Source of the DNA: a virus
IMG/VR virus record: IMGVR_UViG_3300044998_000338
Span: 1 to 45,257 of that record
DNA length: 45,257 nucleotides
Strand: one strand, 5' to 3'
Shown here piece after piece: positions 1 to 45,257 of this stretch; position 1 is the first letter of the stretch; each line of letters begins with the position of its first letter. Both the position numbers and the translations under genes were made by a program. Under the pieces are notes generated by a model. That model was not told where the DNA came from, ran no database searches, and saw only the letters and a list, made by a program, of their open reading frames with translations.

Positions 1-35
1 CTGAAGCTGGAATGCTGCCGTTACACCACGGACGC
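1..35 (-). tRNA. 5' part of the UCA-anticodon tRNA, cut by the window edge
   Basis: Only the 5' acceptor strand, D arm and start of the anticodon arm are present. The complete copy lies at 44714-44787 and is described there. Confidence 0.7.
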
Positions 36-37
36 AG

Positions 38-109
38 CTCTGGGGGGAGGATTCGAACCTCCAACCTGCCGATTAACAGTCGGCTGCTCTGCCGTTGAGC
101 TACCCCAGA
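38..109 (-). tRNA. tRNA-Asn (anticodon GUU)
   Basis: Read on the minus strand it folds as a full cloverleaf: 7-bp acceptor stem TCTGGGG/CCCCAGA, D stem GCTC/GAGC, anticodon stem GCCGA/TCGGC with loop CTGTTAA, and T arm GGAGG-TTCGAAT-CCTCC. CCA is not encoded. It is the middle gene of a three-gene cluster at the end of the leftward operon and probably supplements host Asn decoding. The second copy at 44790-44861 differs by one base, which breaks acceptor pair 4-69. Confidence 0.93.
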
Positions 110-115
110 ATGTGT

Positions 116-223
116 CCCACGCTGCCAGTCTCGAACTGGCCCCACTGGACCCAGTGTTGCTGCTAACCCAGCAACCCCCGCCGAGGCGGGCTTCCAGTGT
201 GCTTCCAACTACACCAAGCGTGG
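116..223 (-). tRNA. tRNA-like gene with an expanded anticodon region (identity undetermined)
   Basis: The minus strand has a 7-bp acceptor stem CCACGCT/AGCGTGG, a textbook D arm (GTGT...GCAC with A14 and the GG of the D loop) and a T arm GCCAG-TTCGAGA-CTGGC. Between half-stems CTGGA and TCCAG, where a 7-nt anticodon loop is expected, there are 43 nt that form two extra hairpins (CCCGC-CTCG-GCGGG and GTTGCTG...CAGCAAC). No loop with U33 can be drawn, so no anticodon is assigned. It may be a tRNA with a small insertion, an unusual class II form or a decayed gene. The second copy (44868-44975) is identical, which argues against random decay. Confidence 0.6.
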
Positions 224-229
224 GCGATC

Positions 230-550
230 TCAGTTGCCCTGGTGGGTGCCCTCGGTGCCCGCAGCCGCACGGCGTGCGGTGCGGCTGTTGAGCACCTTCA
301 GTGCATCCTCTAGGAAGAGGATGGCCGACTCGTTCTCGACGCACTTGAACTGCGTCTCCTGGTAGTGCTCGAGCCGCTGCTTGGCGGCTGCGATCACCGT
401 CTCCACGAAGGCGCCGTTGGGGCGGATGCGCTCGTCGCCCCGCCCGAGGGGGCCGTTCTGCCAGTCGATCTGCAGCCCCGTCGCTCGGACGTAGCCGCCT
501 GCTGGCTTGCCTTCGTCGAGGAAGTTGGCTGTCGCCATCATCTGTTCCAT
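230..550 (-). CDS. Small protein resembling the Acb2/Tad1 hairpin family (candidate anti-defence)
   Basis: 106 residues. The start at 550 overlaps the stop of the upstream gene (TGATG). The C-terminal half is helical with the order F-x-C-x-E-N-E-x-A-I...LE-x-AL...L-x-S-R-T...G-x-E-G-T-H. From memory this resembles phage proteins with the hairpin domain of Acb2 and Tad1, which sequester cyclic-nucleotide signals of CBASS and Thoeris. That assignment was not tested by a search. The gene is absent from the second copy of this region at the right end, as expected of an accessory gene. If the family call is wrong it is an orphan phage protein. Confidence 0.45.
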   Translation of the reverse strand: MEQMMATANFLDEGKPAGGYVRATGLQIDWQNGPLGRGDERIRPNGAFVETVIAAAKQRLEHYQETQFKCVENESAILFLEDALKVLNSRTARRAAAGTEGTHQGN

Positions 551-801
551 CACTGCTCCTGCTTGTCGAACCAAGAACCAGCCACATCGATGAGTGTGGT
601 GTTGATCTCTTCCAGCAGCTCGATGATGCGGAGCTGCACCATCGAGCCCCAGGCGGGGACGTGACCGATCTTGCCGCCAGCACGCAGCTCGTTGGCTGCG
701 TTGCGGAGCAGCTCGTCCTTGATGGCAGCGACTACATCCGCCACCGTCAGCGCTGCGTCGGTCGCCTCGGGTGCGACCGTCTCTTCTCCTGCGTCGTACA
801 T
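550..801 (-). CDS. Small orphan protein, variable C-terminus (copy 1)
   Basis: 83 residues with an acidic N-terminus, then helices and a conserved core around GGKIGHVPAWGSMVQLRI. The start ATG at 801 has an SD GGAGGAG 5 nt upstream and overlaps the preceding stop. An allele or paralogue lies at 44982-45236; the two agree over about 65 residues and then have unrelated C-termini. The function is unknown. It is translationally coupled in a string of early accessory genes. Confidence 0.85.
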   Translation of the reverse strand: MYDAGEETVAPEATDAALTVADVVAAIKDELLRNAANELRAGGKIGHVPAWGSMVQLRIIELLEEINTTLIDVAGSWFDKQEQ

Positions 802-822
802 CAGATCTCCTCCACCTTCGAG
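614..822. repeat. Left copy of terminal direct repeat, block B
   Basis: Homologous to 45049-45257 with scattered substitutions, for example in the codons around 700-760. It covers most of the small orphan gene. The 380 bases between blocks A and B on this side are replaced by 63 unrelated bases on the other side. Confidence 0.9.
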
Positions 823-1130
823 TTCAGAATGGACCCTGGGGCCCATGTGTAGAACGAGTAGGGATCCTTCGCCATGTCCTTCCATATCGAGGACACCACG
901 CTGTCATCCGTCTCGAACGTGATCCGCCAGCGGGGCTTCTTGCGGAACACCTCGACCACCATGTTGCTGGGCCAGGCAGCGTTCAGGGTCTTTACGCTGG
1001 CGATGAGCCCGAGTCGCACCTCGGTCATGTAGGCGTCCAGCTCCATGCGGCCCTGAACGATCCAGCCGCCGATGTTGTCACCGACCTTCAGATCTCGTGC
1101 CTTGACGTACATCTTGTCGCTCACGCTCAC
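801..1130 (-). CDS. Hypothetical phage protein
   Basis: 109 residues from a GTG start at 1130 that overlaps the upstream stop (GTGA). Near the N-terminus is a V-K-A-R-D-L-K-V-G-D stretch like the first strand of Hint-type or SH3-like folds, but no catalytic Cys or His/Asn of an intein is seen. The rest is mixed alpha/beta. Coupled to both neighbours. No function assigned. Confidence 0.8.
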   Translation of the reverse strand: MSVSDKMYVKARDLKVGDNIGGWIVQGRMELDAYMTEVRLGLIASVKTLNAAWPSNMVVEVFRKKPRWRITFETDDSVVSSIWKDMAKDPYSFYTWAPGSILNSKVEEI

Positions 1131-1411
1131 ACTCCCTGCGGGATCACCGACTCGTAGGTCGCTTCGAAGATGTCGGGCTTGCAGGGGTAGAACTCACCTG
1201 CGACGCCCTTGATGATGTAGTCGCCTGGCTTCGCCTCCATCACGCCTTCGAGCGTGTCGAGGAGCATCGACCCGTAGTCACGAGTCCCCCCGTCGTAGTG
1301 GAACTCACCAGTCCTCATCCACTGGCGGATGGCGTACTTGCACGACGTTGACCCGTCGTACCTGACGGCCTCGATGACCACTGGCTTCTTGCGGTACAGC
1401 TTGGCGCCCAT
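1127..1411 (-). CDS. Conserved phage protein of the YRKKPVVIEAV type
   Basis: 94 residues. It begins with the K-L-Y-R-K-K-P-V-V-I-E-A-V signature and ends with P-G-D-Y-I-I-K-G...GEFYPCKPDIFEATYE, both hallmarks of a widespread small phage protein whose function is not known to me. The start at 1411 is set by TGATG overlap with the preceding gene. Confidence 0.88.
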   Translation of the reverse strand: MGAKLYRKKPVVIEAVRYDGSTSCKYAIRQWMRTGEFHYDGGTRDYGSMLLDTLEGVMEAKPGDYIIKGVAGEFYPCKPDIFEATYESVIPQGV

Positions 1412-1632
1412 CAGATCGCCCGCTCCTCGGTCCATGTGACCTTGCCGACCAGCAGCGTGGCGTCGGTGCGGCCATAGCCGTGCTGTTCCCTCAGCCTCCG
1501 CTCAGCGATGGAGCGTGAGCGGTAGGGGTGGCCGCTGGCTGAGGTGCCGAGGATGAACTCCTCACGCCTTCCATCGCCCCACTCGAAGTGGCTCTTCACG
1601 TAGTAGAACTCGTCGTCTGGTTCAGCCTTCAT
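1411..1632 (-). CDS. Hypothetical small protein
   Basis: 73 residues, start ATG 1632 (a GTG one codon upstream is also possible). It has an N-terminal acidic/aromatic stretch, then a basic R-S-R-S-I-A-E-R-R-L region. The stop overlaps the next start. No family recognised. Confidence 0.75.
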   Translation of the reverse strand: MKAEPDDEFYYVKSHFEWGDGRREEFILGTSASGHPYRSRSIAERRLREQHGYGRTDATLLVGKVTWTEERAI

Positions 1633-1829
1633 CACAGATGCTCCACGAATCTCCATTGGCAGCGAGTCACGTAGATCTCGGCCTCGCCGCCCAACTCCCT
1701 GATCTTGTCGACACGGCGCCTCGCCGTGTCCTCGTTCATGCACCACAGCAGTCGCTCTTCACGCCAGGTCTGCCGCCCTGCGGTGCGCACGATGCGGTAG
1801 ATCTTCGTCGGCATGAACTTGCGTGCCAT
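1632..1829 (-). CDS. Hypothetical small basic protein
   Basis: 65 residues, Arg-rich, with two Cys and several Trp. The start ATG 1829 overlaps the upstream stop, with GAGGA just 5' of it. It reads like a small host-takeover or nucleic-acid-associated protein, but nothing identifies it. Confidence 0.75.
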   Translation of the reverse strand: MARKFMPTKIYRIVRTAGRQTWREERLLWCMNEDTARRRVDKIRELGGEAEIYVTRCQWRFVEHL

Positions 1830-2059
1830 CAGTCGTCCTCTTCGTCCTCCTCGCCCTCGCCGTACTCGGCTACGTCGAGGTCGTAGGCCATGTCCATGGC
1901 CAGCCACATCAGCATGCAGAAGAGCATGCCGACCGCTTCGGGTCGGGTCAGGTCATCGTCCACGTGTGGACGAAAGCCGATCCCGTCGTTGTCCATGACC
2001 TTGTGGATCCCGACGGATCCCAAGATCATCTCGTCCTCGATGGTGTCGTAGTCGCTCAT
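1829..2059 (-). CDS. Hypothetical acidic protein
   Basis: 76 residues ending in an acidic tail (EGEEDEEDD). A hydrophobic stretch around V-G-M-L-F-C-M-L-M-W-L precedes the tail and could be amphipathic or membrane-associated. ATGA overlap with the upstream gene fixes the start. Acidic tails of this kind occur in DNA-mimic proteins, but that is only a possibility. Confidence 0.75.
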   Translation of the reverse strand: MSDYDTIEDEMILGSVGIHKVMDNDGIGFRPHVDDDLTRPEAVGMLFCMLMWLAMDMAYDLDVAEYGEGEEDEEDD

Positions 2060-2346
2060 CCCGCCATCGCCATGATCTCGAGCGTCTCGGTCTGCACCTG
2101 ATCGACATCCTCTGCGATGTCGACCTTCAGCTGCTTGGCCATGGCCAGCTTCAGCAGCTGCTCGTCAGCGTCTCGGGAGCCGAGCGCTTCCTCGAGCAGC
2201 TCGATGATCTGCACCTGGGTGCCGACCACCTTGCGCATCTGCTTGTCCATCTGCTCGATGCCGACGAGGGCCATGGCCAGCTCGTCGGGGCTGAACAGCT
2301 GCACAACCTGACGCATCAGGTCGTACTCGGTGATTGCCTGGTTCAT
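2056..2346 (-). CDS. Hypothetical helical protein
   Basis: 96 residues, almost entirely predicted helix, with heptad-like spacing (coiled coil) between about residues 20 and 90. Start ATG 2346 overlaps the upstream stop. The QVQIIELLEEAL segment is similar in style to the 550-801 product (LRIIELLEEI), so the two may be distant relatives. Function unknown. Confidence 0.78.
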   Translation of the reverse strand: MNQAITEYDLMRQVVQLFSPDELAMALVGIEQMDKQMRKVVGTQVQIIELLEEALGSRDADEQLLKLAMAKQLKVDIAEDVDQVQTETLEIMAMAG

Positions 2347-2633
2347 GCGACTTGCCTCTCTGTCGACTCTCGATCGATCGTCACCCACACGTACTCCATG
2401 TCGAGGAGCACACGTCCGTCCTTCTTGACTTCCTTCAGCGACCCGTCCTTCTTGCGTGCCGCCTGAAGGACGTACCAGCCGTCGTAGTTTCCGACGACCG
2501 TCAAGCGCTTGTGCTGTGCGTTGATCTCCTCTGCAGGATCAGGCCGACAGTTCCACGTGCGGATCTCGGTGCCAGCGATGGGCCCACCAACGCACTTGAT
2601 GAGCCAGCCTCGTTTCTTGTCGAACGCCTTCAT
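2343..2633 (-). CDS. Hypothetical protein
   Basis: 96 residues, start ATG 2633 by ATGA overlap. It begins G-W-L-I-K-C-V-G-G-P and is mainly beta, with repeated basic K-K-D-G turns. No domain recognised. Confidence 0.76.
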   Translation of the reverse strand: MKAFDKKRGWLIKCVGGPIAGTEIRTWNCRPDPAEEINAQHKRLTVVGNYDGWYVLQAARKKDGSLKEVKKDGRVLLDMEYVWVTIDRESTERQVA

Positions 2634-2782
2634 GCTGCTGCTGTCGCCATGATGACGATGCACACCACGATGAACGTGGCGATGCCGAGCAGCAGCGAGT
2701 CGATGAGCCGCTGCCAGCGTGGGCGCCTGGGTGGGCGAGGGGTCGTTGCCATCCCCATCACGAACGCTCCGACTGCGGTCAT
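2630..2782 (-). CDS. Small single-pass membrane protein
   Basis: 50 residues: short N-terminus, a Pro/Arg-rich basic stretch, then one clear transmembrane helix (SLLLGIATFIVVCIVIMA) at the C-terminus. The positive-inside rule puts the N-terminus in the cytoplasm. The start ATG 2782 overlaps the upstream stop; an internal ATG at 2749 is an alternative. A superinfection-exclusion or membrane-tether role is possible but unproven. Confidence 0.7.
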   Translation of the reverse strand: MTAVGAFVMGMATTPRPPRRPRWQRLIDSLLLGIATFIVVCIVIMATAAA

Positions 2783-2952
2783 CACTCGACCCTCGTGTAC
2801 ACGTCGATGCGGCGGATGCGAGCGAAGGGGAAGATCGTGACCACGCCACCTTGGGTGACGGTCAGCATCTCGTCCTTCAGGCTGTAGCCGTAGATGTCGT
2901 AGAGCGTCGTCGTCTCGTCGTCGAGCAGCTCGACGTACAAGTCCGTCTTCAC
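2782..2952 (-). CDS. Hypothetical small protein (GTG start)
   Basis: 56 residues from GTG at 2952, with a purine-rich SD (GAGAGGTGAG) upstream and the TGA overlapping the next ATG. It is mostly beta, ending R-R-I-D-V-Y-T-R-V-E. Coding is supported by the exact stop-start coupling and by the gap it fills. Confidence 0.7.
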   Translation of the reverse strand: MKTDLYVELLDDETTTLYDIYGYSLKDEMLTVTQGGVVTIFPFARIRRIDVYTRVE

Positions 2953-2964
2953 GTGGCTCACCTC

Positions 2965-3210
2965 TCACCGCCCTGGCAGCGTGAGCTGCGGCTTGGACGC
3001 CATCTCGATGGCGTCGGTCAGCTGCTCGTTCAGCTTCGCTTCGAAGCGGTAGTCGAGCACGTCCTTCTCGATCAGGCCCTGCTCCACGAGCAGCTCGGTG
3101 ATCGCATCGAGACGGATGGCGATCGTGTCGAAGGGGGTCACCATGATCCCTCGACGTGCAGCCTGCTGCACGAGGTCCATGTTGTCCCGACGAAGAGCTT
3201 CGATGTCCAT
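2965..3210 (-). CDS. Hypothetical helical protein
   Basis: 81 residues, helical and acidic, with Q-A-A-R-R-G-I in the first third and a Leu-rich middle. TGATG overlap sets the start at 3210. No family recognised. Confidence 0.76.
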   Translation of the reverse strand: MDIEALRRDNMDLVQQAARRGIMVTPFDTIAIRLDAITELLVEQGLIEKDVLDYRFEAKLNEQLTDAIEMASKPQLTLPGR

Positions 3211-3401
3211 CACTTGCCCCCCTTGCCCCACACGAAGTTCTTCATGTGCTCCATGTAGAGCTGCCCTCGCAGCTTGTCCTCGAGCATGCGGATCCCATCG
3301 TTGATCCGCTGCGATGCCACTCCATCGAAGCGACCAGCCTCGTCGGACAGTTGCTGCAGCTGCTTCACCAGCTTGGTGAGGTTGTACGTGTTGGGGATCA
3401 C
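3210..3401 (-). CDS. Hypothetical small helical protein (GTG start)
   Basis: 63 residues starting at GTG 3401, overlapping the upstream stop (GTGA). Helical with a basic C-terminus (GKGGK). Coupled on both sides. Function unknown. Confidence 0.74.
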   Translation of the reverse strand: MIPNTYNLTKLVKQLQQLSDEAGRFDGVASQRINDGIRMLEDKLRGQLYMEHMKNFVWGKGGK

Positions 3402-4027
3402 AGGTCCACCAGCTCGTTCTTGCCCCAGAGCACGTCGCTCTGGGCTGCCGCCTGGTTCTGCTTGGCCTTCTCTTGCCAGCGCTCGAGCTGTGCCTGCTCA
3501 TGCGGCTCCCAGTTCGGCTTCCGCAGCGGCTTGTCCAGGTACCGCACGTTGGCGAGCGGCAGCGGAGCGGTGAAGCTGCCATCGAGCAGCATGAGCCCGA
3601 TCGTCACGTAGCCGAGCATGTCGACCACCGAGTCCCGCAGGGGCTCGTTGGCTGCCTTCGTCTTGTTCGTCAGCAGGTTGCGGATGCGGGCGCTCTTGTC
3701 GGTGAGGCGCACCGCCAGACCGATGTGGCCACGCCGCAGGATGTTCTGCGGTCCGTAGTCCCGCTGCTTCGACGTGAGCAGGTCGGCCATCTGGGCCGAC
3801 CCGAGCTTCAGCTCGAGCGCAGAGGCGAGCTTGTGCGTGAGCACGCCCAGCTCGACGTAGGTGCGGTCGAGGTCATCGGTGCGGTCCTTGCTGTCCTCCA
3901 CCTGGGAGACGGCATGGAGATGGTCGATGGCCTTGTCGATCGAGTCGAGGATCTCGATCGGATCGTTCTCGTCGGGCTCGAGATCCCGCAGGATGTCGAG
4001 GGCTGCCTGTCGGAAGTCCTTGGTCAT
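3398..4027 (-). CDS. DUF1599/MazG-like nucleotide-associated protein
   Basis: 209 residues. The central region K-Q-R-D-Y-G-P-Q-N-I, then G-L-A-V-R-L-T-D-K-S-A-R-I-R-N-L and D-S-V-V-D-M-L-G-Y, is the pattern of the DUF1599 family, related to all-alpha NTP pyrophosphohydrolases. Such phage proteins are thought to act on nucleotide pools or base modification. The N-terminal 70 residues form a helical extension and the C-terminus is charged. ATGA overlap with the sigma-like gene upstream. Confidence 0.7.
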   Translation of the reverse strand: MTKDFRQAALDILRDLEPDENDPIEILDSIDKAIDHLHAVSQVEDSKDRTDDLDRTYVELGVLTHKLASALELKLGSAQMADLLTSKQRDYGPQNILRRGHIGLAVRLTDKSARIRNLLTNKTKAANEPLRDSVVDMLGYVTIGLMLLDGSFTAPLPLANVRYLDKPLRKPNWEPHEQAQLERWQEKAKQNQAAAQSDVLWGKNELVDL

Positions 4028-4449
4028 GCTTGTCTCTCCAGGTAGTCGATGATGAGTGGATGGTCTTGGAGTTCCGCAGCGAGCTTCTTCTTCGCTCGAC
4101 GCAGGATCACGTGGATGCCGCTCTTGGAGCGGGCCAACTGCTTGGCGACTACACGGATCCCCTTGCGCTCCACGACGCAGGCGTCGAACACGTAGCGCTC
4201 GAGATCGGTGAGGGAATCCAGGGCCTCATCGAGCAGCACGCCGATGTCGTACAGCTCACGCTTCGATGTCAGCGGTTCCTCGCAGAGGCCCGCCTCCATC
4301 AGCGCTTGGATGTCTGTCTCGGGTCGGTACTGGTAGGGCGTGGCACGCACGTGCAACGGCACACGGTCGATGTTCTGCGCATCGAAGGCGATGTCCTGCT
4401 GGTTGTGGGTGATGTCGTTGCGCTTGCGACGGACGGCTCCGTCCCTCAT
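4024..4449 (-). CDS. Sigma-70 region 4-like HTH protein (candidate phage transcription factor)
   Basis: 141 residues. The C-terminal 60 residues show the region-4 layout: S-L-T-D-L-E-R-Y-V-F-D, then I-R-V-V-A-K-Q-L-A-R-S-K-S-G-I-H-V-I-L-R-R-A (helix-turn-helix). Region 2 is not evident, so it may be an anti-sigma, an activator or a reduced sigma factor. It is a candidate reader of the three 26-bp late elements in the right arm. Start ATG 4449 with GAGG 6 nt upstream. Confidence 0.65.
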   Translation of the reverse strand: MRDGAVRRKRNDITHNQQDIAFDAQNIDRVPLHVRATPYQYRPETDIQALMEAGLCEEPLTSKRELYDIGVLLDEALDSLTDLERYVFDACVVERKGIRVVAKQLARSKSGIHVILRRAKKKLAAELQDHPLIIDYLERQA

Positions 4450-4456
4450 GCGTGCC

Positions 4457-4900
4457 TCACTGCTCACCGAACACGACCTCACAGGGCACGGCAAAGTAGG
4501 CCTTCGCCTCGGGGAAGAACTGCAGCGTGGCGAGCCCGCCATTGATCCACTCGGTGAGCATCGGCAGGTTGAAGATCGTGTGCCGCTTCTTCTTCGAGTC
4601 CCACACGAAGATCCGCACAGGGTGGAGCTGGTTCCACCACTGCATGCAGCTGTACTCGACGACCTTGATCTTCAGGATCTGGTCCGCACCAACGCCCTTG
4701 CACTCCACGAAGCAGCTCGAGGTGATGTAGTCGGGCGCATGACGCACCCGCTCGGGGAGCGAGGGCACATGGAGCTTGGGGCGCCGCAGCCCCCAAGGCT
4801 CGAAGCCCTTGTCCCACACCTCCTCGAACTTCTGCTCAGCCTCGTCACCCATCTTCCCGAGACGGGTGGCGAAGGGCTGATCAGCGAAGGCAGTGGCCAT
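4457..4900 (-). CDS. PD-(D/E)XK-like nuclease
   Basis: 147 residues. P56-D57 followed by E66-C-K68 fits the PD...E-x-K active site of the PD-(D/E)XK fold. Small phage members act as Holliday-junction resolvases or restriction-like nucleases. The start at 4900 overlaps the upstream stop (TGATG). It neighbours RusA and the primase, which suggests DNA processing. The motif is short, so the call is moderate. Confidence 0.55.
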   Translation of the reverse strand: MATAFADQPFATRLGKMGDEAEQKFEEVWDKGFEPWGLRRPKLHVPSLPERVRHAPDYITSSCFVECKGVGADQILKIKVVEYSCMQWWNQLHPVRIFVWDSKKKRHTIFNLPMLTEWINGGLATLQFFPEAKAYFAVPCEVVFGEQ

Positions 4901-5199
4901 CAGTTGTTGGCCACGATGGCGTCGAACTTCCACCGCTCCTCGAGCCGCTCGATCTCGAGGGTGGTGTCGAGGACGCAGGCCTCGAGCGTCTCGCCCTGGC
5001 CGATGATGAAGGGACTCGCCCCCTTCTCGGTGGCGATCACCACCAGGATGGCGTAGCTGTCCTTGGCGAAGGCGATCTGGCCCGACACGTCGATCAGCTT
5101 CGGCAGACCCTGCGGCTCCTGCAGGCGCTCGTACTCGGCCTTGAAGGCCTCACGACAGCGCCGTGTGACTCGCATGGCCTGCTCGTCGTAGTTGATCAC
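4900..5199 (-). CDS. Hypothetical protein (GTG start)
   Basis: 99 residues from GTG 5199, which overlaps the preceding stop as GTGA; an internal ATG 8 codons later is a weaker choice. Mixed alpha/beta with a central A-I-L-V-V-I-A-T strand and an acidic helical C-terminus. Not recognised. Confidence 0.75.
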   Translation of the reverse strand: MINYDEQAMRVTRRCREAFKAEYERLQEPQGLPKLIDVSGQIAFAKDSYAILVVIATEKGASPFIIGQGETLEACVLDTTLEIERLEERWKFDAIVANN

Positions 5200-5522
5200 T
5201 GGTCCCCCTTGAGCGGAAGGAGCATGTGCCACGTCTCCAGCCATTGACAGCTGTCCTCGTCGTCGTCGAGGCAGTCCACGTCCTGAACGATCCAGGCCCA
5301 GCGGCCATGGGTTCCGACTACGTGCCACCTGTTATTCTCGGGGGGCCAAGGGAGCTGACGGACCGACACCATGTCGCCCACCTTCGGTTCGTAGCGTGAG
5401 GGGAGCTGCTGGTGTATCTGCTCGGCGATCCGAGCCAGAGCGCCGCCGTAACGGCCGCTCTCCAGTACTCGACGAACGGCACTGCGTGCCTCGTCTTCCT
5501 CGAGGAAGATCTTGAAGTACAA
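5196..5522 (-). CDS. Hypothetical protein (TTG start)
   Basis: 108 residues. The start is TTG at 5522, directly preceded by a strong SD AAGGAGG with 6 nt spacing and no competing ATG. The middle has an SH3-like pattern (K-V-G-D-M-V-S-V-R-Q-L-P-W) followed by W-H-V-V-G, reminiscent of small nucleic-acid- or peptide-binding barrels. Unknown function. Confidence 0.75.
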   Translation of the reverse strand: MYFKIFLEEDEARSAVRRVLESGRYGGALARIAEQIHQQLPSRYEPKVGDMVSVRQLPWPPENNRWHVVGTHGRWAWIVQDVDCLDDDEDSCQWLETWHMLLPLKGDQ

Positions 5523-5533
5523 GTCGGTCCTCC

Positions 5534-5878
5534 TTAGACCTTGACTGCGTGTAGACCCAGGACGTAGCGGTCGTCCTTGTAGGCGACCTTGTTCAGGCCA
5601 TCGAGGACGAGCTTCGTGAGGTTGTCCAGATCCCCACGAGGCATCGATCCACTCGGGTAGTCGCAGTCACGCACGATCACTCGAGTGCCCTCGAGAGCGA
5701 AGATCAGCTCGACGGTGCAGGGCCCCTCGAGGCGAGGGAGCCCCGCCTCCAACCAGGCGGCAGCGATGGCTGCTTCCCGCTTCTTCGTCTGGGGTGGGGT
5801 GTAGATCTTCCCGCCCTTGGTGGCACGAGGCCGCTCCTTCGGGCGGGGCAGACCTGGGATCCACAGCTCGGACTCCAT
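5534..5878 (-). CDS. rusA: RusA-family Holliday junction resolvase
   Basis: 114 residues, close to the usual RusA length. The N-terminus runs from beta strand to P-R-P-K-E-R-P-R; the catalytic part is G-D-L-D-N-L-T-K (D83, D85, N86, K89), then D93 and D102-D103. Members are dimers that cut four-way junctions formed in phage recombination. The start ATG 5878 sits exactly where transcription from the promoter at 5885-5913 is expected to begin, so the mRNA may be leaderless. Confidence 0.9.
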   Translation of the reverse strand: MESELWIPGLPRPKERPRATKGGKIYTPPQTKKREAAIAAAWLEAGLPRLEGPCTVELIFALEGTRVIVRDCDYPSGSMPRGDLDNLTKLVLDGLNKVAYKDDRYVLGLHAVKV

Positions 5879-5884
5879 GGGGTC

Positions 5885-5913
5885 AGTATGCCTGACGGTC
5901 AGGATAATGTCAA
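5885..5913 (-). promoter_or_regulatory. Sigma-70-type promoter with operator-like dyad, upstream of rusA
   Basis: Minus strand: TTGACA (5908-5913), 17-bp spacer, CATACT (5885-5890). The spacer contains the dyad CCTGAC-C-GTCAGG (5891-5903), also seen in the promoters at 11153, 12499 and 20165. Predicted transcription start coincides with the rusA ATG. Confidence 0.7.
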
Positions 5914-7178
5914 CCCTCCCTTGCATCCTCGTTAGAGGGTTCCACGCCGAACACCTTCTCGACGATGTCGATCAGGTACTTCAACCCGTTGGGCCGCTCC
6001 TCGAAGCGCTTGCCCCAACGACGATCAGCATCCCGCAGGATCGCCAGAGCCTCGTTCTCGTCGTGCGTGCGCTCCTCGTAGAGGCGGTTGGCCAGCTTCC
6101 ACAGCGTGGAGCTGCGGTCGCTGCCCTCGAGCGGCCCCTCGTGGAACACCCGCCTGGTCTTGCGACCCATGCGGGCGAGCATGTCGCTGTCGATCTCCGT
6201 CTCGTCATCGGAGACGATGACCTGCCGACGCTTCGGCTCCTTGTAGTGATCCGCCAGGATCAGCACGCCCTCGAGGCCAGCCTTCTCGGTGGCCTGGCTC
6301 ACAAAGCAGCGTAGACAGAGAGGCGATCCTCGTTCGTCAAGTACGACCCTCCGTAGTTCTGAAGGAATGTCTCCAGACATAAACGGATTTGCTCGGCTCG
6401 CCGTTCGTGCATCAACGGGAGCAGGCGCTTGCACAGCCACACCGCATCTGGCTGGGTCTGCACCCGCTAGATCCACACGGGCTTCCGCCCACCCTTTGGC
6501 ATGTGCGTGATGATCGTCCCCATCCCGCCAGCGATCCGACGGGCCGACTCCACTACGTCCCTGTCGGTCATCGACAGCTGCACCACGAAGCGGAGCTTGC
6601 CGTTCTCCTTGCCCTTGAGTGTCGTTCGTGCCAGGTTGAACGAACCCTCCCCCTCCATGAGCCCTGCAAGCCAGGCAAGCTCGGCTGCCTCTGGTTCCAA
6701 GCGCTCCTGGGAAGGGTACCCTGACGTAGTTCCCGATCTGACCAGCTGCAAGTGACTCACTCTTTGGATTGACCTCCTTGTAGGGCGCACCAGCCAGCTG
6801 GCACGCAACGATGAGCCCACGACGCACCTTGACTGCGTCTTCCCATGCTCGGGCGAACACCCACAGATGCATGCCCTTGCCTCGAGATGGCTCGAGCCAA
6901 GGCGTCACGCCGACCGAGCGAAGAATCGCTGCGGTGTTCACGGCGTGCTCGTAGCTGCTCGGGAATCCCTCATCCCAATCGACGCAGCCCCACTTCACCC
7001 GACCGTCAACCCACGGGTACACACCGATGCTGTGGTCGCCACCAGCCTTCAGGTGGATGTCGACGTGGTACTCCCACTGGTCGACGTGCATGAGACGCAC
7101 GCAACCACCGCTCTCCGCACCAACCGCAGTGCGGTTGCCATCGAACAGGTTGATGAACTGTTGAACCATGTCGATCAT
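5910..7178 (-). CDS. Archaeo-eukaryotic primase (AEP) with an out-of-frame internal insertion
   Basis: 422 residues. AEP motifs are visible: V-D-W-D (67-69), S-R-G-K-G-M-H (98-104) and N-Y-V-R-V-P-F-P-G near residue 155. These enzymes make primers, and some extend them, in phage replication. Residues about 158-295 read as low-complexity Gly/Arg/Ala, because another frame of the same DNA encodes a homing endonuclease. The primase frame stays open throughout and resumes normal protein at about 296. The ATG at 7178 overlaps the SNase stop. Whether the protein is made in one piece, is split or is disrupted cannot be told. Confidence 0.75.
   Translation of the reverse strand: MIDMVQQFINLFDGNRTAVGAESGGCVRLMHVDQWEYHVDIHLKAGGDHSIGVYPWVDGRVKWGCVDWDEGFPSSYEHAVNTAAILRSVGVTPWLEPSRGKGMHLWVFARAWEDAVKVRRGLIVACQLAGAPYKEVNPKSESLAAGQIGNYVRVPFPGALGTRGSRACLACRAHGGGGFVQPGTNDTQGQGERQAPLRGAAVDDRQGRSGVGPSDRWRDGDDHHAHAKGWAEARVDLAGADPARCGVAVQAPAPVDARTASRANPFMSGDIPSELRRVVLDERGSPLCLRCFVSQATEKAGLEGVLILADHYKEPKRRQVIVSDDETEIDSDMLARMGRKTRRVFHEGPLEGSDRSSTLWKLANRLYEERTHDENEALAILRDADRRWGKRFEERPNGLKYLIDIVEKVFGVEPSNEDAREG
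6299..6760 (-). pseudogene. LAGLIDADG-type homing endonuclease nested in the primase gene, with an in-frame amber codon
   Basis: Frame-shifted relative to the primase. About 153 codons from a possible GTG at 6760; SD AAGGAGG lies 12 nt upstream, and a TTG three codons later is possible. The motif W-L-A-G-L-M-E-G-E-G-S-F (codons 30-41) is a single LAGLIDADG helix. TAG at 6467-6469 (codon 98) interrupts it; a Trp is expected there, and family-like sequence continues downstream (W-L-C-K-R-L-L-P-L) to TGA at 6299. Either a recently inactivated gene or a polymorphic base in the assembled population. Confidence 0.7.
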
Positions 7179-7528
7179 ACCATCACCTTCGGCCAGGGCT
7201 CGGCGTAGTCGTTCTCCAGCAACCACTCGGCCAGCGTGTTGATCGGGATCTCGAAGCTGAGGTCAGCCACACGACGGCCGTACTTGTCTCGGTCGCTGTA
7301 GGCGATCAGCGTGAAGGGCCACGGGCCGTCTTCCTCCAGGTCTTCCACCCACGCTTCGACCAGGCCCTTGACGGTGCGCCCTTCAGGCGTCCCCAGCTCG
7401 GGGGCGTTGACCCCCGCCAGACCATCCGTCTGGCGGGAGGTCAGGTTGAAGCCATGGTCCACGTCGACCACGAGCGTGTCGCCATCGACGACCCGCACGA
7501 CTCTGCAGGGGTAGTACCGCTCGGTCAT
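7175..7528 (-). CDS. Staphylococcal nuclease (SNase)-like protein
   Basis: 117 residues with the SNase OB-fold order: V-V-D-G-D-T-L (13-19), G-L-A-G-V-N-A-P-E (37-45) and D-K-Y-G-R-R (81-86). The catalytic Glu and second Arg are present. The Arg that normally precedes L-x-G is Gly here, so activity may be reduced. No signal peptide, so it acts inside the cell. It sits directly upstream of the primase (ATGA overlap); the start ATG 7528 overlaps the previous stop. Confidence 0.8.
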   Translation of the reverse strand: MTERYYPCRVVRVVDGDTLVVDVDHGFNLTSRQTDGLAGVNAPELGTPEGRTVKGLVEAWVEDLEEDGPWPFTLIAYSDRDKYGRRVADLSFEIPINTLAEWLLENDYAEPWPKVMV

Positions 7529-7719
7529 GGCCACAGCACCACGCAGTCGTTTTCCACCTCGGCCCCGTAGATCTCGTTCTCTTCGGCGCCGTAGGAGTAG
7601 TCACCTGTGTTGACGAAGGACAACTCCCTGTAGGCGTTGCCCTCCTCGTCCGCCGACAACACGACGATGTGCTCGTCGGGAACGTGCTCCAGGAGCTTCT
7701 TCAGCTTGCCGACGTTCAT
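7525..7719 (-). CDS. Hypothetical small acidic phage protein
   Basis: 64 residues. It starts M-N-V-G-K-L-K-K-L-L, then P-D-E-H-I-V-V-L-S-A-D, a layout shared by a group of small phage proteins of unknown role. Strongly acidic C-terminal half. TGATG overlap with the lipoprotein gene upstream. Confidence 0.78.
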   Translation of the reverse strand: MNVGKLKKLLEHVPDEHIVVLSADEEGNAYRELSFVNTGDYSYGAEENEIYGAEVENDCVVLWP

Positions 7720-8396
7720 CACAGCTCCGAACACAGGGGGACGTTGAGCTTCACGCCCTGGCCCTCGCCGCTGAAGGCGGCGGTCCAGCGCTGATCGCTC
7801 TTCGGGTTGTTGGTGCGCAGCACGTTGCTGTCGATGACGATCGACGGATCGGTCGGCAGCAGCTTCGTGTACGTGTAGGGGCCATACACCACGCCCTCGG
7901 GGCTGCGGAGCACGACGGCCACGTAGTTCCACGACGTGGCCACATCGATCAGCACGATGCAGCGACCTCGAGGATCCCAGCTCTCGTCAACCTTGCGGAA
8001 GCTCACCTGCATCTGGTCGGAGGAGAGACTCGGCGTAGGCGAGGAAGTCGTGGAAGGCCCGCTCGAGGGAGGCGGTGCGACGGTAGTCGGCGTAGCGCTC
8101 GACGGCGGCGTAGGCGCCGTCAACGAGGCCATCGTGGTAGGAGCAGAGGATGCGAGGCTCTCGGCCGCAGTAGATGTGGCAGGGGCTGTCGTCGGGTTGG
8201 AGGGCGATGTGTTCGTCGAGGATTCGCTCGACGAAGGCGTAGTCGTCGCCACGGTCAGGGGCTGCAGGTTGTCCACCACGATCGATGGCTTCGGTGTCTC
8301 CCACTGTGTCTCCTGGGTGAGGGTGTCGTTGGCTGGGTTGCTGCACGACCCGAGCCCGATCAGGGCGGTCGTGACGAGGGTGATGATCCGCTTCAT
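7719..8396 (-). CDS. Predicted lipoprotein with a long Ser/Thr/Pro-rich linker
   Basis: 225 residues. An N-terminal signal peptide K-R-I-I-T-L-V-T-T-A-L-I ends in a lipobox L-G-S-C with lipidated Cys18. Residues about 50-125 are a Ser/Thr/Pro/Ala linker and the last 100 form a beta-rich domain. It should be anchored outside the cell membrane. Phage lipoproteins often block superinfection or change the lysogen surface; that role is inferred. A second frame is open across the linker (7987-8346). ATGA coupling to the HTH gene upstream. Confidence 0.8.
   Translation of the reverse strand: MKRIITLVTTALIGLGSCSNPANDTLTQETQWETPKPSIVVDNLQPLTVATTTPSSSESSTNTSPSNPTTAPATSTAAESLASSAPTTMASLTAPTPPSSATPTTVAPPPSSGPSTTSSPTPSLSSDQMQVSFRKVDESWDPRGRCIVLIDVATSWNYVAVVLRSPEGVVYGPYTYTKLLPTDPSIVIDSNVLRTNNPKSDQRWTAAFSGEGQGVKLNVPLCSEL
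7987..8346 (-). other. Overlapping open frame inside the lipoprotein gene (possible overprinting)
   Basis: 119 codons in another minus-strand frame. Its C-terminal 85 residues look globular (rich in Y, F, H, D, L) and the codons end mostly in C or G, as in real genes here. However, a Ser/Thr/Pro linker written with TCG/ACG/CCG codons tends to give such a shadow frame. No convincing SD was seen, so this is only a candidate. Confidence 0.2.
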
Positions 8397-9040
8397 GCGG
8401 CTGTCCTCTCTTCTCTGGCGTGCTCGATCAGGAGCACCCGAACAAACTCGGATGACATCGACAGCTTCTTGGCGATGTCTCGCTTCGTATGTCCATCACT
8501 GTGTAGTCGGGCTGCCTCCCTTCTGAGTAGTGCCCGTTTGTGTTCGTCGCTGGCCAGGCGCTGCTGGCGCTCGAGGCGCCACCGCTGCTTTCGCTCGTTC
8601 TCCCTGATCCTCGTTGCCTCCTGCCGTTCGGGACGACGGCGGTCCATCTCGGCCTTGCGTGCGGCTTCGGCCTCGGCCCGCTCTCGTTCACGCTCCGCTC
8701 GGCGCAGCTCACGGCGCACCGCCGTGACTGCCCGATCGAACCTGTAGACCCACTGCTCGCTGGGCTTGTTGCGCTCTCGAGTGTCCTCGTAGGGCTCGTC
8801 GAGCAGCTCAGCGATCGAGGCCCACGACAGGCCGTTGCATCGCATGAGCAACAGCTCACGAAGATCATGAGGCACCTTGTCAAGTGCCTCGGTGACCATC
8901 TGCAGCTTCTGCTGATCGATGCTGGGCGGGCTGTCGGGGATGGCCCTATCGCTGATGTAGTCGAGCCAGGCGAAGTCGTTCTGGCCGATCCGCTTGCGTC
9001 CCCTCGACCAGCTTGCAGGCTCGAGCCTGTAGGCCCTCAT
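8393..9040 (-). CDS. HTH protein with sigma-like N-terminal half and Arg/Glu-rich coiled coil
   Basis: 215 residues. Residues 40-85 (ALDKVPHDLRELLLMRCNG-LSWASIAELLDE) resemble sigma region 4. Residues 110-170 are an R/E/A-rich charged helix, probably a coiled coil. The C-terminus (HTKRDIAKKL-SMSSEFVRVLL) is a second HTH of the resolvase type. It probably binds DNA as an elongated dimer and may regulate the early region. ATGA overlap with the helicase-like gene. Confidence 0.7.
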   Translation of the reverse strand: MRAYRLEPASWSRGRKRIGQNDFAWLDYISDRAIPDSPPSIDQQKLQMVTEALDKVPHDLRELLLMRCNGLSWASIAELLDEPYEDTRERNKPSEQWVYRFDRAVTAVRRELRRAERERERAEAEAARKAEMDRRRPERQEATRIRENERKQRWRLERQQRLASDEHKRALLRREAARLHSDGHTKRDIAKKLSMSSEFVRVLLIEHAREERTAA

Positions 9041-10029
9041 GAGCGCAGCGCTGCCGCCTGTGCGGCGGTCAGCTTCGTCCCTGGCACGTGCTTGTCCCCG
9101 TCCTTGATCGGTCGGATGTAGCCGAACTTCGGGTGGATGAACAGGTCGATCTCGCCCACCTTGCAGGGAGGGCGCTTGTTCTTGGCGACGTTCACCGTGA
9201 CGGTGTTCTCCTCCTGCTGGCGCTGGAAGGCGTCCAGGCTCTCGTCGTCCCGCTTGCGGAACACCTCGAGCACGAACATGGCGTCGTGCTCGCCGCCGTA
9301 CCGCATGGCCTCCATGCCCGCCGCCTGGCCTCGAGGGCCAGAGCTGCGGCCTGCCTGATGCAGACAGATGAGGGGCACGTCATTGCGCTTGCACCACTGC
9401 TTGAGCTGCGTGCTCTTCGCAGCCACGCCTTCGAAGTCGCCGCTGCCAGGCAGCTGCTCCAAGAAGTCGATGACCACCGAGTCGCAGTCGGCCTGCCAGT
9501 ACTGCTGCGCCTCCGTCAGTGCGTCCTGCATCTGGCGGAAGGTGAGCGGCTGATCGATCACGATCAGGTTGCCGAAGTCATGTGCGGCTACATGCTTCGT
9601 CAGATCGATGATGTCCTTGTTGCGCTCCTTGATCCGCTGCTCGAGCGTCTCGTTGTCGATCGACCGAGTCATCGACACGAGCTTGGCCAGCAGCAGGCTG
9701 TCCACCTCGTCGAGCGTGAACACCAGGCAGTGCTTGTCGGGGTTGTTGGCGATCGACTGCAGCACCAACTGGGTCTTCCCCGAGTGAGGGCGACCCGTCA
9801 CGTAGCACAGCTCGCCACGCCCGACGCCACGCACCATGGCGTCGAGCTGCTCGATGCCGAACAGCCACCGCCCTTCCTCGTTGATGATCAACTCGACGTA
9901 GTCGTTGGCTGCCTCAGCGAAGGGGCGGATGAAGCGGTAGGCGGGTGGAGCAGGAACCTCCTGCTCCACCACGCCACCACCGAGCAGTGCGGCTACACGG
10001 GCCTCAGCTTCCTCGGGCGACAGGATCAC
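9037..10029 (-). CDS. DnaB/RecA-fold replicative helicase-like ATPase
   Basis: 330 residues. Walker A G-R-P-H-S-G-K-T (79-86); Walker B S-V-V-I-D (184-188); later L-I-C-L-H-Q-A-G and a Y-G-G-E-H-D-A segment like DnaB motifs 3-4. It lacks the DnaB N-terminal domain, so it is closer to the compact DnaB-like/RadA-like ATPases of phages. With the AEP primase downstream it probably unwinds DNA for replication. GTG start at 10029 by GTGA overlap. Confidence 0.8.
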   Translation of the reverse strand: MILSPEEAEARVAALLGGGVVEQEVPAPPAYRFIRPFAEAANDYVELIINEEGRWLFGIEQLDAMVRGVGRGELCYVTGRPHSGKTQLVLQSIANNPDKHCLVFTLDEVDSLLLAKLVSMTRSIDNETLEQRIKERNKDIIDLTKHVAAHDFGNLIVIDQPLTFRQMQDALTEAQQYWQADCDSVVIDFLEQLPGSGDFEGVAAKSTQLKQWCKRNDVPLICLHQAGRSSGPRGQAAGMEAMRYGGEHDAMFVLEVFRKRDDESLDAFQRQQEENTVTVNVAKNKRPPCKVGEIDLFIHPKFGYIRPIKDGDKHVPGTKLTAAQAAALRS

Positions 10030-10277
10030 GCAGCCACCTCGATGCGGCGGATGAGGCCCTCCTTCTCCAGCTCGTCGATCATGCGCTTCGAGACGGTGTT
10101 CTTCGTGATGATGATGTTGTCGGCCTTGATCCGCTTCCCGTGCTCGACTGCATCGGCGTAGCTCAGGAACACACCATGGTCCTCGGAGCGGTAGAGGGGC
10201 AGGGGAAGCCAGCCCTTCGGCTCCTTGATCAGCACGTCTGCCGACAGTGCGTAGAACTCGGTGTAGTCGTTGTCCAT
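10026..10277 (-). CDS. Small hypothetical protein upstream of the helicase
   Basis: 83 residues, start ATG 10277 with a strong SD AAGGAGA 7 nt upstream. The C-terminal half (ITKNTVSKRMIDELEKEGLIRR) reads like a winged-helix recognition region, so it may bind DNA. It opens the helicase transcription unit and follows a 200-bp non-coding gap. Confidence 0.72.
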   Translation of the reverse strand: MDNDYTEFYALSADVLIKEPKGWLPLPLYRSEDHGVFLSYADAVEHGKRIKADNIIITKNTVSKRMIDELEKEGLIRRIEVAA

Positions 10278-10300
10278 GTCTGTATCTCCTTGGGGATGGA

Positions 10301-10329
10301 ACGGGCCACGGCTTGTCACCGTGGCCCGT
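10301..10329. terminator. Strong hairpin between two early units
   Basis: 11-bp perfect stem ACGGGCCACGG/CCGTGGCCCGT with a 7-nt loop and no clear U-run. It may end the unit of the gene at 10485 or structure the leader of the next gene. The rest of the gap (10330-10484) has two direct copies of ACTTTCCCCC starting at 10399 and 10418. Confidence 0.55.
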
Positions 10330-10484
10330 GTTGTTGGTGGATGTTGAGTGGGGCTGCAGGGGTGTGTGGTGGCGCCGTCGTCACGAACGAGACCACACAC
10401 TTTCCCCCGAGGGTCCGACTTTCCCCCTGCTACCCCGCCAGGCGAGGCCTTGGTCGTGCTGGGGGCACTCGGGGCACCTGCAGA

Positions 10485-11120
10485 TCAGGCGAAGCTGCGC
10501 TGCTTCGTGAAGGTCTTCGGCTTCAGCCACAGCGGAGCGCCAGTGGCCTTGTGCTTGAAGTCGGCGGCGCTGTCCTTGTACTGACCCGACGCCTTCTTCT
10601 GGCGGTTGTCGTAGAACTCCTGCGGGTGCGACTCGAGACGAGCGAGGAGCCACTCACGAGACGGCTTCTCGGGGATGGCGTTGCTCGCCGCAGGCGGCAC
10701 CACGTCGGGATCACGATCGGTGCGGTCGGGGAACTGCACCACGACACCGTCGGGATCCTCGGCCACCTCGACACCGCCGAAGGCGTTCTCGAGGGCCTTC
10801 ACCGTCTGGCCGATGCCAGCCTCGACGACCTTCACCTTGCCCGTGGGACGGGCTGGAGTGTTGGTCGGCAGCTCGGGTGCCAGCTCGATGATGACGCCGC
10901 TCTCGTTGACAGTGAACTCGACGCCGAGCTGCTCGAGCACGACGCTCTTGCAGCGCTGGATCTTCTGCTCAGCGATGGCGATCAGCTCACCGTCATCGAT
11001 GCCCTTGGGCGTGTCGAACTGCAGGAACCACGTGGCCTCCTGCGAGCCGAACTTGCCGTCGCTCACCTTGCGGGTGAAGGACACCGTGTGGGTGTTGTGC
11101 TCGACGACCTGCTCTTCCAT
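10485..11120 (-). CDS. Replication-module protein, possibly ssDNA-binding
   Basis: 211 residues; ATG 11120 has an SD GGAGGGG 5 nt upstream, and ATG 11132 is also possible. The N-terminal third is beta-rich, with a Pro/Thr-rich linker in the middle. The C-terminus F-Y-D-N-R-Q-K-K...D-F-K-H-K-A-T-G-A-P-L-W-L resembles a tail seen in phage proteins linked to ssDNA binding, from memory only. It has its own promoter at 11153-11181 and lies between the helicase and Cas4-like genes. Confidence 0.6.
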   Translation of the reverse strand: MEEQVVEHNTHTVSFTRKVSDGKFGSQEATWFLQFDTPKGIDDGELIAIAEQKIQRCKSVVLEQLGVEFTVNESGVIIELAPELPTNTPARPTGKVKVVEAGIGQTVKALENAFGGVEVAEDPDGVVVQFPDRTDRDPDVVPPAASNAIPEKPSREWLLARLESHPQEFYDNRQKKASGQYKDSAADFKHKATGAPLWLKPKTFTKQRSFA

Positions 11121-11152
11121 GAACCCCTCCATGAGGTTGATCTCTCTTGAAC

Positions 11153-11181
11153 ATGATGCCTGACGTCAGGGCGGATGTCAA
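11153..11181 (-). promoter_or_regulatory. Sigma-70-type promoter with operator-like dyad
   Basis: Minus strand: TTGACA (11176-11181), 17-bp spacer, CATCAT (11153-11158). The spacer holds the perfect palindrome CCTGACGTCAGG (11159-11170). It drives the gene at 10485-11120 and probably the helicase unit. Confidence 0.72.
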
Positions 11182-11199
11182 CCCCCTCTGACGAACTTC

Positions 11200-12057
11200 T
11201 CACCAGGGCTCGGCGCCGAGCGCCGCTCCCTTGCAATCGGCCCACGCAGCGCACCACTTGGGGCTGCAGTGCCACCCCTGGTCGATCATCGGCCACTTCA
11301 AGCGCCCAGCATCAGTTGCCAGATACAGCTCCACGATGGACGTGAGCTTCGTGCGCAGCCAGTCGAAGTGCCGCTGGTCCCGCTCGACCTCGATGATCTG
11401 AGGCTCTCGAGGCGACGGACCCTTGGGCATCACTGCGTACCTGAACAGCGGAGGCTCTGACCCCCGAGTCTCGCTGTAGGCGTAGCTGTAGATCGTCGGC
11501 TGCACGTAGTAGCGCTTGGCTTCCCACCCCTCCCAGGGCTGGTTGGCGGTCTTCCAGTCCCACACGACTGGAGTGGCGTCAGCCAGATCCCATGTCCCGC
11601 TGAGACGGATCTCAGCGGTGGTCATAATGTCGGATGACACTGACATCAGGTTGACTGTTTCGAGGCTGACGTTGAAACTCTCCTCGATAGAGGGGCTTGA
11701 ACCGAGCCTGACTTGGGGATGCACCCAGGTTGCCCACGACACCAGACAGCTACGCACGTAGGTCAGCGCCGTCTTGCGGCTCTTCACCTGGACCCACTCG
11801 AAGGGCCCATCGATGCCTTCGACGTACTCGTCGAAGCACTGCATCGCTGCCTCGAAGCTGGCTCGTGGGTACTCGCCGCACAGCAGCAGCTCGATGCCCT
11901 TGTGCATCGCAGAGCCCATCGCCATGGCGTCGGTGACCTTGCGCTGGGTAAGGTTCAACATCTCACGACGTGCCTGCTCTGGGCACTTCAAGAACGTGTT
12001 CAACCACGACTGCCTGAAGGTCACCTCGAGGTGGTCCTCGAGCTGCTTGACCCTCAC
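11200..12057 (-). CDS. Cas4/AddB-like PD-(D/E)XK exonuclease with four-Cys iron-sulphur signature
   Basis: 285 residues. RecB-family motifs: G-S-A-M-H-K-G (H52), W-D-L-A-D (D157), V-W-D-W-K-T (D167, K169) and Q186-P-T-I-Y-S-Y. Cys25 near the N-terminus plus Cys264, Cys269 and Cys275 match the one-plus-three Cys layout that binds a 4Fe-4S cluster in Cas4 and AddB. Such phage enzymes resect DNA ends for recombination. There is no CRISPR array in the window, so a recombination role is preferred. GTG start by GTGA overlap. Confidence 0.85.
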   Translation of the reverse strand: MRVKQLEDHLEVTFRQSWLNTFLKCPEQARREMLNLTQRKVTDAMAMGSAMHKGIELLLCGEYPRASFEAAMQCFDEYVEGIDGPFEWVQVKSRKTALTYVRSCLVSWATWVHPQVRLGSSPSIEESFNVSLETVNLMSVSSDIMTTAEIRLSGTWDLADATPVVWDWKTANQPWEGWEAKRYYVQPTIYSYAYSETRGSEPPLFRYAVMPKGPSPREPQIIEVERDQRHFDWLRTKLTSIVELYLATDAGRLKWPMIDQGWHCSPKWCAAWADCKGAALGAEPW

Positions 12058-12236
12058 GCCTTCCTCATCTGCTCGGGCTGGTTCAGCTCAGCGAAGGCGA
12101 CCGCATCGTCGAACGATGCGAAGCCATCGACCATCTCCCCGAGGACGGGGTCGATGGTCCTGACGAGGAAGCCCTTGTCGGGCCTCACTGCGGGCAACAC
12201 CCGCACGTTCTTGCCGCTCTTCGTGCGGATGTACAC
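12054..12236 (-). CDS. Small hypothetical protein
   Basis: 60 residues from GTG 12236 with a weak SD (AGAGAG). It lies between the structured leader and the nuclease gene and overlaps the latter by 4 bp. Small alpha/beta protein with a D-D-A-V-A-F-A-E helix. Unknown function. Confidence 0.7.
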   Translation of the reverse strand: MYIRTKSGKNVRVLPAVRPDKGFLVRTIDPVLGEMVDGFASFDDAVAFAELNQPEQMRKA

Positions 12237-12258
12237 GTTCGCTCTCTTTCAGGAAAGT

Positions 12259-12465
12259 GCATGCTCACCCTCACGGTGAGCATGCGAATGCCCTTCTGCG
12301 CTTTCTTCGAAAGCTGCGGCTACACGACTGCCAAGGAGTGGAGCCGCTTCAGCGTCTGCCTTCGGCGGCTGATGTAGCCGCCTCTGTCTGCTTTCGGATG
12401 GCGCCTCCAAGCGCCATCCCTTTCGCCTTCAGTGGCTGCCTTCGGGCGGGTGCCCTTCGGCAGCC
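12259..12465 (-). ncRNA. Candidate structured RNA: six consecutive hairpins
   Basis: Read leftward from the promoter at 12499, about 210 nt fold into six stems: GGCTGCC/GGCAGCC with inner GGGC/GCCC (12434-12465), GGATGGCGC/GCGCCATCC (12396-12419), GGCGGCT/AGCCGCC (12364-12382), GCGGCT/AGCCGC (12316-12347), GCTTTC/GAAAGC (12300-12314) and GCATGCTCACC/GGTGAGCATGC (12259-12285). Purine-rich GAAGG/GAAAG linkers separate most of them. No frame here looks coding. It could be a stable phage RNA or a long regulatory leader of the genes at 12236 and 12057. I know no family that it matches. Confidence 0.55.
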
Positions 12466-12498
12466 GCCTTCTGCGTTCGGCCCCCCCTGACCCCCCCA

Positions 12499-12527
12499 AC
12501 CATAGGCCTGACATCAGTGGGTGACAA
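12499..12527 (-). promoter_or_regulatory. Promoter of the hairpin RNA / nuclease unit
   Basis: Minus strand: TTGTCA (12522-12527), 17-bp spacer, TATGGT (12499-12504), with the dyad CTGA-TG-TCAG in the spacer. It is followed by two runs of seven G before the first hairpin. Confidence 0.6.
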
Positions 12528-12547
12528 CCCTCCCTGACACTGAAACC

Positions 12548-12579
12548 CACGACCGAGGGTGCGGATGCCCTCGGTCGTG
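12548..12579 (-). terminator. Intrinsic-type terminator after the small HTH gene
   Basis: Stem CACGACCGAGGG/CCCTCGGTCGTG (12 bp) with an 8-nt loop starts 4 nt after the stop codon at 12583. It is followed on the minus strand by GGGTTTCAG. Confidence 0.7.
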
Positions 12580-12582
12580 TGG

Positions 12583-12894
12583 TCAGCCGCTCCTGCGGCG
12601 AGCTGCACGTGCCTTCTCTTGGCACGTGGACAGCTCCTTCATCAGGCGCTCGCACTCAGCTTCGAGACGACCTATCTCCCGATGCGCTGCGCTGAGCTGC
12701 TCGAGCACCTCGCTCGTCGTCAGCTCGGAGCTGCGGCCCACCTTGCGGGTCGGCTTGATCCCCCTCGTCTGCAGCACGTAGTAGAGCATGGCCCTCGAGA
12801 GGCCAGTCTCCTTCAGGATCTTGTCAGTCTTCACCCCCTGCTGGTACAGCCTGACGGCGGCGTCTTTCGACTCGTCGTCGTACTTGTTGTCCAT
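12583..12894 (-). CDS. Small HTH protein with C-terminal coiled coil (candidate regulator)
   Basis: 103 residues. N-terminal HTH (AAVRLYQQGVKTDKILKETGLSR split by a turn at G-V-K-T) of the resolvase/transposase type, then a coiled coil E-V-L-E-Q-L...L-E-A-E-C-E-R-L, and a basic tail. It stands alone between the integrase and the structured RNA and has its own terminator. Its position makes it a candidate repressor or Cro-like factor for the repeated CCTGAC-GTCAGG dyads; this is inference. Confidence 0.65.
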   Translation of the reverse strand: MDNKYDDESKDAAVRLYQQGVKTDKILKETGLSRAMLYYVLQTRGIKPTRKVGRSSELTTSEVLEQLSAAHREIGRLEAECERLMKELSTCQEKARAARRRSG

Positions 12895-12962
12895 CGCCCC
12901 TACTCCCTGACTGACAGATAGAACCTGTTCAGTCTCCGCACCGTACTATTCACAGCCTCAAG

Positions 12963-13910
12963 TCATTGTCCCCACCTGCCCTCCAGCCACATGTCGAGTT
13001 CAGATCCACTCGCTTGGATGTACCGTTGCGTGATCTCCACGCTCGAGTGGTTCAGGATGGAGCGGACCAGCATCACTGGTACGCCCGCCCTCAACAGATT
13101 GGATGCAGCGCTGTGCCGCAGCTGGTGCGGCGACACGTGCGCTGTGTTCGCCTGCTTGCACCACTTCGACAGCTCTCGGTTCACCGCCTGCGGATCCCCC
13201 CTCCAAGGGAACAGCAGCGGCGCTGAGCGCCTGTAGTGCAGCCACATGTCGACTGCCTCGGGCAGCCACGCCTCGTTCACCACGAGGTGAGGCAGCCGCT
13301 CAGCGAAGATCCGATGGACCGTGGTCCATCGCAGTGTGTCCTCCCCCCCTCCCTTGCGTGGGAAGTTGGCGATCGCTTCGGTCGTCAACTGCTGCGGTGT
13401 CAGCCGAGCAAGCTCCGCTCGACGCAGCCCACAGAAGAACCCTAACCCGAGGACCACTCGCTGGTAAGCACCCAAAGGGCGATCCCACAACGAGAGCCAC
13501 GTCTGATCGCTGATCGGACGAGGGTTCGTGTTGTTCACCTTGGGGCTGACGATGTGTACCCCCAAGTCACGGTGTGTCAACCCCTCCTGATGGCACCACT
13601 TGTAGAACGAGCGCAGGATCGTGCCCTCGAGCTGGTGCGTGGCAGCCGACCCACGGGTGCCACCACCACGTCGCTCACGCTCCCTCGAGAGCCAGGCCTC
13701 CATGTCCTGACGTGTAGCCGTCAGTACCGAGGCACGCCCTCGATAGGTGGCCCAGTGCTCGAGTCTCGAGCGGTATGTACGCAGAGTGGTCGGGCTCAGT
13801 CGCCGCACCTTGGTGCACCACGTGATGTATCGGTCAACGACATCCTGGTTTCGGAGTCTCTTCTGTGGTTCGAAAGAATCGAACTCGGTCACTGATTCGT
13901 CGTCTGTCAT
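12963..13910 (-). CDS. int: Tyrosine-type site-specific integrase
   Basis: 315 residues. N-terminal SAM-like arm/core-binding domain (about 20-110), then the catalytic domain with R163 (C-G-L-R-R-A-E), H262-x-x-R265-H266 (HQLRH), H288 (L-N-H-S-S) and nucleophile Y297 (Q-R-Y-I-Q). It integrates and, with an excisionase, excises the phage. Start ATG 13910 has GAGG upstream; in-frame codons further 5' run into the attP, so they are not used. This is the main evidence that the phage is temperate. Confidence 0.95.
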   Translation of the reverse strand: MTDDESVTEFDSFEPQKRLRNQDVVDRYITWCTKVRRLSPTTLRTYRSRLEHWATYRGRASVLTATRQDMEAWLSRERERRGGGTRGSAATHQLEGTILRSFYKWCHQEGLTHRDLGVHIVSPKVNNTNPRPISDQTWLSLWDRPLGAYQRVVLGLGFFCGLRRAELARLTPQQLTTEAIANFPRKGGGEDTLRWTTVHRIFAERLPHLVVNEAWLPEAVDMWLHYRRSAPLLFPWRGDPQAVNRELSKWCKQANTAHVSPHQLRHSAASNLLRAGVPVMLVRSILNHSSVEITQRYIQASGSELDMWLEGRWGQ

Positions 13911-13952
13911 CTGCATCCTCATCAGGGCCTTCGGCCACTGGGACGCAGAGAG

Positions 13953-13980
13953 AGCGGGTGAAGGGAATCGAACCCTCGCT
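13953..13980 (-). other. Putative attP core: 3' end of a tRNA-Gly
   Basis: On the minus strand this 28-nt stretch has a T stem-loop GAGGG-TTCGATT-CCCTT followed by acceptor strand CACCCGC and discriminator T. That is the 3' end of actinobacterial tRNA-Gly genes (5' end GCGGGTG). No 5' tRNA half is present, so it is not a gene. It lies 43 bp upstream of the integrase start, the usual position for attP. Integration would restore the 3' end of the host tRNA. Confidence 0.75.
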
Positions 13981-14023
13981 GTGTCGCTCTGCGCCCCAGC
14001 GGCCACGGAACGTGGCGCCGTAT

Positions 14024-14263
14024 TCAGCTCAAGATCTGGTGCACTCGAGCCCTCGAGATGCCCAGCTCGTTGCTGATGTCCCCCACCGACCAGCCCTCCG
14101 TGTACAGCGCACGGATGGCCTCACGACGGATCTCCGTCATCTGCTGGTACGCCTGCTGCAGGGCGTTGACGGCGTCGTGGGAGGCACGGGCTTGCTCGAG
14201 CCACGTGCTCTCTCCACGAATCGCCTCGGCCACAGTCGACAGGTAGCTAGTCAGGGTGGACAT
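14024..14263 (-). CDS. Small HTH protein beside attP (candidate excisionase or regulator)
   Basis: 79 residues from ATG 14263 (ATG 14272 also possible). Helical N-terminus and a clean C-terminal HTH, W-S-V-G-D-I-S-N-E-L-G-I-S-R-A-R-V-H, of the sigma/ParB-like type. TTGACA lies just upstream (14284-14289), but a -10 is not clear. Position next to attP and int suggests control of lysogeny or excision. Confidence 0.65.
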   Translation of the reverse strand: MSTLTSYLSTVAEAIRGESTWLEQARASHDAVNALQQAYQQMTEIRREAIRALYTEGWSVGDISNELGISRARVHQILS

Positions 14264-14285
14264 GGCCTTCACGTTAGCCCCTCTG

Positions 14286-14498
14286 TCAACCCGTCTCGGC
14301 TACACGCAGGTGTCGGCTGCCCTTGGGCTTCTCCCGACGGTACTCCCGTCGGTTGGTCTGCAGCCCGACCTCGATGACAGTCCAGTCCTCGCCCTCGAGG
14401 GCGAAGATCGCTGCACTGACCTCGTTGACGAGCTGCCAGAACTTCTCGGGTCCGAAGCCCTTCGACTCGTCCCCATGCACGTCTACGTACAGCCTCAC
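14286..14498 (-). CDS. Hypothetical small protein (GTG start)
   Basis: 70 residues from GTG 14498 (GTGA overlap). It begins V-R-L-Y-V-D-V-H-G-D-E and ends basic. Mixed alpha/beta, unrecognised. Confidence 0.74.
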   Translation of the reverse strand: MRLYVDVHGDESKGFGPEKFWQLVNEVSAAIFALEGEDWTVIEVGLQTNRREYRREKPKGSRHLRVAETG

Positions 14499-14794
14499 GA
14501 CACACGCTCCACGTCTGCCATGTTCATAGTGAAGTGCTGCCCGCCGCCTGGAACGCCCTGCTGGACGCACCAGAGCTTGTTGCCGTTGATGCAGAGCACT
14601 GTGAAGGTGCGCTGATCCCAGTTCGAGATCCACTTCACAGTGCAGCCCACCTCGATGGGCTTGGGCAGCTGGGCCTCGATCTGCTTGAAGAGCTTAGGCC
14701 CCGTCAGGTTGGCGCTGGCCCAGCTTATCGTACCCGAGCAGACCTCCCTAACCACCCGCACGTCGTTCTCGCTCAGTTCGATCTCGAACTTCAC
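14495..14794 (-). CDS. Hypothetical protein
   Basis: 99 residues, start ATG 14794 by ATGA overlap. Acidic N-terminus, then an SH3-like beta region (V-G-C-T-V-K-W-I...T-F-T-V-L-C-I-N-G). The same C-x-V-K-W layout echoes the frameshifted gene at 16313. Unknown function. Confidence 0.74.
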   Translation of the reverse strand: MKFEIELSENDVRVVREVCSGTISWASANLTGPKLFKQIEAQLPKPIEVGCTVKWISNWDQRTFTVLCINGNKLWCVQQGVPGGGQHFTMNMADVERVS

Positions 14795-15219
14795 AGTCCC
14801 TTCCCTTCATATCTGTCGATGATTTCCCTGGCCCAGGCGAGTGCGTCCTGCACTCGAATCCCTGGGCGTTGAGCTGTGATCCACAGCTCGAGGTTCTCTG
14901 GTCGGTTGTCGTCACGCACCCCGTTGAGGTGGTGAACGCTCTCTCCTGGCAGGAGGAACCTGCCGAGCTTCTGCTCCATCACCAGCACGTGTTCGGCTAC
15001 GTACGGGTTGCCCCTGCCCTGCACCTTGGGGTGACTAGGGTTGAGGATGTACACGTAGCCAGTGCTCGGGTTGATGGTCCTTCCGCCATTCCACTTCGGG
15101 TGTCCCGAGCCCGAACGACGGGCATACGAGCAGGAGCTACACCGCTTGGAACGCCAGTGCATTTCCCGCCCGCAGCCGTCAGCGCAGGGCACCCTGTAGT
15201 GCGGATCCCTACGTGGCAT
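14791..15219 (-). CDS. HNH homing endonuclease
   Basis: 142 residues. An N-terminal zinc-ribbon-like region (C-A-D-G-C...C-S-S-C) is followed by the HNH_3-type core: G-Y-V-Y-I...V-A-E-H-V-L-V-M-E, then S-V-H-H-L-N-G-V-R-D-D-N-R-P-E-N-L-E-L-W. Free-standing members spread by cutting intronless or endonuclease-free alleles. It sits downstream of the DUF932 gene with TGATG coupling. Confidence 0.88.
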   Translation of the reverse strand: MPRRDPHYRVPCADGCGREMHWRSKRCSSCSYARRSGSGHPKWNGGRTINPSTGYVYILNPSHPKVQGRGNPYVAEHVLVMEQKLGRFLLPGESVHHLNGVRDDNRPENLELWITAQRPGIRVQDALAWAREIIDRYEGKGL

Positions 15220-16205
15220 CACACCTCCTGCAGGATGGCGTGCGCCTTCCTGGTGAGTGGGAAGTCGTTGGCCAGGAAGCGAGCGAGCGTGCGCTCCGTC
15301 CGATCGCCCTTGACCTTCGAGGTCCACAGTTCATGGGAGTTGACGCCCATCAGGGCGCCCCACTTGGTGCCGATGGCAGCCTGCTGCCCGACTGCACCCC
15401 ACTGGCTGACGATGGCCTCGAACTTGTTGTCGTAGTTCGTCTGCGCACGACCAGCCTCGTCGGGCCGCTCACCCATCAGAGCGGGCACGAGCACGTCGGT
15501 GTACTCCATGCGGCTGTAGCCCTGGGACAGGAGCTTCTCGATCTCCTTGTCCATCTCGGACCAGTCCCTGTAGGTGTCGACGATGGCCTGCCGCATGGCG
15601 GGCACGTAGTCCATCGCACCCTTGGTGTGGCGCACCGACGCCACGCTCATGGCGTTGCGGGAGGGCATGGTGTTCATGCACTCCACCACCCAGCTGACGG
15701 GCTTGGCCGACAGTGCGTAGGTGCCGTTGTGGCTCGTGATCAGAGCGAGCCCACGCTGCAGCTGCACGTCACCACCACCGAGGGACGTGACCTCGTCACG
15801 CTCGAGGTACAGCACAGCCACCTTGCCCTTGTGCAGGCTGAAGCAGTTGAGCTTGTTGGTGCCATTGCCGAAGCTGGCGTCGGCCTCCTGTGCAGCCTTG
15901 CCCAGGTCACCCAGGACGTGGGGCTGCACGATGCCGTAGCTCGAGCTGACCACGCTGAGCACGAAGCCGTTGTCGCTGCGCACGAGGGCCTTGTACTCGT
16001 CGGCCCCGTCTGCGAAGAGCACGTCCTGCAGCGGGATCTCACGCACCTCGTAGGGGAAGGTCCACTCGATGGCCTCGTCGATCGTCAGCGATCGATCGAG
16101 GGTGATGAGCTTGTTCTCGGTGTTCGAGCGGTGGTGCCAGGGGTTCCAGCGGCTGTACGCCCCTCGGTCGACGCCGCCCACCAATCCATACTGGTCGATG
16201 CCCAT
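15219..16205 (-). CDS. DUF932 family phage/plasmid protein
   Basis: 328 residues. It shows the family pattern: N-terminal W-H-R...L-D-R-S-L-T-I-D-E-A-I-E-W, then S-Y-G-I-V-Q-P in the first half, C-x-N-T-M-P-S-R-N and S-V-R-H-T-K-G in the middle, and a helical C-terminus. DUF932 proteins are common on actinophages and plasmids and are suspected of roles in replication or DNA maintenance, unproven. ATG 16205 has SD AGGAGAA 7 nt upstream. Confidence 0.85.
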   Translation of the reverse strand: MGIDQYGLVGGVDRGAYSRWNPWHHRSNTENKLITLDRSLTIDEAIEWTFPYEVREIPLQDVLFADGADEYKALVRSDNGFVLSVVSSSYGIVQPHVLGDLGKAAQEADASFGNGTNKLNCFSLHKGKVAVLYLERDEVTSLGGGDVQLQRGLALITSHNGTYALSAKPVSWVVECMNTMPSRNAMSVASVRHTKGAMDYVPAMRQAIVDTYRDWSEMDKEIEKLLSQGYSRMEYTDVLVPALMGERPDEAGRAQTNYDNKFEAIVSQWGAVGQQAAIGTKWGALMGVNSHELWTSKVKGDRTERTLARFLANDFPLTRKAHAILQEV

Positions 16206-16312
16206 GATGTTCTCCTGTTCGTGTTGGTTGGTGCTGCTCCAGCACCGCTCACAGCTGCTACGTGTGCAGCAGCTGAAGCGCTGATGTTCAGCGTGTGTGT
16301 AGAGGCCCTGGC

Positions 16313-16595
16313 TCAGACCTTCCTGCAGCTCGTCGCCATCACTGTGACTGGCGTGCCGCCGAACGCCACCCAGGCGAAGTCGCCCATGGTCCAGAGCACC
16401 GTTCCGTTGCCGTACTGCAGGTGGCTGACCCGATCCCCGACCTCGATCTGTGCAGGCAGCTGCTCTTCGATCTGGCGCACGATGTCGGCCCATCGTGTCT
16501 CTCAGGATGCCGATGCTGTCGCTGTGCTTCTCGACGAACGCTCGAGCGTGGCGCTCGTGCTTGAACTTGATGGTGAACTCGGTCTTGTTGCTCAT
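16313..16595 (-). pseudogene. Small gene broken by a +1 frameshift
   Basis: Starts at ATG 16595 (SD AAGGGG). About 34 codons read MSNKTEF...SIGILRDT, then the frame loses sense near 16493. If one A is skipped there, reading continues W-A-D-I-V-R-Q-I-E-E-Q-L...H-L-Q-Y-G-N-G-T-V-L-W to TGA at 16313. The span of 283 nt equals 94 codons plus one base. Without the shift the frame runs on into the DUF932 gene. Mutation, sequencing error or programmed shifting cannot be separated here. Confidence 0.6.
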
Positions 16596-16625
16596 GTATG
16601 CAGCCCCTTCGGCTCGTTGGTTTGC

Positions 16626-16654
16626 ATTATGACAGGCTCTGTCAAGCCCGTCTG
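16626..16654 (-). promoter_or_regulatory. Promoter of the second family (CAGACG-17-CATAAT) with dyad
   Basis: Minus strand: CAGACG (16649-16654), 17-bp spacer containing TTGACA, CATAAT (16626-16631). A dyad TGACAG-N3-CTGTCA (16630-16644) overlaps the -10. Lies 30 bp upstream of the frameshifted gene. Confidence 0.5.
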
Positions 16655-16656
16655 AT

Positions 16657-16845
16657 TCAGACGTATGCAGACTCCGTGTCTGCCACGTATTGGATGTCAT
16701 GGTTGTGCTGGCACAGCAGCGGGTTGCGCTTGGCGTGCTCGGCCAGCTCATGAGCACGCCACTCGGCACGCTCGTAGCTCTTGAAGGGCCCCAGCCTGTC
16801 GTAGCAGGGACACACCACGTAGAACCCAGGCTTGCGCTTGAACAT
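16657..16845 (-). CDS. Hypothetical small protein
   Basis: 62 residues, basic start M-F-K-R-K-P-G-F, two Cys in C-P-C, and H-x-H near the C-terminus, so metal binding is possible. SD GGAAG upstream of ATG 16845. Unknown. Confidence 0.72.
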   Translation of the reverse strand: MFKRKPGFYVVCPCYDRLGPFKSYERAEWRAHELAEHAKRNPLLCQHNHDIQYVADTESAYV

Positions 16846-16847
16846 GG

Positions 16848-17189
16848 TCACTTCCTCTTGTCGCCCTGCATGATCTGCAGGATGCGGGTCTTGCTGTCTG
16901 CTGCCTTCAGTTGGTCGAGCACGCCCTCGGCGTAGCCCTCGAGCACAGTCAGCGTGTGGATCTCCTTGGCACCTGTGCGCTGCAGTCGATCGAGCAGATG
17001 GCAGGCACCCGCCACGCCATCGCCATGCAGAGCCATCGAGGCGTAGCCATCGGCCATGCACTCTCGGTAGCTCCTCGGCTCCACGTCGGGCACCTGCCAC
17101 AGCGTCTCCATGACGAGGTTCTCGAAGCGCTGCTTGTAGACCACGACTACAGCGAAGCGCACATCTGTGAGCTGCAGTTGTCCTTGCAT
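16848..17189 (-). CDS. Hypothetical protein
   Basis: 113 residues, start ATG 17189 by TGATG overlap with the gene upstream. Beta strand F-A-V-V-V-V-Y near the start, helical rest with a basic C-terminus. Not recognised. Confidence 0.72.
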   Translation of the reverse strand: MQGQLQLTDVRFAVVVVYKQRFENLVMETLWQVPDVEPRSYRECMADGYASMALHGDGVAGACHLLDRLQRTGAKEIHTLTVLEGYAEGVLDQLKAADSKTRILQIMQGDKRK

Positions 17190-17335
17190 CACCGCACCCG
17201 CTTCCGCTGCACGCTGACGGTGCGCCACAGCTCCAGAGCCTCGAGCCTGGCCTCGAGCAGCTCGTTCACCTCTCGGCGGTAGCTGCTGTAGCTGCGCCCA
17301 CTGGCGCTGTCCCAGCCCTCGTAGCAGTCGATCAT
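17189..17335 (-). CDS. Hypothetical mini-protein
   Basis: 48 residues from ATG 17335 with SD AAAGGA. Amphipathic helix (EVNELLEARLEALELW) and basic tail. First gene after the promoter/hairpin at 17366-17422. Confidence 0.68.
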   Translation of the reverse strand: MIDCYEGWDSASGRSYSSYRREVNELLEARLEALELWRTVSVQRKRVR

Positions 17336-17365
17336 CGTTCTGTCCTTTCGTTTCGTGTGGGTTGT

Positions 17366-17422
17366 GTGGTGGTGGGCCCTGTTGCCCACCACCACTGTCT
17401 CATGACCGTCAAGGCCTGTCTA
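17366..17422 (-). promoter_or_regulatory. Promoter plus 12-bp leader hairpin
   Basis: Minus strand: TAGACA (17417-17422), 17-bp spacer, GACAGT (17394-17399); then hairpin GTGGTGGTGGGC/GCCCACCACCAC (17366-17395), which overlaps the start of the transcript. The same design recurs at 18255, 19057 and 20158. The -35 overlaps the end of the gp88-type gene. Confidence 0.6.
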
Positions 17423-18232
17423 GAGGGCCTTGCGGATGAAGGGGATGTACGTCTCGGTCTGGCGCATGCGACCCTTGCCCTTCAGACCGATGAGCGAGCC
17501 GTGCGGCTCAGCCCAGCGGTCGTCGTGGTCGTCGCCACAGACCACAGGGATCCCCATGTACTGCTCTGGCACCCGATCGAAGACCATCGACACAGAGACG
17601 TGGTTCTGCAGCAGTTCTTTGACCTCGGCGTCACTGACCCGCTCGCTGGCGCTGAACACCAGGCGGTAGTTCTGTGGCCACAGCGTGGTGCCCACCAGCA
17701 GCGCCCGCTGCTCGCTCTTCGTGTAGTCGTAGAACTTCGTCGTGTACTTGCGACTGAAGATCCACGAGGCGAAGCGCTCCCACTCGAGATCCGACAGCAC
17801 GTTCAGACGGACCCGCAGATCCTTGTGCTTCTGCTCGGCCTTGGTGATCTCTGCATCCAGCAGAGTCAGGAACGCTCCAGGGTGCTGGCCGAGGAACAGA
17901 GTCTTGAGCTTGCGCCCTCGCTGCACTCGGTCCAGTTCGCCCTTGCCTGCAGTGTTCAGGCAGCCCTTGCGGCACAGAGCCGTCGACCAGCTGCAGGTGT
18001 TGTACTCCCCGCTCACAGTCGCTGGAGCGAGCGACAGCCCATAGATCGGGACAGAGCCCTTCTTGAGCTTGGCGTTGCTGTCGGGCGCCGACAGCAACGG
18101 CACCTTGCAGTCGCTCACGATCCCCTGTGAGCGACGGAAGTCGACCCACAGACGCTGAGCCTCAGCGTGTGTGGGGTAGTTCATCTGCCCACTGCGATCG
18201 AGCTGCAGCAGGTGCTTGTTCAGGTTGCGCAT
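17420..18232 (-). CDS. gp88-family phage protein
   Basis: 270 residues. The region L-S-L-A-P-A...S-G-E-Y-N-T-C-S-W-S-T-A-L-C-R-K-G-C-L followed by R-V-Q-R-G-R-K-L-K-T matches my recollection of the 'gene product 88' family of actinobacteriophages, whose three clustered Cys suggest metal binding. The biochemical role is not known to me. ATG 18232 has a GAGAGGGA SD. It forms a single-gene unit with its own promoter. Confidence 0.7.
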   Translation of the reverse strand: MRNLNKHLLQLDRSGQMNYPTHAEAQRLWVDFRRSQGIVSDCKVPLLSAPDSNAKLKKGSVPIYGLSLAPATVSGEYNTCSWSTALCRKGCLNTAGKGELDRVQRGRKLKTLFLGQHPGAFLTLLDAEITKAEQKHKDLRVRLNVLSDLEWERFASWIFSRKYTTKFYDYTKSEQRALLVGTTLWPQNYRLVFSASERVSDAEVKELLQNHVSVSMVFDRVPEQYMGIPVVCGDDHDDRWAEPHGSLIGLKGKGRMRQTETYIPFIRKAL

Positions 18233-18254
18233 TCCATCCCTCTCGGGTCGTGTG

Positions 18255-18287
18255 GGTGGTGGGTCGTCGATGCCCACCACCATTGTC
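18255..18287 (-). promoter_or_regulatory. Leader hairpin and -10-like element of the gp88-type gene
   Basis: GACAAT (18282-18287) is followed by hairpin GGTGGTGGG/CCCACCACC (18255-18281), nearly the same sequence as the leader at 17366. TTGACA lies at 18294-18299; the upstream -35 is less clear than in the sister promoters. Confidence 0.5.
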
Positions 18288-18316
18288 TGCGGGTGTCAAG
18301 TCCCTCTGGCACCGCT

Positions 18317-18493
18317 CTAGGGACGAACCTCCACAGTCGCTGGCAGCAGACAGGCCAGGAACAGCCCGTCGTCGGATCGGATCTCTGCAGCACCCTCGCT
18401 GCAGATCGGGTCGGGCATGGCCAGCCCCTGGCCGATGCCCAGTGCGAGCAACGCTGCAGCCACTGCAGCGACCCAGTACGTGGGGAGCTTCAT
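18317..18493 (-). CDS. Small exported protein
   Basis: 58 residues, ATG 18493 overlapping the upstream stop. A hydrophobic signal-like segment V-A-A-V-A-A-A-L-L-A-L-G-I-G-Q-G-L-A is followed by about 30 residues with two Cys (P-I-C-S and L-A-C-L), possibly a disulphide. Likely secreted or membrane-anchored by the host Sec system. Stop TAG. Confidence 0.65.
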   Translation of the reverse strand: MKLPTYWVAAVAAALLALGIGQGLAMPDPICSEGAAEIRSDDGLFLACLLPATVEVRP

Positions 18494-18732
18494 CACTTGT
18501 CCCCCTTCAACGCTGCAGCGATCTCCTCGAGCCGCTCAGCACGCTCCTTGCAGTACTGCACCCACGGCGTGCCGAGGTTCGGATCGCCCCACCAATGGGG
18601 CGCCGACTTGTACTGGTCGGCCTTGAACTGCAGTGCAGTCACTTCGACTGCATAGAGCAGATCGCTCAGCTCGCCGTTGTAGGCGGCGACCCGCAGACTC
18701 ACAGTCCCGTCCTTGTGTGTGGTGACCTTCAT
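18493..18732 (-). CDS. Hypothetical small protein
   Basis: 79 residues, SD AGGGGA before ATG 18732. Beta N-terminus, Trp-rich centre (H-W-W-G-D), helical basic C-terminus. The region is unusually rich in CTGCAG. Confidence 0.7.
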   Translation of the reverse strand: MKVTTHKDGTVSLRVAAYNGELSDLLYAVEVTALQFKADQYKSAPHWWGDPNLGTPWVQYCKERAERLEEIAAALKGDK

Positions 18733-18818
18733 CGTGTCCCCTTGTCGTGTCAGTGGTGCAGACGCACCCTCTGCAGCACTAGGTGGCGGGCCCAGCACTG
18801 CAGCGGCTACAGCTGCAG

Positions 18819-19037
18819 TCAGTCGGTCGGATCGTTGATCAGCGACCAGTCGAGGTTCTGCAGCGCCCCCCGAACCTCGAGTCTGTAGATGCAGTCCCAG
18901 GACTGGTGCAGGTAGCAGAAGCCGTCGCCATGCTGGCCACCGATCTGCAGCGTGTGTGGTGTCGGTCGGACGTCGACCAGAGCGATGTCGTTGCGAGCGT
19001 CGTAGCTGACGACCTTGCCTGTGTGCTCGGGAATCAT
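18819..19037 (-). CDS. Hypothetical small protein
   Basis: 72 residues from ATG 19037 with SD AAGGA. Beta-rich, starting H-T-G-K-V-V-S-Y-D; reads like a small barrel. It is the first gene after the promoter at 19090-19118. Confidence 0.7.
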   Translation of the reverse strand: MIPEHTGKVVSYDARNDIALVDVRPTPHTLQIGGQHGDGFCYLHQSWDCIYRLEVRGALQNLDWSLINDPTD

Positions 19038-19056
19038 CAGGTTCCTTGTCTGTCGT

Positions 19057-19118
19057 GTCGGGTTGGGGCGGGCGGCTAGACCCGACTGCACTGTCTCATG
19101 AGTGTCAATCAGTGTCTA
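19057..19118 (-). promoter_or_regulatory. Promoter plus leader hairpin
   Basis: Minus strand: TAGACA (19113-19118), 17-bp spacer, GACAGT (19090-19095). The segment TTGAC-n-n-TCATGAGACAGTG matches the promoter at 17394. A 7-bp stem GTCGGGT/ACCCGAC (19057-19086) follows. Confidence 0.6.
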
Positions 19119-19142
19119 GCCACCCTACTCGCTGGCGCTCGT

Positions 19143-20123
19143 TCAGCCGATCAACTTGGCGAAACGGTCCTCAGCCATGGCGATCCCTCGGTCATACAGA
19201 GCACCGAAGGCACCTGCCACCTCGGCCAGCTTGACGTGGCCAGCATCGGCCAGCTTGCGAGCGACGTCGCCCAACTCGTTCGCTGTAGCCGTCATGTTGT
19301 CGACGCATCGGGCGGCGTCATCGCCGTCTGTGATGTCCCGAACCGTTTCGAGGATCATCACTCGCTCGGCCGACAGGGTCGCACCACAGAGCATGTCGAA
19401 GACCCAGTGAGGCTGGCTGTAGCCGATCGACTGCAGTGCAGCATCGGGGCGGATCTTCTGCGGCTCGGCCAGGGTCGGCACCACAGGAGCCGTCCCCGCC
19501 GAGCGGATCGGCTCGGGCTGCTCGCTCCGCTCGCTCACTGCAGCAGCAGTGGTGGGCGGCTGAGGGTTGGTCGTCTGCGCACGCTTGGCGGCTCGTGCCT
19601 CACGAGCCTTCGCCAAGCCAGCCAGCTGAGCCTCAGACATCGGCTTGCGAGCCTTGCCAGCGGCCTTGCGAGCCTGTGCAGCCTCAACGTTGGGCAGTGC
19701 GTTGTACTGGGTGCCAGCACGCTCGGCCGCAAGCTGCAGCTTGGCGACCGTCTCACGCTTGGTCGGTTCGGGCGTTGCGACCGTCTCGGTCGCACGCTTG
19801 GCGGCTCGTGCGGCTCGGGCCTTCTCCAGGCCCGCCAAGCGAGCAGGAGTCATGGCGCGCTTCTGCTTGGGCTCGGGCTCGGGCTCAGACTGCAGGGTCG
19901 GCGTCGGCTCGCTAGCGAGCGTGCTGATGTCCAGGGTCGGAATCTGCAGCTTCATCGGCTTGGGAGCAGGAGCAGCAGCGACAGGCTCGGCCGCTGGCAG
20001 GGTCGGAGCGACTGGTGCGGGGACGGGTGCTGTAGTCGTCATCAGCTGGCCAAGCAGGCTGGCAGGGTCGGCAGTCGTCTCGAGTGTGATGCCGTTCGGC
20101 AGGGTGATTTGGGTGATAGCCAT
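19143..20123 (-). CDS. Pro/Ala-rich protein with repeated basic DNA-binding-like motifs
   Basis: 326 residues. A low-complexity P/A/T/E linker occupies 30-90. Two copies of a basic motif, L-A-G-L-E-K-A-R-A-A-R-A-A-K-R-A (about 95-110) and L-A-G-L-A-K-A-R-E-A-R-A-A-K-R-A (about 165-180), resemble NUMOD-like or histone-tail-like DNA binding. The C-terminal 110 residues are helical and globular. It is the first gene of the leftward arm, behind the promoter at 20158. It may be an early DNA-binding protein. The SD is weak. Confidence 0.7.
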   Translation of the reverse strand: MAITQITLPNGITLETTADPASLLGQLMTTTAPVPAPVAPTLPAAEPVAAAPAPKPMKLQIPTLDISTLASEPTPTLQSEPEPEPKQKRAMTPARLAGLEKARAARAAKRATETVATPEPTKRETVAKLQLAAERAGTQYNALPNVEAAQARKAAGKARKPMSEAQLAGLAKAREARAAKRAQTTNPQPPTTAAAVSERSEQPEPIRSAGTAPVVPTLAEPQKIRPDAALQSIGYSQPHWVFDMLCGATLSAERVMILETVRDITDGDDAARCVDNMTATANELGDVARKLADAGHVKLAEVAGAFGALYDRGIAMAEDRFAKLIG

Positions 20124-20157
20124 GGGTTCATATCGTTTCGTGTGAGTAGTGATGGGG

Positions 20158-20206
20158 AGCCCTCATAGTGAGGGCTGACTGTCAGTCTGTCAAGGCACCC
20201 TGTCTG
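20158..20206 (-). promoter_or_regulatory. Early promoter region with two overlapping consensus matches and a dyad
   Basis: Minus strand: TTGACA (20188-20193)-17-CACTAT (20165-20170), and also CAGACA (20201-20206)-17-GACAGT (20178-20183). The dyad CTGAC-T-GTCAG is at 20175-20185, and a hairpin AGCCCTCA/TGAGGGCT (20158-20176) follows. It carries features of both promoter groups. Confidence 0.62.
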
Positions 20207-20644
20207 ACCAGGCACAATGCGCCCCGAACGACAGCTGAGAACGGTGCATGCTCATGGGTTACTGCAGCGCTCGATCGGCCCGAGAGGACTGGCAACGCCT
20301 ACAGAACCGATCGACCGACAGCCTTACAGCGTAAGGTTAGGCGTCGATGGGCCCAACCCTCGGCGGCTGAGTGATCCCATCCACCACATAACCCCTGGTG
20401 AGTGTGTTTCGGTAGTGAATGCGTGTTCTATTTCGTGTGTTGAGCAGGGAGAATGCAGTGTGAGGACGTGTCCAGGGGACTGGCAGGGGGAGGGGGATGA
20501 GGGGGGGCGGGGGTGCGAGTCGCATGTATATATCTGGGGCCCCACGCAGATTCTGAACCTGTCATGTTCAGTGTCCGATCTGCGGACTGATGTCAGGAGG
20601 GTACCTGAGCTAGTCCTTGTTCTCACTTCGGCCCGAAACGAGAA
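20207..20644. other. Non-coding control region with G-quadruplex-type tract and inverted repeat
   Basis: No convincing gene. At 20486-20513 four G-runs (5, 5, 7 and 5 G) with loops of 1, 4 and 1 nt form a textbook G-quadruplex motif on the plus strand. An A/T-rich GTATATATC follows. At 20553-20571 lies the inverted repeat CTGAAC-N7-GTTCAG. Base composition differs from the coding flanks. Confidence 0.55.
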
Positions 20645-20744
20645 CAACCCCCGAGATCTCTCTCGGGGGTTGCTGCTCTGCCTGACACCAGCTCGACGCT
20701 GGCTGGCTCGTAGCCCCAGCAGTCCCGTAGTCGGGACACTGGGG
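20645..20744 (-). terminator. Two strong hairpins downstream of the minus-strand virion gene
   Basis: 20645-20672: 12-bp stem CAACCCCCGAGA/TCTCGGGGGTTG with a 4-nt loop. 20714-20744: CCCCAG...CTGGGG enclosing GTCCC/GGGAC. They begin about 10 nt after the stop at 20753 and probably end its transcript; the first also suits bidirectional use. Confidence 0.7.
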
Positions 20745-20752
20745 AGGATTGA

Positions 20753-21322
20753 TCACACGATGCGGAACTGGACTCGAGGCCCAGCCGACACGGTCGTCAG
20801 GGTCGTGGCCGAGGTGACATCAGCGAAGGCACCCGAGGTCGAGGCCTTGGCGTAGGCCACCGCCTGGGTGGCCGCAGCGGCGGTCGTGCCATGGCTGAGG
20901 TTGATGAAGGGCACGGTCGGAGAGGTGACCGTGCGGATGGTGGACTTGGTGGCGGGGTTCGCCTGCTGGCACACCGAGAACCACACCAGGCCCTGCTTGA
21001 TGACGAGCGAGCTGGAGGGCGTGATCGAGGTGAAGGCGACGGGGTTCCCATCGAGGGTGCCGAGATCCACCTGCAGCTCGCCAGGGCGGGCGTAGTTGAG
21101 GCCAGCGTCCTTGTAGATGCCGACTCGGATGACCGAGGAGGCGGCGGTGCCACCAGTGGTCACCTCGACGCCGACACGGTCGAGGGTGACCTGCTCAGCG
21201 AAGTAGTAGGGGACGAAGAGCTGCTGCTGGTCGGTGAGCAGCAGGGTCGACACGGGCCCAGGGACCGTGTACCACTCGGCGTTGCCGAGCCGATGACGGT
21301 AGGAGGGGGAGAAGAAGCTCAC
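20753..21322 (-). CDS. Probable virion surface protein (receptor-binding or fibre-like beta domain)
   Basis: 189 residues from GTG 21322 (SD AAAGGG). All-beta with the order V-P-Y-Y-F...T-L-D-R-V-G-V-E-V-T-T, V-I-R-V-G-I-Y-K-D-A, P-G-E-L-Q-V-D-L-G-T-L and I-K-Q-G-L-V-W-F-S-V, as in jelly-roll modules of phage fibres and surface proteins. It is the only structural-looking gene on the minus strand, isolated between terminators and a long hairpin leader. It could instead be a lysogeny-expressed surface factor. Confidence 0.6.
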   Translation of the reverse strand: MSFFSPSYRHRLGNAEWYTVPGPVSTLLLTDQQQLFVPYYFAEQVTLDRVGVEVTTGGTAASSVIRVGIYKDAGLNYARPGELQVDLGTLDGNPVAFTSITPSSSLVIKQGLVWFSVCQQANPATKSTIRTVTSPTVPFINLSHGTTAAAATQAVAYAKASTSGAFADVTSATTLTTVSAGPRVQFRIV

Positions 21323-21347
21323 GAGAAGCCCTTTCGGTGATGCGTTG

Positions 21348-21383
21348 TGATGGATGAAAGAGCTGGTCGCTCTTCATCCATCA
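21348..21383 (-). promoter_or_regulatory. Long leader hairpin of the minus-strand virion gene
   Basis: 15-bp stem TGATGGATGA(A)AGAGC/GCTCTTCATCCATCA with a one-base bulge and 5-nt loop, 26 bp upstream of the GTG start. It could control translation or be a processing site. Confidence 0.55.
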
Positions 21384-21737
21384 GCCACTCCGTCCACCGA
21401 ACTCGGGGCAGTCTCCTGCTTAAGCCTTCGAAGACTTCGCTTGGATCGCTTCGTCTTCGGGATCCCTCGCAGATTCCATCGGAGAGGGATCTGTCAGGCT
21501 CCTACACTCCGACAGTCGTGTAGTCGCCTCTTTACAGAGCCCTCTACTAATAAGGCGAAAAACGGGGGTGGTGTCCACTCTCATACTCAAGCATGCCCCC
21601 TGACCAGGGCATAACAGCGTTATCCACAGGGAAAGGTTTTTTTCTGTGGATGTAGACTCTTGAACCAATCCCTCCACCCGAAAGGGTGGTAACAGTCCGA
21701 AGTGGACAGTCAGCCTGATGCTCGAGAGGGAGCATGC
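21384..21737. promoter_or_regulatory. Control region upstream of the late operon, with DnaA-box-like inverted repeat
   Basis: TTATCCACA (21620-21628) is a consensus DnaA box. Its core ATCCACAG is repeated inverted at 21644-21651 around an A/T-rich loop with seven T. A small A/T-richer patch lies at 21545-21560. Hairpins GATCCCTC/GAGGGATC (about 21459-21490) and CCACCC-GAAA-GGGTGG (21674-21689) are also present. It may hold a replication origin or the late promoter; neither is proven, and no clear -10/-35 pair was found. Confidence 0.45.
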
Positions 21738-22196
21738 ATGGCTGACAACATGGCTCGGGCTCGAGCGAAGGCACACGACCCCCAGTACCGCTGGACCAAG
21801 GGTGACGACGGCAAGGACGTGATGCCCGAGGCGTGGGCCCACTACCTCGAGTGGCTCGTGAACCCCCTGCGGGTGCCCGAGACGGAGACGGACTACGCCG
21901 AGTCGGTGGGCATCGCCACCCGCACCCTGCGGCGCTGGAAGGAAGACCCTCGCTTCCGAGCTGAGTGGCGGGCACGTGGCCAGGAGGCCAACGTGTCGCC
22001 CGATCGGATCCAGGCCGTCACCGACAACCTGTGGCGGCAGGCAGCCAACGACAGCGGAGCGGCGGCGGTGCGAGCCGCCGAGCTGTACCTGCGGTACGTC
22101 GAGCTGTACCTGCCGACCGAGAAGCGAGTCGTGCAGGACGACAGCATCGACAAGCTCAGCGACGATGAGCTGGCGAAGCTGGCGGGCTACGCATGA
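21738..22196 (+). CDS. terS: Terminase small subunit
   Basis: 152 residues. N-terminal HTH-like part with Y-A-E-S-V-G-I-A-T-R-T-L-R-R-W-K (residues about 55-70), then helices and a C-terminal K-L-S-D-D-E-L-A-K-L tail. It recognises phage DNA for packaging. Start ATG 21738 with AGGGAG upstream. First gene of the late operon, two genes before the large subunit. Confidence 0.8.
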   Translation: MADNMARARAKAHDPQYRWTKGDDGKDVMPEAWAHYLEWLVNPLRVPETETDYAESVGIATRTLRRWKEDPRFRAEWRARGQEANVSPDRIQAVTDNLWRQAANDSGAAAVRAAELYLRYVELYLPTEKRVVQDDSIDKLSDDELAKLAGYA

Positions 22197-22723
22197 AGCC
22201 ATGCTGCAGGTGCAACGAGCGACCTCGAGCGGTTTCGGCTACAGGAAAGGTCCGCTCCTACTGCGGCGACTGCGATCGGGCGAAGCAGGCCCGCTACAGG
22301 GAGACGCAGCCCAAGAGGCCAAGAACTCCCATCTGCCCCAGGTGTGGCGAGCGTGAAAGAGTCGGCAGAGGGTACTGCCGACCCTGCGCCAACAAGTACG
22401 CCAAGGGATGGCGCTCCCGCAACGGCGATCACTCCCGTGAGTACCAGCGAGTCTGGCAGCGCACCAAGAAGTACGGGCTGACCCTCGAGGAACTCGAGGC
22501 CATGTACGAGGCGCAGGACGAAAGCTGCGCCATCTGCTCGCGCCACATCGTGCTCTTCGGAGGCCAGGGTGGGGCACATGTGGATCACTGCCACAGGACT
22601 CGGAAGGTGCGAGCACTACTCTGCGGCTCCTGCAACACCGCCATCGGGAAGCTCCGTGACGACCCGCACCTGATTCGCAAGGCGGCGGACTACGTCGAGT
22701 TCCACGCCCTGGTGGCCGCATGA
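22193..22723 (+). CDS. Recombination endonuclease VII-like HNH nuclease
   Basis: 176 residues. Two N-terminal zinc ribbons (C4-C7/C24-C27 and C48-C51/C62-C65), then the Endo VII core: C112-A-I-C115, H-V-D-H-C-H (129-134) and C144-G-S-C-N (144-148). HNH nucleases beside terminases often help packaging by nicking or debranching DNA; this one could also be a free-standing endonuclease. ATGA overlaps both neighbours. Confidence 0.9.
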   Translation: MKPCCRCNERPRAVSATGKVRSYCGDCDRAKQARYRETQPKRPRTPICPRCGERERVGRGYCRPCANKYAKGWRSRNGDHSREYQRVWQRTKKYGLTLEELEAMYEAQDESCAICSRHIVLFGGQGGAHVDHCHRTRKVRALLCGSCNTAIGKLRDDPHLIRKAADYVEFHALVAA

Positions 22724-24267
22724 GTCTCAAGCAGGCTGCGCAACGAGAACTCATCTGGCGCAGGTGTGCGAAAGACCCGATCTTTGCGTTCGAATCGTTT
22801 TTTTTCATCCAGCACCCCCAGGGCAGGCGTCTGTTCAAGCTGCGGGAGCCGCAGCGGGACGCCGTCCTGAAGTGGTTGGGTGGAGGGAACTGGCTCACCC
22901 TGAAGGCTCGCCAGATCGGCTGGTCGACCCTCGTAGCCGCCTTCGTGCTGTGGATGGCGATCTTCCACGACGACCGTCGCATCCTGATCATCTCGAAGGG
23001 TGAGCGTGAGGCGCAGGAGCTGCTGAAGAAGGTCAAGTTCGCCTGGAACCGCCTCCCGCCCTGGATGCGGGAGCGGGCCCCCAAGCTGACCAACGACAAC
23101 CTGCAGAACATGGCGTTCTCAAACGGCTCAGAAATCATCAGTGTTCCCTCAGCTGCAGACCCTGCTCGAGGCTTCTCGGGCTCGTTGGTGATCGTGGACG
23201 AGTGGGCGTTCCTGCCCAACGCCGAAGAGGCCTGGGCGTCCATCGAGCCTGTAGCCGACATCGGTGGTCAGATCATCGGGCTGTCGACCGCAAACGGCTC
23301 GGGCAACTTCTTCCACCAGCTGTGGGTCAACGCCGAGGAAGGCGCCAACAGCTTCAAGACGATGTTCTACAGCTGGCGTGCCGTCCCTGAGCGGGACGAC
23401 GCCTGGTTCGAGGCCAAGTGCCGAGAGATGAACTCCTGGCAGCGGGCCCAGGAGTACCCCTCGGACCCCGAAGAGGCCTTCATCAAGTCGGGCAACCCAG
23501 TGTTCGGGGACGTACTCGATGGACTGCGCCCGCAGTCCCCGAAGGCGATCGGCCACCTGCGTCGGCTCGAGCATGGGGCGCTCGAGTTCCGAGGCGAGGG
23601 TGGCCCACTGTCGATCTGGGAGTACCCAGATCCGAGCAAGGTCTACGTGGTCGGCGCTGACACCGCCGAGGGCTTGGCCCACGGCGACTACTCCAGCGCC
23701 CACGTCATCGACGTGGCCACAGGCCACGAGGTAGCGCATTGGCACGGACACATCGATGCCGATGAGTTCGGGACAGTGCTCTACGACCTGGGCTACTACT
23801 ACAACCGAGCGCTCGTGTGCCCTGAGGCGAACAACCACGGCCTCACGACCATCACGGCGCTGCGGCGCCTGGGCTACCCCTCGATCTACCGCAGAAGGCA
23901 GCTGAACAGCGCCAACCAGAACATGACGGTGCAGTTCGGGTGGCTCACCACCCGCACCTCCAAGCCGCTGCTGATCGACGACCTCAACATGGCGATGAAG
24001 AACGCCGAGATCGACATCCGCTCCGCAGCGACCATCAAGGAGCTGCGCACCTACGTGCGTGACGAGAAGGGTCACACGCATGGGTCGCCCTACGACGACC
24101 GTGTGATCTCGCTGGCGCTCGCCAACCAGATGCGCAAGTTTGCCCATGTACCCGAGGCCTACGGCGACGACAAGCCCAAGGGTTGGACCTTGGACTGGTG
24201 GATCTCCGAGACAGAGAACGAGCGCAAGGGTGAAACGTGGACCATCGGCGGCGGACGTAGACGCTGA
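22720..24267 (+). CDS. terL: Terminase large subunit
   Basis: 515 residues. ATPase: degenerate Walker A K-A-R-Q-I-G-W-S-T (62-70), Walker B L-V-I-V-D-E-W (156-162), coupling motif L-S-T-A-N-G (188-193). RNase H-like nuclease: V-G-A-D-T-A-E-G (D314), C-P-E-A-N (E369) and Y-D-D-R-V (D459-D460). It pumps and cuts DNA into proheads. An 8-T run at about 22797-22804 encodes FFF. Start overlaps the Endo VII gene. Confidence 0.96.
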   Translation: MSLKQAAQRELIWRRCAKDPIFAFESFFFIQHPQGRRLFKLREPQRDAVLKWLGGGNWLTLKARQIGWSTLVAAFVLWMAIFHDDRRILIISKGEREAQELLKKVKFAWNRLPPWMRERAPKLTNDNLQNMAFSNGSEIISVPSAADPARGFSGSLVIVDEWAFLPNAEEAWASIEPVADIGGQIIGLSTANGSGNFFHQLWVNAEEGANSFKTMFYSWRAVPERDDAWFEAKCREMNSWQRAQEYPSDPEEAFIKSGNPVFGDVLDGLRPQSPKAIGHLRRLEHGALEFRGEGGPLSIWEYPDPSKVYVVGADTAEGLAHGDYSSAHVIDVATGHEVAHWHGHIDADEFGTVLYDLGYYYNRALVCPEANNHGLTTITALRRLGYPSIYRRRQLNSANQNMTVQFGWLTTRTSKPLLIDDLNMAMKNAEIDIRSAATIKELRTYVRDEKGHTHGSPYDDRVISLALANQMRKFAHVPEAYGDDKPKGWTLDWWISETENERKGETWTIGGGRRR

Positions 24268-24293
24268 TGTGGACGCATCCCCTGTCGGGTGAG
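24268..24293 (+). repeat. 26-bp late element, copy 1
   Basis: TGTGGACG-N4-CCCTG-N2-GGGTGAG, directly after the terL stop and before the small gene/portal block. Copies at 30584 and 35695 share identical spacing. CCC/GGG can form a small stem. Possible late promoter or RNA signal. Confidence 0.65.
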
Positions 24294-24322
24294 GGATCCC
24301 CCAACAGCCTCGAGGTCTGAAC

Positions 24323-24550
24323 ATGGCGTACAGCTGGGACAAGGGCGAGCCGAAGCTCGGCAAGCGCATCACCGACAACTCGTCGTCTCCTGGCGGTGGC
24401 CAGAAGATCAAGGCGGCTTCGCCGTCCCTCAAGGAGGGCGGCGGCTTCGCTTCTCCTGGCGGGCACGATCAGGTCAAGGTCAAGTCCACTGGTGAGGTCG
24501 GCAAGTTCGCTGGCCCTGGTGGCAACCAGAAGGTCAAGAGCAAGGGCTGA
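24323..24550 (+). CDS. Small Gly/Lys/Ser-rich repeat protein
   Basis: 75 residues. Several imperfect repeats of a P-G-G-x-x-x-K-(I/V)-K-x type unit; no hydrophobic core. Small basic proteins of this sort between terminase and portal may be virion accessory proteins. SD GAGG before ATG 24323. Confidence 0.72.
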   Translation: MAYSWDKGEPKLGKRITDNSSSPGGGQKIKAASPSLKEGGGFASPGGHDQVKVKSTGEVGKFAGPGGNQKVKSKG

Positions 24551-24554
24551 GGGC

Positions 24555-24770
24555 GTGAGCGCAGAGAACTGCGCCACGCCTGACTGCAACGGCCGCAACC
24601 TCTGCCTGAAGCACAAGCTTCGAGCATGGCGGGAGGAGGGCGCTACGCCCTTCTCCCTGCCAGGGCACTTCAAGGCGGCAAATCGTGGCGGCTACACGCA
24701 GTCGGAGCTGGCCAAGGAGATCTTCGACACCTCCCGTGAGCACGGGGTCGACATCCAGCGGGTGCGCTGA
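24555..24770 (+). CDS. Small Cys-containing protein
   Basis: 71 residues from GTG 24555. N-terminus C-A-T-P-D-C-N-G-R-N-L-C-L-K-H looks like a short zinc-knuckle (three Cys and His). Helical C-terminus. The stop overlaps the portal start (TGATG). Function unknown. Confidence 0.68.
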   Translation: MSAENCATPDCNGRNLCLKHKLRAWREEGATPFSLPGHFKAANRGGYTQSELAKEIFDTSREHGVDIQRVR

Positions 24771-26644
24771 TGGCACGCACCTCGAGGGCTGAAACGCTCG
24801 AGAAGTACCGCTCCGAGGTCGAGTGGGCAGTCAAGTGGCGTGACGAGGCTGGCTACGACCAGCTCTGGCAGCGCTGCATCGACGCATACGCAGGACAGAA
24901 CCTGTGGCCCGATCCCGAGCGCCCCGAGGATCGCATCGCCGTCAACGTCACCTTCTCGACGATCAACGTCATCTACCCCTCGGTGTCGGTGAACACGCCC
25001 AAGATCGGCGTGCTCGCCAACAAGCCTGAGGACGAGCCTCGTGCGGTTTACAACGAGGCGATCATGAACTACTGGTGGAAGCACCACAACTTCCAGCAGC
25101 CGTTCCGCCTTGCCACCAAGGACTTCCTCATCATCGGCCACGGCTGGGTGAAGGTCGGCTGGCGCTTTGTCGAGGACAACGTCGCCCTGTCCGAGGAGGA
25201 GCTGCAGGCCGAGTACGAACGTCGTGTAGCCGACGCCAACTCGTTCGCTGCGGAGAACCCCGACCTGGCGGGCGGGCTTCCCTCCGATGAGGAGATCGCC
25301 ACCGCACTGGTGGAGACGAAGCAGGTCATCGTCGAGGACCGCCCCTTCATCGATCGGGTGTCGCCCTTCAACATCTACGTGAACGTGGATGCCACGCACC
25401 CGCAGGACATCCGCTGGATCGCCCAGCGGATCATCATGCCGCTCGAGCAGGTCAAGAAGGACGAGCGCTACTCGTCCGCCGCTCGCAAGCGGCTGAAGCC
25501 GACGAGCATCCACAAGAACTCGAGCTGGATGCCCGAGGAGGAGCGAGAGAAGTACTCCTCGACTGTCGAGTACGTGATCCTGTGGGAGCACTACAACGTC
25601 GAGAAGGGCACGCTGTGCATCTGGGCTGATGGTGCCGACGAGTTCCTCGTCGACCCCATGGAGGTGCCCTACGCCTTCGGCCATCCCTTCGAGATGGTCC
25701 GAAACTACGACGTACCCGATCAGTTCTACCCGATCGGTGACATCGAGATGATCCTGCCCATGCAGGACGAGCTGAACAAGCTGCGCTCGCAGCTCATGAA
25801 CTACCGCAAGAAGTACGCCCGCAAGTACGTCATCCGCCAGAAGGCGTTCGACAAGCATGGGCGTGCGGCGCTCGAGAGCGACGACGACAACGTCGCCATC
25901 CCAGTGGTGGACGACAACTCGCCGCTCAACGATCTCATCGCACCGCTGCCTGTGGTGCCGATGCCGCCCGAGCTGTTCAACTACAGCGATCGGACGATGT
26001 CGGACATCTACGAGGTGTCGGGCGTCAGCGAGTACCAGCGTGGCAACGCCCAGGCCATCCGTCGCACGGCGACGGAGGCGGCGCTGATCAACGACTCGAC
26101 GAACGCTCGAGCTGCCGAGAAGCTCGCCATCGTCGAGCGGTTCATCTCGAACATCGCTCGCAAGCTGCACATGGTCGCCCAGCAGTTCGTGACGGGCGAG
26201 CAGGTTGCTCGCATCGTCGGCCGAGACGGCGCCATGTACTGGCTCGAGTACGAGCGGGACGACATCATCGGCGAGTACGACTTCACCGTCGAGGCGGGCT
26301 CCACGCAGCCCTTCAACGAGACGTTCCGTCGCCAGCAGGCGCTGGCCATGGTGCAGGCCATCGCCCCGTTCCTGCAGCTCGGGATCATCAACCCGACCGA
26401 GGTCGCTCGCTACATCCTGCGGGAAGGCTTCGGGGTGAAGAACCCCGAGAAGTTCCTGCAGCAGGCGCCCATGCCCGTCATGGGCCCGATGGCTGAGGGC
26501 GCAGCACCCAGTGGGCAGGGTGTAGACGCCCCGCAGATGGATCCCTCGATGCTGCTCGCAGCACAGCAGGGTGAGCCTGGCATCGGCCAGGGGATGATGA
26601 ACCAGCTCGCTGGTCAGGTCGGCCTGAACCTGGGTGGTGGCTGA
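24770..26644 (+). CDS. Portal protein
   Basis: 624 residues, typical of large podovirus-like portals. The N-terminal region has W-P-D-P-E-R-P-E-D-R-I-A-V-N-V-T-F and P-S-V-S-V-N-T-P-K; the centre has the long helix P-M-Q-D-E-L-N-K-L-R-S-Q-L-M; the C-terminus is Gln/Gly/Met-rich. It forms the dodecameric ring through which DNA enters and leaves. Position between terminase and scaffold supports the call. Confidence 0.88.
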   Translation: MARTSRAETLEKYRSEVEWAVKWRDEAGYDQLWQRCIDAYAGQNLWPDPERPEDRIAVNVTFSTINVIYPSVSVNTPKIGVLANKPEDEPRAVYNEAIMNYWWKHHNFQQPFRLATKDFLIIGHGWVKVGWRFVEDNVALSEEELQAEYERRVADANSFAAENPDLAGGLPSDEEIATALVETKQVIVEDRPFIDRVSPFNIYVNVDATHPQDIRWIAQRIIMPLEQVKKDERYSSAARKRLKPTSIHKNSSWMPEEEREKYSSTVEYVILWEHYNVEKGTLCIWADGADEFLVDPMEVPYAFGHPFEMVRNYDVPDQFYPIGDIEMILPMQDELNKLRSQLMNYRKKYARKYVIRQKAFDKHGRAALESDDDNVAIPVVDDNSPLNDLIAPLPVVPMPPELFNYSDRTMSDIYEVSGVSEYQRGNAQAIRRTATEAALINDSTNARAAEKLAIVERFISNIARKLHMVAQQFVTGEQVARIVGRDGAMYWLEYERDDIIGEYDFTVEAGSTQPFNETFRRQQALAMVQAIAPFLQLGIINPTEVARYILREGFGVKNPEKFLQQAPMPVMGPMAEGAAPSGQGVDAPQMDPSMLLAAQQGEPGIGQGMMNQLAGQVGLNLGGG

Positions 26645-26925
26645 TGGCAGCCGATCACTCAGCCGACCTTCTCGCCGCCTACTTCGGCGCCGACTCGGAG
26701 AACGTCTGGGTCCAGCTGAAGACGTGGCACGAGGTGGACCAGGGCCTCGAGGACTGGGAAGCCATCGTGGCGTTCTACGAGGTGGAGGGGCTCGACACCT
26801 ACGCCGACAACTTCAACGCCTACTGGATGCATGGTCCTGGTGGGGCCATCACCTACTTCGTGGCGATCAACCTTGCTGGTGACTCGCTCCTCGCCGCTGA
26901 CGGCGTCGAGCTGGCGTGGAGGTGA
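26644..26925 (+). CDS. Small hypothetical protein after the portal
   Basis: 93 residues, acidic, Trp/Tyr-rich (W-V-Q-L-K-T-W-H, N-A-Y-W-M-H-G-P-G-G). Coupled to the portal by TGATG. Possible head-completion or decoration protein by position only. Confidence 0.72.
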   Translation: MAADHSADLLAAYFGADSENVWVQLKTWHEVDQGLEDWEAIVAFYEVEGLDTYADNFNAYWMHGPGGAITYFVAINLAGDSLLAADGVELAWR

Positions 26926-26928
26926 TCG

Positions 26929-27474
26929 ATGGCCAACAAGCGCATCGATCAGCTCACCGCAGTCACGTCGGTTGGGGCAGACGACCTCTTCGTCGTCCTG
27001 CCCAACGGTGGTGCGGAGGCTCGCAAGATCGACGCCTCCGACTTCGCTGCCACATCGTCCAACACGGGACTGATGCTGGCGGCCGACAAGTCGAAGCTGG
27101 ACGCCATCGAATCTGGCGCCAAGAAGGATAAGACGATCGTCCCCTACTCGATGACGGGGACGATCAGCGTGGGGGCAGGCACGTGCCGCTTCTACGTGGA
27201 CGAGACGTGGACCATCTCGTCGGTGCGGGCCTCGGTCGGCACGGCACCGACTGGCGCTGCGCTCATCGTGGACGTGAACAAGAACGGGACGACGATCTTC
27301 ACGACGCAGTCGAACCGCCCCCAGATCGCCGTGAGCACGAACACCGACGTGGCTGATGCCATCGAGGTGTCCTCGCTGGCGAGCGGTGACTACCTCACCG
27401 TCGACATCGATCAGGTCGGCAGCACGATCGCTGGCGCTGATCTCACCGTAACCATCGTGCTCACTCGAGGGTGA
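26929..27474 (+). CDS. Fibre-like structural protein
   Basis: 181 residues. The start K-R-I-D-Q-L-T-A-V-T-S...D-D-L-F-V-V-L is the anchor seen at the N-terminus of many phage fibre/head-fibre proteins. A-A-D-K-S-K-L-D-A-I-E-S-G-A is the usual linker repeat, and a C-terminal beta domain of about 120 residues follows. Probably attached to the capsid or tail. Confidence 0.75.
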   Translation: MANKRIDQLTAVTSVGADDLFVVLPNGGAEARKIDASDFAATSSNTGLMLAADKSKLDAIESGAKKDKTIVPYSMTGTISVGAGTCRFYVDETWTISSVRASVGTAPTGAALIVDVNKNGTTIFTTQSNRPQIAVSTNTDVADAIEVSSLASGDYLTVDIDQVGSTIAGADLTVTIVLTRG

Positions 27475-27487
27475 GCGAGGAGGAGTA

Positions 27488-27928
27488 ATGGCCCAGGTCA
27501 TGTACAACGTGGCGAAGGCCCGTCTCGCCAACGGGTCGCTCGACCTCGACACGTCCACCATCCGCATGCTGCTGTTGAAGACGACGGCAGCTGGTGCGTA
27601 CTCGCCCGACCTCGACACAGTGGCGGCGCTGCTCGCCGTCGGCTCAGTGGCTGAGTGTGACTTCACCAACTACGCCCGCAAGACGCTGACGGTTTCGGTC
27701 ACCGAGGACGACGCCAACGACCGAGCGAACATCGACGCCGACAACCAGACGTGGACCAACGCTGGTGGAGCTTCGAACAACACGCCAGTCGCTGCGGTGA
27801 TCTACCAGTTCGGCACCAACGACTCGGACTCGTACCTGATCGGCTACTACGACACGGGCTTCGGGAGCATCGCCACCAACGGCGGCAACTACACCGTCAC
27901 CATCTCCGACTTCTTGAGGTTCGCCTGA
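27488..27928 (+). CDS. Minor structural protein of a common phage family
   Basis: 146 residues. It begins M-Y-N-V-A-K-A-R-L-A-N-G-S-L-D-L-D-T-S-T-I-style residues, then R-M-L-L-L; such proteins (short, beta-rich, with a final I-S-D-F-L-R-F) are widespread in head/tail modules. Strong SD GAGGAGGAG. The exact location in the virion is unknown. Confidence 0.75.
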   Translation: MAQVMYNVAKARLANGSLDLDTSTIRMLLLKTTAAGAYSPDLDTVAALLAVGSVAECDFTNYARKTLTVSVTEDDANDRANIDADNQTWTNAGGASNNTPVAAVIYQFGTNDSDSYLIGYYDTGFGSIATNGGNYTVTISDFLRFA

Positions 27929-28350
27929 TGCCTTGGACGCTGACACTCACTCCTGAAGATGCGACCAAGACCCAGTGGCGTGTAGCCGCCACCGACGGGA
28001 CCGAGACGTTCAACTTCAGCTTGGCTGGCAGCGAGGCGGACGTGACGCTGCTGGCGCAGCGGCGCATCGCCAAGCGCCTCGAGCAGAGGGCGAACGAGGC
28101 ACTTTCCAAGCAGGTCGTCATCACCGACGAGCAGATCGCTGCCGCCGCAGCACCCACGTCGGCCGAAGCCGCCGAGGCGCTGCAGAAGCGGGTCAAGGGC
28201 CTCGAGAAGACCAGGCGCATCCTGGCTGCGCAGCGTGCTGATCGCCAGCGGCTGTCCCAGCAGCTGGACGACGTGAAGGCCTCGATCGCTTCGCTCGAAG
28301 CCTCCATCGCCGCTGAGGAGGCGGCACTCAGGGCCGCTGGAGCCATCTGA
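27928..28350 (+). CDS. Structural protein with C-terminal coiled coil
   Basis: 140 residues. The N-terminal 45 residues are beta (W-T-L-T-L-T-P-E-D-A); residues 50-140 are an Ala/Gln/Arg-rich coiled coil. It overlaps both neighbours by stop-start fusion and so belongs to the same structural unit. Confidence 0.72.
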   Translation: MPWTLTLTPEDATKTQWRVAATDGTETFNFSLAGSEADVTLLAQRRIAKRLEQRANEALSKQVVITDEQIAAAAAPTSAEAAEALQKRVKGLEKTRRILAAQRADRQRLSQQLDDVKASIASLEASIAAEEAALRAAGAI

Positions 28351-29105
28351 TGACTGCATCTCGGGTACAGGTCGAGAACGGGAGCACCCTTGCCGACTAC
28401 TACGTCGGCACGGATAGCCGCACCTATGGTGGCGGGACGACCGACATCCCCACGTCGATCCTGCTCGACGGGACCGCCAACACCGCACTCAGCATCATCG
28501 CTGAGGACGCCGCCATCGCTGGTGGCGAGGCGGGCATCCTGGCCATCGGCCAGCGCAAGGACACTCGAGCGTCGACTGCAGGTGCTGATGGTGATGCCAC
28601 CATCATGACGTTCAACGCTCAGGGGGCGCAGTACGTCGAGGCATCCCGCAAGGTCGTGGCGGTGTCGGGAACGCCCTCGGGCCTCACGACCGCCACCACG
28701 ACCTACACCTCAGGCGATGTACTCGGTGGCGTGTTCTCAGTGGCGAGCTGCGCTCGCCACAACGGCGGCTCTGGCCGCATCGTGGGCGTCTACATGACTG
28801 ACGACTCCGACGTGATCGGTGCAGTCGACCTGTTCATCTACGACACGACGGTCAGCCCTGGCTCCGACAACGCAGCCTTCAACCCGTCCGATGCCGACAA
28901 CGAGCTTGGCTTGGGCGTCATCCAGATCCCGACTGCGATCGATGCGGGCTCGAACCGTGCGTCCTACTGGAGCGGCTCGGTTCCCTTCGTCTGCACTGGC
29001 TCATCCACCACGTTGTACTTCGTGGCGGTCACCCGCTCGGCCAACGCCGTATTCGGCGGTGGCGCCACTTCACTGACGTTCCGCTTCCTCATCGAACAGG
29101 ACTGA
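28350..29105 (+). CDS. Beta-rich structural protein
   Basis: 251 residues, Gly/Ala/Thr-rich. Middle part G-R-I-V-G-V-Y-M-T-D-D-S-D-V-I-G-A-V-D-L-F resembles beta-sandwich domains of phage decoration or fibre proteins. Not assignable further. Confidence 0.72.
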   Translation: MTASRVQVENGSTLADYYVGTDSRTYGGGTTDIPTSILLDGTANTALSIIAEDAAIAGGEAGILAIGQRKDTRASTAGADGDATIMTFNAQGAQYVEASRKVVAVSGTPSGLTTATTTYTSGDVLGGVFSVASCARHNGGSGRIVGVYMTDDSDVIGAVDLFIYDTTVSPGSDNAAFNPSDADNELGLGVIQIPTAIDAGSNRASYWSGSVPFVCTGSSTTLYFVAVTRSANAVFGGGATSLTFRFLIEQD

Positions 29106-29108
29106 GTC

Positions 29109-29825
29109 ATGTCAGCTGGTCACGGCTGGATCGACCTCATCGGCCCAGGAGCTTCGCCCGCCTTCGGGGCGAACGAGCACTGGTCGCAGGTGCTCTTCGG
29201 CGGGGGCACCATGACGACTGCCCCTGGTGACGGCAACGCTGACGTGTTTCGCCTCGCATGCCCATCGTCAGGGAACCGTGTCGGCGTTCGCCACACCCGA
29301 TTCAGGGCCTGGAACGTCGAGGCGCTGTGCAAGTTCCGCCCCATCTCGGTTGCGACACTTGGCTGGTTCTTCGTTGACGTGCGCTGCTCGCCTTTCATCA
29401 GCTCGAGCGGCTACAGCGGTGTCGATCCCCTGTGTCGGGTCGGCACGTTCAAGCAGACCATCAACAACCAGAACGTCGGCTACGTGATCCGAGACGGCTC
29501 CGCACGCACCTACGGCGGTGAGGTTGCAAGCACTGGTGGCGCCACGTCAGCCACGAACTGGAACTGGCTGCGTGTTCGTGTCGTCGGCAACGAGTGGCAG
29601 GTCAGGTTCTGGCCCGACTCCGTGCCTGAGCCCCAGGTGTGGCACAACACCGCAACACTCCCTCGTGAGTATGGTCCGAACCGACCGACTGGTACCGAGA
29701 TGGGCGACAACACATACGTCGCACTGAACCTCGAGTACGGCTCGGGCGCTGCCACGGTCGACATCGCCCACCTCTACGTCCGTGACCTCGACAGGATGCC
29801 AGCCACGCTGAACAGCGAGTACTGA
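29109..29825 (+). CDS. Structural protein with a concanavalin/laminin-G-like sandwich
   Basis: 238 residues. The run N-W-N-W-L-R-V-R-V-V-G-N-E-W-Q-V-R-F-W near residue 150, preceded by matching strands and followed by V-D-I-A-H-L-Y-V, is the usual pattern of ConA/LamG-like carbohydrate-binding domains. It may bind surface glycans from the capsid or tail. Confidence 0.65.
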   Translation: MSAGHGWIDLIGPGASPAFGANEHWSQVLFGGGTMTTAPGDGNADVFRLACPSSGNRVGVRHTRFRAWNVEALCKFRPISVATLGWFFVDVRCSPFISSSGYSGVDPLCRVGTFKQTINNQNVGYVIRDGSARTYGGEVASTGGATSATNWNWLRVRVVGNEWQVRFWPDSVPEPQVWHNTATLPREYGPNRPTGTEMGDNTYVALNLEYGSGAATVDIAHLYVRDLDRMPATLNSEY

Positions 29826-29826
29826 C

Positions 29827-30582
29827 GTGTCAGTACTTCTGCTTCGCCCGTCGCAGGAAGCGGGCGATGTCTCCATCGCCCTCACTCCGATCACCGTCAC
29901 GGGCACGCCCGTGGCGCTCGCCGTCACGCCTGGAGAGGTCAGCGTTGCGCTGACCCCCATCACGCTCACTGCGACCCCGCAGACCTTGGCGGTCAGCGTG
30001 GGCGAGGTGAGCATCGCACTGACGCCGATCACGGTGACGGCGAGCGTCGGCACACTGAGCGTCAGCCCAGGCGAAGCGACGATCGCCCTCACGCCCATCA
30101 CGCTTACCGCCACGCCGCAGGCGCTCACCGTCACGCCTGGCGAGGTGACGGTGGCGCTGACGCCCATCACTGCCACGTTCACTCCTGTGGCGCTGAGTGT
30201 CAGTACCGAGGTGAGCGTCGAGCTGACGCCGATCACGCTCACTGCGAGCCTCGGCACGCTCGGCATCACTCCAGGCGAGGTGAGTGTTGCACTCACCCCC
30301 ATCACGCTGACGGGGACACCGCAGACACTAACGATCACCCCAGGTGAAGTCAGCGTGGCACTCACGCCACTCACCTTGACGGCCACTCTGGGGACGCTCG
30401 GCATCACGACCGAGGCGACGATCGAGCTGACGCCGATCACCATCACCGCCTCACTCGTGGCACTGGGCATCAGCCCAGGCGAGGTCACGGTTGCGCTCAC
30501 GCCCGTGACCCTGACGGCCTCCCTCGGCACCATGGTTGTAGCCGTCGATGGCAGGGGCTTCTGGGGGCTGGCGATCCGCTGA
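29827..30582 (+). CDS. Tandem-repeat beta protein (ten 22-23-residue repeats)
   Basis: 251 residues from GTG 29827. After about 12 residues it consists of ten repeats of the type G-E-V-S-V-A-L-T-P-I-T-L-T-A-T-P-Q-T-L, eight of about 23 and two of about 22 residues, ending in a short Gly/Arg tail. Alternating hydrophobic and Thr/Ser positions suggest a stacked beta fibre or solenoid. The unit length may vary between relatives. Likely a capsid or tail appendage. Confidence 0.8.
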   Translation: MSVLLLRPSQEAGDVSIALTPITVTGTPVALAVTPGEVSVALTPITLTATPQTLAVSVGEVSIALTPITVTASVGTLSVSPGEATIALTPITLTATPQALTVTPGEVTVALTPITATFTPVALSVSTEVSVELTPITLTASLGTLGITPGEVSVALTPITLTGTPQTLTITPGEVSVALTPLTLTATLGTLGITTEATIELTPITITASLVALGISPGEVTVALTPVTLTASLGTMVVAVDGRGFWGLAIR

Positions 30583-30583
30583 T

Positions 30584-30609
30584 TGTGGACGCTTGCCCTG
30601 TCGGGTGAG
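30584..30609 (+). repeat. 26-bp late element, copy 2
   Basis: TGTGGACG-N4-CCCTG-N2-GGGTGAG, starting 1 bp after the previous stop and 30 bp before the scaffold start. Confidence 0.65.
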
Positions 30610-30639
30610 AGCAACCCCCAAGGACTCTCACGGAGGAAC

Positions 30640-31428
30640 ATGCCCACCGAGCTGGATGAGGGACTCGACCACGAGGTCGAGCACCCCGACTCGTCGGATG
30701 CCGATCTTCCCGATGGAACCGAGGACACCGAGTCCGATGGCGGCGTGGAGACAGTCACGCTGACCATCGATGGCGAGGATGTCGAGGTCACCCTCGAGGA
30801 GATGGCGAAGAGCTATCTGCGTCAGAGCGACTACACGAAGAAGACGCAAGAGGTAGCGACCCTGAGGAAGGAAGCGGAGCGAGCCCTGAACTTGCAGAGG
30901 GCGCTCGAGGCGAATCCCCGAGAGGCCATCGCCGCACTGGCGAGCCACTTCGGGGTTTCGTTTGCGGATAACGTCGAGGACGACTCCTACGACGACCCGC
31001 AGGCCGAGCGCATCCGTGAGTTGGAGCGCAAGCTGGCCAGCCTCGAAGCACGTGATCGGCAGGACTCTGTCGAGCGTGAGGTGCAGACCCTGCTCAGCAA
31101 GTACGAGGACGAGGACATCGATGTCGAGGCTGTGATGCGTCACGCCATCGACCATGGGTTCCCCTCCCTCGAGGCTGCGTACAAGGACATGGCCTTCGAC
31201 GCCTACTTCCCCGCCTTCAAGCAGACGGTGAAGAAGCGTGTAGCCGATGACTCGGTCATCAAGGTGAAGCGCAAGGCGGCAGTCATCAACGCAGGCTCGT
31301 CCGCTGGTGCAGCGGGCGACCTTCGTGAGTTGGTCGATGTCCCGAAGGGGAAGCGCCTCAGCGTTCGAGAGGCCTACGAGCTGGCACGTGATGGCAAGAC
31401 CGTCCCTCAGTGGCGCCCGAAGCGCTGA
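30640..31428 (+). CDS. Scaffolding protein
   Basis: 262 residues. Strongly acidic N-terminus, E-E-M-A-K-S-Y-L-R-Q-S-D-Y-T-K-K segment at about 60-80, coiled coil (R-I-R-E-L-E-R-K-L-A-S-L) and basic C-terminus that would bind the capsid protein. It directly precedes the capsid gene. ATG 30640 has SD GGAGG; upstream in-frame codons overlap the 26-bp element. Confidence 0.82.
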   Translation: MPTELDEGLDHEVEHPDSSDADLPDGTEDTESDGGVETVTLTIDGEDVEVTLEEMAKSYLRQSDYTKKTQEVATLRKEAERALNLQRALEANPREAIAALASHFGVSFADNVEDDSYDDPQAERIRELERKLASLEARDRQDSVEREVQTLLSKYEDEDIDVEAVMRHAIDHGFPSLEAAYKDMAFDAYFPAFKQTVKKRVADDSVIKVKRKAAVINAGSSAGAAGDLRELVDVPKGKRLSVREAYELARDGKTVPQWRPKR

Positions 31429-31456
31429 CTGAGCCTCTTCACAGGAGTCAGGCACA

Positions 31457-32395
31457 ATGCCTTCCCCGAACGTCAACTTCGACCAGATCCTGACGACCAC
31501 GCTCGAGAATCGCCAGGCGACTCTCGTCGATGTGGTCTTCACCGCCCGTCCCCTCGCCTACTGGCTCAAGGACAACATCGAGCTGAAGAGCGGTGGCACC
31601 AAGATCGTCACCGAGCTGATGTACGGCCAGAACACGACCGCTGGGTCGTACTCGGGCTCGGACATCCTCAACACCGCCGAGCAGGACGGCATCACCGCTG
31701 CCGAGTGGGAGTGGAAGCAGTACGCCGTCTCGATCACCATCACTGGCTTCGACGAGCTGCGCAACAACGGCGAAGAGGCGGTCATCGACCTCCTCGAGGC
31801 CAAGGTCGAGCAGGCCGAGCAGACCATCATCGAGAAGATGGACGAGATGTTCATCACCTCCGATGGCACTGGCAACTCGGGCAAGGACTGGCTCGGCCTC
31901 AAGGCGCTCGTCGCCAACTCGGCCAACACCGTCGGCAACATCAACTCCTCGACCTACTCGTGGTGGGCGAACTACCACGAGGGCAGCGCTGGTGCGCTGA
32001 CCGTCGCTGCGATGGGCACCGCCTACAACACGGTGTCGGAGGGCAACGACCAGCCTGGGTTCATCCTCACGACCCAGACGCTGTACGAGAAGTACGAGTC
32101 GCTGCTCCAGCCGAACATCCGCTACGAGTCCACCGAGATGGCGGATGCGGGCTTCATCAGCCTCATGTTCAAGAAGGCTCCCGTGATGTTCGATCGGTAC
32201 GTGCCGACGGGCTACATGTACTTCCTGAACCCCCGCTACCTGAAGCTCATCGGTCACCGTGACCGTTGGTTCAAGCCGACGAAGTTCAAGGAGCCTGTGA
32301 ACCAGGACATCCGTGTGGCGCAGATCTACCTCATGGGTCAGATGATCTGCACCAACCGCAAGCGGCAGGGCCTCCTCACGGGCCGCACCGCCTGA
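31457..32395 (+). CDS. Major capsid protein
   Basis: 312 residues, typical for HK97-fold capsid proteins. N-terminal arm, then V-F-T-A-R-P-L-A-Y-W-L-K-D, the spine-helix region with E-A-V-I-D-L-L-E-A-K-V-E-Q-A-E, and late R-Y-L-K-L-I-G-H-R-D-R-W-F. Strong SD AGGAG, no proteolytic prodomain obvious. Position after the scaffold supports it. Confidence 0.9.
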   Translation: MPSPNVNFDQILTTTLENRQATLVDVVFTARPLAYWLKDNIELKSGGTKIVTELMYGQNTTAGSYSGSDILNTAEQDGITAAEWEWKQYAVSITITGFDELRNNGEEAVIDLLEAKVEQAEQTIIEKMDEMFITSDGTGNSGKDWLGLKALVANSANTVGNINSSTYSWWANYHEGSAGALTVAAMGTAYNTVSEGNDQPGFILTTQTLYEKYESLLQPNIRYESTEMADAGFISLMFKKAPVMFDRYVPTGYMYFLNPRYLKLIGHRDRWFKPTKFKEPVNQDIRVAQIYLMGQMICTNRKRQGLLTGRTA

Positions 32396-32420
32396 TCCTG
32401 ATCGGGACCAGTGCCACATC

Positions 32421-32451
32421 GGGGGCGGGGCGAGTCTCTCGCCCTGCCCCC
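32421..32451 (+). terminator. Terminator-like hairpin after the capsid gene
   Basis: Stem GGGGGC-G-GGGCGAG/CTCGCCC-T-GCCCCC (13 paired bases, one mismatch) with a 3-nt loop, 25 bp after the stop, followed by TTCGTCGTT. It may reduce downstream transcription relative to the capsid gene. Confidence 0.75.
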
Positions 32452-32472
32452 TTCGTCGTTCAAGGAGACAGC

Positions 32473-32712
32473 ATGGCTCTGAGGCAGAGCATCTTCGGTG
32501 GTTCTGGCACTCGAGTGGTCGGGTCGAACTACCGCCAGGTCAACAGCAACGAGCGACGTGGCGTGGCGCCCGTCGCTGGCTACTGGTCCGACGAAGAGGA
32601 TCCTCTCGTCCCTGGTGAGGTGGGCGACGTGGAGGCCATCAAGGAGGCTGTACCCGAGGCCATCCGTCAGGCTGCGGCGAAGAAGCTCGCTGAGCGGAAG
32701 AGCAAGGCCTGA
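32473..32712 (+). CDS. Small protein after the capsid gene
   Basis: 79 residues, SD AAGGAG. Basic N-terminus, acidic middle, Ala/Lys-rich helical C-terminus. Position suggests a head-completion or decoration role, not shown by motif. Confidence 0.72.
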   Translation: MALRQSIFGGSGTRVVGSNYRQVNSNERRGVAPVAGYWSDEEDPLVPGEVGDVEAIKEAVPEAIRQAAAKKLAERKSKA

Positions 32713-33458
32713 TGGCCACGCTGCAGAACATCCGAGACTTCGTCCGCAACTACATCGGTGTCGACTCAACCGACCTCACCGATGCGATCTTGGACGTGCT
32801 GATCCGAGACGCATCACACGAGATCGAGTCGGCCATCCGCACGTGGCCGTTCTACGAGCAGAACTTCACGCTGTCACTGACGACAGGCGACAACACGTAC
32901 CCGCTGACTGGCATCACCGCACTGGTGGACCTGAACGCCAGCCACACGAACCGCACCGTGTACATCAACGATGGCTCGGCCATCGTTGACATCCACCATG
33001 CGGACCAGACGCTGAAGCGGGTGCCGCACGAGTGGGCGCTGGATCACTATCCCTCGAGCGTCACGACGACCGCCAACCCACCCGACTTCTACTCGGTGTG
33101 GGGCGAGGTGCTGTACTTCTGGCCGACGCCGAGCTTCACAGGCTCGGTGTCGTTGACCATCCGTGCCTACCGCAGGCCGATCGACTGGGTGGCACTGACG
33201 GCGTCGAGCACGACGCCCGATCTGCCTGAGCGCCTGCATCAGGTGCTGCAGACGCTCGCCTTGGGGCGTGCGTACAACCATCAGGACGACGCCGACAACG
33301 GCGTCTTCTACCTGCAGCTCGGGGCCAACACCCTGCAGCGCATGATGGACGACTACGCAGCGATGCCGATGGATGCGCCCATCGTCGTGAACGGTGGGCC
33401 GTCGCTGATGCGGAACCGCTACCGCCCGCATGGGCGCCTTCGCTACCCCTGGGAGTGA
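32712..33458 (+). CDS. Head-tail connector / tail tubular protein A-like
   Basis: 248 residues. R-N-Y-I-G-V-D-S-T-D-L-T-D-A-I, D-A-S-H-E-I-E-S and the later L-P-E-R-L-H-Q-V-L-Q-T-L-A-L-G-R-A-Y are typical of gatekeeper/tubular A-like connector proteins of short-tailed phages. It probably forms the ring below the portal. Confidence 0.7.
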   Translation: MATLQNIRDFVRNYIGVDSTDLTDAILDVLIRDASHEIESAIRTWPFYEQNFTLSLTTGDNTYPLTGITALVDLNASHTNRTVYINDGSAIVDIHHADQTLKRVPHEWALDHYPSSVTTTANPPDFYSVWGEVLYFWPTPSFTGSVSLTIRAYRRPIDWVALTASSTTPDLPERLHQVLQTLALGRAYNHQDDADNGVFYLQLGANTLQRMMDDYAAMPMDAPIVVNGGPSLMRNRYRPHGRLRYPWE

Positions 33459-33463
33459 TGTAG

Positions 33464-35047
33464 GTGCCCCCTCGTCCTCTGCCAAAGCCTCCGTCGCCCA
33501 AGCGCCTCTCTGAGGTGCAGCTCATGGACTTCCGAGGCGGGCTCCGCATCTCGGTGGATCCTGCCGAGGTGAAGCCCAACGAGCTGGCCGACTGCTGCAA
33601 CGTGATCATCGATCACGATGGTGGCATCCGCTCTCGAGGTGGGGTCACCAACTACACGTGGCTGAACAACGCCAACGCTGAAGTTCGCCGCACCGTGTAC
33701 TCGCCTGTGCTCAACAACACGCTGTGGTTCGGCTACAACAACTCGAGCTTCAACAGTTACCTGGGACGAGGCAACGCTGCCGACCCGATCACGACGGTCG
33801 ACACCGCCGCCAACACCCTGTGGCGCAACGGCTCCAAGTCGAAGTTGGGCGGGATGAACGATGCGGTGTACTACGTCGCTGGTTCGTCCTTCGACGTGCG
33901 GAAGATCACCAACTCCGCACTGACGACGATGACTGCTTCGAACCCGACATGGCAGGACGACTACGCCTCGCCCTCAGGAAGCCACTTCCCCCGCTGCACC
34001 TACGCCGTGTCGCACATGGACTACATGTTCGCCATCGGCACCTACACCGCCGCAGGCGGCAGCGATGGCAGTGGGCGTCGGGTGCGCTTCTCGCACCCTG
34101 GCGACCCTGGGTCGTGGCGTAGCGACGACTGGTTCGACATCCCCGACGGCGCAGGCCCTGCAGTCTCGATGGGTGACCACCTGCTGTTCATGACGAGCAG
34201 GGGCCTGTGGGCGCTGTATGGGAACAGCCCTGAGACGTTCTCGCTCGTGAAGGTCGTCGAAGGCGGCATCTACGGTGCCGACGACGGTGGGCTGTTCAAC
34301 GACTGCTACGAGCTGGTTCCTGGGGTTGGGCTGTTCCTGTGGTCCAGGGACCGTGGCGGGCTGTGGCTGTGGAATGGCCGACGACTGGACTACAAGGGCG
34401 AGAAGGTTCTCGATGGGTTGCGGGAGGGCCACTTCGGTTCCTCGTCGTACACGGCGCAGCTGCCTGCGCCTCGGGGTATGTGCTTCTCACCCGTCAGCCG
34501 ACTGCTGATGATGCCGCTGTACTACTCGGTGACGGCGTCATCGACGGCTGTCCTCACGTATGACGTGGATCTCGAGGCGTACTCGCTGTGGAAGTTCAAC
34601 TTCAACGGGGTAGACACAACGACCCTCAGCCACAACGGTGCAGTGCTGCAGGGGAAGCGTGGCACTGGCAACGTCATGGTGATCGATGAGATCCAGGACG
34701 TTGGCATGGCCTCTGGTGAGCTGCAGGCCTACATCGAGACAGGCTGGCTCGAGATGGGCACCATCAACCGCAAGGGGTGGAAGCGGCTCTTCACGACGGT
34801 GAACGCTGGCAGGCCGTCAGCAGCTGACGGCCAGTTCAGCGTGAGCTTCTACAAGGACTACTCGACGACTGCTTCGAAGACCGTCACCTTCGACGCTGGT
34901 GCTACGCACAAGATCCAGCGCCTCTCGGGCGCTGGCGTTGCTCGAGCGCTGAAGATCAAGCTCACCTTCCCCTCAACCTCGTCCTCGTCGAACAAGATCT
35001 GGTCGGTCGACAAGCTGACGATGCAGCTCGTGAACCGAGGCAAGTGA
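33464..35047 (+). CDS. Tail tube/stabilisation protein (tubular B-like beta-propeller type)
   Basis: 527 residues from GTG 33464. The opening M-D-F-R-G-G-L-R...E-L-A-D-C-C-N-V-I-I-D-H-D-G-G-I-R-S-R-G-G is the hallmark of a family of tail-nozzle or stabilisation proteins with repeated beta blades. Middle repeats with W-F-G-Y-N-N and D-G-A-G-P-A-V fit. Located after the connector. Confidence 0.75.
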   Translation: MPPRPLPKPPSPKRLSEVQLMDFRGGLRISVDPAEVKPNELADCCNVIIDHDGGIRSRGGVTNYTWLNNANAEVRRTVYSPVLNNTLWFGYNNSSFNSYLGRGNAADPITTVDTAANTLWRNGSKSKLGGMNDAVYYVAGSSFDVRKITNSALTTMTASNPTWQDDYASPSGSHFPRCTYAVSHMDYMFAIGTYTAAGGSDGSGRRVRFSHPGDPGSWRSDDWFDIPDGAGPAVSMGDHLLFMTSRGLWALYGNSPETFSLVKVVEGGIYGADDGGLFNDCYELVPGVGLFLWSRDRGGLWLWNGRRLDYKGEKVLDGLREGHFGSSSYTAQLPAPRGMCFSPVSRLLMMPLYYSVTASSTAVLTYDVDLEAYSLWKFNFNGVDTTTLSHNGAVLQGKRGTGNVMVIDEIQDVGMASGELQAYIETGWLEMGTINRKGWKRLFTTVNAGRPSAADGQFSVSFYKDYSTTASKTVTFDAGATHKIQRLSGAGVARALKIKLTFPSTSSSSNKIWSVDKLTMQLVNRGK

Positions 35048-35670
35048 TGGCGCTGATCCGCTCGGGCTGGAGGCCCTCTCGCTGGATCTCGCTGCTCGGG
35101 CCCGACTCGGGCCCGTTGCGACAGATCTTCGGTGAGCTGGCCGATGTACTCGCCAAGCTGCCTCAGTACACCGAGAAGATCGCTGACATGGCTGGCTCAG
35201 CGTGGACCGCTGGCCAGCTGGTCTACGACAAGGCCACAGGCAAGACCCACCAGTGGGACGGCACGCAGTGGCTCGAGCAGATGTTCACCGAGATGCAGGA
35301 CTGGACGCCGACCCTGTGGCAGGGCGTCCAGCGCACTTGCACGATCACCAACGCCAAGTATGCCCTGTGGGGACGGCTGTGCTGGGTCCAGTGGGACATC
35401 ACTGGGACGAATGCTGGTGCCGCTGGCAACGACATCTACATCGGTGGACTCCCTAAGGCGCCCTCCCTATCGGGCGCCCCGACCCTCGGGTCGGCTCAGT
35501 GGTACGACGTGTCGCTGCCTGCCCGCTACACCTGCGTGACCGAGGTGTTCAACACGGGCTTCATCGGGTTCATCCATGGAACATCCACGACGAACCTGCT
35601 GGGCACAACGCCGAACGTGACCATCGCCAACGGCGACATCTACCGAGGGTACTGCCTGTACCCGTGGTGA
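35047..35670 (+). CDS. Tail fibre/spike-like protein
   Basis: 207 residues. Short N-terminal anchor (L-R-Q-I-F-G-E-L), a stalk-like H-Q-W-D-G-T-Q-W-L-E-Q-M, then a C-terminal beta domain starting W-T-P-T-L-W and containing A-L-W-G-R-L-C-W-V-Q-W, a layout frequent in the receptor-binding ends of phage tails. Confidence 0.68.
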   Translation: MALIRSGWRPSRWISLLGPDSGPLRQIFGELADVLAKLPQYTEKIADMAGSAWTAGQLVYDKATGKTHQWDGTQWLEQMFTEMQDWTPTLWQGVQRTCTITNAKYALWGRLCWVQWDITGTNAGAAGNDIYIGGLPKAPSLSGAPTLGSAQWYDVSLPARYTCVTEVFNTGFIGFIHGTSTTNLLGTTPNVTIANGDIYRGYCLYPW

Positions 35671-35694
35671 AGCTCAGAGGCCGCAACATGCGGC

Positions 35695-35720
35695 TGTGGA
35701 CGAAGGCCCTGAAGGGTGAG
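35695..35720 (+). repeat. 26-bp late element, copy 3
   Basis: TGTGGACG-N4-CCCTG-N2-GGGTGAG, 24 bp after the fibre stop and 8 bp before the start of the internal virion protein block. Confidence 0.65.
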
Positions 35721-35728
35721 GTTGACCT

Positions 35729-36151
35729 ATGGCTGATCTGTCCCCTTTCGAGATCCTGCAGTTCTCCCAGCAGGAGGACCAGCTTCGAGAGACGCTTGGC
35801 GCCCAGCTGGCCCGCATCGCCTTCGAGCGGGGCAACGCTGGCATCAACTACCAGCGATCCCTCGACGCCCTCGGTGAGCAGTACCAGAAGGCCTTCCAGG
35901 GCTACGCCCCGAGCTACGCCCGCAGGGGCATGCTCCGCTCGGGTCTGTACCAGCGTGCACTGAAGGACTGGGGCAACGCCCGCATCAAGGACTTCGGTGA
36001 TCTCGAGCTGTCCAACAGCCAGCGCATGGGGAACTTCGACCTGGCCCGCCAGCAGTACGAGGGTGCCTTGGCCAGCGGCTTGGGCCGCATCAACACGCAG
36101 CGCTCGACGCTGCGGGCGCAGCGTGCGGCGCAGCTCTCGGAGGTGATGTGA
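35729..36151 (+). CDS. Internal virion protein, small helical
   Basis: 140 residues, nearly all helix with Gln/Arg/Leu-rich heptads. G-M-L-R-S-G-L-Y-Q-R-A-L in the middle. It leads the group of three internal/ejection-type proteins. Confidence 0.7.
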   Translation: MADLSPFEILQFSQQEDQLRETLGAQLARIAFERGNAGINYQRSLDALGEQYQKAFQGYAPSYARRGMLRSGLYQRALKDWGNARIKDFGDLELSNSQRMGNFDLARQQYEGALASGLGRINTQRSTLRAQRAAQLSEVM

Positions 36152-36152
36152 C

Positions 36153-37430
36153 ATGGCGACTCGTCGCAGGACCACTGTCGACAGTGCGGGCTCTCGCCCT
36201 GGATCGTCCTACCGCCAGGAGCAGGCGGCGAAGAACTTCGCACCGCCGCCCGTCAGTGTCTCCCCGAACGACATCTACATGGGTGGACAGGCTGCCAAGG
36301 AGATCTTCCTCGGCGGCGCTGCGCCGCCCTCGCAGCAGAACCGCTCGGCGCTCGAGCTGGGCTGGAGCGACCAGCTCATCGACGCCGTCGCCAACCAGCT
36401 CGACAGCCAGACCACGCCTCCCGATGCACCGCCCTACTACGAGCCTTCGGGCGGTGGTGGCGGGGGCGGTGGTGGCGGCTATGCCGCCGCCATCCAGGCG
36501 CAGCTGCAGGCTGAGCTGGATCAGCAGATGGCTGCCATCGGGCGCATCTACGAAGAGCGCCTGAAGGGCATGACGAGCCAGAAGGACGCCAACGCTGGTG
36601 TACTCGCTCAGGCGCTGACCGACCATCAGGCGGCGATCGCCAAGATCTCGAACGACTACAAGGTGCAGCGTGCTGCCGTCGATCAGTCGATGGCCAAGCT
36701 GTACGCCGACACGCTGAACCGTGTCACCGAGAACAAGAACAACACCGCCAAGGTGCTGTCGCAGTTCGGTGTGGATCCGAACCTGTTCGCTCCCGCTGCT
36801 GCGAAGGTGGACAACTACGTCAGTCAACAGCAGCAGGTCCAGCGGGAGTATGGCTCCCGCATGGAGCAGCTGAGCGATGCCTCGATGGCCAACCAGAAGG
36901 CAACTGGTGAGTCGATCAAGCAGGCTGGTGCCACGCAGCTCGAGCAGAACTTCAACAAGTTCCAGACGCAGCTGAACCTCGAGCGCATGAAGCAGGAGCA
37001 GGCCGCACAGGCCAGCTACAACGAGGGGCTCCGCTCGCTCGCCATGCGTTCCGCTGGCGGTGGCGGTGGTGGAGGTGGCAGCAGCTCTTCGGATCTGAAC
37101 TGGGCCAAGTTCGCCTACCAGCAGGAGAAGGATGCTCGGGACTACGAGCTGGACCTCATGAAGCTCCAGATGGGTCAGAAGGGTGGGTTCGATCTGGACT
37201 CACTCGACCCCAACAGTGACGCCTACCTCGCTGCCGTGACGGGCGGCGACCTCAAGGGTGCCGCCTCATGGCTGCAGGAGCAGTTCAACGCTGGCGCCTT
37301 CGATAAGGCTGCCTATCGAGGCAACGTGCGACAGCTGCAGCAGAGCTACGGCAGCAACCGACTGGCGTCGGTGGCACCGCAGACGAAGGGCGACTACAAG
37401 CAGTACCTCACGCAGAAGTACAAGCGGTGA
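36153..37430 (+). CDS. Internal virion protein with poly-Gly linkers
   Basis: 425 residues. Disordered basic N-terminus, a run of about ten Gly (near residue 105), a long helical/coiled-coil centre (about 115-285), a second Gly run followed by Ser (about 295-310) and a helical C-terminus. The architecture suggests an ejected or DNA-associated core protein. Confidence 0.72.
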   Translation: MATRRRTTVDSAGSRPGSSYRQEQAAKNFAPPPVSVSPNDIYMGGQAAKEIFLGGAAPPSQQNRSALELGWSDQLIDAVANQLDSQTTPPDAPPYYEPSGGGGGGGGGGYAAAIQAQLQAELDQQMAAIGRIYEERLKGMTSQKDANAGVLAQALTDHQAAIAKISNDYKVQRAAVDQSMAKLYADTLNRVTENKNNTAKVLSQFGVDPNLFAPAAAKVDNYVSQQQQVQREYGSRMEQLSDASMANQKATGESIKQAGATQLEQNFNKFQTQLNLERMKQEQAAQASYNEGLRSLAMRSAGGGGGGGGSSSSDLNWAKFAYQQEKDARDYELDLMKLQMGQKGGFDLDSLDPNSDAYLAAVTGGDLKGAASWLQEQFNAGAFDKAAYRGNVRQLQQSYGSNRLASVAPQTKGDYKQYLTQKYKR

Positions 37431-37433
37431 TCT

Positions 37434-40400
37434 GTGGTCGTCCGCATCGAGAAGAGCAGCGGTGGTCGCACCGTCTCCAACGCTGATCGGCTGAGCAGCA
37501 CCCTCGAGAAGATCGCTCTGTCGGGCGCTTCCGCTTCGGAGAAGCAGAAGGCGCTCGCCACTGCGCAGAACAAGAAGAAGCCGAACATCGCTCTGCGGGT
37601 GGTCGGTCGGGCGCTCGACATCGTCGACACGCCCCGAGCCTTCGTTGCTGCGGGCCTGAGCGAGGGCACCGACGCTCTCACCGATCTGTTCAAGCTGGAC
37701 GGACACGAGACGCTGAACGCCTCGTGGAAGGACTTCTGGGACGCCACGTGGTCCAACAAGGGCTTCGGCAAGCACTTCCAAGAGAAGATGGACGCCGAGA
37801 ACCTCGCTCGAGAGAAGCGAGGCGACAAGCCGAAGAAGACCTTTGGTGTCATCAGTGATGACAACAAGTGGGCCAAGCGTGGCATCGGTCTGCTGGGCGA
37901 CATCGCCGCAGACCCGCTGACCTACTTGGCGCCCGAGGCAACGCTGGCCAAGGTCGGTGGGCAGAAGGCTGTCGCTCGAGCGCTGTTCAGCCAGGCTGAC
38001 GATGTAGCCGCCCACAAGCTGGCGCAGAAGATCGCTCGAGACGGCATGACCTCGCTGTCCAAGGGTGAACTGAACACCGTCAATCAGGTGCTGCAGAAGA
38101 CGGGCAAGCTCGGCACGGATGAGGCCATCCGTGGCGGCATGCACTGGACCGTTCCTGGGACTGGCCGAGTGGCCAGCAAGGTGACCCGCTCGACCGCTGG
38201 GCCGAAGCAGGTCCAGGTCGTGCCACAGTCGCTGGCCCGAGTCACGCCCAAGGGCGTCTTCGAAGCGACCCGCAAGACGGTTCGCAACACCTTCAGCGGC
38301 ACTCGTGTAGCCGACCTCGTTGCAGGCCAGGACGCCATCGTCAAGCGCATGGTGTTCACTGGGTCGCCAGACCAGGCACGCCAGGCGTTCCTGGCGCTGG
38401 ACACCGCACGCTCCAAGCGACTCCTGACCCGTCGCATGCTGCAGGAGCTGGAGAACAGCTGGGCTGGGCTCGAGCACGATGCGAAGAAGCTCGGTGTCGA
38501 TGGCACCGAGGTGTACCGAGCGATGGGCATGGACGATGCTGCCATCGCTGAGCTGCCCGATGCGATGCAGCAGTTCGTCAAGCGGGCTCGGGAGTTCTCC
38601 GAGGAGGCTCGCCTGTACGCCAACGAGGTGGCGGGCGAGCAGTGGCTGGTCAAGCGTGAGCAGTGGCAGCCCGCTCTGGCGAGCGAGGACTTCAAGGAGA
38701 TCCTGAAGGAGTCGGGTCGCTCTCCCCGCATGGCTGGGAAGAGCTTCAAGCCGTCGGGGATCGAGAAGCGAGCCAAGCTCGTCGCTGGCGAGGAGTTCCT
38801 GGGCGAGACGCTGCTCGACGCCAGTGAGTACCAGAAGCTCCATGGTGTGGCCCTGGACCCTCGAGGCCAGGCCGAGAAGATCCTGCAGGACCGCATGCAG
38901 CGCATGGGGGCCGAGCACGTCTACGCCATGTTCGAGGACGACGTGTTCAAGGCGATGCCCGCCTACATCCGTGACCTCGGCTACCGCACCACCTACCGCA
39001 GCATCGAGGCCGATCTCGCCAAGAAGGGGATCGCCCTCGACATGTACCGCACCGTCTTCGACGACAAGGCGGTGGAGGCAGCCAAGCGCCGTTCCAAGGC
39101 GATGGGCGTCTGGTACGACGCCCGCCAGAAGGTCAAGTCCCAGGCAGCTGTAGCCGAGTCCGCACGCAAGCGTGCTGACGCTGCCAAGGCGACCGAGGAT
39201 GCCTACGCCCTCGAGATCGCCAAGATCAAGGAGAAGGCCTTCCTCGACGCCGACCTGGCGGATGCCCGCCTGGCTGCACAGGAGGGCCATACAGCTCGTC
39301 TCAGGGCCGCTGGGGGGGGTTTGGAGCGGGAGGCTGCAGAGGCCTCTCAGCGGGCTTCTCAGGCGCTCTCAGAGCTGGACGTGATGAACGCCAACTTCAC
39401 CGAGCGGTTGGAGGAGGCGGTCAACGCCGTCGCTGAGTCCAACAAGGCGCTGGGGAAGGTGCAGCGCCAGCTGAACTACCTGACCCAGGAGCGGGATCGG
39501 GTACGTGCTGGCATCGTCAAGGTCTACGAGCGGGCCGACGAGCGGGTCGCCAAGGAGCTGACCCGCCGCAAGGAGCTGGCCAGCCTCGAGAACTACCTGG
39601 CCGAGATCGAGGACCGCATCGCTGGGCTGCACGCCCAGATCGTGAACGGCGGGGTGCGTCCTGGGATCGGTGATGAGATCACCGCCATCAAGGACAAGCT
39701 GCACCAGCTCGTCACCGACCCGAACAACAAGAAGCGCTTCGACCTCCTGCGCATGGCGGTGGAAGCCGCCGACTCCCACGACGTGGCCAAGATCAGGGGC
39801 CTCGACATCCGTGACGTGCGCAAGATCCTCGAGGGGCTCGGGGTGCGTGACATCCCTCAGGCCCGCAAGCTGCTGGCCTCTCGGGATCGCATGGTCGACG
39901 CCCTGAAGCAGCAGCTGCTGAACCTGCAGACCGAGCAGAAGGTCTTCGACCAGACCACCCGCTACGTGGTGGGTGCGGAGATGGACTACTGGCGCCAGGG
40001 GCTGACCCAGGTGCGCCAGCAGATCGAGGCGGTGGCTGCCAGTAACGACCCGCTGGCGGCGCAGGCAGCCGAAGTGCTCGAGCGCATGTCCACCGTCAGC
40101 GAGAAGGGCACACTGATCAACGCCGTCAATGGTGACGACATCTGGTTCCAGGGCGTGCGAGGCACGCAGCTGGATCTGACCCGCCAGGTCAACGATGTCA
40201 TCCAGGGTGGTGGCCTCGAGGCGGGGTTCCCTGGTCTGCCCTTCTTCGCCAACGACGGGTTCGACGACATCGCCAGGGACATCTTCGAGATGCCTGGCCC
40301 CAAGCCGAAGGTCGCTTCAGTGAAGCTGCGGGTGGCCAACCCTCGGGTCTATGGGCCCGACGTGGCCACGCTCGGCAAGGTTGCCGACATGGACCCGCAG

Positions 40401-43181
40401 TGGAACCACCTCGTGTATGGCAACGCTGCGCCAGCTGGCTTGCGTCAGGCGCAGGCCGACATGCTGCGCAACGCCTTCGCCATGGGTGCGATCGACATCA
40501 ACGATCTGAAGCCCGTCACCCAGGAAGGCCTCGACGTTGTCGATGGCTGGTGGGATGACTTCGTCGGTGACGTGGATGCGCTCATGGAGCATGGCTACGA
40601 CGCCGAGAGTGCGATCACCTCGGCGCTCAGTGTCAGCCACTTCGACGACTACATCGATCGTCTCGGTGGGCAGCCGCAGCTGCGTGAGCTGGGTGAGCAG
40701 GTGACCTCCGAGGAGTACCTGTTCAACAAGTTCATCTACGAGGTGGGCGGTCACGCTGATGACAGCGTGAAGCGCCGCATCGGTCTGGCCTTCGCAGACA
40801 AGCTCGAGGCCGAGGGCTTCGATGGCTTCCAGTACGCCAACCGCTCTGGCGACTACGTGACGATGCCGCTCCATCCTTCACAGGTGGAGGCGGCAGTCGA
40901 TGCGGGCTATGCCCTGGTCGGTCAGAAGGTGGATGATGCCATCCAGTACCTCGACATGGGCGAGGGGATCCTGCCTGCTGACCACGTCCGTCTGTACTCG
41001 ACGGATGGCGTGAACTGGACGATGGATCGAGCAGCAGCGCAGGCCGCTGCAGGCGAGGGCGATCTGCTGTACCGCAACGTTCCCACCAACCAGGCGCAGC
41101 CCACCATGGTGGGCGAGGTGCCCAACGCCGCCAAGGTCGATCCTGCCAACCCGCAGCTGCAGGTGGCACGCCAGGAGCTGTTGGAGCTCCAGGCCGACAT
41201 GGATCGCTACGGCCAGGAGCTGGTGCGCAACTACAGCCAGCTCATGGGCGACATCAAGGACCGCATGACCGAGGGGGCGAAGTACGCCAAGCAGCTCGAG
41301 CAGGAGCTTGGCGCCAAGGTCAGCCAGCACACCGTCACCCTGCAGGACGCTGTAGCCGCTCATCGTGCCAACCGTGCCCGTCTCCGCTCGGTGGAGCGGG
41401 AGCTGGCCGACACCCGCAAGAAGCTGCGTGCCGATCACCGTGCCGCACGCATCGAAGAGTTCGACCTGCGTCAGCGGGCGGACGACATCTTCACCAAGGC
41501 CGATGAGTACGAGCGTCGGACTCGCACTGCCTACGAGCAGCAGATGGAGGCCATCGGCAACGAGATGGCGCAGGCCCTCGAGTTCCCGATGGTGATGCAG
41601 GAGCAGGCGATCGCACAGTCGCTGCGACTGCAGGCGCAGGCAGCCAAGGCTGAGGCCGACCTCGCTCGTGCGGGCAAGAGGGCGCTCAAGGCCGAGGCGG
41701 CTGTCGCCAAGCTGAAGGATCCTGGGACGCTCACCAAGATCGAGCAGGTCGTCATGCCTGCGGGCTACGCCAAGATGGGCTGGTCCCGCATGGCTCCCGA
41801 GTGGATCGTCGAGGGGCTCGCTGAGGGCACCAAGTTCATGGGGCCCGATGCGCTGCGTGGCGTCATCCGTGCCTACGACAAGTTCACCAACCTGTGGAAG
41901 GCCTACGCCATGCTCACGCCTGGCTTCCACTTCCGCAACACCTTCGGTGGCTTCTTCAACAACTGGACCGATGGCATCGACATGGGCCGCTACAGGGAGT
42001 ACCTGTCGCTGGCCAAGCCCTACAACCGTGCCCGTCGTTCAGGGATGGAGCACGCTGATGCGCTGCTGGCGCTGAAGAAGGCGCACCCCAACGACCCTGA
42101 GGGTGTTCGCATCTTCACCGAGATCATCGAGTCGGGCATCCTGACGGGTGGCCAGTCTCGAGAGATGATCATCCACACCGCTCTCGGTGGGAACTGGAAG
42201 CCCTGGAGTGCGGACAACAAGCTGCTGCAGGCCTCGACCGCTGGCATCACTGGGCCTGGCGGTCGGCACCTGCCTGGCACTGAGAACGTGGAGAACTTCC
42301 TGCGGGGCGCTGTCGCCATCGACACGATGCGCAAGGGCGGCGACCTGAACGCCGCCATCGATCGGGTCTACAAGCTGCACTTCGACTACGACGATCTCTC
42401 GCAGTTCGAGCGGGGCGTGATGCGTCGCATCATCCCCTTCTACACGTGGACCCGTAAGAACATGCCGCTGCAGATCGAGCAGTTCTTGACGAACCCCAAG
42501 GCCTACACCCGCCTGATGGCGATCGAGCGCAACATCGAGCTGGGGGTCGAAGAGGAGGAGGTCGTCCCCTCGTGGTTCGAGGACAACCTCGTCACGATCC
42601 ACACGCCTTGGAAGCTGGGCAAGGGCGAGAACAAGGCGGACGTGTACCTCATGCCCGACCTGCCCTACAAGGACATCACCCGCACACTCAGCCCTCGACA
42701 GATCATGTCGATGACCAACCCCATCATCAAGACGCCGCTCGAGCTGTGGGCTGGCAAGCAGTTCTTCAGCGACATCCCCTTCAAGGGGACGTACCAGGCT
42801 GCCCCTGAGAGCTGGAACAAGATGGGCGTGACCGATGCGCTGGGCGCCATCGGCAAGGCCAAGCAGGGCGCTGACGGCAAGTGGATGATGACCGACCGCA
42901 CCGCCTACGTGGTCGAGCAGTTCTTGCCGCTGATGGGGCGGGCACGTCGTGCCCTGCCCTCGGAGGACAAGTACAAGGACCGCCAGATGACCTCGATGAT
43001 GTCGATGCTCTTCGGCGTCGGGGCTCGGACGAACACCACTGCCGACAAGGAGGGCGAGTTGTATCGACGGAACAAGGAGCTGGAGCAGCAGGCGAAGCTG
43101 CTCGAGTCGCTCGGGTACATCGAGAAGAAGAGCAGCTCCACGAAGAAGACCGTCAGGCCCGTCAACTTCTCACCGTCATGA
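37434..43181 (+). CDS. Giant virion protein (1,915 residues), with ART-like and polyvalent-type C-terminal regions
   Basis: GTG start at 37434. Layout: helical N-terminus; coiled coil at about 560-720 and again 760-830; an ADP-ribosyltransferase-like region at about 895-1150 (W-F-Q-G-V-R-G, L-P-F-F-A-N-D-G-F-D-D, V-K-L-R-V-A-N-P, G-F-D-G-F-Q-Y-A-N...H-P-S-Q-V-E-A); another coiled coil at about 1240-1430; and a C-terminal region with R-N-T-F-G-G-F-F-N-N-W (about 1500) and I-P-F-Y-T-W-T-R-K-N-M (about 1665), typical of giant polyvalent or ejection proteins. It is probably injected with DNA or forms the ejection channel. The catalytic state of the ART-like part is unknown. Confidence 0.75.
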   Translation: MVVRIEKSSGGRTVSNADRLSSTLEKIALSGASASEKQKALATAQNKKKPNIALRVVGRALDIVDTPRAFVAAGLSEGTDALTDLFKLDGHETLNASWKDFWDATWSNKGFGKHFQEKMDAENLAREKRGDKPKKTFGVISDDNKWAKRGIGLLGDIAADPLTYLAPEATLAKVGGQKAVARALFSQADDVAAHKLAQKIARDGMTSLSKGELNTVNQVLQKTGKLGTDEAIRGGMHWTVPGTGRVASKVTRSTAGPKQVQVVPQSLARVTPKGVFEATRKTVRNTFSGTRVADLVAGQDAIVKRMVFTGSPDQARQAFLALDTARSKRLLTRRMLQELENSWAGLEHDAKKLGVDGTEVYRAMGMDDAAIAELPDAMQQFVKRAREFSEEARLYANEVAGEQWLVKREQWQPALASEDFKEILKESGRSPRMAGKSFKPSGIEKRAKLVAGEEFLGETLLDASEYQKLHGVALDPRGQAEKILQDRMQRMGAEHVYAMFEDDVFKAMPAYIRDLGYRTTYRSIEADLAKKGIALDMYRTVFDDKAVEAAKRRSKAMGVWYDARQKVKSQAAVAESARKRADAAKATEDAYALEIAKIKEKAFLDADLADARLAAQEGHTARLRAAGGGLEREAAEASQRASQALSELDVMNANFTERLEEAVNAVAESNKALGKVQRQLNYLTQERDRVRAGIVKVYERADERVAKELTRRKELASLENYLAEIEDRIAGLHAQIVNGGVRPGIGDEITAIKDKLHQLVTDPNNKKRFDLLRMAVEAADSHDVAKIRGLDIRDVRKILEGLGVRDIPQARKLLASRDRMVDALKQQLLNLQTEQKVFDQTTRYVVGAEMDYWRQGLTQVRQQIEAVAASNDPLAAQAAEVLERMSTVSEKGTLINAVNGDDIWFQGVRGTQLDLTRQVNDVIQGGGLEAGFPGLPFFANDGFDDIARDIFEMPGPKPKVASVKLRVANPRVYGPDVATLGKVADMDPQWNHLVYGNAAPAGLRQAQADMLRNAFAMGAIDINDLKPVTQEGLDVVDGWWDDFVGDVDALMEHGYDAESAITSALSVSHFDDYIDRLGGQPQLRELGEQVTSEEYLFNKFIYEVGGHADDSVKRRIGLAFADKLEAEGFDGFQYANRSGDYVTMPLHPSQVEAAVDAGYALVGQKVDDAIQYLDMGEGILPADHVRLYSTDGVNWTMDRAAAQAAAGEGDLLYRNVPTNQAQPTMVGEVPNAAKVDPANPQLQVARQELLELQADMDRYGQELVRNYSQLMGDIKDRMTEGAKYAKQLEQELGAKVSQHTVTLQDAVAAHRANRARLRSVERELADTRKKLRADHRAARIEEFDLRQRADDIFTKADEYERRTRTAYEQQMEAIGNEMAQALEFPMVMQEQAIAQSLRLQAQAAKAEADLARAGKRALKAEAAVAKLKDPGTLTKIEQVVMPAGYAKMGWSRMAPEWIVEGLAEGTKFMGPDALRGVIRAYDKFTNLWKAYAMLTPGFHFRNTFGGFFNNWTDGIDMGRYREYLSLAKPYNRARRSGMEHADALLALKKAHPNDPEGVRIFTEIIESGILTGGQSREMIIHTALGGNWKPWSADNKLLQASTAGITGPGGRHLPGTENVENFLRGAVAIDTMRKGGDLNAAIDRVYKLHFDYDDLSQFERGVMRRIIPFYTWTRKNMPLQIEQFLTNPKAYTRLMAIERNIELGVEEEEVVPSWFEDNLVTIHTPWKLGKGENKADVYLMPDLPYKDITRTLSPRQIMSMTNPIIKTPLELWAGKQFFSDIPFKGTYQAAPESWNKMGVTDALGAIGKAKQGADGKWMMTDRTAYVVEQFLPLMGRARRALPSEDKYKDRQMTSMMSMLFGVGARTNTTADKEGELYRRNKELEQQAKLLESLGYIEKKSSSTKKTVRPVNFSPS

Positions 43182-43516
43182 TCGCCGCCGTCAACACCAC
43201 GATCGATGTAGCCGCCATCATCCTCGCTCTCGGCGGGATCTTGGGGCTCTGGCTGGGGCAGCGCAAGCTGCGCCAGGAGAACAGCGACCAGCATGGCGAA
43301 GGCCAGGCTCGGGTCGCTGCAGTAGGCGAGAAGCTCGACCAGCTCATCGAGAGGATGGGCGAGTACAAGGGTGTGGCCAACGAGCGTCACACCCACGTCG
43401 TGGAGGAGCTGACCTCCCTGAACGGGAACGTCGTGGAGATCCGCCAGGACGTGAAGGCCCTGAAGGGCCGAGTCGACGATCTCGAGGATCAGGTGGACGA
43501 CCCACCTGTGGAGTGA
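43178..43516 (+). CDS. Single-TM coiled-coil protein (lysis-module candidate)
   Basis: 112 residues, ATGA overlap with the giant gene. TM helix V-A-A-I-I-L-A-L-G-G-I-L-G-L-W-L at 10-26, then a charged coiled coil with the heptads V-V-E-I-R-Q-D-V-K-A-L and an acidic end. Located before the amidase, so it may be a holin-type or spanin-like lysis factor, or a membrane anchor of the ejection complex. Confidence 0.65.
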   Translation: MIAAVNTTIDVAAIILALGGILGLWLGQRKLRQENSDQHGEGQARVAAVGEKLDQLIERMGEYKGVANERHTHVVEELTSLNGNVVEIRQDVKALKGRVDDLEDQVDDPPVE

Positions 43517-43517
43517 G

Positions 43518-44318
43518 ATGAACGTTCGATTCTTCACTCGCTCCGAATGGGGCGCAGCCGCCCCACAGAAGCGTGCCCCCTTCACGATCCCTGCTGCGAG
43601 CCGTCGTGGGGTGGTGATCCACCACAACGGCCCGCCCATGGCTGGCCTGATCGATACGCCCGAGAAGTCCCTCGACTACGTGCGTGCGATCCAGCGGTAC
43701 CACCAGCAGACCAACGGCTGGTCCGACGTTGCCTACTCGTTCCTGTTCGACAACTTCGGCCAGGTGTTCGAGTGCCGAGGGTGGGCGTGGGACCAGTTCG
43801 CCAACGGCGACGACGTGGTCGGTGAGTTCGATGGGGCTGACACCGTCTGGTACACCGCCATGTGGATGGGCGGCAAGGACGACGTGCCGTCGCCCGCCGC
43901 CTACGACGCAGCCAAGTTCATCGTGTCGGCAGCTCGCTTCCTCGGCTCTGGCCAGAAGGTTCTGCCCCACAACTACTTCCAGATCAAGTCGTGCCCTGGG
44001 CCACAGTTCACTGCCTGGTGCATGCAGCACGACGAGCGGCCCTTCGAGGAGCCGAAGCCCGAGCCCGCACCAGCACTGGTGCTCCCCAACAGCGATGAGG
44101 AAGAGGACATGCGCATCTTCGTGAAGGACAACAGCGGCGCCATCTACGAGCTGGTGCAGCCGCTCGTGGGCGTGCTGCCCAGCGGGCGCCTGATCCCTGG
44201 CAAGACGATGCGGCGACACATCGCTGGCGCCGAGTGGCGCACGCTGCGTCACGTCTACGAGTCCCGACTGGTCGACGTGTCGGTCGAGGACGTGAGCGAG
44301 TTGGAGGCAGTGGCATGA
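43518..44318 (+). CDS. N-acetylmuramoyl-L-alanine amidase endolysin (PGRP/Amidase_2)
   Basis: 266 residues. F-T-R-S-E-W-G-A at the start; zinc ligands H35 or H36 (V-V-I-H-H-N), H151 (L-P-H-N-Y) and C159 (S-C-P-G); catalytic-region Y-S-F-L-F-D-N-F-G-Q-V-F-E. It cuts the amide bond between muramic acid and the stem peptide. The C-terminal 100 residues are a Pro-rich linker and a small domain that may bind the wall. No signal peptide, so release needs a holin. Confidence 0.92.
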   Translation: MNVRFFTRSEWGAAAPQKRAPFTIPAASRRGVVIHHNGPPMAGLIDTPEKSLDYVRAIQRYHQQTNGWSDVAYSFLFDNFGQVFECRGWAWDQFANGDDVVGEFDGADTVWYTAMWMGGKDDVPSPAAYDAAKFIVSAARFLGSGQKVLPHNYFQIKSCPGPQFTAWCMQHDERPFEEPKPEPAPALVLPNSDEEEDMRIFVKDNSGAIYELVQPLVGVLPSGRLIPGKTMRRHIAGAEWRTLRHVYESRLVDVSVEDVSELEAVA

Positions 44319-44614
44319 GCAAGCTCGACAGCATCAAGGACGAGGCAGCCCTCGTCGTAGGCCTCGTGCTCACGATCGTGGCTGCGCTGCAGGACGCCAC
44401 GCTGAACGGGAACCTGGACTGGCGTGCCGCTCTGCCGCTCGTGGCGGCAGCGGTCGTGCGTCAGTTCACCTACGGACCGAAGTACGTGGAGCAGCTCGAG
44501 GCCCAGCGCCAGGAGCTGGACAAGAAGCGCCAGGAGGCCGAGGATCTGTGGCGTGAGTTCCTCGAAGCGCTGCGGCAGCAGCCGCCTGCGCTGCGGGACG
44601 ACCCGCTGCCCTGA
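44315..44614 (+). CDS. Holin
   Basis: 99 residues. Two hydrophobic segments (A-A-L-V-V-G-L-V-L-T-I-V-A-A-L at 11-25 and A-A-L-P-L-V-A-A-A-V-V at 38-48) with a short loop, then a highly charged helical C-terminus: a class II-type holin. ATGA overlap with the amidase stop. It would time membrane permeabilisation so that the amidase reaches the wall. Confidence 0.8.
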   Translation: MSKLDSIKDEAALVVGLVLTIVAALQDATLNGNLDWRAALPLVAAAVVRQFTYGPKYVEQLEAQRQELDKKRQEAEDLWREFLEALRQQPPALRDDPLP

Positions 44615-44618
44615 CCTC

Positions 44619-44646
44619 CATAAAGGGAACGATCGTTTCCTTTATG
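44619..44646. other. 28-bp near-perfect palindrome
   Basis: CATAAAGG...CCTTTATG around a central GATC; 13 of 14 pairs are Watson-Crick and one is G-T. It starts 5 bp after the holin stop. It may be a protein-binding or processing site, or the first part of the terminator region. Confidence 0.75.
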
Positions 44647-44657
44647 CGGGCAGAGCC

Positions 44658-44706
44658 CTACCGCTAACGGTAGAGATACGAAACGGGGGCCCCTGTGGGC
44701 CCCCGT
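44658..44706 (+). terminator. Late operon terminator region
   Basis: A small hairpin CTACCG-CTAA-CGGTAG (44658-44673) is followed by a strong one, ACGGGGGCCC/GGGCCCCCGT with a 4-nt loop (44683-44706), then TTCTG... It faces the leftward tRNA cluster, so it probably stops both convergent transcripts. Confidence 0.8.
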
Positions 44707-44713
44707 TCTGCGT

Positions 44714-44787
44714 TGGGACATCCGAGTGGGACTCGAACCCACTACCTCCAGCCTGAAGCTGGAATGCTGCCGTTACACCACGGACGC
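44714..44787 (-). tRNA. tRNA with UCA anticodon (possible opal suppressor or Trp-UCA), CCA encoded
   Basis: Acceptor GCGTCCG/CGGATGT with encoded CCA (44714-44716), D arm GTGT...AGCA, anticodon stem TCCAG/CTGGA with loop CTTCAGG, giving anticodon UCA with U33 and G37. The T stem is 6 bp (AGTGGG/CCCACT) and no base 26 is present, both unusual. UCA reads UGA. No long variable arm, so it is not a standard tRNA-Sec. Alternative pairings that give other anticodons do not form a stem. A partial copy is at 1-35. Confidence 0.65.
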
Positions 44788-44789
44788 AG

Positions 44790-44861
44790 CTCTGGGGGGA
44801 GGATTCGAACCTCCAACCTGCCGATTAACAGTCGGCTGCTCTGCCGTTGAGCTACCCTAGA
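44790..44861 (-). tRNA. tRNA-Asn (anticodon GUU), second copy
   Basis: As at 38-109 except base 44858, which puts an A opposite C at acceptor pair 4-69. The mismatch may lower function and marks this as a different haplotype. Confidence 0.9.
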
Positions 44862-44867
44862 ATGTGT

Positions 44868-44975
44868 CCCACGCTGCCAGTCTCGAACTGGCCCCACTGG
44901 ACCCAGTGTTGCTGCTAACCCAGCAACCCCCGCCGAGGCGGGCTTCCAGTGTGCTTCCAACTACACCAAGCGTGG
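44868..44975 (-). tRNA. tRNA-like gene with expanded anticodon region, second copy
   Basis: Identical to 116-223, including both extra hairpins. Confidence 0.6.
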
Positions 44976-44981
44976 GCGATC

Positions 44982-45236
44982 TCAGCGCTGTGGCTCAGCG
45001 TTCCAGGCCACCTCGCAGATGAAGCTGAGCTTGTTGTCGATGGACTCGAGCAGCTCGATGATGCGGAGCTGCACCATCGAGCCCCAGGCGGGGACGTGAC
45101 CGATCTTGCCGCCAGCACGCAGCTCGTTGGCTGCGTTGCGGATCAGCTCCTCCTTGATGGCAGCGACTACATCCGTCACCGTCAGTGCTGCGTCGGTCGC
45201 CTCGGGTGCGACCGTCTCTTCTCCTGCGTCGTACAT
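44982..45236 (-). CDS. Small orphan protein, variable C-terminus (copy 2)
   Basis: 84 residues. The N-terminal 65 residues are nearly identical to the 550-801 product; the tail (S-I-D-N-K-L-S-F-I-C-E-V-A-W-N) is different. Its stop lies at the same distance from the tRNA cluster as the stop of the gene at 230-550 in the other copy. Confidence 0.85.
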   Translation of the reverse strand: MYDAGEETVAPEATDAALTVTDVVAAIKEELIRNAANELRAGGKIGHVPAWGSMVQLRIIELLESIDNKLSFICEVAWNAEPQR

Positions 45237-45257
45237 CAGATCTCCTCCACCTTCGAG

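What the first reader, a model, noticed from the sequence alone, without database searches (positions are those of the whole stretch)
44714..44787. Phage tRNA with a UCA anticodon, 6-bp T stem and missing base 26
The cloverleaf is good and CCA is encoded, but the only workable anticodon loop (CTTCAGG) gives UCA, which reads UGA. Many genes here end in UGA, so readthrough could extend proteins or hinder host genes. Phage suppressor tRNAs are known, but the combination of G37, 6-bp T stem and absent position 26 is odd.
Basis: partly seen in the sequence, partly recalled or inferred. Interest (0 to 1): 0.6.

Follow-up and report, generated by a model that had tools for sequence, protein, structure and literature searches.

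The report
Eroded phage tRNA with UCA anticodon
This uncultured phage carries a real but badly shaped tRNA gene whose anticodon happens to read UCA; it looks more like a decaying glutamate-type tRNA than a working stop-codon suppressor, so it is mildly odd but probably not important.

Summary
The tRNA-like gene is real and lies exactly where stated, on the minus strand, 1 nt from a good tRNA-Asn, at the 3' end of the minus-strand genes. ARAGORN calls it tRNA-SeC(tca) from the anticodon alone. Its Rfam tRNA score is 30.8 bits, just over the cut-off of 29; its tRNA-Asn neighbour scores 66-72 and UCA tRNAs in other viral contigs score 58-70. The UCA register, encoded CCA, G37 and 13-bp acceptor/T helix (7+6) are confirmed. 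"Base 26 missing" is better read as an anticodon loop 2 nt shorter than in the closest tRNA found, tRNA-Glu of mycobacteriophages GenevaB15/Aziz/Bongo, with T26 recruited into the stem. C32-G38 and U33.G37 are predicted to close the loop, unlike normal UCA tRNAs. The phage ends 68 of 71 predicted genes with TGA, the hallmark genes have no internal TGA, non-UGA backup stops do not exceed other actinophages, and no readthrough protein is evident. A loosely comparable "tRNA-Sec" in 385 T5-like phage records has a drifting anticodon loop, so UCA calls on weak phage tRNAs can be accidental. Best reading: an eroded Glu-like tRNA, at most a weak suppressor. No relative carrying it was found, so selection on the anticodon could not be tested.

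The parts
44714..44787 (-). tRNA-like gene, ARAGORN tRNA-SeC(tca), 74 nt
44754..44756 (-). nominal anticodon UCA in loop CTTCAGG (44752-44758)
44781..44787 (-). 5' acceptor strand GCGTCCG, pairs with 44718-44724 (CGGATGT; G1.U72 and G3.U70 wobbles)
44725..44743 (-). T arm AGTGGG-TTCGAGT-CCCACT, 6 bp
44714..44717 (-). C73 and encoded CCA
44789..44861 (-). tRNA-Asn(gtt), canonical (66.2 bits; the copy at 37-109 has 71.8 bits)
37..109 (-). second copy of tRNA-Asn in the overlapping contig start
44866..44976 (-). third tRNA-like element with extra hairpins in the anticodon region (copy at about 114-224)
44684..44705 (.). GC-rich inverted repeat CGGGGGCCC-CTGT-GGGCCCCCG between the convergent lysis genes and the tRNAs; likely bidirectional terminator (inferred; the terminator scan did not list it)
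   Evidence: read from sequence

Best explanation
The element is a genuine, probably co-transcribed phage tRNA gene of Glu-like ancestry that has eroded. A net loss of two bases in the anticodon loop, with T26 recruited into the stem, leaves a 7-nt loop whose frame nominally reads UCA, and one extra pair was gained in the T stem. The loop is predicted to be pinched shut by C32-G38 and U33.G37. I expect the RNA to be a poor substrate for charging and decoding and to read UGA not at all or very weakly. Shown: position, sequence, fold, low model score, nearest tRNA, TGA usage. Inferred: Glu ancestry, direction of change, co-transcription, lack of decoding.
For: Rfam score 30.8 against 66-72 for the adjacent tRNA-Asn, 58-70 for UCA tRNAs with CUUCAAA loops in other viral contigs, and a lowest score of 36.4 among annotated tRNAs of phage Bongo that were hit. 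Closest INPHARED match is tRNA-Glu(ctc) of GenevaB15/Aziz, 80% over 53 nt; that phage group is also the only viral contig with the same D arm and 5' anticodon stem. Bongo tRNA-Glu has the identical D arm GTGTAACGGCAGCAT. GAG is the most used codon in the phage (662), which would explain why a Glu tRNA was once useful. Hairpin energies: open loop -4.5, pinched -9.0 kcal/mol. In 86 phage tRNAs C32-G38 occurs once, and A36 is followed by A37 in 21 of 23 and by G37-G38 in none. T5-like 'tRNA-Sec' (385 records) has loops TTCAC, GTAAC, GCAAC among relatives and low scores of 27-38 bits. 68 of 71 predicted genes end in TGA.
Against: Acceptor and T arm are fully paired and CCA is encoded, which argues against long neglect. 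The 6-bp T stem needs a paired gain on both strands. Both strain copies agree through G37. Nearest-neighbour folding also pinches the working Glu loop through U32-A38 (0.97), so predicted closure alone is not decisive. Glu ancestry rests on an alignment with E = 4e-3.
Confidence: 0.55

Rival explanations
1. It is a working low-efficiency opal suppressor made during infection, giving a few percent readthrough of UGA in phage or host messages, as proposed for other phages that carry a suppressor tRNA without code change.
For: U33 and UCA are in register, CCA is encoded, T loop TTCGAGT and D-loop GG are intact. Precedents: phage Atu_ph07 carries a UCA tRNA while using UGA widely (PMC6102473); crAss-like phages show suppressor tRNAs without recoding, called pre-emergence (PMC7886860).
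Against: 68 of 71 predicted genes end in TGA. No UGA-interrupted TerL, portal or capsid gene. Three in-frame gene pairs of the form TGA-NNN-start (26925/26929, 29105/29109, 37430/37434) have their own start, and in two the TGA lies inside a Shine-Dalgarno-like GGTGATC. TAA/TAG backup stops are 9 against about 3 expected from the window's own background (p about 0.002), but two of the nine lie in the repeated contig ends and the excess over Bongo and OneUp is not significant (p = 0.31). G37/G38 and C32-G38 disfavour decoding.
Confidence: 0.25
2. It is kept for a non-decoding role: a tRNA-like decoy or replacement resistant to a tRNA-cleaving host defence, its altered anticodon loop being the point of the change.
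For: Mycobacteriophage tRNAs carry anticodon-loop mutations that are proposed to evade nucleases (PMC10264068). The neighbouring third tRNA-like element and the two tRNAs of the related phage MW202803.1 are also irregular in outline.
Against: No defence or nuclease partner was identified, the host is unknown, and a decoy need not be charged.
Confidence: 0.13
3. It is a selenocysteine-type tRNA, because UCA and the 13-bp acceptor/T helix resemble tRNASec.
For: UCA anticodon and 7+6 (or 8+5 with U.U) = 13 bp; bacterial tRNASec is 8/5 (PMC7609411).
Against: No long variable arm, 4-bp D stem, C73 instead of G73, 74 nt; Rfam tRNA-Sec (RF01852) is not reported for it (only the best match per clan is kept, so a weaker Sec match could be hidden).
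Confidence: 0.02
4. The odd loop is an assembly or sequencing error near the contig end.
For: The contig ends overlap imperfectly and start inside this very loop; the end copy of tRNA-Asn has an acceptor A.C mismatch that the start copy lacks.
Against: Both copies agree over the shared 36 bases, through G37.
Confidence: 0.05

Closest known systems
tRNA-Glu(ctc) of mycobacteriophages GenevaB15, Aziz, Bongo
   Same: D arm, T26, CCAG/CTGG anticodon stem core, G1.U72 wobble
   Different: Normal 7-nt loop TTCTCAA, 5-bp T stem, 61-62 bits; no CCA encoded at the same place
T5-like (Demerecviridae) element annotated tRNA-Sec or tRNA-OTHER
   Same: 74 nt, nominal UCA in some members, low Rfam score, non-A37
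   Different: Anticodon loop drifts to GTAAC/GCAAC in relatives; different acceptor and D arm; only the anticodon-T-arm part is similar, and the BLAST link is not significant (E = 7)
tRNA(UCA) in other viral contigs (L024-L029)
   Same: UCA anticodon and the same general D-arm type
   Different: Loop CUUCAAA with A37-A38, canonical arms, 58-70 bits; probably recoding phages (inference)
Opal suppressor tRNA of Agrobacterium phage Atu_ph07
   Same: UCA tRNA in a phage that uses UGA widely as stop (PMC6102473)
   Different: Its sequence was not compared here
Bacterial tRNASec
   Same: UCA and a 13-bp acceptor/T helix
   Different: Lacks the long variable arm, 6-bp D stem and G73

Membership tests
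tRNA (RF00005) | Score over the curated threshold with a complete cloverleaf | tested here: met
   30.8 bits against 29, marginal
UGA-reading (opal) suppressor tRNA | UCA anticodon in a 7-nt loop with U33 | tested here: met
   CTTCAGG
UGA-reading (opal) suppressor tRNA | Decoding-competent loop (A37 after A36, loop open) | tested here: inconclusive
   G37-G38 and C32-G38; predicted to be pinched, but folding also pinches a normal Glu loop
UGA-reading (opal) suppressor tRNA | UGA used as a sense codon or at readthrough sites | tested here: not met
   68 of 71 genes end TGA; hallmark genes uninterrupted; no clear readthrough site
UGA-reading (opal) suppressor tRNA | Charged and active in vivo | not testable with these tools
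   needs tRNA sequencing and a reporter
UGA-reading (opal) suppressor tRNA | Anticodon conserved among relatives | tested here: inconclusive
   no relative carrying the gene was found
tRNASec | Long variable arm and tRNASec model match | tested here: not met
   short variable loop; no RF01852 match reported
tRNASec | 13-bp acceptor/T domain | tested here: met
   7+6 or 8 (with U.U)+5

The most novel reading that the evidence does not exclude
A compact 74-nt class I tRNA with a 13-bp acceptor/T helix and no base between the D and anticodon stems works as a deliberately weak opal suppressor in a phage that uses UGA for nearly all its own stops.
Probability: 0.1. Interest if true: 0.6.

Novelty: new member of a known kind. 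Interest (0 to 1): 0.25.

Why it matters
If functional it would show that a phage can tolerate, or use, UGA readthrough while relying on UGA for almost every stop. As an eroded tRNA it is a caution that automated 'tRNA-SeC' or 'suppressor' calls on weak phage tRNAs, including those in T5-like genomes, can rest on anticodon loops that are not conserved.

Tried and rejected
Exact and relaxed tRNA patterns in viral contigs and GTDB genomes and protein searches with the endolysin, terminase, portal and 84-aa neighbour gave only the same phage (IMGVR_UViG_3300044961_000256, which lacks this region) and remote relatives. Of 32 such records searched for tRNAs, two hold a normal tRNA-Asn and none holds this gene. 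Alternative anticodon registers were considered: a 5-nt loop with anticodon CAG (Leu) fits homology but not tRNA geometry. Readthrough of the TGA between 36153-37430 and the 1915-aa gene 37434-43181 was considered: no homologue of the upstream protein was found to test fusion, and GGTGATC before GTG offers ordinary initiation. A possible excess of backup stops was not significant against control phages.

Full report
The window is a whole virus record of 45,257 bases, 63% G+C, a temperate phage by its integrase at 12963-14006, with terminase, portal and capsid genes related to environmental podoviruses; the nearest annotated record is MW202803.1, terminase 47% identical. Its two ends overlap imperfectly: 1-233 equals 44753-44985 at 232/233 and 611-822 equals 45046-45257 at 207/212, with 377 bp against about 60 bp between them. 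It is therefore probably a nearly complete circular or redundant genome assembled from at least two strains, and the contig starts inside the anticodon loop in question.

Observation. ARAGORN finds three tRNA genes: two copies of tRNA-Asn(gtt) and tRNA-SeC(tca) at 44714-44787 minus. The tca gene passes Rfam's tRNA cut-off only just, 30.8 bits against 29, whereas the tRNA-Asn copies score 66.2 and 71.8. Chance is not a serious explanation: E is 3.2e-6 for the tRNA family in this genome and it abuts a strong tRNA by 1 nt. The name SeC comes from the anticodon alone; the long variable arm of tRNASec is absent and no match to the Rfam tRNA-Sec model is reported.

Anatomy (minus strand): acceptor GCGTCCG/CGGATGT with G1.U72 and G3.U70, TG, D stem GTGT/GCAT with two G.U pairs, anticodon stem TCCAG/CTGGA, loop CTTCAGG, GGT, T arm AGTGGG-TTCGAGT-CCCACT, C73 and CCA. 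Acceptor plus T stem is 13 bp rather than the usual 12. A GC-rich inverted repeat at 44684-44705 follows the gene and separates it from the convergent lysis genes (read). The minus-strand order 84-aa gene, third tRNA-like element, tRNA-Asn, tca gene, inverted repeat suggests co-transcription (inference).

Ancestry. The best match among 50,697 phage records is tRNA-Glu(ctc) of GenevaB15/Aziz (80% over 53 nt, E 4e-3), and the only viral contig sharing D arm and 5' anticodon stem is an 83,412-base record, the length of the Aziz genome. Aligned with it, the window tRNA keeps T26 but its CCAG...CTGG core is separated by 7 instead of 9 bases, so two bases of the loop region are missing and T26 pairs with A44. 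GAG is the phage's commonest codon (662), so a Glu tRNA would have been useful. This ancestry is an inference from one weak alignment.

Can it decode? In the isolated hairpin C32-G38 pairs with probability 0.999 and U33.G37 with 0.81; the open loop costs 4.5 kcal/mol. The tRNAs with UCA and CUUCAAA loops show no such closure, although the Glu loop does through U32-A38, so this is supportive only. In 86 phage tRNAs, C32-G38 occurs once, and A36 is followed by A37 in 21 of 23. From general knowledge, A36-A37-A38 is the MiaA recognition motif, and EF-Tu prefers a 12-bp acceptor/T helix.

Does the genome look adapted to UGA reading? 68 of 71 predicted genes end in TGA, 2 in TAG and 1 in TAA (my own gene caller, with some uncertain calls). 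Mycobacteriophage Bongo and Gordonia phage OneUp regions give 21/25 and 20/30, so the bias is strong but in a known direction. Terminase, portal and capsid genes are open without internal TGA. Three adjacent gene pairs are in frame across TGA-NNN-start, the largest joining 36153-37430 to the 1915-aa gene 37434-43181. All three downstream genes have their own start codon, and in two the TGA lies in a Shine-Dalgarno-like GGTGATC, so ordinary coupled initiation is the simpler reading; no homologue was found to test fusion. TAA/TAG backup stops within 10 codons number 9 against about 3 expected, but two of these lie in the repeated ends and the comparison with Bongo and OneUp is not significant (p = 0.31; the controls are small).

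Comparative lesson. A 74-nt element called tRNA-Sec or tRNA-OTHER occurs in 385 INPHARED records, mostly T5-like phages. In nine representatives aligned here the anticodon loop varies (GCTTCAC, GCGTAAC, CCGTAAC, CCGCAAC) while much of the D and T arms is kept; scores are 27-38 bits where detected, and ARAGORN calls only some. UCA in such weak tRNAs is therefore not by itself evidence of suppression. By contrast the UCA tRNAs of contigs L024-L028 score 58-70 bits with normal loops. The T5-like element is an analogue, not a demonstrated relative: its BLAST link to the window tRNA has E = 7.

Precedents in the literature keep the suppressor rival alive: Atu_ph07 has a UCA tRNA although UGA is a common stop in phage and host (PMC6102473), and crAss-like phages show suppressor tRNAs arising without recoding (PMC7886860).

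Verdict. A real, marginal tRNA gene, most likely an eroded Glu-like tRNA (0.55), less likely a weak opal suppressor (0.25) or a non-decoding tRNA-like RNA (0.13). The main gap is the lack of any close relative carrying the gene, so selection on the anticodon could not be measured.

Noticed in passing
window 44866-44976 (-), copy about 114-224: Third tRNA-like element with 8-bp acceptor, D arm and canonical T loop TTCGAGA, but with two extra hairpins in the anticodon region. ARAGORN finds it only if introns are allowed (Ser gct with 18-nt insert, or Gly ccc with 36-nt insert but G33); fold z = -3.4. Possibly a tRNA with an insertion.
   Followed up: partly
window 1-822 and 44753-45257: Imperfect end overlap (98-99%) with an extra gene (about 230-550) in one copy only, and an acceptor-stem mismatch at 44858 in the end copy of tRNA-Asn: two strains in one contig.
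   Followed up: yes
window, all genes: Stop usage is 68 TGA, 2 TAG, 1 TAA in 71 predicted genes, more extreme than in two other high-GC actinophages.
   Followed up: partly
window 37430-37434, 29105-29109, 26925-26929: Adjacent in-frame genes separated only by TGA-NNN; the largest pair would give a protein of about 2340 aa on readthrough.
   Followed up: partly
window 29827-30582 (+): Predicted protein made of imperfect repeats of about 23 aa (PGEVSVALTPITLTATPQTL-like), just upstream of the probable scaffold and capsid genes.
   Followed up: no
L020 (MW202803.1) 20569-22366: Related phage has an annotated RNA ligase gene and, just downstream, irregular tRNA-Trp (6-bp D stem) and tRNA-Met that Rfam's tRNA model does not detect; these tRNAs lie at the same syntenic place as those of the window.
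   Followed up: partly
L030, L120-L127 (T5-like phages): The tRNA-Sec annotated in some T5-like genomes belongs to an element whose anticodon loop is not conserved, so the annotation is probably misleading.
   Followed up: partly
L115 3840-3869 and L116 2926-2955: Unannotated tRNA-like sequence with CCTTCAGG in an apparently 8-nt anticodon loop, not called by ARAGORN.
   Followed up: no
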